Source: Leptasterias polaris
Lineage: Eukaryota > Echinodermata > Asteroidea > Forcipulatida > Asteriidae
NCBI GenBank assembly: GCA_037783415.1
Contig: JAZGTN010000069.1
Span: 744,001 to 808,000, forward strand
DNA length: 64,000 nt
Direction of reading: 5' to 3'
Shown: in pieces, positions 1 through 64,000 of the stretch
How positions within the stretch are numbered: the stretch's first letter is position 1
Layout of the letters: each line of letters begins with the position of its first letter
Translations under genes and position numbers: made by a program
The notes under the pieces: generated by a model
The model's database searches: none
Seen by the model: only the letters and a program-made list of their open reading frames with translations
Told to the model about the DNA's origin: nothing

Positions 1-1
1 T

Positions 2-1942
2 TCGTTTGTCACATTGAAACACTCCATCAGGGCAGGTTCATGCTTACAGTACTACAACCCATCAGTACCGACCACCCTAGAAGTTGACGCCTCCCAAAAA
101 GGCCTTGGTGCGTGTCTTCTTCAGAAGGGGAAGCCAGTGGCGTTCGCGTCCAAGAGCCTATCCCCGGCACAGGCAAACTACTCTAACATCGAGAGAGAAA
201 CCCTTGCACTAGTGTTTGGCATTACCAGATTCCATACCGACCTGTTCGGCAGTGACTTTGTTATTCACACAGACCACAAGCCACTGGTCACGATCTGTGC
301 CAAACCATTGACGAGTGCTCCACCGCGCCTTCAAAGGTTGCTCATTAAAATTCAAGGATACACTTTCTCCATTGAATACAAACCAGGCCCATCGATGACA
401 CTTGCCGATGCACTTAGTAGATTGCCAAATCCAGACAAACGACAGGATGTTCCCCTAGACATCCAGGTGGATGACGTAACTCTCACTGACTGTTCAGTAA
501 CACAGGAGATCGATCTCGTTCATTTTGGCAGTGCCAAACAAGAAGTACTGCAGGAAGAAACATCACGTGACCCAATACTGAAGGAACTACGACAAGTCAT
601 ATATGCAGGTTGACCAGATTCCATTAAAGACCTCCCACGAGACTTGCGGCCATATTGGTCATACAGAGACGAGCTGGGAATCTCTTGTGGTGTAGTTTTC
701 AAGGGTCGACAAGTCCTGATACCGGAGAGCATGTGCAATGATATACTCAATCGATTGCACATTGGCCACATGGGAGTTGAGAAAACTCGACGACTTGCTC
801 GCAATTCTGTCTATTGGCCAAAGATCAATGAAGATATAGCGAAACTCGTTGGAGAATGCGAGCCATGTCAAGAAACCCAAACTCGTCAGCAAAAGGAACC
901 TTTGGTACCTCACGACATTCCAACTACTCCCTGGTCGAAGTTAGGAACTGACCTATTTGAGCTGAATGGACAGGACTACCTCATCATTGTGGACTACCAT
1001 TCAAAGTATCCAGTGGTTCATAAGATGACCGCAACTACAAGCGCATCAGTTGCACAAGCTATGGCTGCCACGTTTGGACTCCTTGGAGCCCCAGTTGAAA
1101 TGATATCCGACAATGGCCCCCAATTCGCTGGTACTGCATATAAGGATATGTGTGCCAAATGGTTAGTCAAGCACACTACTTCTTCGCCAAGGTATCCCCG
1201 ATCTAACGGGCAAGCAGAACGGATGGTCCGAACTGTCAAATCAGTTTTGAAAAAGTGCCACAAGACAAACCAGGATGTCCACATGGCTATGCTCCACCTA
1301 AGAGCAACACCCATTGATGCAAACCTACCTGCACCAGCTGAGATCATGTTTGGTCGACCAGTCCGTACAACCCTGCCAAGCAACAATCCATATGACGCCA
1401 TGCAGAAGCACGCGGAAAACCATGAACACCTACAGGACAGGAGAGACAAGATGAAAAACGACCACATCAAACATGCCGGTCCAAGTCTCCCGCCACTGTA
1501 TATTGGCCAGAAGGTTAGGGTCCTAGACACACCTAGCAAAACATGGTTTCCAGGAGAAGTCACCAAGGTATGCAAGGAACCACGGTCGTATGAGGTCATG
1601 ACGCCAAACGGAAACAAACTTCGTCGCAACAGATCGCACCTGCGCGAAATGCCAGGCCTAACTGCGTCTAAGCTAAGCGCAAGCGCCAACTTTGCGCAGC
1701 CAACGCGTATACAGTTTGACCATACCCCCAAGCGCGTTAGATTTGCTGACCAACCAGACCAACCAGATACTGGAGGCAAATACAAGACTGCGCAAGAGCG
1801 TATGCCAAATTTGCAACAAGCAATCTCAACACGTGGTAACAAGTTGTCTCAGACAGCTACTAATGTATCCCCTACACAGTCTGCTACTAAGACCAGATCA
1901 GGGCGGCTCAGCCGCAAACCAGCCAGATACACAGACGACTAA
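2..1942 (+). pseudogene. Ty3/Gypsy pol fragment: RNase H and integrase, one in-frame stop
   Basis: The frame is open at the left edge, so the element continues outside the window. It encodes the end of RT, then RNase H (DASQKGLGACLLQ, ERETLALVFG, HTDHKPL), then integrase: an H2C2 zinc-binding region near 755-880, the catalytic core with TDLFE, SDNGPQF and NGQAERM, and a C-terminal tail ending RKPARYTDD. A TGA at 611-613 interrupts an otherwise continuous frame between RNase H and integrase. No LTR is recognisable after the stop at 1942, so the 3' end may be truncated. The protein is clearly different from elements A, B and C and has no zinc-finger tail. It is probably inactive; readthrough of the single stop cannot be excluded. 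Confidence 0.9.
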
Positions 1943-2382
1943 AGTTGTTTTGAATACCTAAAATTGTTTCTGAATCTCAAAAATTGTTGAGAGTTGAAGT
2001 TCAAAGTTACACCATCGGTGTGTTTGAGGGTTTTTTTACTGTTAACTTCCTAGTTCTTGAGTTACTAAAAACATCACTCATTAGAAAATATTTCTGAATG
2101 CGACAACTTTGCACCATATTCCGAAATTTTTATTTCAAATTGCAACTGGATGTTCAAACAAACACCTACATCTATCCAACCATTTTCAATGTACCTACTT
2201 CATTATTATATCCTAGTTGTCTCCCCACAAACTAATTATTTGTGCCAAAATTATTTTCTTTCAAAAGATGTTGTGATATGGGACTACTTTATCCTGCCCA
2301 TGTATATTGTGCACCACTGTGTTATCAGCCTTCTTATAAAGTGGTATGAAAGAATGAAGACCTTGGCCAGGAGCTAGGAAAG
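1943..2382. other. AT-rich spacer, no gene seen
   Basis: This stretch lies between the Gypsy pol fragment and the broken fibrinogen-related gene. A short open frame at 2150-2377 has no recognisable domain. The missing signal-peptide exon of the downstream copy was looked for here and not found. Confidence 0.5.
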
Positions 2383-3280
2383 CAACCATCGTATATCGCC
2401 TTAATTACTTCCTAGACTCATATCACTCCACTGCTGAATTACGCTTATCAGTTGAAAACAGCATCTTCTCCTGTGATATGCGGGCGAGACTGCTCTATTG
2501 ATTCAAATTGTGCATCATTCAACTATCACACAGGCAGCCAGGTTTGTGAGTTGAACAATGTCACGAGAGATCACAGTCCTACTGACTTCATTCAGTTACA
2601 AGGGAGTGCCTATATATGATGGAACTTTACGGTACAGCAGTTGTCAGATGTGGTTCACAGCTGGACATCGTGTCGATGGCATCTACACCATTTACCCTGT
2701 TGGTCTGACTGGTATACAGGTCTACTGTGAAATGGAGACTAATGGAGGAAGCTGGATTGTGTTCCAGAGAAGACAAGATGGCTCTATTGACTTTTACCGT
2801 GACTGGGCAGACTACAAAATCGGCTTCGGCAATCTTGCTTCTGAGTTTTGGTTGGGGCTTGATATTCTTTGTTCACTTACAACGTCAGGACAGTGGCAAC
2901 TAAAAGTACAAATTGAAGATTGGGAGGGTGAAAAAGCTTGGGCTGTTTATGATGTGTTTGTTGTATCGGGTGAAAAGTACACGCTCTGTGTTAGTTCATA
3001 TAATGCCGACAGCACCGCAGGCAACTCCATGGCGTATCAAAATGGACAACAATTTACAACCAGAGACCACGATAACGACAAAAGAGAGGGAAGTGAAGCT
3101 AACTGCGCAGTTCGTCATGAAGGAGCATGGTGGTTCAGAGAATGCTTCTATTCACATCTGAACGGTAAATACTACCACCAAGGAAATGCTCCATATGCTC
3201 AAGGAATACAATGGAACCCCTGGAAAAGTAACTTTTACTCCCTGAAGAAATGCAGCATGGCTATAAAGGAAGTCTCGTAA
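2383..3280 (+). pseudogene. Broken fibrinogen-related protein (PAN/apple plus fibrinogen C-terminal domain)
   Basis: This is a paralogue of the intact gene at 10752-11693. The region 2437-2616 encodes the small cysteine-rich apple-like domain (ICGRDC, CASFNYH). From about 2620 a different frame encodes the fibrinogen C-terminal domain (TGIQVYCEMET, WIVFQRRQDGS, DFYRDWADYK, FWLGLD) to the stop at 3280. Against the paralogue there is a one-base insertion near 2611-2616, which produces TGA at 2617-2619, and a TAG at 2413-2415 in the upstream part. No signal peptide is found upstream. The fibrinogen half (ATG at 2558) is open by itself, but that start lies in the wrong frame of the apple domain. 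A spliced exon hiding the upstream TAG is possible; the frameshift inside homologous sequence is harder to explain away. Confidence 0.8.
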
Positions 3281-4242
3281 ACCCAACCCTTGTTACGGTT
3301 TGATCATCAAGTAGTGATGAACATAAATGTGGACATGTATTCTTCTTTAAAATTACCCCAAGGGATCGTCTCATGTATAAACATAACGAAGAATTCATGC
3401 TCCAACTAGCATGTTCAATGTCAAAATGAAGCACTGCAGAATCTTTTTAATTATCAGCGTAATTGGGTGTCGTATATAGTGGCAATATACAGAGTTGACT
3501 GCAAATAATAACTGTCAGCAGTGATTGTATTATTTGAACGTGAACTTATAATTCTATGTGCAATTCTTTCAGGAAGACATTGACAGCCACCACGCTTCAC
3601 GATCGAGTTCATACTTCAAATAATATGATTTAATGTATAATTTATTCAACACTGCATATCCAGCTATAGACCATGTTACCCTTTTTTTTTTTTTTTAACA
3701 AAGGAGTGACCTTACACGTTATAATGCATTTCCTGACAGGCAAGATACTACACTGGCCATATGGGACAATTTACATTTTGTGTCATAATTTTCACATTAA
3801 TGCAAGAGTTATAAAAGTAACAGCTGTTCTCCTTTTGAGATGTCCACCCTTTCTTTATATAATAAGTTGAGACAAATCAGACATTGCAATCTCCATAAAA
3901 CATAATATTGATTGTTTTCTTCCATTGATCTGCGTACTAACTGTGCCTGCAGGAAGTCCGGGCTCTGTGGCTCTTTCGTAAACATGTGATGTCACAGGTC
4001 ACATGGTCTATACTTGGAGTGTTTGCAGTGGAGTCCGTTAATTGCAAATGGTCATTGTCAGCAAGTAATTTATTACACCGTGAACGTTGAGTTGTATTTC
4101 TGTGGTACAGTGCCTTTAGAAAGGCATCGCTAGATCTAGATACAAACCCAATGATATAGACTAGTCATTAGATTGAGTAGCCTATAGCAGCGTTATCACA
4201 AATTTGATTGAACTTGAGACTAAGTAAAGAGTCTGGTTGAAT
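3281..4242. other. Non-coding spacer downstream of the fibrinogen-related pseudogene
   Basis: AT-rich sequence with a T run at 3681-3697 and no open frame with a recognisable domain. Confidence 0.5.
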
Positions 4243-4428
4243 AGGCCTACTATAGCTCATTTCAAAAGGCCAAGGATTAGTTTGTAATTGCCTATTAAGC
4301 TCTTAGGCCTACTATAGCTCATTTCAAAAGGCCAAGGATTAGTTTGTAATTGCCTATTAAGCTCTTAGGCCTACTATAGCTCATTTCAAAAGGCCAAGGA
4401 TTAGTTTGTAATTGCCTATTAAGCTCTT
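4243..4428. repeat. 62-bp tandem repeat, three near-identical copies
   Basis: Units at 4243-4304, 4305-4366 and 4367-4428 each begin AGGCCTACTATAGCTCATTT and end TTAAGCTCTT. The copies look identical, implying recent amplification. The array lies 148 bp left of element A. No coding potential was seen. Confidence 0.9.
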
Positions 4429-4575
4429 GATCTCACTTAAAAGGGGGGTACTCGCCGAAATGCTGAGTTGCCTTGGTAGTCCTTAACTGCAGCAGACACG
4501 TATCGATGCAGCCTTAATTATGCTATTACAAAAGTGAACGTACATGTGACTGTAACAAGCATAATTTTTCAGTAC

Positions 4576-4935
4576 TGTAACAAGAATTTGTCCACAGATT
4601 CTTCTCAGCAGAACACAACAAAAACACACAGCAGGATACAGTTTTCTCGGTCAATTCTTTACTGGTTTATTCAACACGTCTCTACTCCAAGACTCACATG
4701 ACAAGAAGAACGTTTAGGCTACGTCTTCCCAACGAGACGGGTGTCCCAGCCGTTCAGCGAGGGGCCCGCTGCGACACAGCTCTAACAACGGTGCCGTGTC
4801 ACAGCGCCCTCCAGGAGGCCGCTCGGTAACACGGCTCCCACCGGGCCCGTGTCACAGCGCCCTCCCATCATCGGCCGACTCCACCACGGAGTCGTGCTGG
4901 CGCCCTCTTGCTGAACGGTCTGGGCCAACGCTACA
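4576..4935 (-). repeat. 3' LTR of element A
   Basis: 360 bp, with TGTAACAAGAATTTG at its left end on the plus strand and GGCCAACGCTACA at its right end. It matches the LTR at 10174-10533 without a difference found by eye and matches the B LTRs with a few substitutions and small indels. The long Gag/zinc-finger frame of A runs into this LTR and stops at 4852. Confidence 0.93.
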
Positions 4936-6006
4936 CTGCCCCCTCCAAGAACACTGCTTGTCCCCAAGCAGGCAGCGAACTCCCGTCCCGGTGGGAACAC
5001 GCAACCTGTACAGAAACGACAAACAAAAAAAGAAAGAGCAACAACAAAAAAACAATGGCTGGCAAGTCTGTCCCAAGGTCCGGGCGTCCCTGGCGGTGGC
5101 TGTCGCTGGGTCTCCGTCTGTCCCCCCCCCCGTGTGCTCCATCCTCCACTCGTTCCGCAGGTGTTCACACAGGGGTGTGGATGCGTCCCGGCGATGGTGA
5201 TGCGGTTCGGACTGGACGGCGGCGTCCTGGAATGACTGGTGGGCCACGAGGGTGCCGTCCACTGGCAGCGTCCATTCGGAGCCATCAGGCATGGTGATGC
5301 AAGCGCCCGCTGGAATCCTATTTCGCAGCCCCAAACCCAAGGGCAACGGCGGTGGTGGACAGGTGGGGGCCTCCTTCCCGGTCTGGGACGCCTCATCCCT
5401 CTGATGTGACATCCCCCGTTGTCGCCCGGTCCAGCGGTGCCCCGAGGGCTCCAGAGGCCCCTGCTTCCGGTGGGAGCCTGGTGACGGAGACTTCTCCGTG
5501 TGGGTCTGGTCTCCGTGGGGGGCCTCTCGGTCGAGGACGGGCGGGGGTGGTGCCCGTTCCCTCTTCTTGCTCTCCCGGCGTCCTGGGGCAGGCGGTGTCT
5601 GCGTACCAGGTGCTGCGGAAGGTCGCTCCTGGGTGGCCTGTCGTCTCTCTCGGGAAGGGGGTCTCCGGTGGGCGTCCTCCGGCTGGGGCTTCGAAGCGTC
5701 GGAGGGGGGTTCCGAACGGTCCCCAACCCTTCCCTGCTCCATGCCGTCCACCTCCATCTCCGTGTCACTGGCGTGAACTTCCAACTTGTCCTCCACCAGG
5801 GCCGTCGCCACGAAACCCGGCTTCAGCAGGCAATATCGTAGGTGGCGCTGCCGCATGTCATCCCTGTAAAAGTCCCTCCCGCATCCGAACGGGCACGTGA
5901 AGGGCCTAAAAGGGTGTGTGACCGGACAGGAGGCTTTGAGGTGTCGTTTCAGGTTCCCGGTCCGGTTGAAAAATTTCCCACACTGTCTACACTCCGCCCC
6001 CTCCAT
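4852..6006 (-). CDS. Element A zinc-finger ORF behind a splice-acceptor-like site
   Basis: An in-frame ATG at 6006-6004 follows CAG (6010-6008) by one base. It starts a protein with two C2H2 zinc fingers in its first 60 residues, then a proline- and charge-rich region. Upstream are TACTAAC (plus-strand coordinates 6040-6046), a perfect branch-point consensus, and a pyrimidine-rich tract. The same arrangement occurs in B (26428-26467) and, with a weaker branch-point candidate, in C (41898). This supports translation from a spliced subgenomic mRNA as well as fusion to Gag. The C-terminus differs from that of B because of a deletion and frame change and ends inside the LTR. Confidence 0.55.
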   Translation of the reverse strand: MEGAECRQCGKFFNRTGNLKRHLKASCPVTHPFRPFTCPFGCGRDFYRDDMRQRHLRYCLLKPGFVATALVEDKLEVHASDTEMEVDGMEQGRVGDRSEPPSDASKPQPEDAHRRPPSRERRQATQERPSAAPGTQTPPAPGRRESKKRERAPPPPVLDREAPHGDQTHTEKSPSPGSHRKQGPLEPSGHRWTGRQRGMSHQRDEASQTGKEAPTCPPPPLPLGLGLRNRIPAGACITMPDGSEWTLPVDGTLVAHQSFQDAAVQSEPHHHRRDASTPLCEHLRNEWRMEHTGGGTDGDPATATARDARTLGQTCQPLFFCCCSFFFCLSFLYRLRVPTGTGVRCLLGDKQCSWRGQCSVGPDRSARGRQHDSVVESADDGRAL

Positions 6007-9000
6007 CCTGGGGGGGAGAGAAACAGAGAAAAGGTCTGTGTTAGTAACAGGAGGGCAATATCTGCTGGGCTTGATCACCCTACGCCTGCACCGTGTCGTT
6101 CGACTAGGAATGGTGTCTGGCTCCCCGGCTGCTGGCCGTGGTTGCCCACCCCCTCCATTACTGGTTCGTCCTGCTCCTTTCTCCTTCTGCACACTTCCCC
6201 TTTCTCCTGTTCTCGAGGATGTAGTTGCCTCGCCTAGGTAGGGCTTCAGCCGATTATACCACACCGGCCGCCCTGGACCGTAGCGAGCCCCGGTCACGTG
6301 TCTGTCATACTGGCGTCGCTGGTGCGAGGGGCCTCCGCCGGTTGATTGCTGTGTCGACTTAGGTTCGTTCGGCACCTGTCGCTTGTTATAAAATCTCCGC
6401 TTCTTGAGCGGGCAGTCCCGTCGGATATGGCCAAACTCATGGCACCCGAAACATTCCACCATCGGGCGATCGAAAACTCGGTGCGGGGCACCTGTGTTCA
6501 CTCCATTAGCCCCCGGCTGTGGTTGTGCTACTGACCGGACATATTTAGCCTCTTGCCTGATTCTCTTGTTCTGCTCCTGAGATTCCAGGAACGCCTCCAT
6601 CTCGGTGGCGAGGGTGATGGCTTCGGTCAAGGTCGTCGCCGCCCTCGAGAACACGTAGCATTGCAATTGCTCGTCTCCCAATGCATTTCTAAAAGCCTCC
6701 ACGGCCAAATCCTCTCGAGCCCGGACTGACAGTTTCGGGTAGCTCTTGGCGACCAACCGCCGAATAGACTGTCCCAGGCTGCTTATTGACTCACCGCTAC
6801 CTCGGTGACGCATTGACAGCTGCGCCCGATGCAGTGGTATTTGGGCCGTGACTCCGAATCGCTTCTCGAAGTACTCCAGGATGCGAGGATACTCCTTACG
6901 TGCCGCCGGCTCCATGTCAGCCAAGGCTTCTTGTGCCGGGCCCTTCATATGGGAGGCCAGAAACAGTGCCTTCTCGGCCTCCCCCCACTGGTTGACGGTC
7001 GCGACGCTCTCGAAGTGGACTAGATAGTCGGACCAGGAGGATCCGCCGTCAAACTTATTCGGAAGCATCATGGGTCTCCGACTCCCTGAGGGGGGGCCCG
7101 ACTCCTCCCGTTCTGCGGAGGGCACCACCCCGCCCGCAGCTGTAGTCACTGGTGGTGCGTCAACAAGCCCGGCGTGCTGAGGGCTGGTTGTGGTGGCGTA
7201 CTTTGCCTCCACGCCATGGTCCACCCGCTTCGGTAGTGTGGTGCAGAGCTGGGCCGTGGGCTCCGCTCCATAGACTTGTGCAGTGCGGAGCTGACTCACA
7301 AGCTCCGCTCCATTGACTTGTGCAGTGCGGAGCTGACTCACCGGCTCCGCTCCATAGGTTTGTACAGTGCGGAGCTGATTCACAGGCTCCACTCCATAGG
7401 TTTGTACAGTGCGGAGCTGGGCCATGGGCTCCGCTCCATAGGGTTGTGCAGTGCGGAGCTGATTCATCACAAGCTCCGCTCCATAGGTTTGTACAGTGCG
7501 GAGCTGAGCCGTTGGCTCCGCTCCATAGGGTTGTGCAGTGCGGAGCTGATTCACCAGCTCCGCTCCATAGGGTTGTGTAGTGCGGAGCTGAGCCGTGGGC
7601 TCCGCTCCATTGGTTTGTACAGTGCGGAGCTGATTGACAAGCTCCGCTCCATAGGGTTGTGTAGTGCGGAGCTGAGCCGTGGGCTCCGCTCCATTGGTTT
7701 GTGCAGTGCGGAGCTGATTGACAGGCTCCGCACAATGGGGTTGTGCAGTGCGGAGCTGATTCACAAGCTCCGCTCCATAGGGTTGTGTAGTGCGGAGCTG
7801 AGCCGTGGGCTCTGCTCCATTGGTTTGTACAGTGCGGAGCTGATTGACAAGCTCCGCTCCATAGGGTTGTGTAGTGCGGAGCTGATTGACAGGCTCCGCA
7901 CAATAGAATTGTGCAGTGCGGAGCTGAGCCGTGGGCTCCGCTCCATTGGTTTGTGCAGTGCGGAGCTGATTGACAAGCTCCGCTCCATAGGGTTGTGTAG
8001 TGCGGAGCTGATTGACAGGCTCCGCACAATAGAATTGTGCAGTGCGGAGCTGAGCCGTGGGCTCCGCTCCATTGGTTTGTGCAGTGCGGAGCTGATTGAC
8101 AGGCTCCGCACAATAGGGTTGTGTAGTGCGGAGCTGATTGACAGGCTCCGCACAATAGGGTTGTGCAGTGCGGAGCTGAGCCGTGGGCTCCGCTCCATTG
8201 GTTTGTGCAGTGCGGAGCTGATTGACAGGCTCCGCACAATAGGGTTGTGTAGTGCGGAGCTGATTGACAGGCTCCGCACAATAGGGTTGTGCAGTGCGGA
8301 GCTGATTGACAGGCTCCGCACAATAGGTTTGTACAGTGCGGAGCTGAGCCGTGGGCTCCGCCCCATTGGTTTGTACAGTGCGGAGCTGAGCCGTGTGCTC
8401 CGCTCCATAGGTTTGTACAGTGCGGAGCTGAGCCGTGGGCTCCGCTCCATAGGTTTGTACAGTGCGGAGCTGATTGACAGGCTCCGCTCCATAGGTTTGT
8501 ACAGTGCGGAGCTGGGCCGTGGGCTCCGCTCCATAGGTTTGTGCAGTGCGGAGCTGAGCCGTGGGCTCCGCTCCATAGGTTTGTACAGTGCGGAGCTGAT
8601 TGACAGGCTCCGCTCCATAGGTTTGTACAGTGCGGAGCTGGGCCGTGGGCTCCGCTCCATAGGTTTGTGCAGTGCGGAGCTGAGCCGTGGGCTCCGCTCC
8701 ATAGGTTTGTACAGTGCGGAGCTGATTGACAGGCTCCGCTCCATAGGTTTGTACAGTGCGGAGCTGGTTGACAGGCTCCGCACAATAGGGTTGTGTAGTG
8801 CGGAGCTGATTGACAGGCTCCGCACAATAGGTTTGTACAGTGCGGAGCTGAGCCGTGGGCTCCGCCCCATTGGTTTGTACAGTGCGGAGCTGAGCCGTGT
8901 GCTCCGCTCCATAGGTTTGTACAGTGCGGAGCTGAGCCGTGGGCTCCGCTCCATAGGTTTGTACAGTGCGGAGCTGATTGACAGGCTCCGCTCCATAGGT

Positions 9001-9960
9001 TTGTACAGTGCGGAGCTGGGCCGTGGGCTCCGCTCCATAGGTTTGTGCAGTGCGGAGCTGAGCCGTGGGCTCCGCTCCATAGGTTTGTACAGTGCGGAGC
9101 TGATTGACAGGCTCCGCTCCATAGGTTTGTACAGTGCGGAGCTGGGCCGTGGGCTCCGCTCCATAGGTTTGTGCAGTGCGGAGCTGAGCCGTGGGCTCCG
9201 CTCCATAGGTTTGTACAGTGCGGAGCTGATTGACAGGCTCCGCTCCATAGGTTTGTACAGTGCGGAGCTGGGCCGTGGGCTCCGCTCCATAGGTTTGTAC
9301 AGTGCGGAGCTGATTGACCGGCTCCGCACAATAGAATTGTGCAGTGCGGAGCTGAGCCGTGGGCTCCGCTCCATTGGTTTGTGCGGTGCGGAGCTGATTG
9401 ACAGGCTCCGCACAATGGGGTTGTGCAGTGCGGAGCTGATTGACAAGCTCCGCTCCATAGGGTTGTGTAGTGCGGAGCTGAGCCGTGGGCTCTGCTCCAT
9501 TGGTTTGTGCGGTGCGGAGCTGACTCACAGGCTCTCTAATGTTCCCCGCCGAATACCACGGGGAGGAGAAGGTCGGTTCCGTGTGGGACCGCCTCAACAC
9601 CTCCCTGGTCTCTGGGTCATGCTGCGGAGAGGCACAGAACTGCTTCCTCGGAACCCGCTCCGATCCTTCCCCCCTCACGTCGGTGCTCTGTGGAGAGAGC
9701 CGGAACGATTCCGTGAGGGATCGCCCCGACCCCTCCGGCCCCCCTTGTGTCGGTGCTCTGTTGAGAGAGCCGGAACGATTCCGTGAGGGATCGCCCCGAC
9801 CCCTCCGCCCACTCCGTGCCGGTACGCTGCGGAGAGAGCCGGAACGATTCCGTGTGGAACCGCTCCGACACCCCCGCGCCCACCTGACCCGAAGCGGACG
9901 TGACTCTCCTGTCCTTAAGAACCCGTGGCTGATCCCCCTCATCACAACTGTTACTCCCAC
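4852..9960 (-). CDS. Element A fused Gag-zinc-finger ORF (1702 codons), pol deleted
   Basis: In order, it encodes the variable N-terminal region, 54 units of a 14-residue repeat (9522 down to 7252), the Gag capsid domain (about 7080-6570), a CCHC knuckle (CFGCHEFGHIRRDC, near 6450), a stub of the integrase C-terminus (NRLKPYLGE), then two C2H2 fingers (CRQCGKFFNRTGNLKRH, CPFGCGRDF). Compared with B, about 3.5 kb is gone from just after the knuckle to the integrase tail, with ACCA microhomology at the join. Two further deletions remove the GPY/F-like segment and an acidic linker. All three keep the frame. A fourth change near 5150 alters the C-terminus, so the frame reads on into the LTR. The true Gag start (ATG at 10075) is in another frame. 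It probably makes a structural protein only. Confidence 0.8.
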   Translation of the reverse strand: MGVTVVMRGISHGFLRTGESRPLRVRWARGCRSGSTRNRSGSLRSVPARSGRRGRGDPSRNRSGSLNRAPTQGGPEGSGRSLTESFRLSPQSTDVRGEGSERVPRKQFCASPQHDPETREVLRRSHTEPTFSSPWYSAGNIREPVSQLRTAQTNGAEPTAQLRTTQPYGAELVNQLRTAQPHCAEPVNQLRTAQTNGAEPTAQLRTAQFYCAEPVNQLRTVQTYGAEPTAQLRTVQTYGAEPVNQLRTVQTYGAEPTAQLRTAQTYGAEPTAQLRTVQTYGAEPVNQLRTVQTYGAEPTAQLRTAQTYGAEPTAQLRTVQTYGAEPVNQLRTVQTYGAEPTAQLRTVQTYGAEHTAQLRTVQTNGAEPTAQLRTVQTYCAEPVNQLRTTQPYCAEPVNQLRTVQTYGAEPVNQLRTVQTYGAEPTAQLRTAQTYGAEPTAQLRTVQTYGAEPVNQLRTVQTYGAEPTAQLRTAQTYGAEPTAQLRTVQTYGAEPVNQLRTVQTYGAEPTAQLRTVQTYGAEHTAQLRTVQTNGAEPTAQLRTVQTYCAEPVNQLRTAQPYCAEPVNQLRTTQPYCAEPVNQLRTAQTNGAEPTAQLRTAQPYCAEPVNQLRTTQPYCAEPVNQLRTAQTNGAEPTAQLRTAQFYCAEPVNQLRTTQPYGAELVNQLRTAQTNGAEPTAQLRTAQFYCAEPVNQLRTTQPYGAELVNQLRTVQTNGAEPTAQLRTTQPYGAELVNQLRTAQPHCAEPVNQLRTAQTNGAEPTAQLRTTQPYGAELVNQLRTVQTNGAEPTAQLRTTQPYGAELVNQLRTAQPYGAEPTAQLRTVQTYGAELVMNQLRTAQPYGAEPMAQLRTVQTYGVEPVNQLRTVQTYGAEPVSQLRTAQVNGAELVSQLRTAQVYGAEPTAQLCTTLPKRVDHGVEAKYATTTSPQHAGLVDAPPVTTAAGGVVPSAEREESGPPSGSRRPMMLPNKFDGGSSWSDYLVHFESVATVNQWGEAEKALFLASHMKGPAQEALADMEPAARKEYPRILEYFEKRFGVTAQIPLHRAQLSMRHRGSGESISSLGQSIRRLVAKSYPKLSVRAREDLAVEAFRNALGDEQLQCYVFSRAATTLTEAITLATEMEAFLESQEQNKRIRQEAKYVRSVAQPQPGANGVNTGAPHRVFDRPMVECFGCHEFGHIRRDCPLKKRRFYNKRQVPNEPKSTQQSTGGGPSHQRRQYDRHVTGARYGPGRPVWYNRLKPYLGEATTSSRTGERGSVQKEKGAGRTSNGGGGQPRPAAGEPDTIPSRTTRCRRRVIKPSRYCPPVTNTDLFSVSLPPRMEGAECRQCGKFFNRTGNLKRHLKASCPVTHPFRPFTCPFGCGRDFYRDDMRQRHLRYCLLKPGFVATALVEDKLEVHASDTEMEVDGMEQGRVGDRSEPPSDASKPQPEDAHRRPPSRERRQATQERPSAAPGTQTPPAPGRRESKKRERAPPPPVLDREAPHGDQTHTEKSPSPGSHRKQGPLEPSGHRWTGRQRGMSHQRDEASQTGKEAPTCPPPPLPLGLGLRNRIPAGACITMPDGSEWTLPVDGTLVAHQSFQDAAVQSEPHHHRRDASTPLCEHLRNEWRMEHTGGGTDGDPATATARDARTLGQTCQPLFFCCCSFFFCLSFLYRLRVPTGTGVRCLLGDKQCSWRGQCSVGPDRSARGRQHDSVVESADDGRAL
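7250..9522 (-). repeat. 42-bp tandem repeat array in gag of element A, 54 units
   Basis: From the first CAG CTC at 9522-9520 to the last at 7251-7249 is 54 x 42 + 3 bases; one unit near 7464 carries an extra ATG codon. Each unit encodes 14 residues of the type QLRTVQTYGAEPTA or QLRTAQPYCAEPVN. Each contains GCTCCGC and, about 18 bases on, its inverse complement GCGGAGC. A three-unit (126-bp) higher-order pattern recurs several times between about 8340 and 9300. Confidence 0.95.
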
Positions 9961-10075
9961 CGGCTTCTCCCAGCCCTAGGACTGATGATATCTCATCTAC
10001 TGTAAACCAAAATGGCCCATTCATTGTCTGAGTCTGGCTCGGCGTGTCCTCAGCATGTGCCGAGTCTGACGCCAT
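9720..10075 (-). pseudogene. N-terminal piece of element A Gag, frameshifted
   Basis: The ATG at 10075-10073 starts MASDSAHAEDTPSQTQTMNG, which matches the inferred start of the B polyprotein at 18242. The frame continues through a repeated region with TESFRLSP-like units. Near 9735-9750 a run of G residues differs from B by a net one base, so this frame runs out at 9617 and the large frame starting at 9960 takes over. Making the complete A Gag would need a frameshift here. Confidence 0.75.
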
Positions 10076-10173
10076 ACTACCCAACACACGTGAAAACCCC
10101 CACAGAGAAAACAATCTTTTTACCTGATTCCAGTGTCTTGCTAGTGCTCCTGCCATCCCACCGCTGCCACCAA

Positions 10174-10533
10174 TGTAACAAGAATTTGTCCACAGATTCT
10201 TCTCAGCAGAACACAACAAAAACACACAGCAGGATACAGTTTTCTCGGTCAATTCTTTACTGGTTTATTCAACACGTCTCTACTCCAAGACTCACATGAC
10301 AAGAAGAACGTTTAGGCTACGTCTTCCCAACGAGACGGGTGTCCCAGCCGTTCAGCGAGGGGCCCGCTGCGACACAGCTCTAACAACGGTGCCGTGTCAC
10401 AGCGCCCTCCAGGAGGCCGCTCGGTAACACGGCTCCCACCGGGCCCGTGTCACAGCGCCCTCCCATCATCGGCCGACTCCACCACGGAGTCGTGCTGGCG
10501 CCCTCTTGCTGAACGGTCTGGGCCAACGCTACA
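10174..10533 (-). repeat. 5' LTR of element A
   Basis: 360 bp, matching the LTR at 4576-4935. Just inside the element (10160-10173) is the complement of TTGGTGGCAGCG, the same primer-binding-site sequence as in B and C. Its right end lies 218 bp from the start codon of the intact fibrinogen-related gene, which is transcribed in the opposite direction. Confidence 0.93.
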
Positions 10534-10751
10534 CTACGTTAAATTCACCAAGGCAGGATCAAGAACTAAAGGAAGTTACCGTAGATGGCGAGTGGGAGTT
10601 GGTCACAAGTTATTTAGACCACTGACCACAAGCAGTCACTCAAATTGTTGATCAGCCAATTTTATTGAACACGACACCGAGACAAGCCGATCAGATAGTA
10701 GACTTTACTGATACACTTCCTTATACTGTGATTGCATCGATCGATTCAACA

Positions 10752-11693
10752 ATGGCTATCATTGCATCGGCCATACTTCTGATGTTCTTTGTAAACTGTA
10801 CCCAATGTCAACATTTGTACACTCCAATGTTTTACTTGGCTAAAAACCGAGCCTTACCGAACTTTGCCTACCAACGAAAGACTACATCTTCACTTATGAT
10901 ATGCGGGCGAGACTGCTCTTTTGATTCAAATTGTGCATCATTCAACTATCACACAGGCAGCCAGGTTTGTGAGTTGAACAATGTCACCAGAGATCACAGT
11001 CCTACTGACTTCATTCAGTTGCAAGGAAGTGCCTACTATGATGGAACTTTACGATACATCAGTTGTCAGATGTTGTTTAGAGCTGGACATCGTGTCAATG
11101 GCATCTACACCATTTATCCTTTTGATCTGACCGGTATACAGGTCTACTGTGAAATGGAGATTGATGGTGGAGGCTGGATTGTGTTCCAGAGAAGACAATA
11201 TGGCTCTGTTGACTTTTACCGTGACTGGGCAGACTACAAAATCGGCTTCGGCAATCTTGCTTCCGAGTTTTGGTTGGGGAATGACATTCTTCGTAAACTT
11301 ACCAAGTCGGGAAAGTGGGAAATGCGAGTGGATCTAGGAGGCTGGGAGAATAATGCAGTTTGGGCTACCTGGGGTCAGTTTGCTGTCTTAGGTGATAAGT
11401 TCACCCTCCGCGTTGACTCTTATGATGAAGGTAGTACAGCCGGGGACTCGATGGCGCTTCATAATGGACATGAATTTTCAACAAAGGATCAGAACAATGA
11501 TCCTGGAAAGCACAATTGTGCTGTGAAATGGGAAGGCGCCTGGTGGTTTAATCAGTGCTTTCATTCACATCTGAATGGCAGATACTACCATGGTAAAGAC
11601 GTGGTTTATGCCGAAGGAATCCAATGGCTCCACTGGATGGGAAGGGACTACTCCATTAAGAATTGTACCATGAAAATCAGGCAAGTCTGGTAA
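10752..11693 (+). CDS. Secreted fibrinogen-related protein with PAN/apple-like domain
   Basis: 313 residues in one exon. The ATG at 10752 is chosen because it begins a signal peptide (MAIIASAILLMFFVNCTQC); the upstream in-frame ATG at 10665 would bury it. Residues about 50-95 form a small apple/PAN-like cysteine-rich segment (ICGRDCSFDSNCASFNYH). Residues about 100-313 are a fibrinogen C-terminal domain (ISCQMLF, TGIQVYCEMEI, GGWIVFQRR, DFYRDWADYK, KHNCAVKWEGAWWF, SHLNGRYY). Such domains bind carbohydrates or acetylated groups in ficolins and related innate immunity lectins; a recognition role here is inferred. A broken paralogue lies at 2383-3280, so this was a tandem pair before element A inserted between them. 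Confidence 0.9.
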   Translation: MAIIASAILLMFFVNCTQCQHLYTPMFYLAKNRALPNFAYQRKTTSSLMICGRDCSFDSNCASFNYHTGSQVCELNNVTRDHSPTDFIQLQGSAYYDGTLRYISCQMLFRAGHRVNGIYTIYPFDLTGIQVYCEMEIDGGGWIVFQRRQYGSVDFYRDWADYKIGFGNLASEFWLGNDILRKLTKSGKWEMRVDLGGWENNAVWATWGQFAVLGDKFTLRVDSYDEGSTAGDSMALHNGHEFSTKDQNNDPGKHNCAVKWEGAWWFNQCFHSHLNGRYYHGKDVVYAEGIQWLHWMGRDYSIKNCTMKIRQVW

Positions 11694-11963
11694 TTGACCT
11701 CAGAATCATATAAGCCGAGACTCTTTGTACTCCAAAGATCCCAAGTCAGAGTTGATCCGGATCCAGGTTCCGTGAGGCCTGACCCTTTTCTGGGTCAGTA
11801 TGACCCGGAATTATGTCAACATGACCTAGAAATTGGTCAAAATAACACATAAACCAAGTTAAAATATATCTTTCCAATCACTCGCTTGGGTAAACCTTTC
11901 GGCACATATCACAACCCACAATTTTGAAATGAAATATCTAAACAAATGCGCCAGAGTAACCAT

Positions 11964-12326
11964 TTAAAGGTATTATACAGGATTGGCAGAGCTGAATAAA
12001 TAATCGCAGACAGTGTTCATGTTTTATGTAATCAACCATATACATGAAATAACAAACCTGTGAAAATTTGAGCTCAATTGGTCATCGAGGTCACGAGAAA
12101 ATAGTGAAAAGAGACCTGATGTGTTTTCTGTTTTTCAAACATCGAGTTTATTATCACACGTGATAAAAACTATTGTTTTACTAATTTCTCAGAAACGATA
12201 GCATTTTAAGCAGAAATATTTTAAGGAACCCTTTCTATCATTACTTACTTTAAATCATGTAAGTTATGTGTGACTCTGTGAACATTTGTGTTTTTCGATC
12301 TTACCAATAGTGTACAGGGCCTTTAA
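11964..12326. mobile_element. MITE with TTAA ends (family 1, divergent copy)
   Basis: Begins TTAAAGG and ends CCTTTAA. An internal block (CATGAAATAACAAACCTGTG) is shared with copies at 48585 and 60465. It encodes nothing. TTAA targets fit piggyBac- or Kolobok-type transposition; the superfamily is not decided. Confidence 0.65.
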
Positions 12327-12425
12327 CTTAAGCAAATTAAATAAAAAAAGTACAAAGTTTGAGGAAGAATGTAATCAGGAAAAAAAGAAAATTAAGAGGA
12401 AATCATTATAATGTTTTTATAACCA

Positions 12426-12618
12426 GGGTCCAATTTCATAGAGCTGCTTAAGCACCAAATATTGTTTAACAAATTTCTGCTTAGCATAAATGAGCAGGAT
12501 ACCAGCCATAAACCGTACACGTGGAATGTTATTTTAGCTGGTAACCTTATTCCGGTAAGCATAATATTAGTATGCTCGGCTACTTTTTGTGCTTAGGCTG
12601 CTCTATGAAATTGGGCCC
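12426..12618. mobile_element. 193-bp MITE with long terminal inverted repeats (family 2)
   Basis: The left end GGGTCCAATTTCATAGAGC and right end GCTCTATGAAATTGGGCCC are inverse complements apart from one base, and the match extends inwards over CTTAAGCAC. A truncated relative is at 60156-60262. Confidence 0.85.
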
Positions 12619-14378
12619 AGTATCAAGGTCTTCAGTCTAAAAACTTCCAGGAGTCAAATCTGACCGGAATTCGGGTCCCGATGGCCTGACCCACCTAGTC
12701 TGTGTCTAAATGACGTGGAAAAGTCATAGAATCCGAATCAAGATCCCATTTTATAACCACGTTCACGACCTAGAAATGAGTCACCGGTTGCCTTGGATCC
12801 AGAATCCGGGTAATTTTGGAGCCGGAAGTTCTTAGCCTGGAGCACTTTTTAGAAAAAGTGCACAACTCATCGAACGCCATTAGGCCCTAATGTAGCAAAA
12901 GGCACCAATAGTTAGAAAAAAAATTATGACAAAAATGGGACAAGTTATAACAAAAGTGCACCGATATTTATAAATTGATGACAAAAGTGCTGTCGACCGG
13001 TACTCAAACTAAATTAACTTTTCTAATTAAGAATGTGTTCATCATCCGTGAAGCAATAAACAACTATTGACCTACATAAGGCTTCCTTATTGCCTCCATG
13101 GTGTATACATTAGATTTGATTGTTTGGCTTTCAATATGACAAATTCTATGCAATAGTTAGGTTCCTCATGTGAGTGGGAGAAAAAATACAAGTAGGCCTA
13201 CCTTTAAATAATGGTCGCTATTAATTCAGAACGTTCTCGCCATTTTCTTTGTAATGCTAATTTACCAACCAAGTTGTAGCGCCCTCATTGAGATGCTTAT
13301 TGTACAAACAGATCAGGGATGACTTACTTACCTTAGTAAACCTATTAAAGAGTGTATAGGTCTAACACTCAAAACCTTCTGTAAATATGCTCTGATGAAA
13401 TTAATTATCTATAATATGGCCTTTTATCAACAAATGTCTATAATTCTAATTAATTAAAGCTTTAATAATTTCATAACAATGTTTTTGAACATTTACACAT
13501 AGATTGAGCTTACACAATACACACAATATGAGGCTCATTTGTGAAATATTTAAACAAAGTAACTGTATCTACAATAATTTATTTCCACAAGTTAAAGAAT
13601 ACCGTGGCTGGCATAATAGGTCTATAACGTTAGAGATATATATGCACCAACCTCGAGTAGTTCTTTACTAAAATTTAATGTAAAGGTAGCTAGGAATTAA
13701 TACAAAGCTTACAAATATCTTAATATTATATGTTGTTCATTGTGGGTTTCATTTTATTAACTAAAATCTAATCAAAGAGTTAAATACAACATTAATGTGC
13801 TCATCTCAAACTCATTTGTGTTTTCTACTACATCAAAAGCATAATATTACCTAAAAATTATTGTACTTGTTAGCCTAAATTAGTCAATTTCTATTTAAAT
13901 ATTGAATAACTTTTTGTGTCAGCATAGCCAATAACAACCACACTTCTTAAGTAAGATTTGTCAAAGTTATCTAACTTTTCACTGTTAAAACCCTGTTCTT
14001 ACTCTATTTTTCTCACAATTGTGATTGTTTATATTATAAGTTATATTTTATGATTTTGTTTTTCCAAAAATTATTTGATCCGATGTCTACATTTTGAATG
14101 TGAAGCTTGATTTTTAGTAGATGTATATTTTTTTTAATACATAATGTACATGTGCAATTCTTGAACAGGAGACTGGGAGGACACATCTCTCCGATGCCCC
14201 TCCCCCCCCCCATTTTTTCCTGGACGGCCCCCTTTCGTAATCATTGTTTCGCCAAACATGACAAAATATATAATCATAAGAAATATATTAATGTAGATTT
14301 AGATGTAAATAAACAAACGGTTTAATGTTTGCATTCTTTGGTTGGCCGCTTTTTCCCTTTTGTGTCTGACCATAAAGT

Positions 14379-14597
14379 TTAAACCCAAATAGTGGGAATA
14401 GGTTGCTTGCAAACAGTTTCCCGAGAAAGAGAGCATTCGATATCATTCCATCCTTGCGCTGACACAACTGCACAATCTTCTCCATCATTGTGAGCGGGCG
14501 AAGAATCCCATCCTACGTAGTCAACGGTAGTAGTCCCCTCATTGCACTCCCAACGTGAAGTTTTTTGTATCCAGGTTTTGTATCTCTTTGCGTTCAC
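14379..14597 (-). CDS. C-terminal exon of a C-type lectin domain protein (partial)
   Basis: The minus strand encodes WECNEGTTTVDYVGWDSS, then GEDCAVV and GWNDIECS, and ends CKQPIPTIWV before a stop at 14379. The cysteine and WND spacing fits the second half of a C-type lectin-like domain. There is no EPN or QPD motif; the corresponding stretch is SPAHNDGED, so calcium-dependent sugar binding is doubtful. The 5' boundary is uncertain: a splice acceptor may lie between 14540 and 14560. No first half of the domain was found between here and element C. It is either the last exon of a gene interrupted by element C or a relic. Confidence 0.6.
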   Translation of the reverse strand: MNAKRYKTWIQKTSRWECNEGTTTVDYVGWDSSPAHNDGEDCAVVSAQGWNDIECSLSRETVCKQPIPTIWV

Positions 14598-15422
14598 TCT
14601 CCCTTTAGAGTTTTTTGTTTGTAAATATGGTATTATTTCAGATTGTCAAAAGTCATTAATAAAGTCTTATGTAAAATTTAAAAACCAATCAATTAAATTA
14701 TGTGAAACTTTCCCTTTTTATGCTCCAGTCCAACTTTCGCTAGATCTTGAATCATCCCCAGATATTCTTTATTATGAGTTTAATTAACCGACCGAAGGAA
14801 GAAAATAACAAATAAAATAAAAATAAAACCATTCAAAACACAGAGTAAGTCCGCCTTTGGTGATGCCTTATTATATTTTGATCTAGCACGTACCCAGCTA
14901 GTGGCGTTGAATAACTGGTAATTATAAACTATGGTATCGGTTACTCTCAATATTAGACCACAGTGGTAGCTAAACATTGAGTTCAGTTCAGTTCAGTTTA
15001 TTTCCACTCAATCAGTTTGCTTACAAAAAATTACACATACGGTATACTTTAGATACAATGTAATGATTAAGTGGCGGGAGTCTCCTAAAAGCAGGCTTGT
15101 TGGGTGGAGACCCCCGACATTTATATAACTGGGTTAAGAAAGTACTGAGTTGGGAACCTACAAGTATAATGGAACATCAATATTTACGTAAACACACAAC
15201 GAGGACACAAGACAAACCAAAACAGGACAACAGATAGCTGGAAAGGCTCACCGCACAGCGGCATTCAGATAAATAATTAAGTAGGAGACAATAGTAATAA
15301 TTAATGTAACAAAGTGGGTCTACATCTGACAATACCAGGAAAACTGAGGACTCGAGGCTCAGTATTTACCAATGAGCTAATTTTAAAGTTTTTTTCTTGA
15401 AAAACTGAAGACTCTTACACAT
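14598..15422. other. Intergenic sequence left of element C
   Basis: No convincing exon. A short direct repeat of GTTCA units is at 14981-14997. The start of element C at 15423 is the only clear landmark. Confidence 0.45.
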
Positions 15423-15807
15423 TGTATAGTTTATCAAAAGGTGGCGCTGTCTGTCGGGCTGGTGGGGCTTGGTGCGCGCCGGCAGGAAACAGCCGCATGC
15501 TGTAGATGGCCGGATGCGCAGCAGCGTGTGTTCCCGCGCTTTTAGCGGAGTTGCTGTTCAGAGCTGGAAGCAGAGAGAACTAACTAAAAGAAGCCCTTGT
15601 AAACCGTAAGCCCCAGCACCTGACAGACAGCGGAGTTACGGACAGCAAGATCCAAGGTAGATTGTGTTGAAGCCTCATTACTGTTGTATAATACCTGATT
15701 AAAGAATGATTGTGTGTTAATAAAGGGATATTTAAACAGAGACAAAGCCTCCCGTGCATTATTTATGTCCAGGCCCGTATCTAGACCCCACGACGAAAAG
15801 CGTTACA
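15423..15807 (+). repeat. 5' LTR of element C
   Basis: 385 bp starting TGTATAGTTTATC and ending GCGTTACA. It is followed by TTGGTGGCAGCGCG, the same primer-binding-site core as in elements A and B. It differs from the 3' LTR at a handful of substitutions plus small indels. Confidence 0.92.
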
Positions 15808-15916
15808 TTGGTGGCAGCGCGTGTTCAATGGTTATTGTGGTACTGGACATTACGGTTCACGTTGCATTTTGTTTTACACGTTACCATTGCCTTCACGTAA
15901 GTCTCTTTTAGAAGGT

Positions 15917-17476
15917 ATGTCAGATTTTCCCGATAGTATGTCATCTGGCTTACCGTTAGCAGCTGGGGACAGCCCTTCCCCTTGGTTTCATAGACTCCCC
16001 CCCAGTTACGACTACCCCCCAGTTACGACTACCCCAGAGGACGACTTGTTGCATTGCGTGGTTACTCTGGCTGACGTTCTCCCCGGGACGGTAGGACTGC
16101 CGGCTAGTGCAGTCTCTCAAACCGTGGCGACATCGACACCGACACCGATGGGTGGGGCACAGCTGCCTTTTTCAGGCGGGAGTGGACCGCAAGTCCCAGG
16201 GGCTGACGGGACCATGAGCCAGGTGGTGTCATTCGCAGGACTACAGGGGACATCGGCGGCAATTGATTGGGGTAGCTTTGTCGGTACACCGACTGATGGA
16301 GGCAACATAGGGCAAGTGTCAGCATCGGCGCACGAGCCATTCTTCCCATTTCAGTATCAGGGGAGAGGTGATGTCGGTGCACAGTATAGCAGAGGCAACA
16401 CAGGGCAGGTATTGTCGTCGGTACCGGCGCACCACAGTTTCCCAGATGAGCAAATCACAGCACAGCTGCAGTGGGGACATGACGTCGGTACACCGACCGT
16501 CAGAGAGAACACAGGGCACGTGTTGGCGTCGGCACCGGTGCACCGAGGTATTCCAGCTGGGCCACTCGACACAGCACAGCAGCAAAGGGGAAGTGATGTC
16601 GGTGCACTAGCTGGCAGGGGCAGCACGGGGCAAGTGCTGTCGTCGGTGCCGGGGCACCGAGGTAGTCCAGCTGCACCGCTCACGGCACAGCAGCAGTGGG
16701 GAAGAGATGTCAGTACACCGACCGGCAGGGAGAGCACGGGGCAAGTGCTAAGTGCTGCCGTCGGTGCCAGTGCACCGAGGTTTTCTAGCTGGGCCACTCA
16801 CAGCACATCAGCAAAGGGAAAGAGATGTCGGTACACTAGCTGGCAGGGGCAGCACGGGGCAAGTGCAGCTGTCGTCGGTACCGGTGCACCGAGGCATTCC
16901 AGATGAGCCACTCGCTGCGCAACAGCAGTGGGGACGTGAGGTCGGTACAACGTTTGGCGGAGGGAACACTGGACAAGTGCCGCCGTCGATACCAGTAACA
17001 CAGCAGCAGTGGGGACGGGATGTCGGTACACTAGCTGGTGGAGGGCTGGACAAGTGATGCCGTCGGTACCTGTAGCACAGCAACAGTGGAGAGGCGATGT
17101 CGGTACACCATATGACGTAGGGAACACTGGACAAGTGCCGCTGTCGGTACCGGTAGCACAGCGGAGAGGCGATGGCGGTACACCATATGACGTAGGGAAC
17201 ACTGGACAAGTGCCGCTGTCGGTACCGGTAGCACATCAACAGTGGAGAGGCGATGGCGGTACACCATATGGCGGAGGGAACACTGGACAAGTGATGCCGT
17301 CGGTACCGGTAGCACAGCAACAGTGGAGATGCGATGTCGGTACACTAGCTGGCGGAGGGAACACTGGACAAGTGATGCCGTCGGTACCGGTGCACCGAGG
17401 GTCTCCAGGTGAACAACAGGGTCAAGTTACCATAGCTATATGCAACCATATCGTACACGTGAGCGACCAGTGATGC
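15917..17476 (+). pseudogene. Element C Gag N-terminal repeat region, frameshifted
   Basis: The ATG at 15917 follows the leader. After a proline- and threonine-rich start, the sequence is a tandem array of about 37-residue units rich in Gln, Gly and Val (GNTGQVLSSVPVHRG, TAQQQWGRDVGT) from roughly 16330 to 17420. The array crosses three frames because of indels near 16750 and 17040. It ends at the stop at 17471-17473. The following sequence (17474-17540) starts the Gag capsid domain (MRPDQYNGTTS, then TAG, then SAYRRHFEMC), matching MMLPNKFDGGSSWSDYLIHF in B, and is cut by element D at 17545. The repeat unit is unrelated to the 14-residue unit of A and B. Confidence 0.8.
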
Positions 17477-17786
17477 GTCCAGATCAGTATAACGGCACAA
17501 CGTCTTAGTCGGCATACCGGAGGCATTTTGAGATGTGTGTTATAGGTTTTCCCGGCCAATTTCAGCAAAAATTCATTCAATTTCATTAACATGCATTCAA
17601 ATTCACGCATTTTCCCCTAATCCTCTCAAACTAGGGTTTCTTTTTAGCTCTAAATGCATTCAATTTCGTTTTTGTGCACACATGATTTCGTTTTTCTCGT
17701 TCAGATTCGCTTCGGTCATTCTATTTCGTTTATAGGCATTCAAGACTACACTTTGACCATTCTTAAGTTAAATTTCTATTACGTAT

Positions 17787-18144
17787 TGTAGCGTTGGCCC
17801 AGACCGTTCAGCAAGAGGGCGCCAGCACGACTCTGTGGTGGAGTCGGCCGATGATGGGAGGGCGCTGTGACACGGCACCGGTGGGAGCCGTGTTACCGAG
17901 CGACTCCTGGAGGGCGCTGTGACATGGCACCGTTGTGGAGCTGTGTCGCAGCAGGCCCCTCGCTGAACGGCTGGGACACCCGTCTCGTTGGGAAGACGTA
18001 GCCTAAACGTTCTTCTTGTCATGTGAGTCTTGGAGTAGAGACGTGTTGAATAAACCAGTAAAGAATTGACCGAGAAAACTGTATCCTGCTGTGTGTTTTT
18101 GTTGTGTTCTGCTGAGAAGAATCTGTGGACAAATTCTTGTTACA
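17787..18144 (+). repeat. 5' LTR of element B
   Basis: 358 bp, TGTAGCGTTGGCCC at the start and TTCTTGTTACA at the end. AATAAA is at 18049-18054. No clear TATA box was found. Confidence 0.95.
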
Positions 18145-18162
18145 TTGGTGGCAGCGACGGGA
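18145..18162 (+). promoter_or_regulatory. Primer-binding site of element B
   Basis: TTGGTGGCAGCGACGGGA lies directly after the LTR. The first 12 bases recur at the same place in elements A and C, so the three probably use the same tRNA primer. The tRNA was not identified. Confidence 0.6.
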
Positions 18163-18241
18163 CGGCAGGGCACTATCAAGACACTGGAATCAGGTAAAAA
18201 GATTGTTTTCTCTGTTGGGTTTTCACGTGTGTTTGGGTAGT

Positions 18242-21200
18242 ATGGCGTCAGACTCGGCACATGCTGAGGACACGCCGAGCCAGACTCAGACGATGAATGG
18301 GCCATTTTGGTTTACAGTTGATGAGATATCATCAGTCCTAGGGCTGGGAGAAGCCGGGGGGAGTATCAGTTGTGATGAGGAGGGTCAGCTACGGGTCCCC
18401 ATGGACAGGAACGTTCCGTCCACTTCGGGTCTGGCGGGGGCGGGGGGATCGGAACGGTACCTCACGGAATCGTTCCGGCTCTCTCCGCGGCGTACCGGCA
18501 CGGAGTGGGCGGAAGGGTCCGGGTGGTCCCACACGGAACCATTCCGGCTCCCTCAAGAGAACACCGCCACAGGGGCGGAAGGGTCCGGGCGATCCCTCAC
18601 GGAATCGTTCTGGCGCTCTCCGCAGCATACAGAGACGACGAGGGCGGAGGGCTCGGTGCGGTATCTCACGGAGCCGTTCCGGCTCCCTCCGCAGTGTACC
18701 GACAGAGGGGCAGGGAGAGGATCGGGACGGGTTCCGAGGGAGCCGTTCTGTGCTTCCCCGCAGCATGCCCCAGAGACCGGGGAGGGGTTGGGGCGGTCCC
18801 ACACGGAACCGACCTTTTCTCCCCCGTGGTATTCGGCGGGGGACATCAGAGCGCGGCTCTTTTCGGAGCCGGGCCACCCTCACCCCGGACATGCGGTTGT
18901 GGGGCAGCTCTCTTCGGGGCCTTTCTTCCGGGAGCGTGCCCAGTCTACACCGCAGCGGGTCCAGGGGCCACGAAGTCATGGCACGGAAGTGCGCGGTCTT
19001 GTTGACCAGAGGCGGACAGCACAAGCCTATGAGACAGAGAATTTGATTCAACTCGACCCCGCACATTTCTTTTGTGCGGAGCCTGTCAATCAGCTCCGCA
19101 CTGTACAAACCAATGGAGCGGAGCACACGGCTCAGCTCCGCACTACACAAACCTATGGAGCGGAGCCCACGGCTCAGCTCCGCACTGCACAAGCCTATGG
19201 AGTGGAGCCCATGGCCCAGCTCCGCACTGTACAAACCAATGGAGCGGAGCACACGGCTCAGCTCCGCACTACACAAACCTATGGAGCGGAGCCCACGGCT
19301 CAGCTCCGCACTGCACAAGCCTATGGAGTGGAGCCCATGGCCCAGCTCCGCACTGTACAAACCAATGGAGCGGAGCCCACGGCCCAGCTCCGCACTGTAC
19401 AAACCTATGGAGCGGAGCCCACGGCTCAGCTCCGCACTGCACAAACCTATGGGGCGGAGCCCACGGCCCAGCTCCGCACTGTACAAACCTATGGAGCGGA
19501 GCCCACGGCTCAGCTCCGCACTGTACAAACCAATGGAGCGGGGCCCACGGCCCAGCTCCGCACTGTACAAACCTATGGAGCGGAGCCCACGGCTCAGCTC
19601 CGCACTGCACAAACCTATGGAGCGGAGCCCACGGCTCAGCTCCGCACTGCACAAACCTATGGGGCGGAGCCCACGGCCCAGCTCCGCACTGTACAAACCT
19701 ATGGAGCGGAGCCCACGGCTCAGCTCCGCACTGCACAAACCTATGGAGCGGAGCCTGTCAATCAGCTCCGCACTGTACAAACCTATGGAGCGGAGCCTGT
19801 CAATCAGCTCCGCACTGTACAAACCTATGGAGCGGAGCCCACGGCTCAGCTCCGCACTGCACAAACCTATGGAGCGGAGCCTGTCAATCAGCTCCGCACT
19901 GTACAACCCAATGGAGCGGAGCCCACGGCTCAGCTCCGCACTGCACAAACCTATGGAGCGGAGCCTGTCAATCAGCTCCGCACTGTACAAACCTATGGAG
20001 CGGAGCCTGTCAATCAGCTCCGCACTGTACAACCCTATGGAGCGGAGCCCACGGCTCAGCTCCGCACTGCACAAACCTATGGAGCGGAGCCTGTCAACCA
20101 GCTCCGCACTGTACAAACCAATGGAGCGGAGCCTGTCAATCAGCTCCGCACTGTACAAACCTATGGAGCGGAGCCTGTCATTCAGCTCCGCACTGTACAA
20201 ACCAATGGAGCGGAGCACACGGCTCAGCTCCGCGCTGTACAAACCTATGGAGCGGAGCCCACGGCTCAGCTCCGCACTGTACAAACCTATGGAGCGGAGC
20301 CTGTCAATCAGCTCCGCACTGTACAAACCAATGGAGCGGAGCACACGGCTCAGCTCCGCACTGCACAAACCTATGGAGCGGAGCCTGTCAATCAGCTCCG
20401 CACTGCACAACCCTATGGAGCGGAATTGGTGAACCAGCTCCGCACTACACAACCCTATTGTGCGGAGCCTGTCAATCAGCTCCGCACTGCACAAACCTAT
20501 GGAGCGGAGCCTGTCAATCAGCTCCGCACTGTACAAACCAATGGAGCGGAGCCTGTCAATCAGCTCCGCACTGCACAACCCTATGGAGCGGATTTTGTGA
20601 ATCAGCTCCGCACTACACAACCCTATTGTGCGGAGCCTGTCAATCAGCTCCGCACTGCACAAACCTATGGAGCAGAGCCCACGGCTCAGCTCCGCACTGC
20701 ACAATTCTATGGAGCAGAGCCTGTCAATCAGCTCCGCACTGCACAAACCTATGGAGCAGAGCCTGTCAATCAGCTCCGCACTGTACAAACCAATGGAGCG
20801 GAGCCTGTCAATCAGCTCCGCACTGCACAACCCTATGGAGCGGATTTTGTGAATCAGCTCCGCACTACACAACCCTATTGTGCGGAGCCTGTCAATCAGC
20901 TCCGCACTGCACAAACCTATGGAGCAGAGCCCACGGCTCAGCTCCGCACTGCACAACCCTATTGTGCGGAGCCTGTCAATCAGCTCCGCACTGTACAAAC
21001 CAATGGAGCGGAGCCCACGGATCAGCTCCGCACTGCACAATTCTATGGAGCGGAGCCTGTCAATCAGCTCCGCACTGCACAAACCTATGGAGCAGAGCCC
21101 ACAGCTCAGCTCCGCACTGCACAACCCTATGGTGCGGAGCCTGTCAATCAGCCCCGCACTACACAACCCTATGGAGCGGAGCCTGTGCATCAGCTCCGCA

Positions 21201-24200
21201 GTGCACAAACCTATGGAGCGGAGCCTGTGAGTCAACTTCGCACTGCACAAGTCTATGGAGCGGGGCCCACGGCCCAGCTCCGCACCACACTACCAAAGCG
21301 GGTGGACCATGGCGTGGAAGCACAGTACGCCACCACAACCAACCCTCAGCACGTCAGGCTGGTTGACGCACCACCAGTGACTACAGCTACGGGCGGGGTG
21401 GTGCCGTCCGCAGAACGGGAGGGGGCGGAACCCCCCTCGGGAAGTCGGAGACCCATGATGCTTCCCAATAAGTTTGACGGTGGATCCTCCTGGTCCGACT
21501 ATCTAATCCATTTCGAGAGCGTTGCGACCGTCAACAGGTGGGGAGAGGCCGAGAAGGCGATGTTCCTGGCCTCCCATATGAAGGGCCCGGCCCAAGAAGC
21601 CTTAGCTGACATGGAGCCGGCAGCACGGAAGGAGTACCCTAGCATCCTGGAGTACTTCGAGAAGCGATTCGGTGTCACGGCCCAAATACCACTGCATCGG
21701 GCGCAGCTGTCAATGTGCCACCGTGGTAGTGGCGAGTCAATAAACAGCCTGGGACAGTCTATTCGGCGGTTGGTCGCCAAGAGCTACCCGAAACTGTCGG
21801 TCCAGGCTCGAGAGGATTTGGCCGTGGAGGCGTTTCGAAATGCTTTGGGAGACGAGCAATTGCAACGCCACGTGTTCTCGCGGGCGGCGACAACCTTGAC
21901 CGAGGCTATCACCCTCGCCACCGAGATGGAAGCGTTCCTGAAGTCCCAGGAGCAGAACAGAAGGAACAGACAAGAGGCCAACGATGTCCGGTCAGTGGCA
22001 CAGCCACCACCACCACAGCCGGGGGCCACTGGGGTTAACACAGCTGCCCCGCGCCGAGTTTTCGATCGTACGATGGTGGAATGTTTCGGGTGCCATGAGT
22101 TGGGCCATATCCGACGGGACTGCCCGGTCAGGAAGCGGGGATTTAATACCCCGCGACAAGTGCCGAACGAGCCTAAGTCGACACAGCAATCAACCGGCAG
22201 AGGCCTCTCGCACCAAAAACCGGAGACGTCGCTGGGAAGGAACTACGTGTCAGGGTGGGTCGCATCGTTGCCCGTCCAATTCCTATTGGACACTGGGGCT
22301 TCGGTAAGTCTAATTTCGGGACGGGTCTACGATGAGCTCCGCGGGTCAGAACGGCCGAACCTCCAACCTCCACCTTCAACGTTGAGACAAGCAGACGGGA
22401 GCTCGATGCAGGCCCGGGGGAAAGCTGGGTTTGAACTCCGCATTGGAGATCAATCCTTGAGCCAGGTCTGCATTGTGGCTAATCTCGAGCCAGATGTGAT
22501 CCTAGGAATTGACTTCCTCTCGGCAAACCATTGCCAGTGGCGGTGGGGTGACAACACAGTGATGATCAACGGAAAGGCAGTAGATCTCGGGGACAGTGGA
22601 CAGCGGCCGTCGGTGGCGAGGATACAGGTCACGGAGAATTCGATTGTGCCGGCCGGGCACGAGGCAATCGTTCGGGGGGTGGTGAAGGGTAGTTACCGGA
22701 ACCGGATTGGCATGGTGTACCCCGACTTGGAGTCCACCGACGGGTGCCCGGTGGCAGTGGCAGCAGGCGTGGTGGACGTGGGTTCCGGTGCCCTGCCGGT
22801 CCGTGTGTTCAACCCGACGCCCGACCCTGTCACGATTTATAAAGGGACCCGCCTGGCGCTTTTCTCTCCACTGGACGCACATGACATACTGGAGCCGGAA
22901 CCGGAGCTTCCGCAACCCACAGTATGTCACCTATCTACCGCAGCCCAAAGAAGTGGCACAGTAAACCAAGGGGAGGTTCCCGGCCACCTGCGGGACTTGC
23001 TGGACCGTGGGGCCGCACACTTAGACAGCTCGGAACGTGCCCAGTTGGCGGAGTTGTTGACACAATACTCCGAAGCTTTCACGGGACCCGACGGCCGGCT
23101 GGGGAAGACGGCGCTGGCTGAGCACCGCATTGATACGGGAGCGGCCGTGCCAGTCCGGCAGGCGGTTAGGAGGCTGCCGATCCACAAGCGGGCCGAGGCC
23201 GAGAGGCAGGTGGAGAAGATGCTGCAGGATGGCGTCATTGAACCCTCCACTAGCCCGTGGTCCTCACCGGTGGTACTGGTCAAGAAGAAAGATGGGACGG
23301 TCAGGTTTTGTGTCGACTACCGGAAAGTCAACGAGGTTACGATCAAGGATGCGTACCCCATTCCCCGCATAGACGATAACCTCGATGCATTGAGCGGGGC
23401 GAGGTGGTTCAGTACGCTTGACTTGGCCAGCGGATACTGGCAGGTGAGCATGGGGGAGGCGGACCGGGAGAAGACGGCCTTCGGCATGCACAACGGGCTG
23501 TATCAGTTCAACGTGATGCCGTTCGGGTTGTGCAACGCACCGGCGACCTTCGAGCGCCTGATGGAGAGAGTACTTGCGGGGCTCCAATGGCAGGTAGCCG
23601 TCGTGTACCTGGACGACGTGATCGTGTGGGGAAAGGATTTTCAGGAACACTACAAAAGGTTGGCCACAGTCCTGGAACGCTTTCGCAATACCGGTCTTCG
23701 ATTGAAACCAAAGAAGTGCGATCTTTTTAAATCGGAGGTGTCTTTTCTCGGACACCGCGTGTCGGCTGCAGGGGTCCGCACAGACCCCACGAAAGTGGCG
23801 GTTATCCGTGGTTGGCCTCGCCCTGCGAATGTGACACAGGTCCGGAGCTTCCTGGGGCTGGCTTCCTACTACCGGCGGTTTATCCCTGACTTCGCAGAAA
23901 TCGCCCGCCCCCTGCATGGCCTTACCAACAAGACACCACGGGCCTTTGCCTGGACAGAGGACTGCCAGAGTGCTTTTGAACACCTCAAAGATTCACTGAC
24001 GACGGCCCCAGTGCTATGTTACCCCAGCACAGACCACTGCTACATCCTGGACACCGATGCTAGTCAGTGCTCAATTGGCGCGGTACTGTCACAGACGCGG
24101 GACGACGGGGAACGGGTGGTGGCTTATGGCAGCCGCACCCTTACCAAGGCCGAACGCAACTACTGCACCACACGGAAAGAGTTGTTGGCCGTGGTCCACT

Positions 24201-27200
24201 TCGTCCACTATTTCAAGCACTACCTCCTTGGCAAGCGGTTTCTCCTCCGAACCGACCACGGGTCTCTACGATGGTTGTTCCAGTTCCGCGAGCCCGAAGG
24301 CCAGACGGCGAGGTGGATTCAGCGGCTGGGGTGTTACGAATTTGACATCCAACACCGAGCGGGTAAGAAGCACATCAACGCAGACGCCGTTTCGCGGATT
24401 CCTTGTGGGCAGTGTGGAAGGTCGAGGGAGGAGACTCAGGAGTGCTACCAGAATGACGCTCGGGAGCCCGGCCGGCCGGACCGCAACCAAGCTACCACCG
24501 GGGGGGCGCCTCCCGAGCACCTACAAGTTCATGCCGTGACAAAGCAACCAGGCCGGGAATCCGGAGTCGAGGAGGGCGAACCTCTGGCACCGGAGGGACT
24601 CATTTCCCTCTGGAACGGAGAAGAGTTGCAACGGGACCAGCGAAGCGATCCGGAGCTTCAGACAGTCTTGCAGTGGCAAAATGACGGGGCCGCCCGCCCC
24701 CCGTGGCGGGAGGTTTCGGCACTCGACGAGGCCACCAAATTTTGGTGGGGAAAGTGGGAGCGGCTCCGGGTGGTCGAGGGAGTCCTACGGATCGAGTGGG
24801 ATCAGCCTGGCGGTGGGAAGCCAGCATGGAAGGTAGTGGTTCCACGGGGGAAGAGGGCCGAGGTGCTACGGCTGGCTCACGACAGCCGGACCGCTGGCCA
24901 TCTGGGCGTGACCCGGACATTCAACCGGTTGCAACAGGCTCCGATATTCTGGAGGGAGATGCGTCGCCACGCAGAGGAGTGGTGCCGGAAGTGCCACAAG
25001 TGTGGATCGAAGAAGCCACCTCCAAAGGCCTTGCGGGCCCCCCTCCAACAATACTTGGTCGGGGCGCCGATGGAGCGCATCGCCATCGACCTCACCGGCA
25101 GACTCCCAAAGACACAACGGGGGAATAGCAGCATCATGGTGGTTGCTGATTATTTCACCAAGTGGGTCGAAGCCTTCCCGATTCCTGACCAGAAGTCGGA
25201 GACGGTGGCAAGGGTTTTGGTCGAACAGGTCATCACGCGGTTCGGTGTCCCGAGAGAGATCCACACGGATCAGGGCAGGGAGTTCGAGGCAAGGCTCTTC
25301 CAGGGAGTCTGTGAACTCCTCGGCATACACAAGACCCGCACTACACCGTTCCACCCACAGTCGGACGGCATGGTTGAACGTTTCAACCGTACCGTTAAGA
25401 CGATGCTGAGCCTCTTTGTGGCTGAACAACAAGATGACTGGGACGAACACCTTCCCTATGTGATGATGGCCTATCGGTCGTCCCGCCACGAGAGCACCAA
25501 ACTCACGCCCAACATGTTAATGCTGGGGAGAGAAGTGGAGCTGCCGTTGGACCTGGTGGTGGGGTTGCCGGACGGCGACCAAGACTCCGTGGTGGAGTCG
25601 CACGAGTATGTAGAAGACCTCCGGGCTGGGTTGGAGGCGGCTCATAGCCTGGCGCGCCGCCACTTGCGGACGAGCCAGATTTACCAGAAACGCCAGTATG
25701 ACAGGCACGTGAACGAGGCCCGCTACAGTCCAGGACAGCCGGTGTGGCTCTACACACCCAACAAAAAGGTGGGTCGGACACCCAAGTTGCAGTGTTGGTG
25801 GACTGGGCCCTACGTGATCCTTCAGGCGAGCGACCAGGTTACCTATAGAATCCAGAGGTCTCGTCGGGCTAGGGCCAAGGTGGTCCACTATAATCGGTTG
25901 AAGCCCTACCTGGGCGAGGCGAATACGGGGTGGTGGGCACGCTGTCGACCCACCACTGCAGCACCGGATGAGCGGGCACCCGCCGGCCCCGAGGCTGGGG
26001 ACCACACCGACCAGGAAGAAGTGGAGACGCCGACAACCCAAACTGGCGACCAAGCAGACCAGGCAGAAGTGCCTGTGGGGAAAGAGCCAGATGGCCGGTT
26101 AGACCAGGAGGGGGCACCTCCCGAGACGAGGAAGGACAGCCAGCTGGATTTGGAACAGATGCCCATTCCGGGAGCTGACGACCAATCGGATGATGTCACC
26201 GGCCGTGGCCCGGAGCCCGGACCTGAGGCGGGGAATGGCCGAGGAGCGGACGTGAGGACAGAAGACCAGGAGATGCCCTCGAAACGGAAGGAGAAAGGAG
26301 CGGGAGAAACCAGTGTTGGAGGGGGTGGGCAACCACGGCCGGCACCCGGGGAGCCGGAAACCATTCCTAGTCGCACGACACGGTGCGGGCGTGGGGTGAT
26401 CAAGCCTAGCAGATATTGCCTTCCTGTTACTGACAAGGTTTTTTTTGGTGTTTCTCTCCCCAGGATGGAGAAGGTGGTCGAGTGTCGACAGTGTGGCAAG
26501 CGTTTCACCCGGACCGGGAACCTGAAGCGTCACCTCAATACCTCCTGCCCGGTCACACAGCCCTGTAAACCCTTCACGTGCCCGTTTGGATGCGGGAGGG
26601 ATTTTTACAGGGAGGATATGCGGCAGCGCCACCTACGGTACTGCATGCGGAGGCCGGGTCAAGTGGCGACGGTCCTGGTAGAGGACCAGCTGGAGGTCCA
26701 CGCCAGTGATACGGAGTTGGAGATGGAGGGCATGGAGCAGGGAGGGGTTGGGGACCGTTCGGAACCCCCCTCCGACGCTCCGAAGCCCCAGTCAGAGGAC
26801 GACCACCAGAGATCTCCTCCCCGAGACCGACGACGGGCCACCCAGGAGCGACCTTCCACGGAGCCGGGTGAGCAGACACCACCCCCGCCAGTTCTCGACC
26901 GAGAGGGCCCTCACGGAGACCAGATCCACACGGGGAGGTCTCCGTCGTCAGGCTCCCACCGGAGCCAGGAGCCCCTGGAGTCCTCGGGGCAACGCTGGAC
27001 CGGCCGGCAACGAAGGATGCCGCAGCAGAGGTACAGGGCGCCCCAGGCCGAGCCTGTAGCCTCCACCCGTCCACCACCGCCTTTGCCTTTGGGTTTGGGG
27101 CTACAATATAGGATCCCGGCGGGCGCCCGCATCACCATGCCGGATGGCTCTGATTGGACGCTGCCGGTGGATGGCACCCTCGCGGCCCGCCGGTCCTTCC

Positions 27201-27613
27201 AAGACGCCGCCGTCCAGTCGGAGCCACATCACCATCGCCGGGACCAGTCCACACACATGGACCCACCCCTGTGTGAACACATGCGGAACGAATGGCGGCT
27301 GGAGCACACGGGGGTGGGAACCGATGGAGACGGTCATCGTCTTTTCCGCGCCCGGGTGACGCACACCTACGAGGTCCCCGGACGCCTGCTCCAGACATAT
27401 GACGGGCAACAGTACGGCCAGTACTTCGTGGATCCGACAGTCGCCAGCCAACCGTCTTTGGGAGGGTTGTTGCCCCCAGGAGCTCCTCCACCGACGAGAT
27501 ACCCGAGGAACGTCCCACAAGCCTTCTGGGAAGACCTGCGCCGCCAGACGGAGACCCAGCGACAGCCACCGCCAGGGACGCCCGGACCAGGGACGCAAGG
27601 CCAACAGCCATAG
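18242..27613 (+). CDS. Element B Gag-Pol-zinc-finger polyprotein (3123 aa)
   Basis: Start chosen at 18242 (MASDSAHAED), after the LTR and leader; an earlier in-frame ATG at 18125 lies inside the LTR. Residues about 60-210 hold six degenerate units of about 23 residues (GSGRSLTESF-like). Residues 284-1011 are 52 perfect-length 14-residue repeats. The Gag capsid domain is about 1071-1240, the zinc knuckle CFGCHELGHIRRDC 1281-1294, and the protease DTGAS at 1350. RT has YLDD at 1789-1792. RNase H has DTDAS at 1937. Integrase has its zinc-binding region at about 2213-2254 and D2283, D2343, E2379 (DD35E), then a GPY/F-like domain. Two C2H2 fingers follow from 2742. Gag and Pol share one frame with no frameshift or stop. 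Confidence 0.95.
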   Translation: MASDSAHAEDTPSQTQTMNGPFWFTVDEISSVLGLGEAGGSISCDEEGQLRVPMDRNVPSTSGLAGAGGSERYLTESFRLSPRRTGTEWAEGSGWSHTEPFRLPQENTATGAEGSGRSLTESFWRSPQHTETTRAEGSVRYLTEPFRLPPQCTDRGAGRGSGRVPREPFCASPQHAPETGEGLGRSHTEPTFSPPWYSAGDIRARLFSEPGHPHPGHAVVGQLSSGPFFRERAQSTPQRVQGPRSHGTEVRGLVDQRRTAQAYETENLIQLDPAHFFCAEPVNQLRTVQTNGAEHTAQLRTTQTYGAEPTAQLRTAQAYGVEPMAQLRTVQTNGAEHTAQLRTTQTYGAEPTAQLRTAQAYGVEPMAQLRTVQTNGAEPTAQLRTVQTYGAEPTAQLRTAQTYGAEPTAQLRTVQTYGAEPTAQLRTVQTNGAGPTAQLRTVQTYGAEPTAQLRTAQTYGAEPTAQLRTAQTYGAEPTAQLRTVQTYGAEPTAQLRTAQTYGAEPVNQLRTVQTYGAEPVNQLRTVQTYGAEPTAQLRTAQTYGAEPVNQLRTVQPNGAEPTAQLRTAQTYGAEPVNQLRTVQTYGAEPVNQLRTVQPYGAEPTAQLRTAQTYGAEPVNQLRTVQTNGAEPVNQLRTVQTYGAEPVIQLRTVQTNGAEHTAQLRAVQTYGAEPTAQLRTVQTYGAEPVNQLRTVQTNGAEHTAQLRTAQTYGAEPVNQLRTAQPYGAELVNQLRTTQPYCAEPVNQLRTAQTYGAEPVNQLRTVQTNGAEPVNQLRTAQPYGADFVNQLRTTQPYCAEPVNQLRTAQTYGAEPTAQLRTAQFYGAEPVNQLRTAQTYGAEPVNQLRTVQTNGAEPVNQLRTAQPYGADFVNQLRTTQPYCAEPVNQLRTAQTYGAEPTAQLRTAQPYCAEPVNQLRTVQTNGAEPTDQLRTAQFYGAEPVNQLRTAQTYGAEPTAQLRTAQPYGAEPVNQPRTTQPYGAEPVHQLRSAQTYGAEPVSQLRTAQVYGAGPTAQLRTTLPKRVDHGVEAQYATTTNPQHVRLVDAPPVTTATGGVVPSAEREGAEPPSGSRRPMMLPNKFDGGSSWSDYLIHFESVATVNRWGEAEKAMFLASHMKGPAQEALADMEPAARKEYPSILEYFEKRFGVTAQIPLHRAQLSMCHRGSGESINSLGQSIRRLVAKSYPKLSVQAREDLAVEAFRNALGDEQLQRHVFSRAATTLTEAITLATEMEAFLKSQEQNRRNRQEANDVRSVAQPPPPQPGATGVNTAAPRRVFDRTMVECFGCHELGHIRRDCPVRKRGFNTPRQVPNEPKSTQQSTGRGLSHQKPETSLGRNYVSGWVASLPVQFLLDTGASVSLISGRVYDELRGSERPNLQPPPSTLRQADGSSMQARGKAGFELRIGDQSLSQVCIVANLEPDVILGIDFLSANHCQWRWGDNTVMINGKAVDLGDSGQRPSVARIQVTENSIVPAGHEAIVRGVVKGSYRNRIGMVYPDLESTDGCPVAVAAGVVDVGSGALPVRVFNPTPDPVTIYKGTRLALFSPLDAHDILEPEPELPQPTVCHLSTAAQRSGTVNQGEVPGHLRDLLDRGAAHLDSSERAQLAELLTQYSEAFTGPDGRLGKTALAEHRIDTGAAVPVRQAVRRLPIHKRAEAERQVEKMLQDGVIEPSTSPWSSPVVLVKKKDGTVRFCVDYRKVNEVTIKDAYPIPRIDDNLDALSGARWFSTLDLASGYWQVSMGEADREKTAFGMHNGLYQFNVMPFGLCNAPATFERLMERVLAGLQWQVAVVYLDDVIVWGKDFQEHYKRLATVLERFRNTGLRLKPKKCDLFKSEVSFLGHRVSAAGVRTDPTKVAVIRGWPRPANVTQVRSFLGLASYYRRFIPDFAEIARPLHGLTNKTPRAFAWTEDCQSAFEHLKDSLTTAPVLCYPSTDHCYILDTDASQCSIGAVLSQTRDDGERVVAYGSRTLTKAERNYCTTRKELLAVVHFVHYFKHYLLGKRFLLRTDHGSLRWLFQFREPEGQTARWIQRLGCYEFDIQHRAGKKHINADAVSRIPCGQCGRSREETQECYQNDAREPGRPDRNQATTGGAPPEHLQVHAVTKQPGRESGVEEGEPLAPEGLISLWNGEELQRDQRSDPELQTVLQWQNDGAARPPWREVSALDEATKFWWGKWERLRVVEGVLRIEWDQPGGGKPAWKVVVPRGKRAEVLRLAHDSRTAGHLGVTRTFNRLQQAPIFWREMRRHAEEWCRKCHKCGSKKPPPKALRAPLQQYLVGAPMERIAIDLTGRLPKTQRGNSSIMVVADYFTKWVEAFPIPDQKSETVARVLVEQVITRFGVPREIHTDQGREFEARLFQGVCELLGIHKTRTTPFHPQSDGMVERFNRTVKTMLSLFVAEQQDDWDEHLPYVMMAYRSSRHESTKLTPNMLMLGREVELPLDLVVGLPDGDQDSVVESHEYVEDLRAGLEAAHSLARRHLRTSQIYQKRQYDRHVNEARYSPGQPVWLYTPNKKVGRTPKLQCWWTGPYVILQASDQVTYRIQRSRRARAKVVHYNRLKPYLGEANTGWWARCRPTTAAPDERAPAGPEAGDHTDQEEVETPTTQTGDQADQAEVPVGKEPDGRLDQEGAPPETRKDSQLDLEQMPIPGADDQSDDVTGRGPEPGPEAGNGRGADVRTEDQEMPSKRKEKGAGETSVGGGGQPRPAPGEPETIPSRTTRCGRGVIKPSRYCLPVTDKVFFGVSLPRMEKVVECRQCGKRFTRTGNLKRHLNTSCPVTQPCKPFTCPFGCGRDFYREDMRQRHLRYCMRRPGQVATVLVEDQLEVHASDTELEMEGMEQGGVGDRSEPPSDAPKPQSEDDHQRSPPRDRRRATQERPSTEPGEQTPPPPVLDREGPHGDQIHTGRSPSSGSHRSQEPLESSGQRWTGRQRRMPQQRYRAPQAEPVASTRPPPPLPLGLGLQYRIPAGARITMPDGSDWTLPVDGTLAARRSFQDAAVQSEPHHHRRDQSTHMDPPLCEHMRNEWRLEHTGVGTDGDGHRLFRARVTHTYEVPGRLLQTYDGQQYGQYFVDPTVASQPSLGGLLPPGAPPPTRYPRNVPQAFWEDLRRQTETQRQPPPGTPGPGTQGQQP
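19091..21274 (+). repeat. 42-bp tandem repeat array in gag of element B, 52 units
   Basis: From the first CAG CTC at 19091 to the last at 21275 is exactly 52 x 42 bases. The consensus unit starts CAGCTCCGCACTGTACAAAC and continues CTATGGAGCGGAGC, then either CCACGGCT or CTGTCAAT. GCTCCGC and GCGGAGC are inverse complements, giving each unit a potential 7-8 bp stem. The array lacks stop codons in several frames on both strands, which creates long spurious antisense frames (for example 18389-21250). Confidence 0.97.
26428..26463 (+). promoter_or_regulatory. Putative branch point, pyrimidine tract and 3' splice site before the zinc-finger ORF of B
   Basis: TACTGAC (26428-26434) is followed by a T-rich tract, TTTCTCTCCC and CAG at 26461-26463. 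The branch adenine is about 30 bases from the AG. One base later comes the in-frame ATG at 26465. The same layout occurs in A (6046 down to 6004) and partly in C (41898). The donor site is not known; it would be expected in the leader or early gag. Confidence 0.55.
26465..27613 (+). CDS. Element B C2H2 zinc-finger ORF in env position (382 aa)
   Basis: It is in the same frame as pol, so it is made as the polyprotein tail, but its own ATG directly follows a splice-acceptor-like site. Residues 1-60 carry CRQCGKRFTRTGNLKRH and a second finger (CPFGCGRDFYREDMRQRH). The middle is rich in Pro, Glu and Arg. A C-terminal folded-looking segment (RLFRARVTHTYEVPGRLL) may correspond to RVRRRKIVEVYNEGNLIL at the end of the C protein; this is weak. 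It is not a chromodomain and has no signal peptide or membrane segment, so it is not an envelope protein. Nucleic-acid binding or target choice are possible roles. Confidence 0.65.
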   Translation: MEKVVECRQCGKRFTRTGNLKRHLNTSCPVTQPCKPFTCPFGCGRDFYREDMRQRHLRYCMRRPGQVATVLVEDQLEVHASDTELEMEGMEQGGVGDRSEPPSDAPKPQSEDDHQRSPPRDRRRATQERPSTEPGEQTPPPPVLDREGPHGDQIHTGRSPSSGSHRSQEPLESSGQRWTGRQRRMPQQRYRAPQAEPVASTRPPPPLPLGLGLQYRIPAGARITMPDGSDWTLPVDGTLAARRSFQDAAVQSEPHHHRRDQSTHMDPPLCEHMRNEWRLEHTGVGTDGDGHRLFRARVTHTYEVPGRLLQTYDGQQYGQYFVDPTVASQPSLGGLLPPGAPPPTRYPRNVPQAFWEDLRRQTETQRQPPPGTPGPGTQGQQP

Positions 27614-27742
27614 GGACAGACTTGCCAGCCATTGTTTTGTTGTTGCTTTCTTGTGTTTTTTTTTTTGTGTCGGTTCTGTACAGGTTGCGTGTTCCCACCG
27701 GGACGGGAGTTCGCTGCCTGCTTGGGGACAAGCAGTGTTCTT

Positions 27743-27753
27743 GGAGGGGGCAG
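27743..27753 (+). promoter_or_regulatory. Polypurine tract of element B
   Basis: GGAGGGGGCAG lies immediately before the TG of the 3' LTR, the expected place for plus-strand priming. Confidence 0.6.
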
Positions 27754-28111
27754 TGTAGCGTTGGCCCAGACCGTTCAGCAAGAGGGCGCCAGCACGACTC
27801 TGTGGTGGAGTCGGCCGATGATGGGAGGGCGCTGTGACACGGCACCGGTGGGAGCCGTGTTACCGAGCGACTCCTGGAGGGCGCTGTGACATGGCACCGT
27901 TGTGGAGCTGTGTCGCAGCAGGCCCCTCGCTGAACGGCTGGGACACCCGTCTCGTTGGGAAGACGTAGCCTAAACGTTCTTCTTGTCATGTGAGTCTTGG
28001 AGTAGAGACGTGTTGAATAAACCAGTAAAGAATTGACCGAGAAAACTGTATCCTGCTGTGTGTTTTTGTTGTGTTCTGCTGAGAAGAATCTGTGGACAAA
28101 TTCTTGTTACA
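27754..28111 (+). repeat. 3' LTR of element B
   Basis: 358 bp, the same as 17787-18144 by eye; AATAAA at 28016-28021. It is followed by the second copy of the GTAT target duplication. Confidence 0.95.
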
Positions 28112-29006
28112 GTATTCACAGTTGATGCATTCAAATTAAGACTCATTGAAGCGAACATGGTTTTGTTGCTAGTTTGCGTTTTCTTTTTCGTTTATGGGCA
28201 ACGAATTTCAACTTCTTTGCATTCAAATTAAACATGAGTTATGGCTTTACGAGTAAGCTGGAAATTATAGCCCCTTTTCTGGCACATAAGATGTCCTTTG
28301 TAAGAGGTGTTTCCATGTATTTTACTTGTTGTATTGTATCGTTTGTTTTTTGTTATTGAAACAGTCCGCTGTTCCTTTTGCTTTGTTATACACTTCGAAG
28401 TTAAAACCTGCACCCAATAACTTTAAAATTAAAACTAACTCTTTTGCGAAAGTCTTGAGATTTTTTGCCCTGGTATTTATGTTCTTGTCTTTGTTTTCTG
28501 CTAATGCCCGGACCATGTCAAATTTGAAGTTAACAAATGTTTTAAAGGAAACAAAAGCTTAAAATGATAAGGGGTCGTTATAAAATCTAAAGATAAATTA
28601 ATCTTTTTGTTTTCTTGTGGATTTTGTTCACAAGTCCTTTTCTTCGTGTGTTTGATATACATTTCTTCTATTCGTTTATTTTTATCTGAAGTTGGTTTCT
28701 TTAACCTTCAATGATCTGACGTGCCAGACATCTCGGCATGTAAGTTTGGTTATGATTATGCCAAGAGTCACCATGCTAGTTGTAGGTGGGCCTAGTCATG
28801 CCTGGTTATTCTCGAATGCTTCAATCAGTGTCTCCCCGTTAACATTATTCACTACTCTGTACCGACCACGGGCAGCCACCTTTTCATTCAAAATCGCTTA
28901 GGCCTATATTTGGAGATAACGCGAAACTAGTGTAGAAATGAGTTTTCCCTAAAAACATTTGCCTTTATTACAGGCAGCTACGAATCAGAAGGCATATAGC
29001 ATAGAC
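28112..29006. other. Internal part of element D, no gene
   Basis: Continues D after the B insertion. It holds further GCATTCAAATTAA-type short repeats near 28133 and 28218 and otherwise AT-rich sequence with only short meaningless frames. No transposase domain. Confidence 0.6.
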
Positions 29007-29180
29007 ATTTATTTTCGTACGGTTGAACGGGGCAGTGAATTAGTACGAAAATTAGTTCTTAGAATACCTCCGCTGCGCGGAAGGATCTAGCGGTTATATA
29101 CATGGGTATATAATTAAGGCAAGGCGCGGCATTGATGTGCCATCTGCGTACCGACAGACAGCAACACTCCTTATATTTTG
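29007..29180 (+). repeat. A1 repeat of element E
   Basis: Starts ATTTATTTTCGTACGG and ends TTATATTTTG. It matches A2 at 34567-34738 almost perfectly; A2 lacks a short ATTA after TATATA. Confidence 0.88.
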
Positions 29181-29202
29181 TAAACACAAGATTCACTCAA
29201 CT

Positions 29203-29938
29203 ATGGAGCCAAATGCAGAAAACGCAGAACGTCTACTAATGGCATTCCATAGCACAACAAACGAGCTACAAAAGACGATAAAAGAATCATGCACAATGCT
29301 ACGGGCTGAAATGATGCAAAGCCAGCAAGACTCATACAAGGCCATCAACGATAAGTTAAAGACAGCAACAAACACAAAATGGAAGAGAGAAGGAAACCGC
29401 AAGCAATTCGACTTCAACAACGAAGTCCTGGAAATCCTCGCAAAACTGCAAGAAGTATATAGTTAAAGTTGGAGACATTACCACGGTCTCTAGCCTCATT
29501 GATTCGGCAACCAAGAAACTTGCAAACAGACAAAAACTAATCAGACTTGCAGATACGAGTGAAGGTGGATGGGAGACAGTTAAAGAATATGCAACCAATG
29601 ACCTCGCATCAGATTCAGAAGATGAAAAAAGAATCAAAAGAGCAGAGTCAAGAGCCCTCAAGAAGATCAAAACCAAGTCCCAAAGAGGAAGTAATCGGTT
29701 TCGTCCTTACAGCACCAGCGCATCACGCACCAATCCAATTACTTCCAACCGGCCTAACCCATACGCCTTCAACAGACAGCATGCTTTCCCGACATATACC
29801 AAGCAAGGGAGATCAGGGACATGCTTTGCCTGTGGATCGGCGGGACACTGGAGAAAAGAGTGTCCCCTCTCGCAACCAGGCAGGAGTACCGCTCCTAACA
29901 CTTACATCACCTCGGCAAGAGATACCAGAACATTATAG
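29203..29938 (+). pseudogene. Element E Gag-like protein with CCHC knuckle, one frameshift
   Basis: The ATG at 29203 (MEPNAENAERLLMAF) opens a frame to 29466. The remainder continues in another frame from about 29450 to the stop at 29938 and includes a zinc knuckle, CFACGSAGHWRKEC (near 29822). The N-terminal part looks helical. One indel near 29450-29467 separates the halves. Confidence 0.7.
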
Positions 29939-29983
29939 ATCCCCCAGGATACAAAGGGACAGACATCCACTAAAGACAGGATA

Positions 29984-31913
29984 ATGAAAGATAAGTATAT
30001 TGATACTGTTCTCACAAACCATGATGGATTCGAATTAGAGCAAGGCGAAGTTGGCAAATTTGTCAAAGGCAACTTACGTAAACACATTGCTTTCTGGAAA
30101 GATAATTGTAGTAACACATTTATAATAGACGTTATAAATACAGGATACAAAATTCCTTTTAAATCTTTGCCAGTTCCATCCTTTCATCAAAATAACCGCT
30201 CTGCCAAACTACATTCACAATTCGTTACCGAATCGGTTTCACAACTGCTAAACGAAGGCAGAATTGTTCATTGCAATGACAAACCAAAGGTAGTTAGTCC
30301 ACTTTCTGTTTCAGTTCAGGCTAACGGTAAGAAAAGGCTGATCTTAGATCTACGTATAGTAAACCTTAACGTTTGGAAACAGTCTGTCAAATATGAAGAT
30401 CTTAAAACAGCAAAAACCTACTTATCAACAGGCAGATACTTATTCTCATTTGACCTCAAAAGTGGATATACCATCATGTTGAAATTTTCCATGAACACAC
30501 AGAATATCTGGGTTTTTCATGGAATGGTCAGAACTTCAAGTTCACAGTTTTACCATTTGGTCTCACAACTGCACCATACATATTCTCAAAAATCATGCGA
30601 TGCCTAGTTAAAAAATGGAGGAGTGAAAGTAAAGCTATTGTTGTATATTTAGACGATGGCTTAGGTATTGCAGACAACCTAGAGGTTGCACACAAACATG
30701 CTAAAGAAATTCATGGCGACTTATGCAAAGCCGGTTTCATTATCAACGCAGAAAAATCACAATGGGAACCAAAACTGTCTTGCCAATGGCTAGGTTTCAA
30801 ACTAGACACTTGCAGTGGTACAATCTGTCCCCTCCCGAGAAAAATCCAAAGTGTCTTAGACACAATTACCACCCTGGATAACTCTAGAAAAGTGCACGTC
30901 AAGTTAGTTCCGAGTCTTGTAGGTCAAATTATAGCAATGACACCTGCATTAGGAAACGTCACGAGGCTCATGACGAGGTCTATGCTCAAGGATGTTCAGT
31001 CAGCCATATCTTGGTCTAGCTATATATCATTGTCACCAGACAGTTTGGCAGAATTGTCATTTTGGTCAACTATAAGCTTTTTAAGACCGGTTAAAATGAC
31101 ACTTGACACATTATACCACGCAGTTGTATTTTCAGACGCAAGTGATATAGCTGGAGCTGGCTATGTAGTTGGCGTGGGAGATAGGGTAGCAAGAGGCGCT
31201 TGGAATTACATAGAAAAACACAAAAGTAGCACATGGAAAGAACTTAGGGCAGTTGAGATAGTTCTGAAGAGCTTCACTTGCATCCTTGCAGACAAAAAGA
31301 TAAAGTGGTTCACAGATAGCCAGAATGTTGTCCAAATTGTAGAAGTTGGAAGTGGCAAATCTATTCAACATGCATTGAAAACAATATATCTTTAAAGATC
31401 GATTGGATTCCACGTTCAGAAAATGAAAAAGCAGATGCACTCAGTAGAATAGTGGACCATGATGATTGGTCATTATCAGAACTACACTTCTCAAACCTTG
31501 AAAGATTATGGGGTCCCCATTCCATCGACAGATTTGCGAGCTTTCAAAATAATAAACTGCCAAGATTTAACTCAAGGTTTTGGAATCCAGGCTCTGAAAG
31601 AGTAGATGCTTTCACACAAATGTGGTCAGGAGAAAACAACTGGCTCGTTCCACCTATATCACTCATTGCTAACACAATTCTACATGTAAGAGCCAGTAAG
31701 TCAAAAGGAATACTAATTATCCCCGAGTGGCATTCCGCCCCATTCTGGCCCCTCCTAACAAATAATCAAGGTAAATTTGTCCCACAAATCAAAGACTGTA
31801 TCCACATTTCTGCAGCATATCATTCGTTCATTTGTGGACGAAGTGGGCGTCCACTCTTTGCGGAGAGATACCCAAAGTTTAGCATGCTAGCATTAAGATT
31901 ATCCTTTCAGTAG
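29984..31913 (+). pseudogene. Element E reverse transcriptase and RNase H, two frameshifts
   Basis: Frame one (29984 on) includes KRLILDLRIVN and FDLKSGY. A shift near 30465 moves the frame, which then carries the active site YLDDG (near 30645) and the RNase H (SDASDIAGAGY, TWKELRAVE, WFTDSQN). A second shift near 31375 leads into the frame ending at 31913, which has the domain typical of the DIRS/Ngaro group (SIDRFASFQNN, FWNPGSERVDAF, PEWHSAPFWP). The spacing is otherwise complete, so the element was probably active until fairly recently. Confidence 0.8.
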
Positions 31914-31961
31914 CACAAATATCTAGACGGTTAGGCACACAGGAGCCAATGATACTTAACT

Positions 31962-32815
31962 GACAATGCAGGCTGTAGAGCCTTGATAATACTTGGCTAA
32001 TGATGTAGGTTGTAGAGCCTTGATAATACTTGGCTAATGATGTAGGCTGTAGAGCCTTGATAATACTTGGCAATGATGTAGGCTGTAGAGCCTTGATAAT
32101 ACTTGGCTAATGATGTAGGCTGTAGAGCCTTGATAATACTTGGCTGATGATGTAGGCTGTACAGCCTTGATAATACTTGGCTAATGATGTAGGTTGTAGA
32201 GCCTTGATAATACTTGGCTAATGATGTAGGCTGTAGAGCCTTGATAATACTTGGCTAATGATGTAGGCTGTAGAGCCTTGATAATACTTGGCTGATGATG
32301 TAGGCTGTAGAGCCTTGATAATACTTGGCTAATGATGTAGGCTGTAGAGCCTTGATAATACTTGGCTAATGATGTAGGCTGTAGAGCCTTGATAATACTT
32401 GGCTGATGATGTAGGCTGTAGAGCCTTGATAATACTTGGCTGATGATGTAGGCTGTAGAGCCTTGATAATACTTGGCTAATGATGTAGGCTGTAGAGCCT
32501 TGATAATACTTGGCTAATGATGTAGGCTGTAGAGCCTTGATAATACTTGGCTGATGATGTAGGCTGTAGAGCCTTGATAATACTTGGCTGTTTATGTAGG
32601 CTGTAGAGCCGTGATAATAATTGGCTGATGATGTAGGCTGTAGAGCCTTGATAATACTTGGCTGATGATGTAGGCTGTAGAGCCTTGATAATACTTGGCT
32701 GATTATGTAGGCTGTAGAATCTTGATAATACTTGGCTGATGATGTAGGCTGTACAGCCTTGATAATAACTGGCTGATTATGTAGGCTGTAGAGCCTTGAT
32801 AATACCTGGATGTGG
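31962..32815. repeat. 37-bp minisatellite between RT and recombinase of element E
   Basis: About 23 units of the type TTGGCTAATGATGTAGGCTG plus TAGAGCCTTGATAATAC. Units vary at a few positions (AATGATG, GATGATG, GATTATG). Degenerate units continue to about 32950. There is no open frame through it, so it is a non-coding spacer. Confidence 0.93.
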
Positions 32816-33051
32816 CAATGACTATGCTATGATGTCAGGCTGCAGAGCCATGATAATACCAAAATGAATAACCAGCCTGCAGAATTTTGATAGAATCAAG
32901 CCTATGATGGCAGGCTCAAGAGCCCCAATTGATAAAGTAACGATGACAGTAAAGTCTTATAATCTAGTTCCATGATGATACTCAGTAGCACCATTAAAAC
33001 AGGCATATAGTCTAATTGCTTAAGATGACGTACTTATAAGAAAGATTATGT

Positions 33052-34068
33052 ATGTATAAGAAAGATGATGCTGGTTTAAATATTTTTCTCCAGGGGCCAT
33101 GGAATAATGAATCCGGACAGATATCGGATAGCCTCATGAAACATCTGTTTGAAAAATTGCCAGGAGTGGTATTAAACGACAGAGCCGATTCAACAACTAC
33201 CAAGTATGCACATGGATTTCAGAGGTGGGCAAAATGGGCAAAAGCCAGAGAACAACTAGTACCAGTGATGCCAGCATCCCCACTACATGTAGCACTATAC
33301 CTGCTGAGCTTGATGCAATCATCAGACACACCCTCCCCGATAATCACAGCTTTCTACAGCATAGCCTGGGCACATCGAGTATCCTCGCTAACATCACCAA
33401 CAGACCATCCACTCCCAAAGTCGGTGCTGGAGGCAGCCAAGAGAACACTGAACAAAACGCACAAAGGCAAAGAACCTCTGTCAATAGAGACAATACATAA
33501 ACTTTGTCAAAAAATCCCCCTAGAAACTTCGTCATTATTTGATATAAGAACTCTGACCTTTATTGTCATAGGATTTGCAGGCTTCCTCAGGTTTAACGAA
33601 ATAACTAATCTTAAGCGTTCAGACATCATTATATATAACACTCATATTGCTATCTTTTTAGAAAAGAGTAAGACTGATAAATACAGAGAAGGCGCATGGG
33701 TTTTAATAAGTAGAACCAACAGTAATACATGCCTGGTCAGGATCCTCGAAAAATTCCTAGATATGTGCGGCTTTAAAGAGGACGCCGAAGAATTTGTATT
33801 CTGCTCGTTATCTAAAACCAAATCTGGTTATGCCGTAAAAAAAGATAGTAAACCCATTTCTTACACGAGACTTAGAGAATTGTTTAATTCAGCAATCAAA
33901 AAAGTAGTTCCTAATGTTGAAGCCTTTGGACTTCACAGTCTTCGCTCTGGAGGAGCCACACAGGCTGCTTTATCTGGTATACCAGATAGGCTCATTAAGA
34001 AGCACGGTCGCTGGGCTTCAGAGACAGCAAAAGATCTCTACATAAGAGAAGCAATAAAAGACAAGTGA
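33052..34068 (+). CDS. Element E tyrosine recombinase (338 aa)
   Basis: This is the enzyme that would integrate the circular cDNA of a Ngaro/DIRS-like element. The catalytic set is visible: R180 in GFLRFNEI, H295 and R298 in LHSLRSGGA, H318 in KKHGRWASE and the nucleophile Y330 in KDLYIRE. The N-terminal part (about 1-130) is the SAM-like DNA-binding region. The frame is unbroken, unlike Gag and RT. The start may be an ATG slightly upstream or downstream of 33052. Confidence 0.88.
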   Translation: MYKKDDAGLNIFLQGPWNNESGQISDSLMKHLFEKLPGVVLNDRADSTTTKYAHGFQRWAKWAKAREQLVPVMPASPLHVALYLLSLMQSSDTPSPIITAFYSIAWAHRVSSLTSPTDHPLPKSVLEAAKRTLNKTHKGKEPLSIETIHKLCQKIPLETSSLFDIRTLTFIVIGFAGFLRFNEITNLKRSDIIIYNTHIAIFLEKSKTDKYREGAWVLISRTNSNTCLVRILEKFLDMCGFKEDAEEFVFCSLSKTKSGYAVKKDSKPISYTRLRELFNSAIKKVVPNVEAFGLHSLRSGGATQAALSGIPDRLIKKHGRWASETAKDLYIREAIKDK

Positions 34069-34340
34069 GTCGTATCGTTGTCTCTAGGACTTTAAATCTA
34101 GAACATTAATAAACATTATCTTACATGAATTGTCCAAAAAGTAAGCACGGGAGTTAACAAAACTTTTAAAATAAACGTAACGCAGAATGGGCAATATTCC
34201 ATGTATTAAAGGGTATTGACTTAAGTTATATTAAATAATATTACGAGATTATTATTATATATGGGTTCAACGGTGTAGGCCCTACATTCAACAATTCCCG
34301 TTCTTTGTACCTGTACGTCTGTCGGTAGGCCCTCCCAATG

Positions 34341-34526
34341 CAATTGCTGCTCGATATGGGGCAGAGGGAGGCCCCCCCTCTATTGTGTCTTCATTGTGTT
34401 CTGGGAATCTCAGGAATTCTTTTGAGAATTTTAGGGGGGGTGCTTCTGTATACAAGAGGGAAGAGTGTGTTAGGGTTAGGGTTAGTTTGGGGGGGCCTCC
34501 CTCTGCCCCATATCGGGCATGGTATA
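34341..34526. mobile_element. 186-bp hAT-like MITE inside the B1 repeat of element E
   Basis: Inverted ends share GATATGGGGCAGAGGGAGGC and its complement. An 8-bp duplication TCCCAATG flanks it (34333-34340, 34527-34534). The uninterrupted B2 copy at 35038 shows the empty site with one TCCCAATG. It contains a short GTTAGGGTTAGGGTTAG stretch. Confidence 0.85.
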
Positions 34527-34566
34527 TCCCAATGTTGTTAATAACAAGCAGCTGTGTCTTTAAGAA

Positions 34567-34738
34567 ATTTATTTTCGTACGGTTGAACGGGGCAGTGAAT
34601 TAGTACGAAAATTAGTTCTTAGAATACCTCCGCTGCGCGGAAGGATCTAGCGGTTATATACATGGGTATATAAGGCAAGGCGCGGCATTGATGTGCCATC
34701 TGCGTACCGACAGACAGCAACACTCCTTATATTTTGTT
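34567..34738 (+). repeat. A2 repeat of element E
   Basis: Second copy of the A repeat, directly after B1 and followed by about 270 bp of unique sequence and then B2 (35012-35070). Confidence 0.85.
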
Positions 34739-35011
34739 CTTTTTCAAAATTACCAAACTCAATTATGCACATCTGCGGGGTTTTCCAGAGTAATTTCTCC
34801 ATACAGAGTTTTGACCTCTGGTTTTTCATCCCGCAGCAACAAGTAGGGGCTGCACCAGGGGTTAACGATGTAATTATGAGGTTTAATATAATAAACCTTC
34901 TGAATTAACAGTTAAAGTGTAATTGTTAACCTGTAGACGAACGTTATAGATACGAGTTAACGATAATACAGAAAAGTAATTTTGTTAATCTGAAGTTAAA
35001 TAAACACGGGT

Positions 35012-35070
35012 CACGTCTGTCGGTAGGCCCTCCCAATGTTGTTAATAACAAGCAGCTGTGTCTTTAAGAA
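35012..35070 (+). repeat. B2 repeat of element E
   Basis: CACGTCTGTCGGTAGGCCCT through TCTTTAAGAA matches B1 (34312-34340 plus 34535-34566), whose two parts are separated by the MITE. It marks the right end of E; element D resumes at 35071. Confidence 0.85.
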
Positions 35071-35349
35071 TTTGAATTTGAATGCAAACATTTTGAAAAA
35101 GATTGCCCATTAATGAAATTGAATGGTTGACCACCTCTTGCCGCTGGCTTTTACGAAATTGAATGAGTCTTGCGGTCTGATGAAATTGAATGATCTTATT
35201 TGACCAGTGAATGCTAAACTGGTGAAATTGAATGACTCCTTTAAACTGTTGAATGCTGTTTCAACGGAGAATTCGCTTTCAAACGAAATTGAATGAGCCA
35301 GGAGTTAAAATGAATGGTTTTTTGTTGAAATTGGCCGGGAAAACCTATA

Positions 35350-36603
35350 GTATAAAAAAATGGCAAGAGCCTGAGAAAACTGAATATTTAGCGGTGTCTT
35401 TGTTAGGTTCGGCTCAACAAGTACTGCAAGGGTTGCCACGAGATGGAACTACCACGTACGCAAGCCTGGTCAAAGCATTGAAAGGTAGATTTGAGCCTGA
35501 TGGGCGTAAAGAGTTTTACAGAGTTCAACTGAAGAATGGACGTCAGCAGAGTAATGAGTCTCTTTCAGAACTGGCCCAGGCAATACGTCTGCTGGTAGAC
35601 AAGACATTTGGAGAATTGTCAACAGATGCACAGGCAACAATGGCAAGGGACTATTTCTTGGATGCCCTTGCAGATGGTGAAACGCGAACTCGCGTTCTGC
35701 AAGTGCGACCTGGTAGCTTGGAGGAAGCCGTCACAGCTGCAACTGAATTTGATGCCATTAAGTCAGCTGGAAGGGACCTGGGACCGCAAAGGGTCAGACT
35801 TCTTGAAAGGGAGACAAAACAAGATGTGATGTCTAACAATGGTATAAAGTCTCTGTCTAACGACAGAGTGACGAAATTAGAAAAATGTGTACAAGACATG
35901 AACAAGCTGCTCCATCCAAGCAATGTCAGCACAGAACGCCAAGTTTGCTACGAAGAAAAGAGGGTGTTTTTCATGCGGCGAGTTGGGTCATTTCAAACGG
36001 GACTGCCCAAAGGAGGAAGAGAAGAAACGATCACAAGTTTAAAATGTGAATCAGGAAAACTCCTAAGAGCTGGGTCCAAGGACCAGGGGTCAGCTCAGAA
36101 GGAAGGGTCCATCCAGAAGTTGTATTATCGTGGCACAGTTGCTCACGTCGGCGCTGGAATCCACATACTTGGGAAGATAAACGGGGTAGAAGCAGAAATG
36201 TTGATAGATACGGGGGCAACAATATCAATTATTTCCCAAGCACTGATTAGTTCAATGAGTGAATGCTCCAGGCCAGACGTCATACCGACTAATATAATAT
36301 ACAAGTGTTTTTGGCAAATAACGCACAGCTGAAGGTTTACGGACATGCCACTGTAGAGATGCAATTAGGTGGCAAGGTAACTCAGCACAAGATCATGGTG
36401 GCAAATATTCACAATGATGTCTTGCTGGGGCTTGATTTCATGGATCATCAAGACTGTATTATTGACATTGCGGGTAAAAGTCTACGGATGAGAGGTCTAG
36501 AGTTGCCTCTCAGAAAGACAAGAGAAAGGGAACAAAGCTGCAGGGTGACCATTAAGGAAACTGTAGCTATTCCGCCAGGCTCGGAAATGATTGTCGTGGG
36601 TAG
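35350..36603 (+). pseudogene. Element C Gag (rest), zinc knuckle and protease, frameshifted
   Basis: It resumes the Gag capsid domain cut by element D (WQEPEKTEYLAVSLLGSAQQ, FYRVQLKNGRQQ). A CCHC knuckle (CFSCGELGHFKRDC, near 35965) lies in a different frame from the sequence on either side, so indels before and after it compensate. The protease site is LIDTGATISII (near 36205). Another shift near 36305 continues the protease domain (DVLLGLDFMDH) to the hAT insertion at 36604. Confidence 0.8.
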
Positions 36604-38451
36604 CAGGGGGGGGGGGGGGGGGGGCGGGCGTGAAAATTTACCAAGCAGCAAATGGTGAATGAAATTTGCGGCTCCTTCGAGCGCGTAACGCGAAGCCCTT
36701 ACGGCATGGGCCGGTTCCGGGGCCCGCTTAAATGCTCCGAAACAGTTAGGATTCTAGATGCTCTGTGGTGCGATCTCTCAAAATATCTGACCACTTTTGT
36801 TTTAGCAAGATCATTGTTAAAACTTTATTTTCGAGTTGGGAGTCATTGATTTGAATCAGCCATCCTGAGTTATAAAAATCACAATGCAGGCTACAATTAA
36901 TACAATATTCAGGGGGGAAAAACTGTTGGGTGAGACAAACGATAGTGCAATTTTTAATATAATTAACCAAATAGGGTCTCTTTGTCTATAATTGTTCACA
37001 TACTTGAGGATTAGAATGTGACACAAAATATGTTACTATATACTGATAAGAACAAGTTGTGCTTGTCTTCAGTGACAGCGCGATCGAGCAACAATAACAT
37101 TAATGTACGAAAATGTGAGGGTAGGCCTAGAGGCCTCCTCCCCCAGCCCTGCATCGGTGTATTATCTGCACAATTGATAATTACTAGTTTGAAAGAAACA
37201 CAGCAGATATTAACCCTCTTTCTTGAATACAAAAACAATCTGTGATTTTCTGAACAGAGTGAGACACCATGATTATACGATGATATGTCTTCACTAGCCC
37301 CATATAGGGCCAATCCACTTCGTTCGTCCTTGCCAATTGGGCCTTGCACCATTGCAATCCTATTTTTGTGCCCGATGTAATTTTTAATCCGGGTTATAAA
37401 ACTTACCGATCGAATGCTACTGTAGGCCTACTTGTAGAAAGCCCTAATGCTAAACTTTTTCTTTTTTAGCATCACCGATATGGGGGAAATTGGATGCCTT
37501 TCGAGTCGCGAGTGTATTTTTTGATCACGTATTAACAACTTGCGCGAGAACCATACTAGCTAGTTGGGTTCCCTGAACAATTTCACAACATTTATACGAT
37601 CTAATGGGGACCAGGCTGATTTACATAACGCGCTGAGCATAATATCTTTTGCGCAGACGGGCTTAAGATGCGCACCTCATTACACGTATTTCACAAAACC
37701 TTGATGGCGCGCTGAGTGAATCAGTCTGGTCCCCATTAAATATCAGCAGTTGATCGTATAACTGTTGTGGATTGTTAAGGGAACCTGACAATGGTTTTCG
37801 AGCAAGTTAATAATATGTGGGGGAAAAATCACACTCGCGATTCGAAAAGCAAACAATTTTCCCAAAAGATCTGTGATGTTTTTAAAAAACAACTAAGCAT
37901 TAGGGCTTTCTACAAGTACAGTAGCATTCGATCAGTAAGTTTCATTTCCCGGATTAAAAATTAAATCGGGCACAAAAATAGAAATGCAATGGTGCTAGAG
38001 CCAAGGATACGAAGTGGATTGGCCCTATTCATGGGGCTATGTCTTCACTTCGTATTGTAAAAAGCGCGCGCGCGTGCTGACCTCCAGCCAGAAACTTCTG
38101 CACAATGTACACACAGGCGGTATGATCTTCACGCCCCCCGGACCCCGCGCCAGGCATGTGCAGGTGTTTCGCGCTTATGTTCAGTATGTGAGAAAAACAC
38201 GATGTCCACACACACAGATTCACATGTAATTCCTCATAAGTCAGTGAATTAATAGTGGTCCACAAATGAAACAAAGTGTAATCATTAGATTATTAGTAAC
38301 TTTTTTATAACACAAAAATAGGTAGGGCCTATGTCATTAACTTTGTCTCTCCCTCATTTTTCCCCTTGATGTTTTTTTTTCTTTTTTTTTCTTTTTTCTT
38401 CTCAAGCAAAAGGGGGGCGTGCGCCCCCACGCCCCCCTGTATCCGCCCCTG
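36604..38451. mobile_element. hAT-like non-autonomous transposon in element C
   Basis: The right end reads CCCCTGTATCCGCCCCTG. The left starts CAGGGG and then runs into a long G tract (36606-36624). GGTAG flanks it on both sides (36599-36603, 38452-38456), a 5-bp duplication. The pol frame of C resumes just to the right. There is no transposase. Inside is a large palindrome (37290-38042), perhaps a second insertion. The short duplication is at the low end for hAT elements, so the class is tentative. Confidence 0.65.
37290..38042. repeat. Long imperfect palindrome with arms of about 310 bp
   Basis: The left arm begins near CTTCACTAGCCCCATATAGG and the right arm ends with the corresponding inverse (GAAGTGGATTGGCCCTATTC). 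Inner pairs include 37603-37621 with 37719-37737 (AATGGGGACCAGGCTGATT and its near inverse). The loop is about 100 bp. A miniature of the same terminal sequence is at 47349-47416. Confidence 0.8.
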
Positions 38452-38459
38452 GGTAGTAT

Positions 38460-41400
38460 GAGTCATCACAATTTTGCCACAGGTGACGGCATGGTGGAAT
38501 CGGTCCAAAGCCTTATTACGAAGAATACGGTGTTGCTGGCACCGACACTGACTTTGGCAGATTCACCGGAAGTGCCTCTGCGAGTCTTGAATCCTACGGA
38601 GAAAACGGTTGTTCTTTACAAAGAAAGGCAGGCCTATTTCAGGTAATAGATGCAGTTGGACCGCATATGACATCCGAAGAGGATTACATGTGTAACGCAA
38701 AGGATGAACACGTCAACCAAATAAAGACAAAGGAAAGGAAGACATCAAACCCGGTCAATCATGAGCTCCCCCAGAGCCTACAGGAAATGCTGCAGCATGG
38801 GTCTACCAAACTGAACATCGACGAGAGGTCACAACTGACACAGCTCATAAGGGAAAATCAGTGCCTCTTCTCTCTATCCAAGGACGACATTGGACTCACT
38901 TCTCTGACAGAACACTCAATTAATACCGGTGATGCAAGTCCAATCAGGCAGGCAGCACGACGATTGCCGATATTCCAGAAGGAAACAGCGGAGTGAGAAA
39001 TCCACAAGATGATGAAGGCCATATCATAGAACCAGCATCAGGACCCTGGGCTTCGCCTATTGTGCTTGTACGGAAACAGGACGGCTCTGTTCGTTTCTGC
39101 GTGGATTACCGCCGCCTAAATGCTATAACCAGGAAAGATGATTATCCAATCCCTCGCATCGACGACTCTATTGACACCCTGGCTGGATCCAAATATTTTA
39201 CAACGTTGGATTTGGCATCTGGTTATTGGCAGGTGCCAATGGACAATGAAGACAAGGAGAAAACTGCCTTTGCAAGCCACTGTGGACTCTATCAGTTCCG
39301 CGTCATGCCGTTCGGACTATGCAATGCCCCTTCAACTTTTGAGCGCTTGATGGAGAAAATACTACATGGGCTTCAATGGCAAATCTGTCTTGTTTACTTG
39401 GACGACATCATTATTTTCTCCAAGACCTTCGAAGAACACATCGAACGACTCTGAGTAGTGTTCGAACGTATTGGAGGAGCGAGCCTTAAGCTGAAGCCAG
39501 AAAAATGCCACCTGCTACAACAGGAAGTGTTGACCAGGGTGTCCGAACTGATCCAAGTAAGACACGTCAAATAGATGACTGGCCAGTCCCTAAAAGTACA
39601 CAAGAAGTCAAGAGATTTTTGGGTCTCTCTTCCTATTACAGGAGGTTTGTGGCCGTGTTTGCCGCTCTGGCAAGATCGCTGCATAAACTCACAGAGAAAG
39701 GAAGCACTTTTCAATGGACGAAAGAATGTCAGACGGCCTTTGAACAACTGAAGCACAACAATTACCTCCACGCCCATTCTAATTCATATCCGACGCTTCA
39801 TGGCAAATTTGTAATTGACACTGATGCATGCAAGCAACTACGGGATCGGAGCAGTGCTTAGCCAGGAACAGAATGGGCGTGAGTGTGTCATTGCATATGC
39901 TAGCCGTGCTTTGACACAACCAGAGAGAAATTATTGCGTCACAAGAAAGGTGTTACTTGCCGTGGTACACTTCATTAAACACTTTCGCCCATATCTGTAT
40001 GGACAACGGTTTCTACTTCGAACAGACCATGGGTCCCTTCGATGGCTGTTTAACTTCAAAGAGCCGGAGGGCCAGGTTGCCATCAGATGGCTCCAAGTCT
40101 TTGCAGAATACGACTTTGAAATTGAGCATCGACCGGGAGTACGACACGGGAATGCCGACGGTCTGTCCCGAGTTCCCTTTGAGTCTTCCCAGAACTTCAC
40201 AGAGGAGATGGGGGATGGTGGACATGGACCACAGCACTGCAGCGAACAACCACTACCGTTTCCCACGCCTGAGGTACAACAGAACAATTCTTCAAGCGCC
40301 CCAGAGCAGAATTATATAGTTAGGGAGGTAGCACCGTTCAGTTGGTTACAAGGATACACATCTGGTGACCTGAGAGAAAGACAATTGGAGGACTCGGTAC
40401 TGCAAACGGTCATTGGCTGGCTAGAAAACAAGAAACCGAAGCCATTATGGTCGGAAGTATCCGCCGAGGGGACCTGGCTCAAGGCATTATGGAGCTCATG
40501 GCAACAACTGCGCCTTAGTGACGGGCTGTTATACCAGCGTTGGAATGAGGACCCTCCAAATTTTAGATGGCGCCACAGACCTTGGGTGACAAGGTGGTGC
40601 AAGCACTGTCTTGAATGTGCTAAGCGTAAATCTCCACCAAAGAGGGGGAAAGCTCCATTGAAACAACAGGTCTCCGGAGTCCCAATGGAACGAATAGCCA
40701 TGGACATCACAGGACCATTCCCAGCTACAGACCAAAGGGAGAACAGGGGGATTTTGGTCATCTCCGATTACTTTACAAAGTGGACTGAAGCCTTTCCGTT
40801 GCGGGACATAACCGCTCAGACGGTCGCGGATGATGTCTTCGTTAGAGAATTTGTTTGTCGATTCGGTGTCCCAAGACAAGTACACACAGACCAGGGTCGG
40901 CAGTGCGAAAGTCAGCTGTTCCATGCAATTTGTACAATGCTTGGCATCGACAAGACTCGGACAAGTGCATACCATCCCCAAAGCGACGGTCAAGTCGAGC
41001 AGTTTAATCGAACCCTCAAAGACATGCTAACCGCCTATATAGCTGATAACCAGAAGGACTGGGACCTTCACGTACCATTGGTCATGATGGCATATCGGGC
41101 TTCGGAACACAGTAGCACCGGTGAAACTCCAAACAACATCATGACTTTGGGTAGAGAGGTGGAGTTACCAGTTGATCTCATCTCCGGCTACCCTGAAGAG
41201 CCAAGGGGGACCTCGGATTACGCTTTTGAACTAAGGGAAAGGTTTCGTACCACGCATGACAGGGCAAGGGTACAACCTCAAGAAAGCAGCCATACATCAA
41301 AAACGTAACTACGACTTGCCTGGCCAGCAGAAGAAGTTTACCCTGGGAACCACTGTGATGTTAACCGTCGAAGCAAAAACCGTGGGGTTGTCACCCAAAC

Positions 41401-41645
41401 TCCAGTCTAGGTGGGACGGACCGTATGTCATAACAGAGTCCATAAACGATGTCAATGTACGGATCCAAAAGGGACCACGATATAAACCCAAGATTGTGCA
41501 CACCGATCGTCTGAAACGCTTTGAAGGAAAAGTGGATAAAACCTGCTGGGAAGACAATTTTATTCGGGTTCCAGCTCGCTCAGAAGTCAAGCGACATAGA
41601 CCCAACTGGTGGAAAACCGCCCTGCTCGTCGACTCCAGTAGATAA
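38460..41645 (+). pseudogene. Element C pol: RT, RNase H and integrase, several stops and shifts
   Basis: RT (VRFCVDYRRLN, TLDLASGYWQV, VYLDDIIIF) lies mainly at 38993-39454, with TGA at 38994-38996 just before it and another at 39452-39454. RNase H follows (IGAVLSQEQNG, ERNYCVTRKVLLAV, RTDHGSLRWLF). Integrase has DITGPF, HTDQGRQCE and SDGQVEQFNR (DD35E present), but the HH part of its zinc-binding domain has been deleted near 40560, leaving only CKHCLEC. After a shift near 41290 the C-terminal domain (SRWDGPYVI) ends at 41645. No active enzyme is expected. Confidence 0.88.
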
Positions 41646-41897
41646 CTGAAGTATTGACATTGTGCAGCAACCTTCTTGCAATGAAGAGGAGGGCAATAAG
41701 CTTAAGGAAGGCATTTCACCCAAAGCAGCCAGTGATGGACAGGCGCCAGAGGAGCAAGGACAGGATAGAAAGGGGGGAAAAGAAATGTCAGCAAGGAGGC
41801 GGAAGTCCCCAAAACGATATGGGGAGTGGGTCAGTCAATGTGGCAGTAGTATTCATGAGTATAACGTTCCATCTCAATTTCTTTTGTCATCTTGCAG

Positions 41898-42497
41898 ATG
41901 CCGAAGAGACACCATTCAGGGGGCAATGACAAGAAGGCACCAAGGCGGGAAAGGTCACCAATCCCTCAGGAACGAAGATCTTCCAGACCAACACTACTTA
42001 AATGCCAGGAATGCGACCAATCATTCCGTGCTCAGTCGACTCTCAATCGACACATCACCGAGCAGCATGGAACCAAGTCGAGATTTGAATGCCCATTTTG
42101 TGACGGCACAAGTTACTCCAGACGAAATGATCTTGGGCGGCATATGACTAATTATCACGCAACTGTGAAGGAGGCACGTCTGACCGTAGAGAAGCCACGC
42201 ACACCAAGAAATAATACACCAGTGAGATCACAAACTGCGGAGGTGCCCAAAACCCCAGAGACCCACAGTACTCCACCGGCGGTAGCTCTTCACCCCACGG
42301 AAGACGATATGGACTTCGGAGGTTCTGCTAACGAGTCAATCTACCAAAGACAAACAACTCCTCTACGACAAGTAACCACTGAAACACTCATAGAGGGGAG
42401 GGGTGTCGATGTCCGGGTTCGTCGCCGCAAGATTGTAGAGGTGTATAATGAGGGCAACCTCATTTTGAAAACCACCACCGAGGACCTCCTGGATTAG
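41898..42497 (+). CDS. Element C C2H2 zinc-finger ORF (199 aa)
   Basis: The ATG at 41898 follows CAG at 41895-41897, preceded by a pyrimidine-rich stretch (TTTCTTTTGTCATCTTG). The protein has CQECDQSFRAQSTLNRH and CPFCDGTSYSRRNDLGRH near residues 35-80, then a Thr/Pro-rich linker and a short C-terminal segment (IVEVYNEGNLIL). It is separate from the integrase frame, which stops at 41645, so it must be translated on its own; a spliced mRNA is the likely route. It is unbroken although pol of the same element is full of defects. It corresponds in position and content to the zinc-finger ends of A and B. Confidence 0.75.
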   Translation: MPKRHHSGGNDKKAPRRERSPIPQERRSSRPTLLKCQECDQSFRAQSTLNRHITEQHGTKSRFECPFCDGTSYSRRNDLGRHMTNYHATVKEARLTVEKPRTPRNNTPVRSQTAEVPKTPETHSTPPAVALHPTEDDMDFGGSANESIYQRQTTPLRQVTTETLIEGRGVDVRVRRRKIVEVYNEGNLILKTTTEDLLD

Positions 42498-42567
42498 TCA
42501 ACCAGATAGTTTTTGTTGTTTGTTTTTAGACGAATGCGGGACGCATTCTTCCTATGAGAGAGGGTGA

Positions 42568-42958
42568 TGTAGAGTTTATCAAAAGGTGGCGCTGTCTGTC
42601 GGGCTGGTGGGGCTTGGTGCGCGCCGGCAGGAAACAGCCACATGTGTAGATGGCCGGATGCGCAGCAGCGTGTGTTCCCGCGCTTTTAGCGGAGTTGCCG
42701 TTCAGAGCTGGAAGCAGAGAGACCTAACTAAAAGAAGCCCTTGTAAACTGTAAGCCCCAGCACCCTGACAGACAGCGGAGTTACGGACAGCAAGATCCAA
42801 GGTAGATTGTGTTAATTAAGCCTCATTACTGTTGCGTTACCTGATTAAAGAATGATTGTGTGTTAAAAGGATATCAGTTTAAACAGAGACAAAGCCTCCC
42901 GTGCATTATGTATGTCCAGGCCCGTACCATTCTAGACCCCACGACGAAAAGCGTTACA
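42568..42958 (+). repeat. 3' LTR of element C
   Basis: 391 bp, starting TGTAGAGTTTATC and ending GCGTTACA. A purine-rich GAGAGAGGGTGA precedes it. Confidence 0.92.
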
Positions 42959-45436
42959 GTATTTGTATTTCATTGCTGAGGGAGTTCCAGTACTTTGGAC
43001 CTTGAAAATAAACACAACTCATGGATTTAGATGATTGGACACGAGGTAGATGATAATCTTTTAAGTTGCATGTCTAGTTTGATAAGCATGGAATTGAGAG
43101 TTTAGTGTGAACATACTCTTAAAAGAATTAGATAAAACATTTGAGTTATATTGATGCATAAATATTCCAAGTTGTAGAAGATAAATATCGGAAACTTTAC
43201 GAGTTCTGTGTTTTTAAAATAACGGGTCAGTATGAGCACAAAAGTCGGCACGATTAATTATTCTAAGAGCCCCTTTCTGCAGCAACAGATCTTTTCAGTA
43301 GACAGGCGCTTGATTTGCCCCTTGCTAGAATTCCATAACAAATGTAAGGCATACACACAGGGATGCAAGTTTTTGTTTAATAAGCAAGATTAGGTGTTTT
43401 AATTGATTTCCCCGATTAGAACATTTCATATTGATATCAATAAACACTAGGCTTATACTTGCGAACATTTCTTTTGTTATTCAAAATTTGAACTTACAAG
43501 GAAAATATGCATAATATTCAAGCTGGGCAACATTTCATAGAGCTGCTTGACACAAAAAGTAGCTACTTTTTAAACAAAATCCTGCTTACCAGAATAGTTA
43601 CAAGAAACACATTGCCACATGTACCATCAGCAGTGAATGGTATCCTAACTATTTTTGCTAAACTTGTGAGAGGTATTTTCTTCACAAGCAGCTAATTCAA
43701 AGGTTGAATGTTTTTGGAGAAAACCATAAGTATTAAAAAATAGTTTGTTTTCCTGCATTCTTTAGGAAATTTTGCTAATAGGGCCTAACCATTTTTGTTC
43801 TGTATATCTGCAGGCCAAACATTAGTAAAATATAATGCAGGATATTAAAATTTACAACAGCACACACAAGGCGTGCAGAGGTAGTTTGTCCTTGGAAATG
43901 CAGTGAAAACTCGAATTTCCGGAGAATAATAAAGTATAGAGAGACGTCTAGACGTCGTCCATTTTGTCTTTAAAATGTGCGGCACAGCCCGCTGCTCGTA
44001 CATGTACGTGATCACGCCACACACCCATGCGCGGTCGGCTGTGCTTTCAGAAACCAATTTCTGCTACTGATCTGATTAATATTAGAATGGCCTCACTTAC
44101 AAAATTAATTATTTATAACATATTTTTTCCCCGGTTATACTATACCCTTGGGTTTTTGGCGAACTTCTGAGGGCTAACCAAGGGCCTTCTAGGGCTTGGA
44201 TTAGGGTGTAACAATTTAGGGCTAATCGGGGCAGTGAAGCCAACCTGTGGGATGGGCTGGTTGGACTGAAGGCTTGGTGTGATGGTAGGGATGGCTTGGG
44301 ATGATAAGGCTTGGTGTGGGGGACTTGGTTTATGGGCTGGGGTGTTGGGATGAAGAAAATCATTCAACTAGTGGGATATGAGCTGTGGGTGCGGGTACAC
44401 ATTGGGAGATGGACTAGTATAGTCATCATGCTGGGTGTGGCTCTGCTGGCTGGAGGAGATGGGTATGATCAAGCTGGGTAGAGGACTGGAGCATTGGCAA
44501 ACGTTAATTTGTGTATTTTAACCACCATTTATTAATTAAAACTGTAAACACAAAAACAACACCTCGTTGGCTCAGTGCTATAAGGTAACTATTTGCAGTT
44601 TCCTAGACTCGTCGTAATGATCAAAAGGTCACATAAATGAAAAGAAAATTCGTATAAATTTGAGGAAGAAAAAATAAAATCAACAAATAAATGTATTACT
44701 TAAACACCAATTAACAATATTTACCTGGGGCTCCAAAATATGCAAAAGCAATTTTATGAAATCATGCAAATTACACTAATGACCTTTGTAGTCCTGAGCC
44801 GATGACCAATAATTTTGTTATATTTTTGTGGATACACCAAGTGAGGACACTGGTCTTTGACAATAACTTAAAGTATACCCTATGGAATAAATTATAATGA
44901 AATAAATAAAAAAACTTATATTGATAGCTTTCCCATAGATTGAATTGAATTTACGCAATAAAACAAATTAGTTCAACAAATGTTCGTACTTGAGTGTTGT
45001 GATTTCTTATTTATTTCAGAATGTCAGGGTTCGAGTCAGTCGCAGCATTTGTATGATACTCCGTTATAAATCCGATCATACATCTCTCTCCGCAAAAGCC
45101 TGTGGATAAATAACAAACTCTTAAGGTATAATATAGAGCCTACATAATGGGCAACGTTTACCAATAAACCCTATTTTTCATGCATGTACCAACTAACAGC
45201 ATGCGTGACACTTGACTTAGATTCATATAATAGCCTACATGATTGTGTACACAGGATGCCTGACTTCTATTATCTTTTAAGTTTTATTCTGAAAAAAACC
45301 TTGCACAGCAGCTGGCGTGTCTGCGCTTGATTTTTTGGTTTGTTGATGAAGTGCGCCCTCTCCAGGTCATAAATTATTAGTACAGATTTACATGGAGGGA
45401 GTTTCGATCTCAATTTGTTTTCCTATTTCTACCTAG
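42959..45436. other. Intergenic region right of element C
   Basis: No convincing gene. A possible degenerate family-2 MITE lies near 43525-43640. A G-rich, low-complexity stretch with TTGGTGTG-like motifs lies at 44170-44360. A fragment of the family-1 MITE lies near 44820-44876. Confidence 0.4.
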
Positions 45437-45522
45437 AAATGTCCCTTTTGACACAAACTATGACGCTGTACGGGCTATCTGGCTGTTCACCAAAGGCAGG
45501 AGAATCACTGGACGTTATAAAG
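45437..45522 (+). CDS. Possible single coding exon (weak)
   Basis: A pyrimidine tract ending CTACCTAG precedes the segment and AAAG/GTATGT follows it, so both splice consensus sites are present. Two frames are open, one with an ATG (MSLLTQTMTLYG). No domain is recognised, and no partner exon was found with confidence; a short candidate near 46136 soon reaches a stop. It could be a non-coding exon or chance. Confidence 0.25.
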
Positions 45523-46569
45523 GTATGTTTTGGATTATACATAGGCAGATTTTGTTAGGTTTTCAGTTTTCTATTTATGGTGTACATACATACGTTCGTT
45601 ACTTTAGTTCAGGGGCATAGATACACACAGCAGACCAAACACTAGAAACAGTCACTTATTATTATTAATGACATAATCTCTACGGATTAACGGTATGTTT
45701 ACATGATTGACACGATTGAACCATGGGGGCTCCATCCCATGGTATGCCTGAACACACCCAACTGACGATGCCTGCTGCATGTTTCTTTCACCCACGCTCT
45801 GGACTCATCTGATTCTGAGCTATTAATTATATTAACCCTGGGTCCCAAGCAAGCCGTCCCATAAATCGCCCTCTGGTGACTTTCGCCTCATTGGACAAAT
45901 GTTGGAAGGCACTTTTAGTTACAGGACAGTTAAGACAGTATGTTTGGGGTGATCCCAAGTTAATTCCCATGCTAGAAAGACTTTGTAGTAGCCTGATGAT
46001 AGATATATTACATTATGTTGGCTGCAGACCTTATAAATAAAATCAAGGTCCGTGTACAAAACGCATAATAGGCAAAAAATCTGCACGTGTTTCAATGGTT
46101 GTGTACAATATATGGTGTTTTTGTGTGTAGTATGTCAATGGTGACTGGCCAGCTAACTTCAAAGGGTCATGGTGAACTGTAAGTGAATCCAACCCCCTGT
46201 GTGACTACACTCATCTCAAAGGGGGGGGGGGGGTTCGAATAGAGGATTACATGAAGTTTGACCGGATTTGACCGAACGGTTTTTATGTTATTGATTTAAA
46301 CAAAAAATGTGCCTACCGTGACAGGCACCTTGCTTCGAGCAGTGTTAAATAGTTATTAACACTACTGCTGCAATTGGCTACACTGTCCCTCCCCACGATT
46401 CTGCAGGTTTTATTTTGAGAACTACAACAAAGATTTATAAATAAAAACATTTAAATAAATGACACTGTTGCTTTACCCACCCTGTTTTCTGTTTTCTATT
46501 ACACCCCTTATCTTTTTTTGGAGTGGTATACATCGTAGCAAGGGGTCTGGTGAAGTGGAATTTTACACT
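45523..46569. other. Intergenic DNA, no gene seen
   Basis: Contains a G tract at 46218-46232 and a short inverted repeat around TTAA at 46335-46370. No coding domain. Confidence 0.4.
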
Positions 46570-46788
46570 GTTACAAGTTAGCAGAAGTTCACCAGTTTCT
46601 GCAAATCACCGTCATCATCGAACGATTCTTGTCGACCAAATTCACTTTCCACGTCACTGGCATTACTTTCAGAGTAGAATGTCATCTTCAACGAACTCAC
46701 TTGCTTCAGAGTCGCTATCTGCGATTATTTCATCAACGGCTTCTGCTACACTCACTCACCACTTCACGCGTTTCCTGGGCGCCGCCAT
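46570..46788 (-). pseudogene. Possible piggyBac-like transposase N-terminal remnant
   Basis: The minus strand starts MAAPRKRVKW at 46788 and, after a frame break, reads VAEAVDEIIADSDSEASEF followed by more acidic Ser/Asp/Glu residues. Acidic N-termini of this type are known in piggyBac-derived transposases. The catalytic domain is absent. TTAA occurs near 47014-47022 next to a CATTGACTGC-like end on the minus strand. The call rests on composition only and is tentative. Confidence 0.3.
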
Positions 46789-47019
46789 TTTTAAATCCGA
46801 AAGCATAAACTTCCAGGTACTATACCACCGCTGGTGCCCGGGCCCAATGACTGAAACCATCGAAAACAACTCCATTGTGTCCCCTAACGTACGTCAATAC
46901 GTTTTATACAGAGGGCAGCACAATTTTGTATTACCAGCCTGAGAATACTCGGGCATAGCACCTGGGGGGGGGGGGGGTAAGTCTATCCCAAGTATTTTCG
47001 GGATTAGCAGTCAATGTGT

Positions 47020-48584
47020 TAATAATTATTGATCTACATGTATGTACATAAACTACATCATGATCATGTACAGTACATCACATCATGATCCTGTCTCCAA
47101 GCTCCCTCCACTAGCACTACACTAGTCTTACAGATTAACAGTCTTACTGAGTGACATTGTCATTGAGCACTGACTCCATAAACAGCTCCAGAAACCAGGC
47201 TATTTACCATATTTCAAATTGAAAGACAACAGAAACACACTCACGTTAGACCCATGACCACCCACCCCTTTCCGTAGCTGTAGAGTCTATAATGCTACAT
47301 GGAGATTGTCTGTCTGTTGCCACATATTACAATTCACTACAAGTACAACTAGTCCCATAAATAGGGCCAATCCAGTAAGGATACAAAGTGGATTAGCTCT
47401 ATTTATGGAGCTAACTACAACAAGAGTGAGCGATGATGAATAACTACATCCATGTACAAGTGCACACTGCAGTAACCACCAACTACTAGTGTAGCAGTAC
47501 AAATATTGACTGCATTGAGTACTATTGTTCTACGACTCCTGAGGTGATCCTCAACGCATTCTATTCCAAAAGGCAAGGCCTTGGGGAAAATAGACCGCTC
47601 CGGGGATCACCATTTATAGGCTATAGCCCGAGCACTAGCACCTTTAGCAGTCAATATTTGTTTTGACCCCCCATACACATATTGTGTCTGAGTAGTAGAT
47701 GTCATTATGTAGGTACCACAAAGCTGCTTTTGCTACGAGTAAAGTACAGTGTTTGATGCATTATGTATAGTTCGCATGGCTTTCTAGTAAAAACAAGGTC
47801 TGCTCTAAACCAATCAGAATCTTAAACAGGGGGTGTTCTAAAGTTATATTAAAAGTGACACAGAAGCTGTTGGCTTCAATAGTAGAGTCTGTTTTATGGT
47901 AATGGAAAAGTTGTTGATGAGCAGTGTCTTATCTTGTTTGTTATTTTCTGATTGATAATTAATTAACATGGAGGACCTACATCCTTGTTGGTTTAGAGGC
48001 CCCAGCCGGCTAGCATGACCATGCTTGCTCCCCAACATTGATAATTTGAATCAAAGATCAGACTACTGTATATCTTTTCTCAGTGACGGGTCCATAGAAA
48101 GTCATATTAAACAAAATGGGATAGATACAAAAATCCCATTAGTGGGAAGGGAGACTTCACATCTTTCTTTGGACTAAATCATTGAGTGACAACAGAACTG
48201 GTCGTTTAAAAAAGCTTTTGATTTTGGTTTGTTCATGACTTTTCGATCTCTTTTTGACATTTCTCTGCAGTTGGGTTTTTGGGATTGAATTCTGAGCAAG
48301 TTCAATCTGTGCAAACATCTGAGAAAGCCAACTCAAGAGGGTCTAGCAGTGAAGTTGATGGGAAAACAGAGTCATGTTACTTTGAGGAGCTCACCTGTTA
48401 GTGATGAAGCTGTGAAATGAGGCAGAAGTTAATCAAGAGTCGAGACACCTTAGAATGAGCCAGTTGATGGAGAGACATCCCCAGAGGTGGATAACAACAA
48501 TGTGTGCACCATCAACAGCTCTTCAGTGCTCATTATCTTTTTTGTTTCTCTCTTTTCAGAAATATATATAACTGTATTCTCTCT
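47020..48584. other. Intergenic DNA with one miniature palindrome
   Basis: Apart from the element at 47349-47416 no coding or structured feature was recognised. Confidence 0.4.
47349..47416. mobile_element. Miniature palindromic element related to 37290-38042
   Basis: CCCATAAATAGGGCCAATCC and the nearly inverse TGGATTAGCTCTATTTATGG flank a loop of under 20 bp. The inverted ends match the ends of the large palindrome inside the hAT-like insertion. Confidence 0.6.
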
Positions 48585-48895
48585 TTAAAGGCAGGTACAC
48601 TTTGGGTAATTATGAAAGACCAATTACTTAGTGTACCCCAACAATATGCATGAAATAACAAACCTGTGAAAATTTTGGCTCAACTAATCATTGAAGCTGT
48701 GAGAAAATAATGAAAGAAAAAAATACCTCTGTTGCTTAAAATTGTGTGCTTTCAGATAACTGCGAAAGGCTTCATGCCTAAAGTCTTTCTCAGATTCAAA
48801 ATTTGGGGGTGAGAATTACCTCTTGTGCTCTAAAACTACAGTACTTCAGAGGGAGGCGCTTCTCACAGTGTTTTATACTATCAACAGCTCTTCAG
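48585..48895. mobile_element. MITE family 1, truncated copy
   Basis: Begins TTAAAGGCAGGTACACTTTG and shares CATGAAATAACAAACCTGTG with the copy at 11964. The right end runs into telomere-like repeats rather than the expected TTAA end. Confidence 0.65.
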
Positions 48896-48901
48896 TGCTC
48901 C

Positions 48902-49770
48902 TTACCCTAACCCTAACCCCAGCCCTTGCCAAATAAGTTTTTATGCACACTATTTAAATCGTTAGATCAAAACCTTAACACCAACCCTAACCCGTACCTA
49001 GTGGGTTTTTATGCACTTTAATTAAAAAAATTTGATCAACAACCCTAACCCCAGCCCTTACCCTAACCCTACTTTTGATCAAAAACCCTAACCTTAACCC
49101 CAACCCCAACTCTAACCCCAACCTTAACCACTAACCCTAACCCTACTTTTAATCAAAAACCGTAACCCAAACTGTAACCCTAACTCAAACCCAAACCCTA
49201 ACCCAACTTTTGATCACAAACCCTTACCCCCAAACCCTAACCCCAACCCTAACCTTAACCTTAACCAATAACCCTAACCCTAACCAATAACCCTAACCCT
49301 ACTTTTGATAAAAACCCTAACTTAAACTGTAACCCTAACCCCAACCCACCCTACTTTTGATCAAAAACCCTAACCCAAACCCTAACCCTACTTTTGATTT
49401 AAAAAAATCCTAACCCCATCCCTAACCCTAACCACCAACCCTAACCCTACTTTTGATCAAAAACCGTAATCCTAACCCCATCCCTAACCCTAACCCTAAC
49501 CCTAACCCTAACCCTAACCACCAACCCTAACCCAACTTTTGATCATAAACCCTAATCCCAACCTTTACTCAAATCCTAACCCTAACCCTTACCAAGTAAC
49601 CCCAACCCCAACCCTAACCCCAGCCCTTAACCCTAACCTTTACAAAGTAAGTTTTTATGCTTATTAATTGTAATAGGTTTATTTATCAAAAACCCTAACC
49701 CCAACATTTACAAAGTAAGTTTTTATGCTCATTAATTTTAAATATTTGATCAAAAACCCTAACCCTTACC
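48902..49770. repeat. Degenerate interstitial telomere-like array (CCCTAA)n
   Basis: Dozens of CCCTAA and CCCCAA units, interrupted periodically by ACTTTTGATCAAAAA-type segments. The telomere-like units are on the C-rich strand throughout. Host MITE and unique sequence on both sides shows this is internal and not a chromosome end. Confidence 0.9.
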
Positions 49771-50883
49771 TTAGCTGTTCCCTTTTGTCAATCTTTACTT
49801 GAAAATGAAGTAATGTTTTAATCAATATGTTTTCATATTGTTTGTACAGGAGTAGTTCCTATTGGTCTCAAGGGGAGCTTTGGAATCTACGACAGGAAAG
49901 AAAGGCCGCTCAGCAAAATGCAACAACACACCTTGCATATCTGATATTCTGAAGTATGGAATGCTGATGAAAGCAGATCCTTTAGAATAGATACCATGAT
50001 TAATGTAGAAGTCATTGATGATTACACAGATGAAAACCAGACATTCTGCATCAAACTGTTCCAAGGATACGTACTTGGATATTGTTCTGGATGTAAAGGA
50101 TCAAAGTTTTCTGGATATGTATTACGTTTTTATTTATATGTTTATTGCAAATAATAAACTAATTGATCGTGAAATATCCAAGCAAAAATTAGTAAATATA
50201 CATCATTTTAGAAACATAATGAGAAATACAAACAAAAAAGTTACAAAGGATGACCAATCTTCAAGTTAACGTCTTTTAATAACCATTCATTTTATGTTCA
50301 TGAAAATTGCTTAAATAATTTATGGCTTCTGATTTTAAATTAATAATTAATATTACAAGTTAAACTTCTTGTGGAAAATTTTGGAATACTTATTAATGTT
50401 CATTTCAAGCAATTTAAGAAGAAAACCATGAAAATCGCTTCAAAATTAATTGTTAAAAATATGTTGTTTTTATTTTTGTGCAAACAATGCTTTAAATAAA
50501 AAGGTACACTTTCTGCATTTTACTTTCCTGATTGTTTTTTGTCAATTAATGTTATTTTTATTAAAGAGCACAAAATCAGACTGCTTCAAAAAACTTAAAT
50601 TTAGCAAAGACACAACAAATACATAATATTTACCTAATTTAAGGGAAATGTAATCTGTTATAATGGGGAAACTTTTTTAAAAGTGGTTGTAGATTTAAAT
50701 AACTAATTTTCGCCACAGAGATCGCACTTTCAAATAGTTATTTTTTGTCGAAGAGGGCGCTCTTTTAAATAAACAAAGGGCGCCCTCTACGGTATATATT
50801 TTACTTGTATAAACGTGGTTTATATATATACAAACCACGTGGTTGTAATATTCATCACGGTTGCAAACCGTTGGTTTGTTGTG
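49771..50883. other. AT-rich intergenic DNA with two small inverted repeats
   Basis: GAGGGCGCTCTTT pairs with AAAGGGCGCCCTC (50750-50788), and CGTGGTTT pairs with AAACCACG (50813-50840). No gene seen. Confidence 0.45.
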
Positions 50884-50969
50884 GGAGCGCCGATGGCCTA
50901 GCGGACAAGGTCGCGGTACGGAGAGCAAGATCGGACGGAAGACCTGCGAGTTCGAATCCCGGCAAGGAC
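50884..50969 (+). repeat. tRNA-like SINE head with A and B boxes
   Basis: An A-box match TGGCCTAGCGG (50894-50904) and a B-box match GAGTTCGAATCCC (50948-50960) lie 54 bases apart, which would fit a long-variable-arm tRNA. The acceptor ends do not pair, so it is a tRNA-derived repeat and not a working tRNA gene. It is followed by AAGGTAAGAGTAAAAGG. Confidence 0.5.
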
Positions 50970-53320
50970 ACAAGGTAAGAGTAAAAGGTATAAGGTAAAC
51001 TAACACGCACTAACAAGCACCACGCACATGCACAGATGGGAGCGGACGAAAGAAGGAGGGGAGAGGAGAGAGAGAGAGAGGAGGGGTGGACAAATTTTTT
51101 TATTTTGCAATTTTTTTGAAAAAAAAAAAAAAAAATAAGTCTGAAAAACCGAAAATTAACGGTCTTTCATTTTTCTAAAATCGGCTGAAACGCACGCTCG
51201 TTAATTATTTTTCATTTTCATTAAAGAAAAAAAAAAATAATGGAAAAAACCGAAATTGTCCATTAAAATTTTTGTTTTTTGAAAAGTAGACGCTGTAAAG
51301 CACCCTAATGTGCTTATTTCGATGCTCAAACTGCTCTACTGCATAAATTACGCATTTTTATCACAAAAAAACTTTGAATTTTTGCTTAAATACTAAAAAT
51401 GTGCATTTTAAAGGCCTAAACATTTCAATAAACACATTTCCACCAGATTAATATTAGATTACACACAGAGTTCAGATCCTCTGGTTTATTAAGTATGCAG
51501 GTAGAATAAAGGCCTTAAACGTTGTACATTACAGTTTACAAACATAATCGCATGTTTTCAACTTAAAAAGTTACATTTACTATGGAGGTAGACCTCCATG
51601 CATTTACGATGGCTACTAAAAAGCACATTCCAATATGCAAATAGGTTATAAATAATTGATTACCTGATTGACATAAAACTACAACTTAAATAAAAATTTA
51701 CAAGTTTCGTCCAGTGACAGCTTTATCTGAAACAGTTCACAATATCTGATGTTTAAATTCGTTGTTCTTCGAACGACAGGATCTCCATTATTCCCATACA
51801 AATTTCTCTAAACCTTCACGACAAATTTGACATGTTTACCTTCATAACAAATTTGAGTCAACAGAGCAACTATGTGAGTTGTTCATTTGAGACAGGGCAC
51901 CAGACAAAAATGGTCGCTGACTAATTTGATATGTATAGAATTTGCATATTGGAAATCAAAAAGCAAATTTGTTTCTTTATCTTACCCTTTATAGCACTCT
52001 AAAAACCTCAGCGAGGCATGTTAGCCAATGCAACCGGGCGTCTTTTGAACGCCCTATTTTATTCTTTGGACTGCCTGAAAAACTGTCGGACGCCCTTGAA
52101 CACGCCCAGTTTATTTGTCCCAGTAAATACAAAGGTATTGCGAGTTCTAAAAAAAACATGATCAGCACTCATCCAATGCAGCAAGTAACGTTTTTTGCTG
52201 ACAGTGAAAAACAATAAAATCTTATGACGATCCTTTTCTTTATTTCGTATTTAGCCCCAGACACTCTCCGGCCCGCGTACAGCCCTGTCCTGTAGAATGG
52301 TTGACCTTTGCCTCTCATCTTAACCCTCTGCATTTGTTATACATTGTTTCAGTTTGTATTTTTTGCTTCAATCAAAAGCCAAGCCGCCTGCGCTGTACTT
52401 TTGTGGTTTTTATGACCTGGTTTCATGACTCTTATGAGTGAGCGTGTAATGTTCCTTAAACATGGAAAATGTGTTCACATGCTGATTTGTAGTTTTGATT
52501 TGAATAAACTGGTAGAAATAGTTTAATAACAGTTTAACTGGAAATTTGGGAATATTATTGTGTCCTTACTGTAATATAAACAGTCAGTGTGATAACATAA
52601 AAGTTCCTGTGACATCCAAGAATTTCATGTTTTAGTTGGAACAGTTTTCACAACAAACCATTCCTACTGACAGGGAAAACATAAAAATACTTGAATGAAA
52701 GTCAATGTCATAAAGAATGTGATGATTTAAAAATAAAATAAAATAAGAAACCCCTACCTAAAACTACCCCATTTGAGTTACGCCAACATAACAATTTTTT
52801 TAGTGTCTAGAACCCTCAAATTATGTACTCTAGGGTGTAAAATGTAATAATCTTACAAATGGGGCCCCGCTGCCCCATTACACCCTTGCCTAGCTTGCAT
52901 CTCCTGGACCCCCACTATAAAACGCCTCGGGCAAGCGCTCGGGATCTTATTACAGTTATACACAGTCCCTATATGACTATTAATGTTAGCTTCGTTTGCA
53001 TTCTGTTCAAAACTAGTTGAAAAAACCTGAATTAAATATTTAAAAAAGCAGTAGCAATAACAATACATACAATAAAGGTCTGTTTACATTATACAAGACA
53101 TTATAAGAACACTTTATTGACTTTTGTACTTTGTTAAGAAATTTCTTGGCATACACATACTGTATCTTCAGACGTTGGTACATGCGGTTTTAAAATATCA
53201 CCCGAGGACTAGTGAGTGAGGGCGATGATGTCCTGTAAATGTTGTGTAAACAGACCCCTTTACAATGTGTGTAATCAAATATCAACACAAGCCTACCTCA
53301 ATATCCCAGAATTCTATAAG
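50970..53320. other. Intergenic DNA, no gene recognised
   Basis: Contains a GA-rich microsatellite (51055-51085), A and T runs to 51250, and otherwise unique AT-rich sequence. Short frames have no recognisable domain. Confidence 0.4.
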
Positions 53321-54563
53321 TTACAGAGTTGAGGATGCTTGATGCAGAGAGAAGATGACGTGTCTGAATTCATGGTTAAGACTGGTGCCAAGTGTTCTCT
53401 TCAACTTAGATTGCGTGTATCTCTCATTAGAACTGAGGCGTTTAATTGTCCGATCATCTTGAATGTATAGTACTGCAATAAAAACCCATGTTTGCATAAA
53501 ATTACTCCAGCCAAGGATAAAAAACTTCTTATAACAGTCTTTGGATTGTGATGAATCTTTAAAACCACATCAGGCATGCCCTGCTCTCAGTATCTCTTTC
53601 TACAATTTTAACCTCAGACAACTAAGAGCCATGCAATATAGGATCCAGAGGGGTACGAGGACATGTCATAGTATCCAGAGGGGTAAGAGGATACATGTAT
53701 GTTAGGATCCAGAGGGGTAGTAGGACATAGATGGCAGATACAAGAAATAGAGTTTGGATGAATGGAGGAGATCTCTATTAGTTAAGTGGATTGACAAAGT
53801 ATGTTGCACTATAGAAGGGTAACATAAAGGGGGATGATCCATAGAGACATCAAAGTACGGTGCACATTTGGGATTGTAAAGCTAAGTGATCAGCACTAAA
53901 CAACTATACATACATTAATCTGGACACCATAGCTGATCTAATTGACTTTTTTTTCTGAAAAATGACTTTTTTTCTGAAAACAAAAGTGTTGCATGTTATA
54001 GATAATGTAGGTTTTATTTTTAACTCACCAAAACTGTCAAGTTTAAATTGATGAATCTTCATTCTAGGAAACTCTTTACAGGAAGTTTCTGCACAAGGAC
54101 CGAGAATATTCTGTGGAAAAAGATGTATATAAAAAGCAACTTTAAGAAAAATGGAAATCTTAATTCAGGCAGTTACAGTAAATATTTTGCATTGAGTGCA
54201 CCTGTGGCTTCACTGGGTTCTTAATCCAATTTTATACAACCATCTATTTATATTAAAAACTTTCATACCCTAAAATTTCTTAAAACAATGATTTATCAAG
54301 ATCAGATCTTAAAACTTGGTCAAATTTCTGGCTAATCTGACCCCAAAATTCATTAAAGAAAAATCTTTAAAGTTCTTCTTGGGGACTTAGGTGGCAATAG
54401 GCATGTCCTAACAAATAATAAAAAATAAATAAATAAATGCACATGACCAGACTTGCATTACAACATTATCACCAGATCAAACCGCATCATTTTTCTGCCA
54501 TTTGCATGCACCACCTATTCTCTGAACACTTTGAGAGTCATGGAACTCTTCTTTGGAGTAGAA
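53321..54563 (-). CDS. Three 3' exons of an unrecognised protein-coding gene
   Basis: Three minus-strand exons join in phase. 54563-54483 (81 nt, 27 codons) starts FYSKEEFHDSQSVQR. 54110-54029 (82 nt) includes GPCAETSCKEFPRMKIHQF. 53472-53321 (152 nt) includes YIQDDRTIKRLSSNERYTQ and ends with a stop. The acceptors are TTTCCATCAG, TTTTTCCACAG and TTTTATTGCAG; the donors are GCG/GTTTGA and TTTTG/GTGAGT. Fit of phase across both introns argues that the exons are real. I do not recognise the family; the protein is polar and has no visible membrane segment. Upstream exons should lie at higher coordinates. A donor-like GAG/GTAAAA near 55458 may end a 5' exon. Confidence 0.6.
53639..53735. repeat. 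Short degenerate tandem repeat (ATCCAGAGGGGTA units)
   Basis: Three copies of ATCCAGAGGGGTA followed by a variable GAGGACAT-like segment, spaced about 30 bp. It lies in the last intron of the unrecognised minus-strand gene. Confidence 0.7.
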
Positions 54564-56152
54564 CTGATGGAAACAAAATCAATGTCATTTGCAGTTTGTA
54601 TTTGAGAACTTTTATGAAAGAAAATCTTTTGTTTGGTTATCAAGAGTAACTTCTCTTTTCATTTTTCACCTTTGTGACAATGAGTTTAAAGTTATGGTTT
54701 ACTTTCTTGTTTCAACCTAGTTCGTCAGATCACTTTTGCTTTGTTTGTTCATCTCAAATGATTATTATTCTTATATTTGTTGTTGTTTATTTAAACTTCC
54801 TAATAATTACTTGTATATTTGCATTGGAACTAAATGTTGAGTTGAATTGAAATCGAATTGGTTTACAAAATCAAAAGTTGACAGTGTTTTTTGTAATGTT
54901 TGTGAATAAAACAGAGTGCACGTTCTGACAGGATTTAGTTGAAGTTTTTTACAGATATGAAAGATTTTGCTTGAAATCAAATTGACTGTTTTTTCTATTG
55001 GTCTTGAGCCAAAATGAGGTCTAAGACCAAGACAGTGGGGTCCGAGACCAAGACCAAGACCAGGAAGTCCGAGATCATGCATTCTCGAGACCAAGACCAT
55101 GGACGTTTGGTCTCGAGACTACAACATTGCCATTGGTAGTGATGGGCTTGTCATGATATGGTTTGCTTGTTTGTATTCCTGCAAAAGCTGGCAACAGCCA
55201 ACAAACAGCCAATCTCACTCATACAAACATTGGTTAAATGTTTAGCCCAGGTTGGACTCTCCTCTTGAGCCAAAATGAGGTCCAAGACCAAGACAGTGGG
55301 GTCCGAGACCAAGACCAAGACCAGGAAGTCCGAGATCATGCATGCTCGAGACCAAGACCACAGAAATTGGTCTCGAGACTGTTCTCCAGACCAAGACCAC
55401 AAACATGACAAACAGCAACGACTAGTACTTATGTACATACTACGTGTGTGACATTTTTTACCTCCCTCAAACTCGTGTCAACATCAGACGCTCTGTCTGT
55501 GTCTCTCTATCCGCTGTGTGGACGGGAGGGATGGCGGGGTAAACACTAAACAACATAAACACAACACTACCGGTTTAGTACCAACCAACCATCCATACCA
55601 TGATCATCCATGAGACAAAAAATGCTACCAAAAGCATGTCCTTTATACAATTTCAACAAATAGATCAACGCCAAAAGACCTATAAACCATTTCTATAAAT
55701 TACAATGTAAAAACTGGACAGAAAAATATGTACTTACCAGAGTTTTTTGATAAAATAATTTCAATTTGAAATACATACGATAAAAGCAGACGACAGCTCA
55801 CAATGTTTATGATATGTTTGTTCCGGGTATTAACTACGCATGTGCAGTAAGTGGTGCAAAGTGAGGGCGCCCTATCTTGGAACAAACAAAACAAGAAATG
55901 CCTTATTTTTTATTTTGTTGCAAAGTTTTTTTCGGGGGTAGTTAGCAAAAATTCCAAACGGCTGACCTGCCAAAAATTGGAAAGAGTTCTGAAAATCAGT
56001 CGTCCAAAAAATTTGTTGATTGGTTTTCAAGCAAGAGGTTGAGGTGAGTGAGAGACGATATTTTGGAGTATTTTTGAATTATTCCTTTAGCAATGTAAAT
56101 AGCGCCACCAACCGTCCAGGTCCATGAAACTGAAGGACATGAAAATGAAAAC
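54564..56152. other. Region between the minus-strand gene and MED21
   Basis: Contains the paired repeats at 55002-55380. If the minus-strand gene starts near 55540, the two genes are arranged head to head and may share a promoter around 55540-55900; that is speculative. GAG/GTGAGT at 56041-56049 and a TTCCTTTAG acceptor at 56084-56092 could bound a 5' UTR intron of MED21. Confidence 0.35.
55002..55380. repeat. Pair of 119-bp direct repeats rich in GACCAAGACC
   Basis: Copies at 55002-55120 and 55263-55380 begin CTTGAGCCAAAATGAGG and end TTGGTCTCGAGACT. They are about 142 bp apart, contain internal GACCAAGACC iterations and are nearly identical. Confidence 0.85.
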
Positions 56153-57803
56153 ATGGCTGACAGAGTAACTCAATTACAAGACGCTGTCAATCAGGTATTT
56201 ATTTGTGTTTTATAAGACTTTGAAGATATGTTATATACTTATTTTGGCCATATAATGAAAGGAAATGGTCTCATATGTTGTATTGACTTGTATTGTATTT
56301 CCCAGTGACCCATTACATACCGAGAAAAATGTAAACAATTAAATGTTTGCCAAATTTTCGGACACTTTAACTTACTAAAACAGTAACACCCCCCGAACAA
56401 AGATTTGACTTGTACGTGTTAGCCCAAATAACGTTACAATAAGAAAGGTAAGAAAGAATTAATGAACAGTACAAAGTACGCAAAATGCTTGATGGAAGAG
56501 TGTACTTTAATCTACTCATGATGCCTATATTTTTGGAAATTTTGTTTTCTAATTCCTTTATATGGAATTTCCAAGAAAGACATTCATCAATATAGACACC
56601 AAGAAATTTAGTATGTGACACTTACCTCAAACCAATGTATATTCTCTTTTAGCCCATACTTTACAGTTCCATGCCTCTTGTTGAGGCCACACTCCTACCT
56701 AGCCAAACTTCCAAGTTAATATTCAGAAAAAAGGAAATTTGCGCTTCATAAAGCGTTCTGAAATAAACCATAAATAACTTAATAGATATGTGTGCTAAGC
56801 ACTGTATACTCAGTACTTACACGAGTTCTGTAAAAAAAAATCCACAGGCAAATCACTCGGCTGGAATTCGAACCCACGACCTTTGCATTGCTAGAGCAGA
56901 TGTCTTACCACATATCTAACTTACTGTTTTTACAGCTTGCAGAACACTTCTGTAACAGCATTGGTGTCCTACAGCAAAGCGCCACACCAGCCAAGTTCCC
57001 CGGCTTTGAGAAGCAAGGAGTAACGCTTCAGCAGGAGCCAGGACTTGGTCCACAAGAGGACTATACCCAGCTGTTTGCTCAACTCATAGCTAGGACAGCC
57101 AAAGATATTGATGTCCTCATTGACTCGCTGCCAAGTGAAGAGTCAACTGTTGAACTTCAGGTCAGAGTGATTTTCAGATTTAATAAAGATGACGAGATTT
57201 GCTGTGTGCTGTTGTTAATAACTTACCGTTAAAAATATCATGATTAGTTTGCTTTACCGTTCCTCTGCAACAAATTTTGTGCATAAACTACAGGTATGTC
57301 CTGTACATTACTGTGAGTGTTGCCATAATTCTTGAGAAAACAATAAGCTTGGGTGAGTGTTGATTCTATGTGTACAATTATACATGATCACTTTGCTCAC
57401 TTGATGCCTTTAAATTCTCTTTGAAAATGCCATAAAACAAATATATATTTCAACTTGAGACACCACAAATCTTTTAAAGTGTTAGATTTATTTGATGCAG
57501 GATTTGTGTTTTACATTAATAAATATTCTGTGTAGTGAAGAGAGTCATGGTCTTAAATTGTTTTTATTTTTTTGGATACAGCAAGCATCCTTGAAGAACC
57601 TTGAGGTGGAGAATCAGGAGGCAGCCCATAAGCTTGGTGAGGTGGTACAGAGAGGAGAGGCCCTCCTTGTCAGGATACAGGAGGCACTTGGTGATATCGC
57701 CGAGGCTCAACTCAGAACACAGAGTGCAAAGACGGCTAAACAGACACAAGAAGCAACAGCTGTTAAGCAGGAAGAAGAGAGTGTTGACACTGTACAAAGA
57801 TGA
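56153..57803 (+). CDS. MED21: Mediator complex subunit 21
   Basis: 162 residues from three exons: 56153-56194, 56936-57160 and 57582-57803. Introns have GT-AG ends and fall between codons. The protein starts MADRVTQLQDAVNQ and contains FCNSIGVLQQ and the highly conserved IARTAKDIDVLIDSLPSEES; the rest is a long coiled-coil helix. MED21 (Srb7) pairs with MED7 in the middle module of Mediator, which links transcription factors to RNA polymerase II. The length is close to the usual size of about 145 residues, with a longer polar C-terminus. The stop overlaps the start of CDIN1. An out-of-frame ATG at 56138 opens a small upstream frame that overlaps the MED21 start, if the mRNA includes it. A SINE ends just before exon 2. 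Confidence 0.95.
56748..56920 (-). repeat. tRNA-derived SINE in MED21 intron 1
   Basis: On the minus strand there is an A-box-like GTGGTAAGACATCTG, a B-box GGGTTCGAATTCC (complement of 56862-56874), then a T run and AAGTACTGAGTATACAGTGC. The head ends about 15 bases before the exon 2 acceptor AG at 56934-56935. I recall similar SINE tails from echinoderm genomes; this was not checked. Confidence 0.7.
57800..57803 (+). other. ATGA stop-start overlap of MED21 and CDIN1
   Basis: TGA at 57801-57803 ends MED21 and ATG at 57800-57802 starts CDIN1, so the four bases ATGA belong to both. There is no room for a separate promoter or polyadenylation site between the two frames. Termination-coupled reinitiation is the simplest way to translate both from one mRNA. 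Confidence 0.95.
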
Positions 57804-58651
57804 AAAGAAGCGAGTATAAAGAGATAATTCAATGCTTTGAGTCACAACAGTGTGATGGCACAACAGAATCTTTGGCGCAGGTCAACAAAGTGTTTCCAAC
57901 TGTGTCCCATAACACACTAATCAGTATTTATTCTCAGTATGTCCAGCTAAAGACTAAGAAGAACTATGGTGTCTATAGCTCCCCGTACAAAGCACAGAAG
58001 TACTACACTCAGTACCAGCAACGCAGCTTAGATCCCTCCAACACTCAAGGCATGGTATTAGTGCAATTTGCCAATGAGCTTGATCTAAGCCCTGCACTTC
58101 TTGCACGTGTCGTACTTGAGAGGTATCTCTTTCATCTTTCTGGCAGTGAGGCACCAGTCCCTAAGAATAGACTGACTAAAATGTTGCGTGATCCTTGTCT
58201 GATAATGGACCCAGCATTGTCCCTTGAGGTACAACAGTGTTCCTTAGTGGATTCCAGCTATGGGCCGGTAGTGGACAGCATTAAGCATTCCATTGGAGAA
58301 GAGCTTGAAGTCCACTTGAAAAAGATCCTCCAGGATCATCATCTGACATTTCTAGATGAAGACGATATGAGAAAGAAAGGTTACGACAAGACGCCAGACA
58401 TTAAACTCCAAGTGCCAATAGCTGTTGGAGGAAGGGTTGTTAATTGGATTGAAAGCAAAGCGTTGTTTGGTGATGACCACAGTCATGAGAATTACATGAA
58501 AGACCAGTTATGGAGCTATGTAAATCGTTTTGGTTCTGGTCTTGTTATTTATTGGTTTGGCTTCATCGAGGAGCTTGCTACAAGTTCTGAGCAAGGCATC
58601 ATCATAGCTAACGACTTCCCCAAAACATTCACAATATTGACTCCAGCTTAA
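57800..58651 (+). CDS. CDIN1: CDAN1-interacting nuclease 1 homologue, single exon
   Basis: 283 residues, close to the human protein (C15orf41, about 281). The family is a PD-(D/E)XK-type nuclease related to archaeal resolvases. It binds codanin-1 and is linked in humans to congenital dyserythropoietic anaemia type I. Visible landmarks are ARVVLERYL, KMLRDPCLI, YGPVVDSIKHSIG, KGYDKTPD, WIESKALFGD and FGSGLVIYWFGFI. Catalytic candidates are D200, E218 and K220. The start MKRSEYKEIIQCF matches the natural N-terminus and overlaps the MED21 stop by four bases, ATGA, in a different frame. No intron is present, whereas vertebrate CDIN1 has many. It probably shares the MED21 mRNA. Confidence 0.94.
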   Translation: MKRSEYKEIIQCFESQQCDGTTESLAQVNKVFPTVSHNTLISIYSQYVQLKTKKNYGVYSSPYKAQKYYTQYQQRSLDPSNTQGMVLVQFANELDLSPALLARVVLERYLFHLSGSEAPVPKNRLTKMLRDPCLIMDPALSLEVQQCSLVDSSYGPVVDSIKHSIGEELEVHLKKILQDHHLTFLDEDDMRKKGYDKTPDIKLQVPIAVGGRVVNWIESKALFGDDHSHENYMKDQLWSYVNRFGSGLVIYWFGFIEELATSSEQGIIIANDFPKTFTILTPA

Positions 58652-60155
58652 TCTGAAACAGAAAAAAGCTTATTAACAATTTCTCAAAACAAAGTCCTGT
58701 TGCAAGGTTCAAACAAACGTTTAATTCATTTGATTGGAGGGGTTTATTTCTTGGGAAATTATTCTACTGGCAGCGATTGTAATAAACAAAGACGACACCA
58801 AACAAATATTTCTTTCACCATTATATGTGCATTTTTTATTTAATACCTTGGTTGGTTTAAGAGTCTTTATAAAGACACTTGAATATAACACTTGAAAAAA
58901 TAGAATCAATTTTCTTAATTACGTCATGTTCTTCACATGAGAAAGTTAGCGAAAAATAGTTGTTTATAATCCTTCACCTGTATTCGTTATATAAATTTTA
59001 CATTTCTGTCAAAAAAACATGTTCCCTTTTCAGATTTATGCTAAAAACAGAAAGCGCTGCCAGCCAAAAAAAGAGTGTGGCACATTTACAAAAGCTTTGC
59101 TCTACACTGGTTGAATAACTATAATGTACACTTGCTCTGCTTTTTTTCTTTTAAGTATAAATTAAGAACACTGTCAAATGTATTCTTGGTTTAGAATAAT
59201 TTCTGTGGGAGATGAAACTTTACATCAAGAGCTCAAAATCCTTCTTCATGTTGCTGCCAATGTATTATGCTGGTCAACTTGGCACAAGTTAAAAGCTGCT
59301 TTTTAATAAAAATTATGGTAGTTTTCATTTTGAAAGATTTACTTGATGACTTTTGCATGTAAACACTCCAGATTTTAAGTAGGAATATAGTGGTATACAT
59401 GTGCATTATTTTAGAGTAATGCGTGATCAAATTTGAACATTATACACTGTTAATATTTACCCCAAAACGAGATGAATTTGAGTATTACATTGTAGATGTA
59501 AAACATAGAAGTAACAGTGCGCAATTACATGTACAGACTGTTATGTTTGTTATTAAAACATGCTTGGTGTAAACAATAATTGTATTCAAAATTGCTTGAT
59601 CATTGGCCAGCGATCAAAACTAAATACTTTTTAATTTGTTTGTAACAAATCTTCGGCTAAACAGCTGGATGCCAAGATAAACAAAATACGTGTCCTTAAG
59701 TAATACAAGGTTTGAGAACCAACTTTCACATTCATGTAGCCACACGTTACACCGTGCTGTCCTTTTGTTCAAACTGTTTGGAATCCCCACAATGAGCACT
59801 AGGTAAGAGTGCTGTTGACACACACCTGCTGTGAGAACACACACTTTGAGTTTAGATAATGATCTACGGGAAAATAAGTTCACAAAAACACCCTACATGT
59901 GTATCTACTCATGCCATATAAAACAAGTTGTGCACTACAAACAGAGCAGTTCTATTTTCTCTCTCCATTTCTTCCCAAGACCACAAATTTCACTTACTTC
60001 TCAAAAATATGTATTACACATTTATCATTAGCACTTATGTATTATTGCAACTTGTCAGATTATGTTACTTTTACATACGGTATGACAGTTACCTTCCAAT
60101 TAAAACAACTAAAGTACTCAAGATATAAAACCAAACAATTCATTTAAGCATTCCA
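58652..60155. other. Region downstream of CDIN1, no gene seen
   Basis: Probably includes the shared 3' UTR. AATAAA at 58781-58786 is a candidate polyadenylation signal. The rest is AT-rich with short frames of no recognisable content. Confidence 0.45.
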
Positions 60156-60262
60156 GGGCCCAATTTCTTAGAGATGCTTAACAGGATACCAGTCACAGAT
60201 TGTACATGTGATATGGTAACCTTATCTTGGTAAGCATACTTATATTGTGCTTAGCTACTGGT
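60156..60262. mobile_element. MITE family 2, truncated copy
   Basis: GGGCCCAATTTCTTAGAGATGCTTA matches the left end of the copy at 12426 (first 20 bases shown there), and the inner GGTAACCTTAT also matches; the right inverted repeat is lost. Confidence 0.65.
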
Positions 60263-60464
60263 GTTGAATATTGCTTCCCTTATAGTAAATAGAAGACTTC
60301 ACAAAGAAACGTACTTTGATTTTTAAAAACCCTTTGTTTTCAAATAATCTGTTGGAATTACCAAAAATAAAACTCCCTTACTCCTCTTTAGGAAGAACAA
60401 AATTCCATCACTTGCTATGGCTACTGGAACATTAGCCAGAGCCAAATTAGCCAGAGCCAGAGTC

Positions 60465-60834
60465 TTAAAAGGCACTGAACACGTTTGGTAATTACTCAAA
60501 ATATATATTAGCATAAAAACTTACTTGGTAACCAGCAACGGAGAGCTGTTGATAGTATAAAACATTGTGAGAAACCACTCCCTCTGAAGTAACGTAGTTT
60601 TTGAGAAAGAGGTAACTTTTCACTAAAATAATAAAAGACTTCATGCATGAAGCCTTTTATTAGCATCTGAAAGCACACAAAATTGTGCAACAAGGGTGTT
60701 TTTTCTTTCTTTATTTTCTTGCAACTCCGATTAAGCCCAAATTTTCACAGGTTTGTTATTTTATGCATATGTTGGGATACACCGAGTGACAATACTGGTC
60801 TTTGATAATTACCAAACATGTTCAGTGCCTTTAA
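60465..60834. mobile_element. MITE family 1, complete copy with TTAA ends
   Basis: Begins TTAAAAGGCACTGAACACGT and ends ACATGTTCAGTGCCTTTAA; the ends are inverted repeats bounded by TTAA. It is inverted relative to the copies at 11964 and 48585. Inside it shares the ACAGGTTTGTTATTT block in inverse orientation. Confidence 0.85.
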
Positions 60835-62813
60835 GTGAATGTCAACATACAAACTTGGTTCCAAATAAGAATTTAAATTCAAATAGTAATTTCTTTACCA
60901 TGACTTTAAGCACTTGATGAGATGATATTTCACAGTTCAATATAAATATAACATTATTTACATATTTAATGTACTTTCGTGGTTAACCTGGACAATACAG
61001 TTAAAAACAACATTTTGGTCCAAAGCTTGATTTGTCTAATATTTTACATGCAGGTATTGGAGGCCATTTAAATAATTTATACACCACACACACAGATCCT
61101 TGTCATTTGATTGGGGGAACACACATCATGTGTCACACTCTTTTTTGCCATCATCCGTGTACTGCCACGAAGCTAAAAAATTTAATGTAGAAGTCCTATA
61201 TGGATAATTATTGTTCCCCGCCCATTAATCCACACGAGGTAAGGTTGTGCATTGGCTGACAAGGTTGGTGTCCCAGTTGTTTAATTTGTATTTTTTTTTC
61301 CAAAAGTGTCTGTCTATTTTGTATTTATTGCGAAACAAATGTAACATAACAAGGATCTATATGCGAGTTATATTAAACAAATACTGATGCATTTTGTTCA
61401 TGCAATGCAGAATACAACCACTGGCTTTCCCATTTCACTCCGCAAGCCCAGATTTCACCATGTTTATATTCTGCAACAATGCACTGAATATTTGGATGAG
61501 TGGGCTTCATTGGAAAGACTGAGGCTATACAATCACAGCTTACCATTCTTTAAACCTTAATTTGGCAACAGAATTATGACTTGATCATGGCCATACGTAC
61601 ATCTACAACCATAACATAACTAAAAAGTAATTGATACACGTAATATTTTTGCAATCTATCTTGTTTTTGGTATCGATATCTGCATTCCCAGCAGAACACA
61701 TCTTTCCAATGGGTAAAAAAATGAATCTCTAGGGTTCAGCTTATGAAACAGAAACTAAGTTAAGTTTTTATTGGATTTGATATTTACATAGCGATGAGTT
61801 GTTTGAAGTAAAGTATCATGATATCACTGCCTTTAAATCCTACATGTCCTTATGAAAACATTCGCTATGGTAGACCCCTGCTATTTCAAAGTCGGGTACA
61901 ACATCAGTATTCAATCATGGGCCAATAGTTTTCTGCAGTCAACCCTCATTATAAAGAGGTTCTGCTTATAAAAGAGTACATTCTAAAGTCCCGAATCTCG
62001 TTTCTTTGTTTTGCTGCCCTCTTGCAATGAAGTAATTTGGCTAACCCAGAATTCTTGTTATAACAAGAGTAGATTGTTTATGGGTTTTGAGGCATTGCAT
62101 GGTGAGGTATCAATATATATTTGGTTTGCGGTAACACCATGTGTATATCTACTTGCTAGGTAGATTTTGTTCTTTGAGAACTTGTCTTGCTATTTATTCT
62201 GCTGCCGCGGAGTAGAATATTCGGAATTCGGGAGACTTCTCAGTTCTGAAAAGAACTGTCCTGCTTATTAACTACTACCTGGGCGGGAAATCGGGCGGGG
62301 GACTAGAGTAGACTGTTTATCCATGTTCTTGAAAGCTGAAATATCATATTAAAATCTGTGGGCTCTTCTCAGCTACAATTTGGCCAACCATGACAAAATG
62401 ATGTTTTCAAACCAATGCTACGCCTTGGCGTTATATTCTGTAATACCTATTGAGGTTTATGAAAGGTGTGTCTGGAATGCAGTAGTGCTATAAAAGGTTA
62501 ATAACGGGAAGACAAAAAGGGAAAAAGTCACTTCATGGTTGAAGGAATTGGAATCTCAAATACAGGAATAGTTAGTAGACACATCTACAGAATGAAGACT
62601 TGAATAGCACACACTGAGTTTATACTTGATCATCTTAACACCAAATCTATGGGGAACCAGGGATCAGTTATAGGTTACACCCCTATTTTCCGACACCCTA
62701 ACCCAAATCCTAACCCTAGCGGATAAATCACATGGGGTTTTCGGAACATAGGGTTGTCAGAATATAGAGCAGTCACTGTTATAGAGAGCAATCTAACACA
62801 CAGCTTTGCAGAT
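60835..62813. other. Intergenic DNA, no gene recognised
   Basis: AT-rich sequence without long frames; two short CCCTAACCC-like stretches lie at 62696-62716. Confidence 0.4.
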
Positions 62814-63141
62814 AGACTTGTGGACAAGTCGTTAATGTTTGTCGCGGTGATTGTTGAGTCGCGTGGTGGTAGCGTAATAAATACTGCTCTTGTGAGATCA
62901 CTGCTCTCGCGTGAAGTTGCTGGCTGCCGACACTTCGACCAGTCGTGAGAGCAGCAGTCCCGCGGGATATTGCGAGAGAGCCGTTTCGCTATCACCGTGA
63001 CAGACATTAATAATGACTTGTCAAATGTATTAACAGTCGTGAGAGCAGTAGTCTCGCGCAGAACAGCCCTCTAGCGGAATATTGCGAGAGAGTCGTTCAG
63101 CTATCACAGCGACAGACATTTAACGACTTGTCCACACGACT
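62814..63141. mobile_element. Foldback element of about 330 bp with inverted ends
   Basis: AGACTTGTGGACAAGTCGTT at the left pairs with AACGACTTGTCCACACGACT at the right, extending over GTCGC-GTGAT. Internally two GTCGTGAGAGCAG-to-GACTTGTC segments (about 62940-63023 and 63036-63130) form a direct repeat. No coding capacity. Confidence 0.7.
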
Positions 63142-64000
63142 ACTTTGCTGAGTATAAACCAATAACCATGAATCCTGCAGCTGACTACAGCAAGCTTGCA
63201 AACATCCCTTCCAAAACAGACTTTTCTCCACATGGCTGTAGCCACAAGAACTACAAAAAATTTCTAAACCCACCGTGGAAAACTTCAAAACTTACATCAA
63301 TACATGTCGGCAACCCAAATGCTACAATGTATGTGATGTATTTTGTGATTTTTTTCTCTTTCACTTGGCAAATAAACTCATCCAGAAATACTGTGTTTGA
63401 AGGCATTCATGAAATATTTATGTTTTTTAATGGACATTAGTTAATGGAGTTAGTGAATAAAGGTAAGAAATAGCAGACGAGAAAGTGGTAAATATTTAAC
63501 GAGACAAAGGTGAAGTGTTTTGTCTCATTTTTTGTTAAATAAAGATATTTAGTAGACAAACAACCACTGAAATGAGCTACCATTGCCAATTGCCATATCA
63601 AATCTTTAACATTGAGAACCAAAAGAAGATGGTCACAGTTATGATACAAAATTTTCCATTTCATACCTGAATTTAACATTCATATTCTAAGGAAAATTAA
63701 CCAATTCTAAATGACAACTTATTTAAGAATTTAAAATAAACAAGCACGCCTAAATTGCCACATCTTACTTATCACGTTATTTTTTGTTCTACGCAACAAT
63801 AACAATTATAATGCCAGCATCAATTATGTAGTAAACTCATTAAAATCAGCTGATCACTGACATAAAAGTAAAATAGCTTCCAACTTTGGGAAGAGTGTGT
63901 TAATAATGTGGCCCTGCTCTCAAAAGAGATCCATAGATTGCAAGATTTTAATAGACATGGACACAAGCCCTTTTCAATCACACAGCTCCAGCTAGCGTTT
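63142..64000. other. Intergenic DNA at the right edge
   Basis: A frame at 63168-63440 starts MNPAADYSKLANIPSK but has no recognised domain and no conserved neighbour; it is not called as a gene. Confidence 0.35.

Follow-up and report, generated by a model that had tools for sequence, protein, structure and literature searches.

FlyBase lists 159 dicistronic gene pairs in Drosophila, mostly of dissimilar genes, and among loci whose transcripts are all polycistronic the stop-start gap ranges from -34 to 319 nt, according to the available part of the source (PMC4528330). In the human termination-reinitiation mRNAs of Gould et al. 2014 (PMC3923131, available text), stop and start overlap, and the five cases in question combine a second frame in +1 with AUG runs and aspartate-rich protein ends. 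Overlapping stops and starts also characterize the TURBS of calicivirus and influenza B. Leaky scanning explains green-algal bicistrons, in which the first frame is AUG-poor and has a weak start, according to a source that also invokes it for fly stoned/Snapin (PMC11892635, available text). Finally, the human RPP14/HsHTD2 mRNA encodes a short RNA-machinery subunit (124 aa) followed by a larger unrelated enzyme (168 aa); a 4-nt stop-start overlap is not described in the accessible portion of that source (PMC4705651).

Here, we analysed a window of 64,000 nucleotides from the genome of the starfish Leptasterias polaris, in which the genes for MED21 and CDIN1 meet at an ATGA. As annotated for the fly loci, this arrangement would place two proteins on one spliced mRNA, and its gap of -4 lies within the fly range; the genes and the phylum are others, and the fly pairs have cDNA or RNA-seq backing. 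The order of a short RNA-machinery subunit and a larger unrelated enzyme recalls RPP14/HsHTD2, in a different gene pair. The features of the locus are as follows.

56124..56168, plus strand: upstream frame with AUGs at 56124, 56139 and 56145 and a common stop TAA at 56166-56168, overlapping the MED21 start
56153..56194, plus strand: MED21 coding exon 1, start-codon context AAAACATGG, strong (A at -3, G at +4)
56936..57160, plus strand: MED21 coding exon 2
57111..57113, plus strand: in the spliced sequence, the one AUG lying between those of MED21 and CDIN1
57582..57803, plus strand: MED21 coding exon 3, stop TGA at 57801-57803
57800..57803, plus strand: ATGA stop-start overlap of MED21 and CDIN1
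57800..58651, plus strand: CDIN1 (C15orf41), 283 aa without introns, motif residues of GYDKTPD and ESK kept
58781..58786, plus strand: first AATAAA 3' of the CDIN1 stop, likely the common poly(A) signal

The MED21 coding sequence consists of three coding exons and 162 codons, with all junctions in phase 0 and GT/AG, and the CDIN1 frame runs from ATG to TAA over 283 codons without an intron. One exon thus holds two complete frames on the same strand, the MED21 frame arriving from two earlier exons, with no spacer between them and the CDIN1 ATG beginning one base before the MED21 stop TGA. An earlier note on this DNA had claimed that MED21 exon 3 runs into CDIN1 without a gap and with four bases in common, which is exact to the base. 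Its claim that the CDIN1 start is the conserved one also stands: an in-frame TGA at 57785, five codons 5' of the ATG, makes a longer CDIN1 N-terminus impossible on MED21 exon 3, and the N-terminus aligns to the starts of other CDIN1 proteins. By eye, a 'gtccgagaccaagaccaag' repeat was observed in two nearly identical copies 5' of MED21, at 55020-55400.

Elsewhere in the window, two open frames (2555-3280 and 10626-11693) each encode a fibrinogen-C domain (PF00147, E 1.7e-67 and 2e-66), the latter together with a PAN domain. A retroelement frame at 614-1942 carries an integrase core, and frames at 18116-27613 and 39815-41308 were labelled as retroelement by eye; 18116-27613, as well as the minus strand of 4852-9975, contains many head-to-tail repeats like AEPVNQLRTVQTYG. 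At 29939-34068, a reverse transcriptase (partial PF00078, frame 30454-31395) is followed by a tyrosine-recombinase (PF00589, 33040-34068), an order which we take to be that of a DIRS-like element.

Both protein identities are firm. MED21 matches PF11221 (Med21) with E 7.2e-27 over residues 1-129 of 162, and its best solved match is to Mediator subunit 21 chains (E 4e-45). CDIN1 matches PF14811 (TPD) with E 4.3e-56 and shows no variation in the columns of GYDKTPD and ESK across 14 aligned proteins, placing it as a family member with the predicted nuclease motif residues. The CDIN1 sequence reads ESKALFGD, with the Leu shared by one relative (P0001), and the other 12 of 12 aligned proteins read ESKASFGD. 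Another relative (P0009), on a contig of 8,776 bases, is 71-75% identical, lacks the N-terminal quarter and diverges from the family past ESKASFGDDH; it is a broken, spliced or misread copy, probably from another starfish.

Intron-free copies of genes with several exons are frequently dead, and one could suppose either that CDIN1 is such a copy adjoining MED21 by accident or that the junction is an assembly error. We consider this highly improbable, since the CDIN1 frame is intact over 283 codons with its motif residues kept, it is the only CDIN1 copy detected in the assembly, and a 97% identical protein with the identical N-terminus MKRSEY exists elsewhere (P0001). MED21 is likewise 98% identical to Asterias rubens MED21 (P0121; differently sized contig), which has the identical C-terminus VDTVQR. 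An assembly error at about 57800, named by the earlier note as something that could overturn its reading, is therefore unlikely, as the end of A. rubens MED21 and the start of P0001 both agree with the junction. Two partial MED21 matches on small contigs (P0246 and P0247) stop short of it.

Other ways of joining the two frames were rejected. A joined MED21-CDIN1 query retrieved eight long proteins, scored on MED21, with PF14811 in none of those listed, which argues against a fusion protein. Readthrough of the MED21 stop would meet a TAA seven codons on (by eye), and for a frameshift fusion the stop at 57785 leaves slippage possible only within 12 nt 5' of the ATG. A search for starfish DNA in viral contigs gave three pattern matches and no relatives.

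The overlap itself is only mildly surprising. Among the 120 CDIN1 relatives listed, 69 begin with MK and 70 have Lys as residue 2. An ATG followed by AAR always holds a TGA shifted by one base; a MED21 frame in that phase must stop there, and the overlap needs no selection for coupling given the usual Met-Lys start of CDIN1. The statement of the earlier note that such arrangements are rare in animals was also too strong, in view of the Drosophila pairs reported in the available part of PMC4528330.

It is probable, judging from the sequence, that MED21 and CDIN1 are co-transcribed as one bicistronic unit. A bicistronic mRNA, as the earlier note had proposed, is the likeliest reading of a locus with no intergenic DNA and no AATAAA from the MED21 stop through the CDIN1 stop. 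Two weaker poly(A) variants, TATAAA at 57815 and ATTAAA at 58400, both lie within CDIN1; because there is no spacer, the 3' end of any MED21-only mRNA would have to fall within CDIN1, and these variants could mark it. The reading is also backed by the absence of a CpG-rich promoter-like stretch and of a convincing splice acceptor 5' of CDIN1. The CpG observed/expected ratio is 0.6-0.8 near the MED21 5' end versus 0.2 directly 5' of CDIN1, on small counts and in a window where other CpG-poor stretches exist. No pyrimidine-rich acceptor was found in MED21 exon 3, where the AG at 57799 scored 0.53 and the other AGs at most 0.60, by a score that separates weakly, as the true exon-3 acceptor reaches only 0.67. 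The same AG scores, with their weak separation, apply to a trans-splice acceptor such as a spliced-leader operon would need ahead of CDIN1. We regard the CpG and acceptor scores as weak support for one unit.

These same observations bear on the alternative that CDIN1 has its own mRNA, transcribed from a promoter within intron 2 or exon 3 of MED21 or, in another form, from an alternative first exon spliced to an acceptor 5' of 57800, with the overlap being a matter of packing. Such an mRNA seems to us rather unlikely, although precedents exist: 69 of the 159 fly dicistronic loci also yield a separate mRNA for one gene, and 45 further loci yield separate mRNAs for both (PMC4528330, available text). 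Within starfish, isoform X1 of Patiria CDIN1 carries an N-terminal extension, MCLSKT, that could not be coded within the end of MED21 except for an overlap of 1 nt, and in L. polaris an AG lies directly 5' of the CDIN1 ATG (57798-57799). However, the missing pyrimidine-rich acceptor (for what the weakly separating score is worth) and the CpG-poor DNA just 5' of CDIN1 argue otherwise, TATAAA is absent between 57161 and the CDIN1 ATG, and an mRNA of its own would still leave CDIN1 on the mRNA of MED21.

If one mRNA carries both frames, the question becomes how ribosomes would reach the second. One answer is stop-start coupling, in which a ribosome ending MED21 at the UGA remains bound to the mRNA, moves one base back and initiates again on the AUG, so that CDIN1 output would be a fixed fraction of MED21 output. 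The ATGA geometry itself invites this answer, and the available text of PMC3923131 reports that 22 of 24 tested human overlapping-frame mRNAs expressed the second frame, 5 of these 22 in dependence on the first stop; UGAUG is also found in the cellular GAD mRNA (PMC5972666, available text). In addition, the protein ends leave room for an overlap of either 1 or 4 nt in Acanthaster and for one of 1 nt in Patiria, which is compatibility rather than proof because codons permit a 1-nt overlap nearly always. Nevertheless, we consider coupling unlikely at this locus. The UGGGA core, present in TURBS, is absent from 57161-57860, and the fold of 57690-57860 is no better than that of shuffled sequences (z -0.32). 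Unlike the five human cases, the starfish pair has its second frame in -1 and a single AUG rather than an AUG run, and the MED21 end is without aspartate runs. Reinitiation downstream of long frames is described as "presumably very rare" in the accessible part of PMC5972666, and the overlap already follows from the usual Met-Lys start of CDIN1. Taken as a sign of termination-reinitiation, the ATGA therefore falls short, with no UGGGA core, an ordinary fold and a Met-Lys start that explains it.

A wider form of coupling can be imagined, in which a coupled MED21-CDIN1 bicistron is shared across starfish with a switched signal, UGAUG or UAAUG in Patiria and AUGA in asteriids, and with the upstream frame shifting ribosomes from MED21 to CDIN1. 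Isoform X1 of Patiria CDIN1 has six extra N-terminal residues and so a different 5' end, a point against the scheme that we propose below, and if its MCLSKT-MKL start shares DNA with the MED21 end, only a 1-nt overlap fits. We hold this wider form to be distinctly doubtful; if it held, starfish as a group would possess a natural switch, at the level of translation, between a Mediator subunit and a nuclease linked to chromatin.

Scanning fits somewhat better than termination-reinitiation as a route to CDIN1. Upstream AUGs lie at -29, -14 and -8 relative to the MED21 start, their common stop lies at +13, and the AUG at 56145 is present in any unspliced MED21 leader of at least 8 nt. Downstream, MED21 has one internal AUG in 483 nt, that at 57111 (+217 in the spliced sequence), which is in a weak context (T at both -3 and +4) and opens a 20-codon frame ending early in exon 3; with so few AUGs, MED21 would be passable to scanning ribosomes. 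By comparison, the median across 28 kinase-domain stretches from this genome is 21.1 AUG per kb, and not one of 205 overlapping 480-nt control windows (from 23 kinase-domain stretches) has one AUG or fewer; when only out-of-frame AUGs are counted, 12 of the 205 windows are as low as MED21. Synonymous resampling of MED21 gave a mean of 1.33 AUG with P(<=1)=0.58, and a mean of 0.75 with the gene's own codons. Depletion of AUG through selection on synonymous codons was therefore rejected, the low count being accounted for by the amino-acid sequence alone. Internal Met is also absent from MED21 of Amphiura, Anneissia and Ptychodera, in which CDIN1 is on other contigs. The AUG-poor MED21 frame is thus a lucky pre-condition rather than a demonstrated adaptation.

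In this respect MED21 resembles the first frames of the green-algal bicistrons, one of which also contains an out-of-frame weak AUG (PMC11892635, available text). Leaky scanning calls for an AUG-poor first frame, as found here, and for a weak first start; by contrast with the algal cases, the AAAACATGG context of MED21 is strong, and it is preceded by an overlapping upstream frame. The strong MED21 start speaks against simple leakage, and we think that the upstream frame plus some leakage would be the likeliest route to CDIN1.

In the scheme that we propose, one capped, spliced mRNA would start 5' of MED21 and end past the AATAAA at 58781, with MED21 as its first frame and CDIN1 as its second. 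Some scanning ribosomes would leak past the MED21 AUG, and others would translate the short upstream frame that overlaps it and terminate 13 nt past the MED21 AUG. These post-termination ribosomes would resume scanning, with about 470 nt in which to regain initiator and one weak AUG left before that of CDIN1; reinitiation at the ATGA may contribute besides scanning. An mRNA with no introns past its first stop escapes splice-junction-dependent decay, and the intronless state of CDIN1 behind the MED21 stop would spare this mRNA in the same way. The full scheme, one transcription unit with CDIN1 read mainly by scanning ribosomes, stands in our estimate at even odds.

To place the arrangement among other species, we considered the origin of CDIN1 and its linkage to MED21. 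In the L. polaris assembly (629.7 Mb in 334 contigs), there is one CDIN1/TPD place, MED21 exons 2 and 3 match here only, and no intron-bearing CDIN1 parent was found. For human C15orf41, mutations are reported in exons 5 and 8, which means at least eight exons, on the available text of PMC7261414, so the intronless starfish CDIN1 looks derived. An intronless copy of an intron-bearing gene is what a retrogene would be, and in-place intron loss would look identical. Scars of retrocopying were absent, as expected for an old event: sequences 57641-57800 and 58652-59200 have no common word of at least 9 bases that could represent a flanking duplication, and 58652-59400 has no A run longer than 7 as a poly(A) trace. 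In the starfish lineage, CDIN1 may have come to follow MED21 as a copy devoid of introns, or may have shed its introns in that position, and the original CDIN1 would have been lost.

Among the 17 species paired by name, which are those in both best-120 lists (best 120 of 714 and best 120 of 580 matches), the two genes are on different contigs in 15 and on the same contig in 2. The latter are Patiria miniata (19308314) and Acanthaster planci (672612), where the contigs are of equal size and hence the same, which denotes linkage; adjacency goes beyond equal size. The split-contig species are Amphiura, Apostichopus, Anneissia, Ptychodera, Liolophura, Lineus, Tubulanus, Mactra, Pinctada, Owenia, Solemya, Chamberlinius, Gadus, Engystomops and Leptodactylus, including a brittle star, a sea cucumber, a crinoid and a hemichordate; Apostichopus and Gadus are unsafe because the MED21 cluster of the former and the CDIN1 cluster of the latter span two contigs. 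Branchiostoma and Petromyzon were excluded owing to an ambiguous or missing contig. The CDIN1 proteins listed include none named as A. rubens, from which we conclude nothing. A single event in the starfish lineage is the simplest reading of this distribution.

Our searches of the open-access literature listed no title or abstract that describes the MED21-CDIN1 pair or a native echinoderm bicistronic gene. The coupling of a Mediator subunit to CDIN1 suggested by the earlier note found no link there; the listed papers naming both concern, by their titles, other subjects. Starfish MED21-CDIN1 is a testable case of an arrangement that is known but uncommon in animals. If one mRNA makes both proteins, the locus would offer a compact test of how animal ribosomes gain access to a second full-length frame behind a conserved housekeeping one, and one-frame-per-mRNA annotation may miss CDIN1 in such species. 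It would also mean that a gene devoid of introns can take up a place behind another and persist with no promoter of its own.
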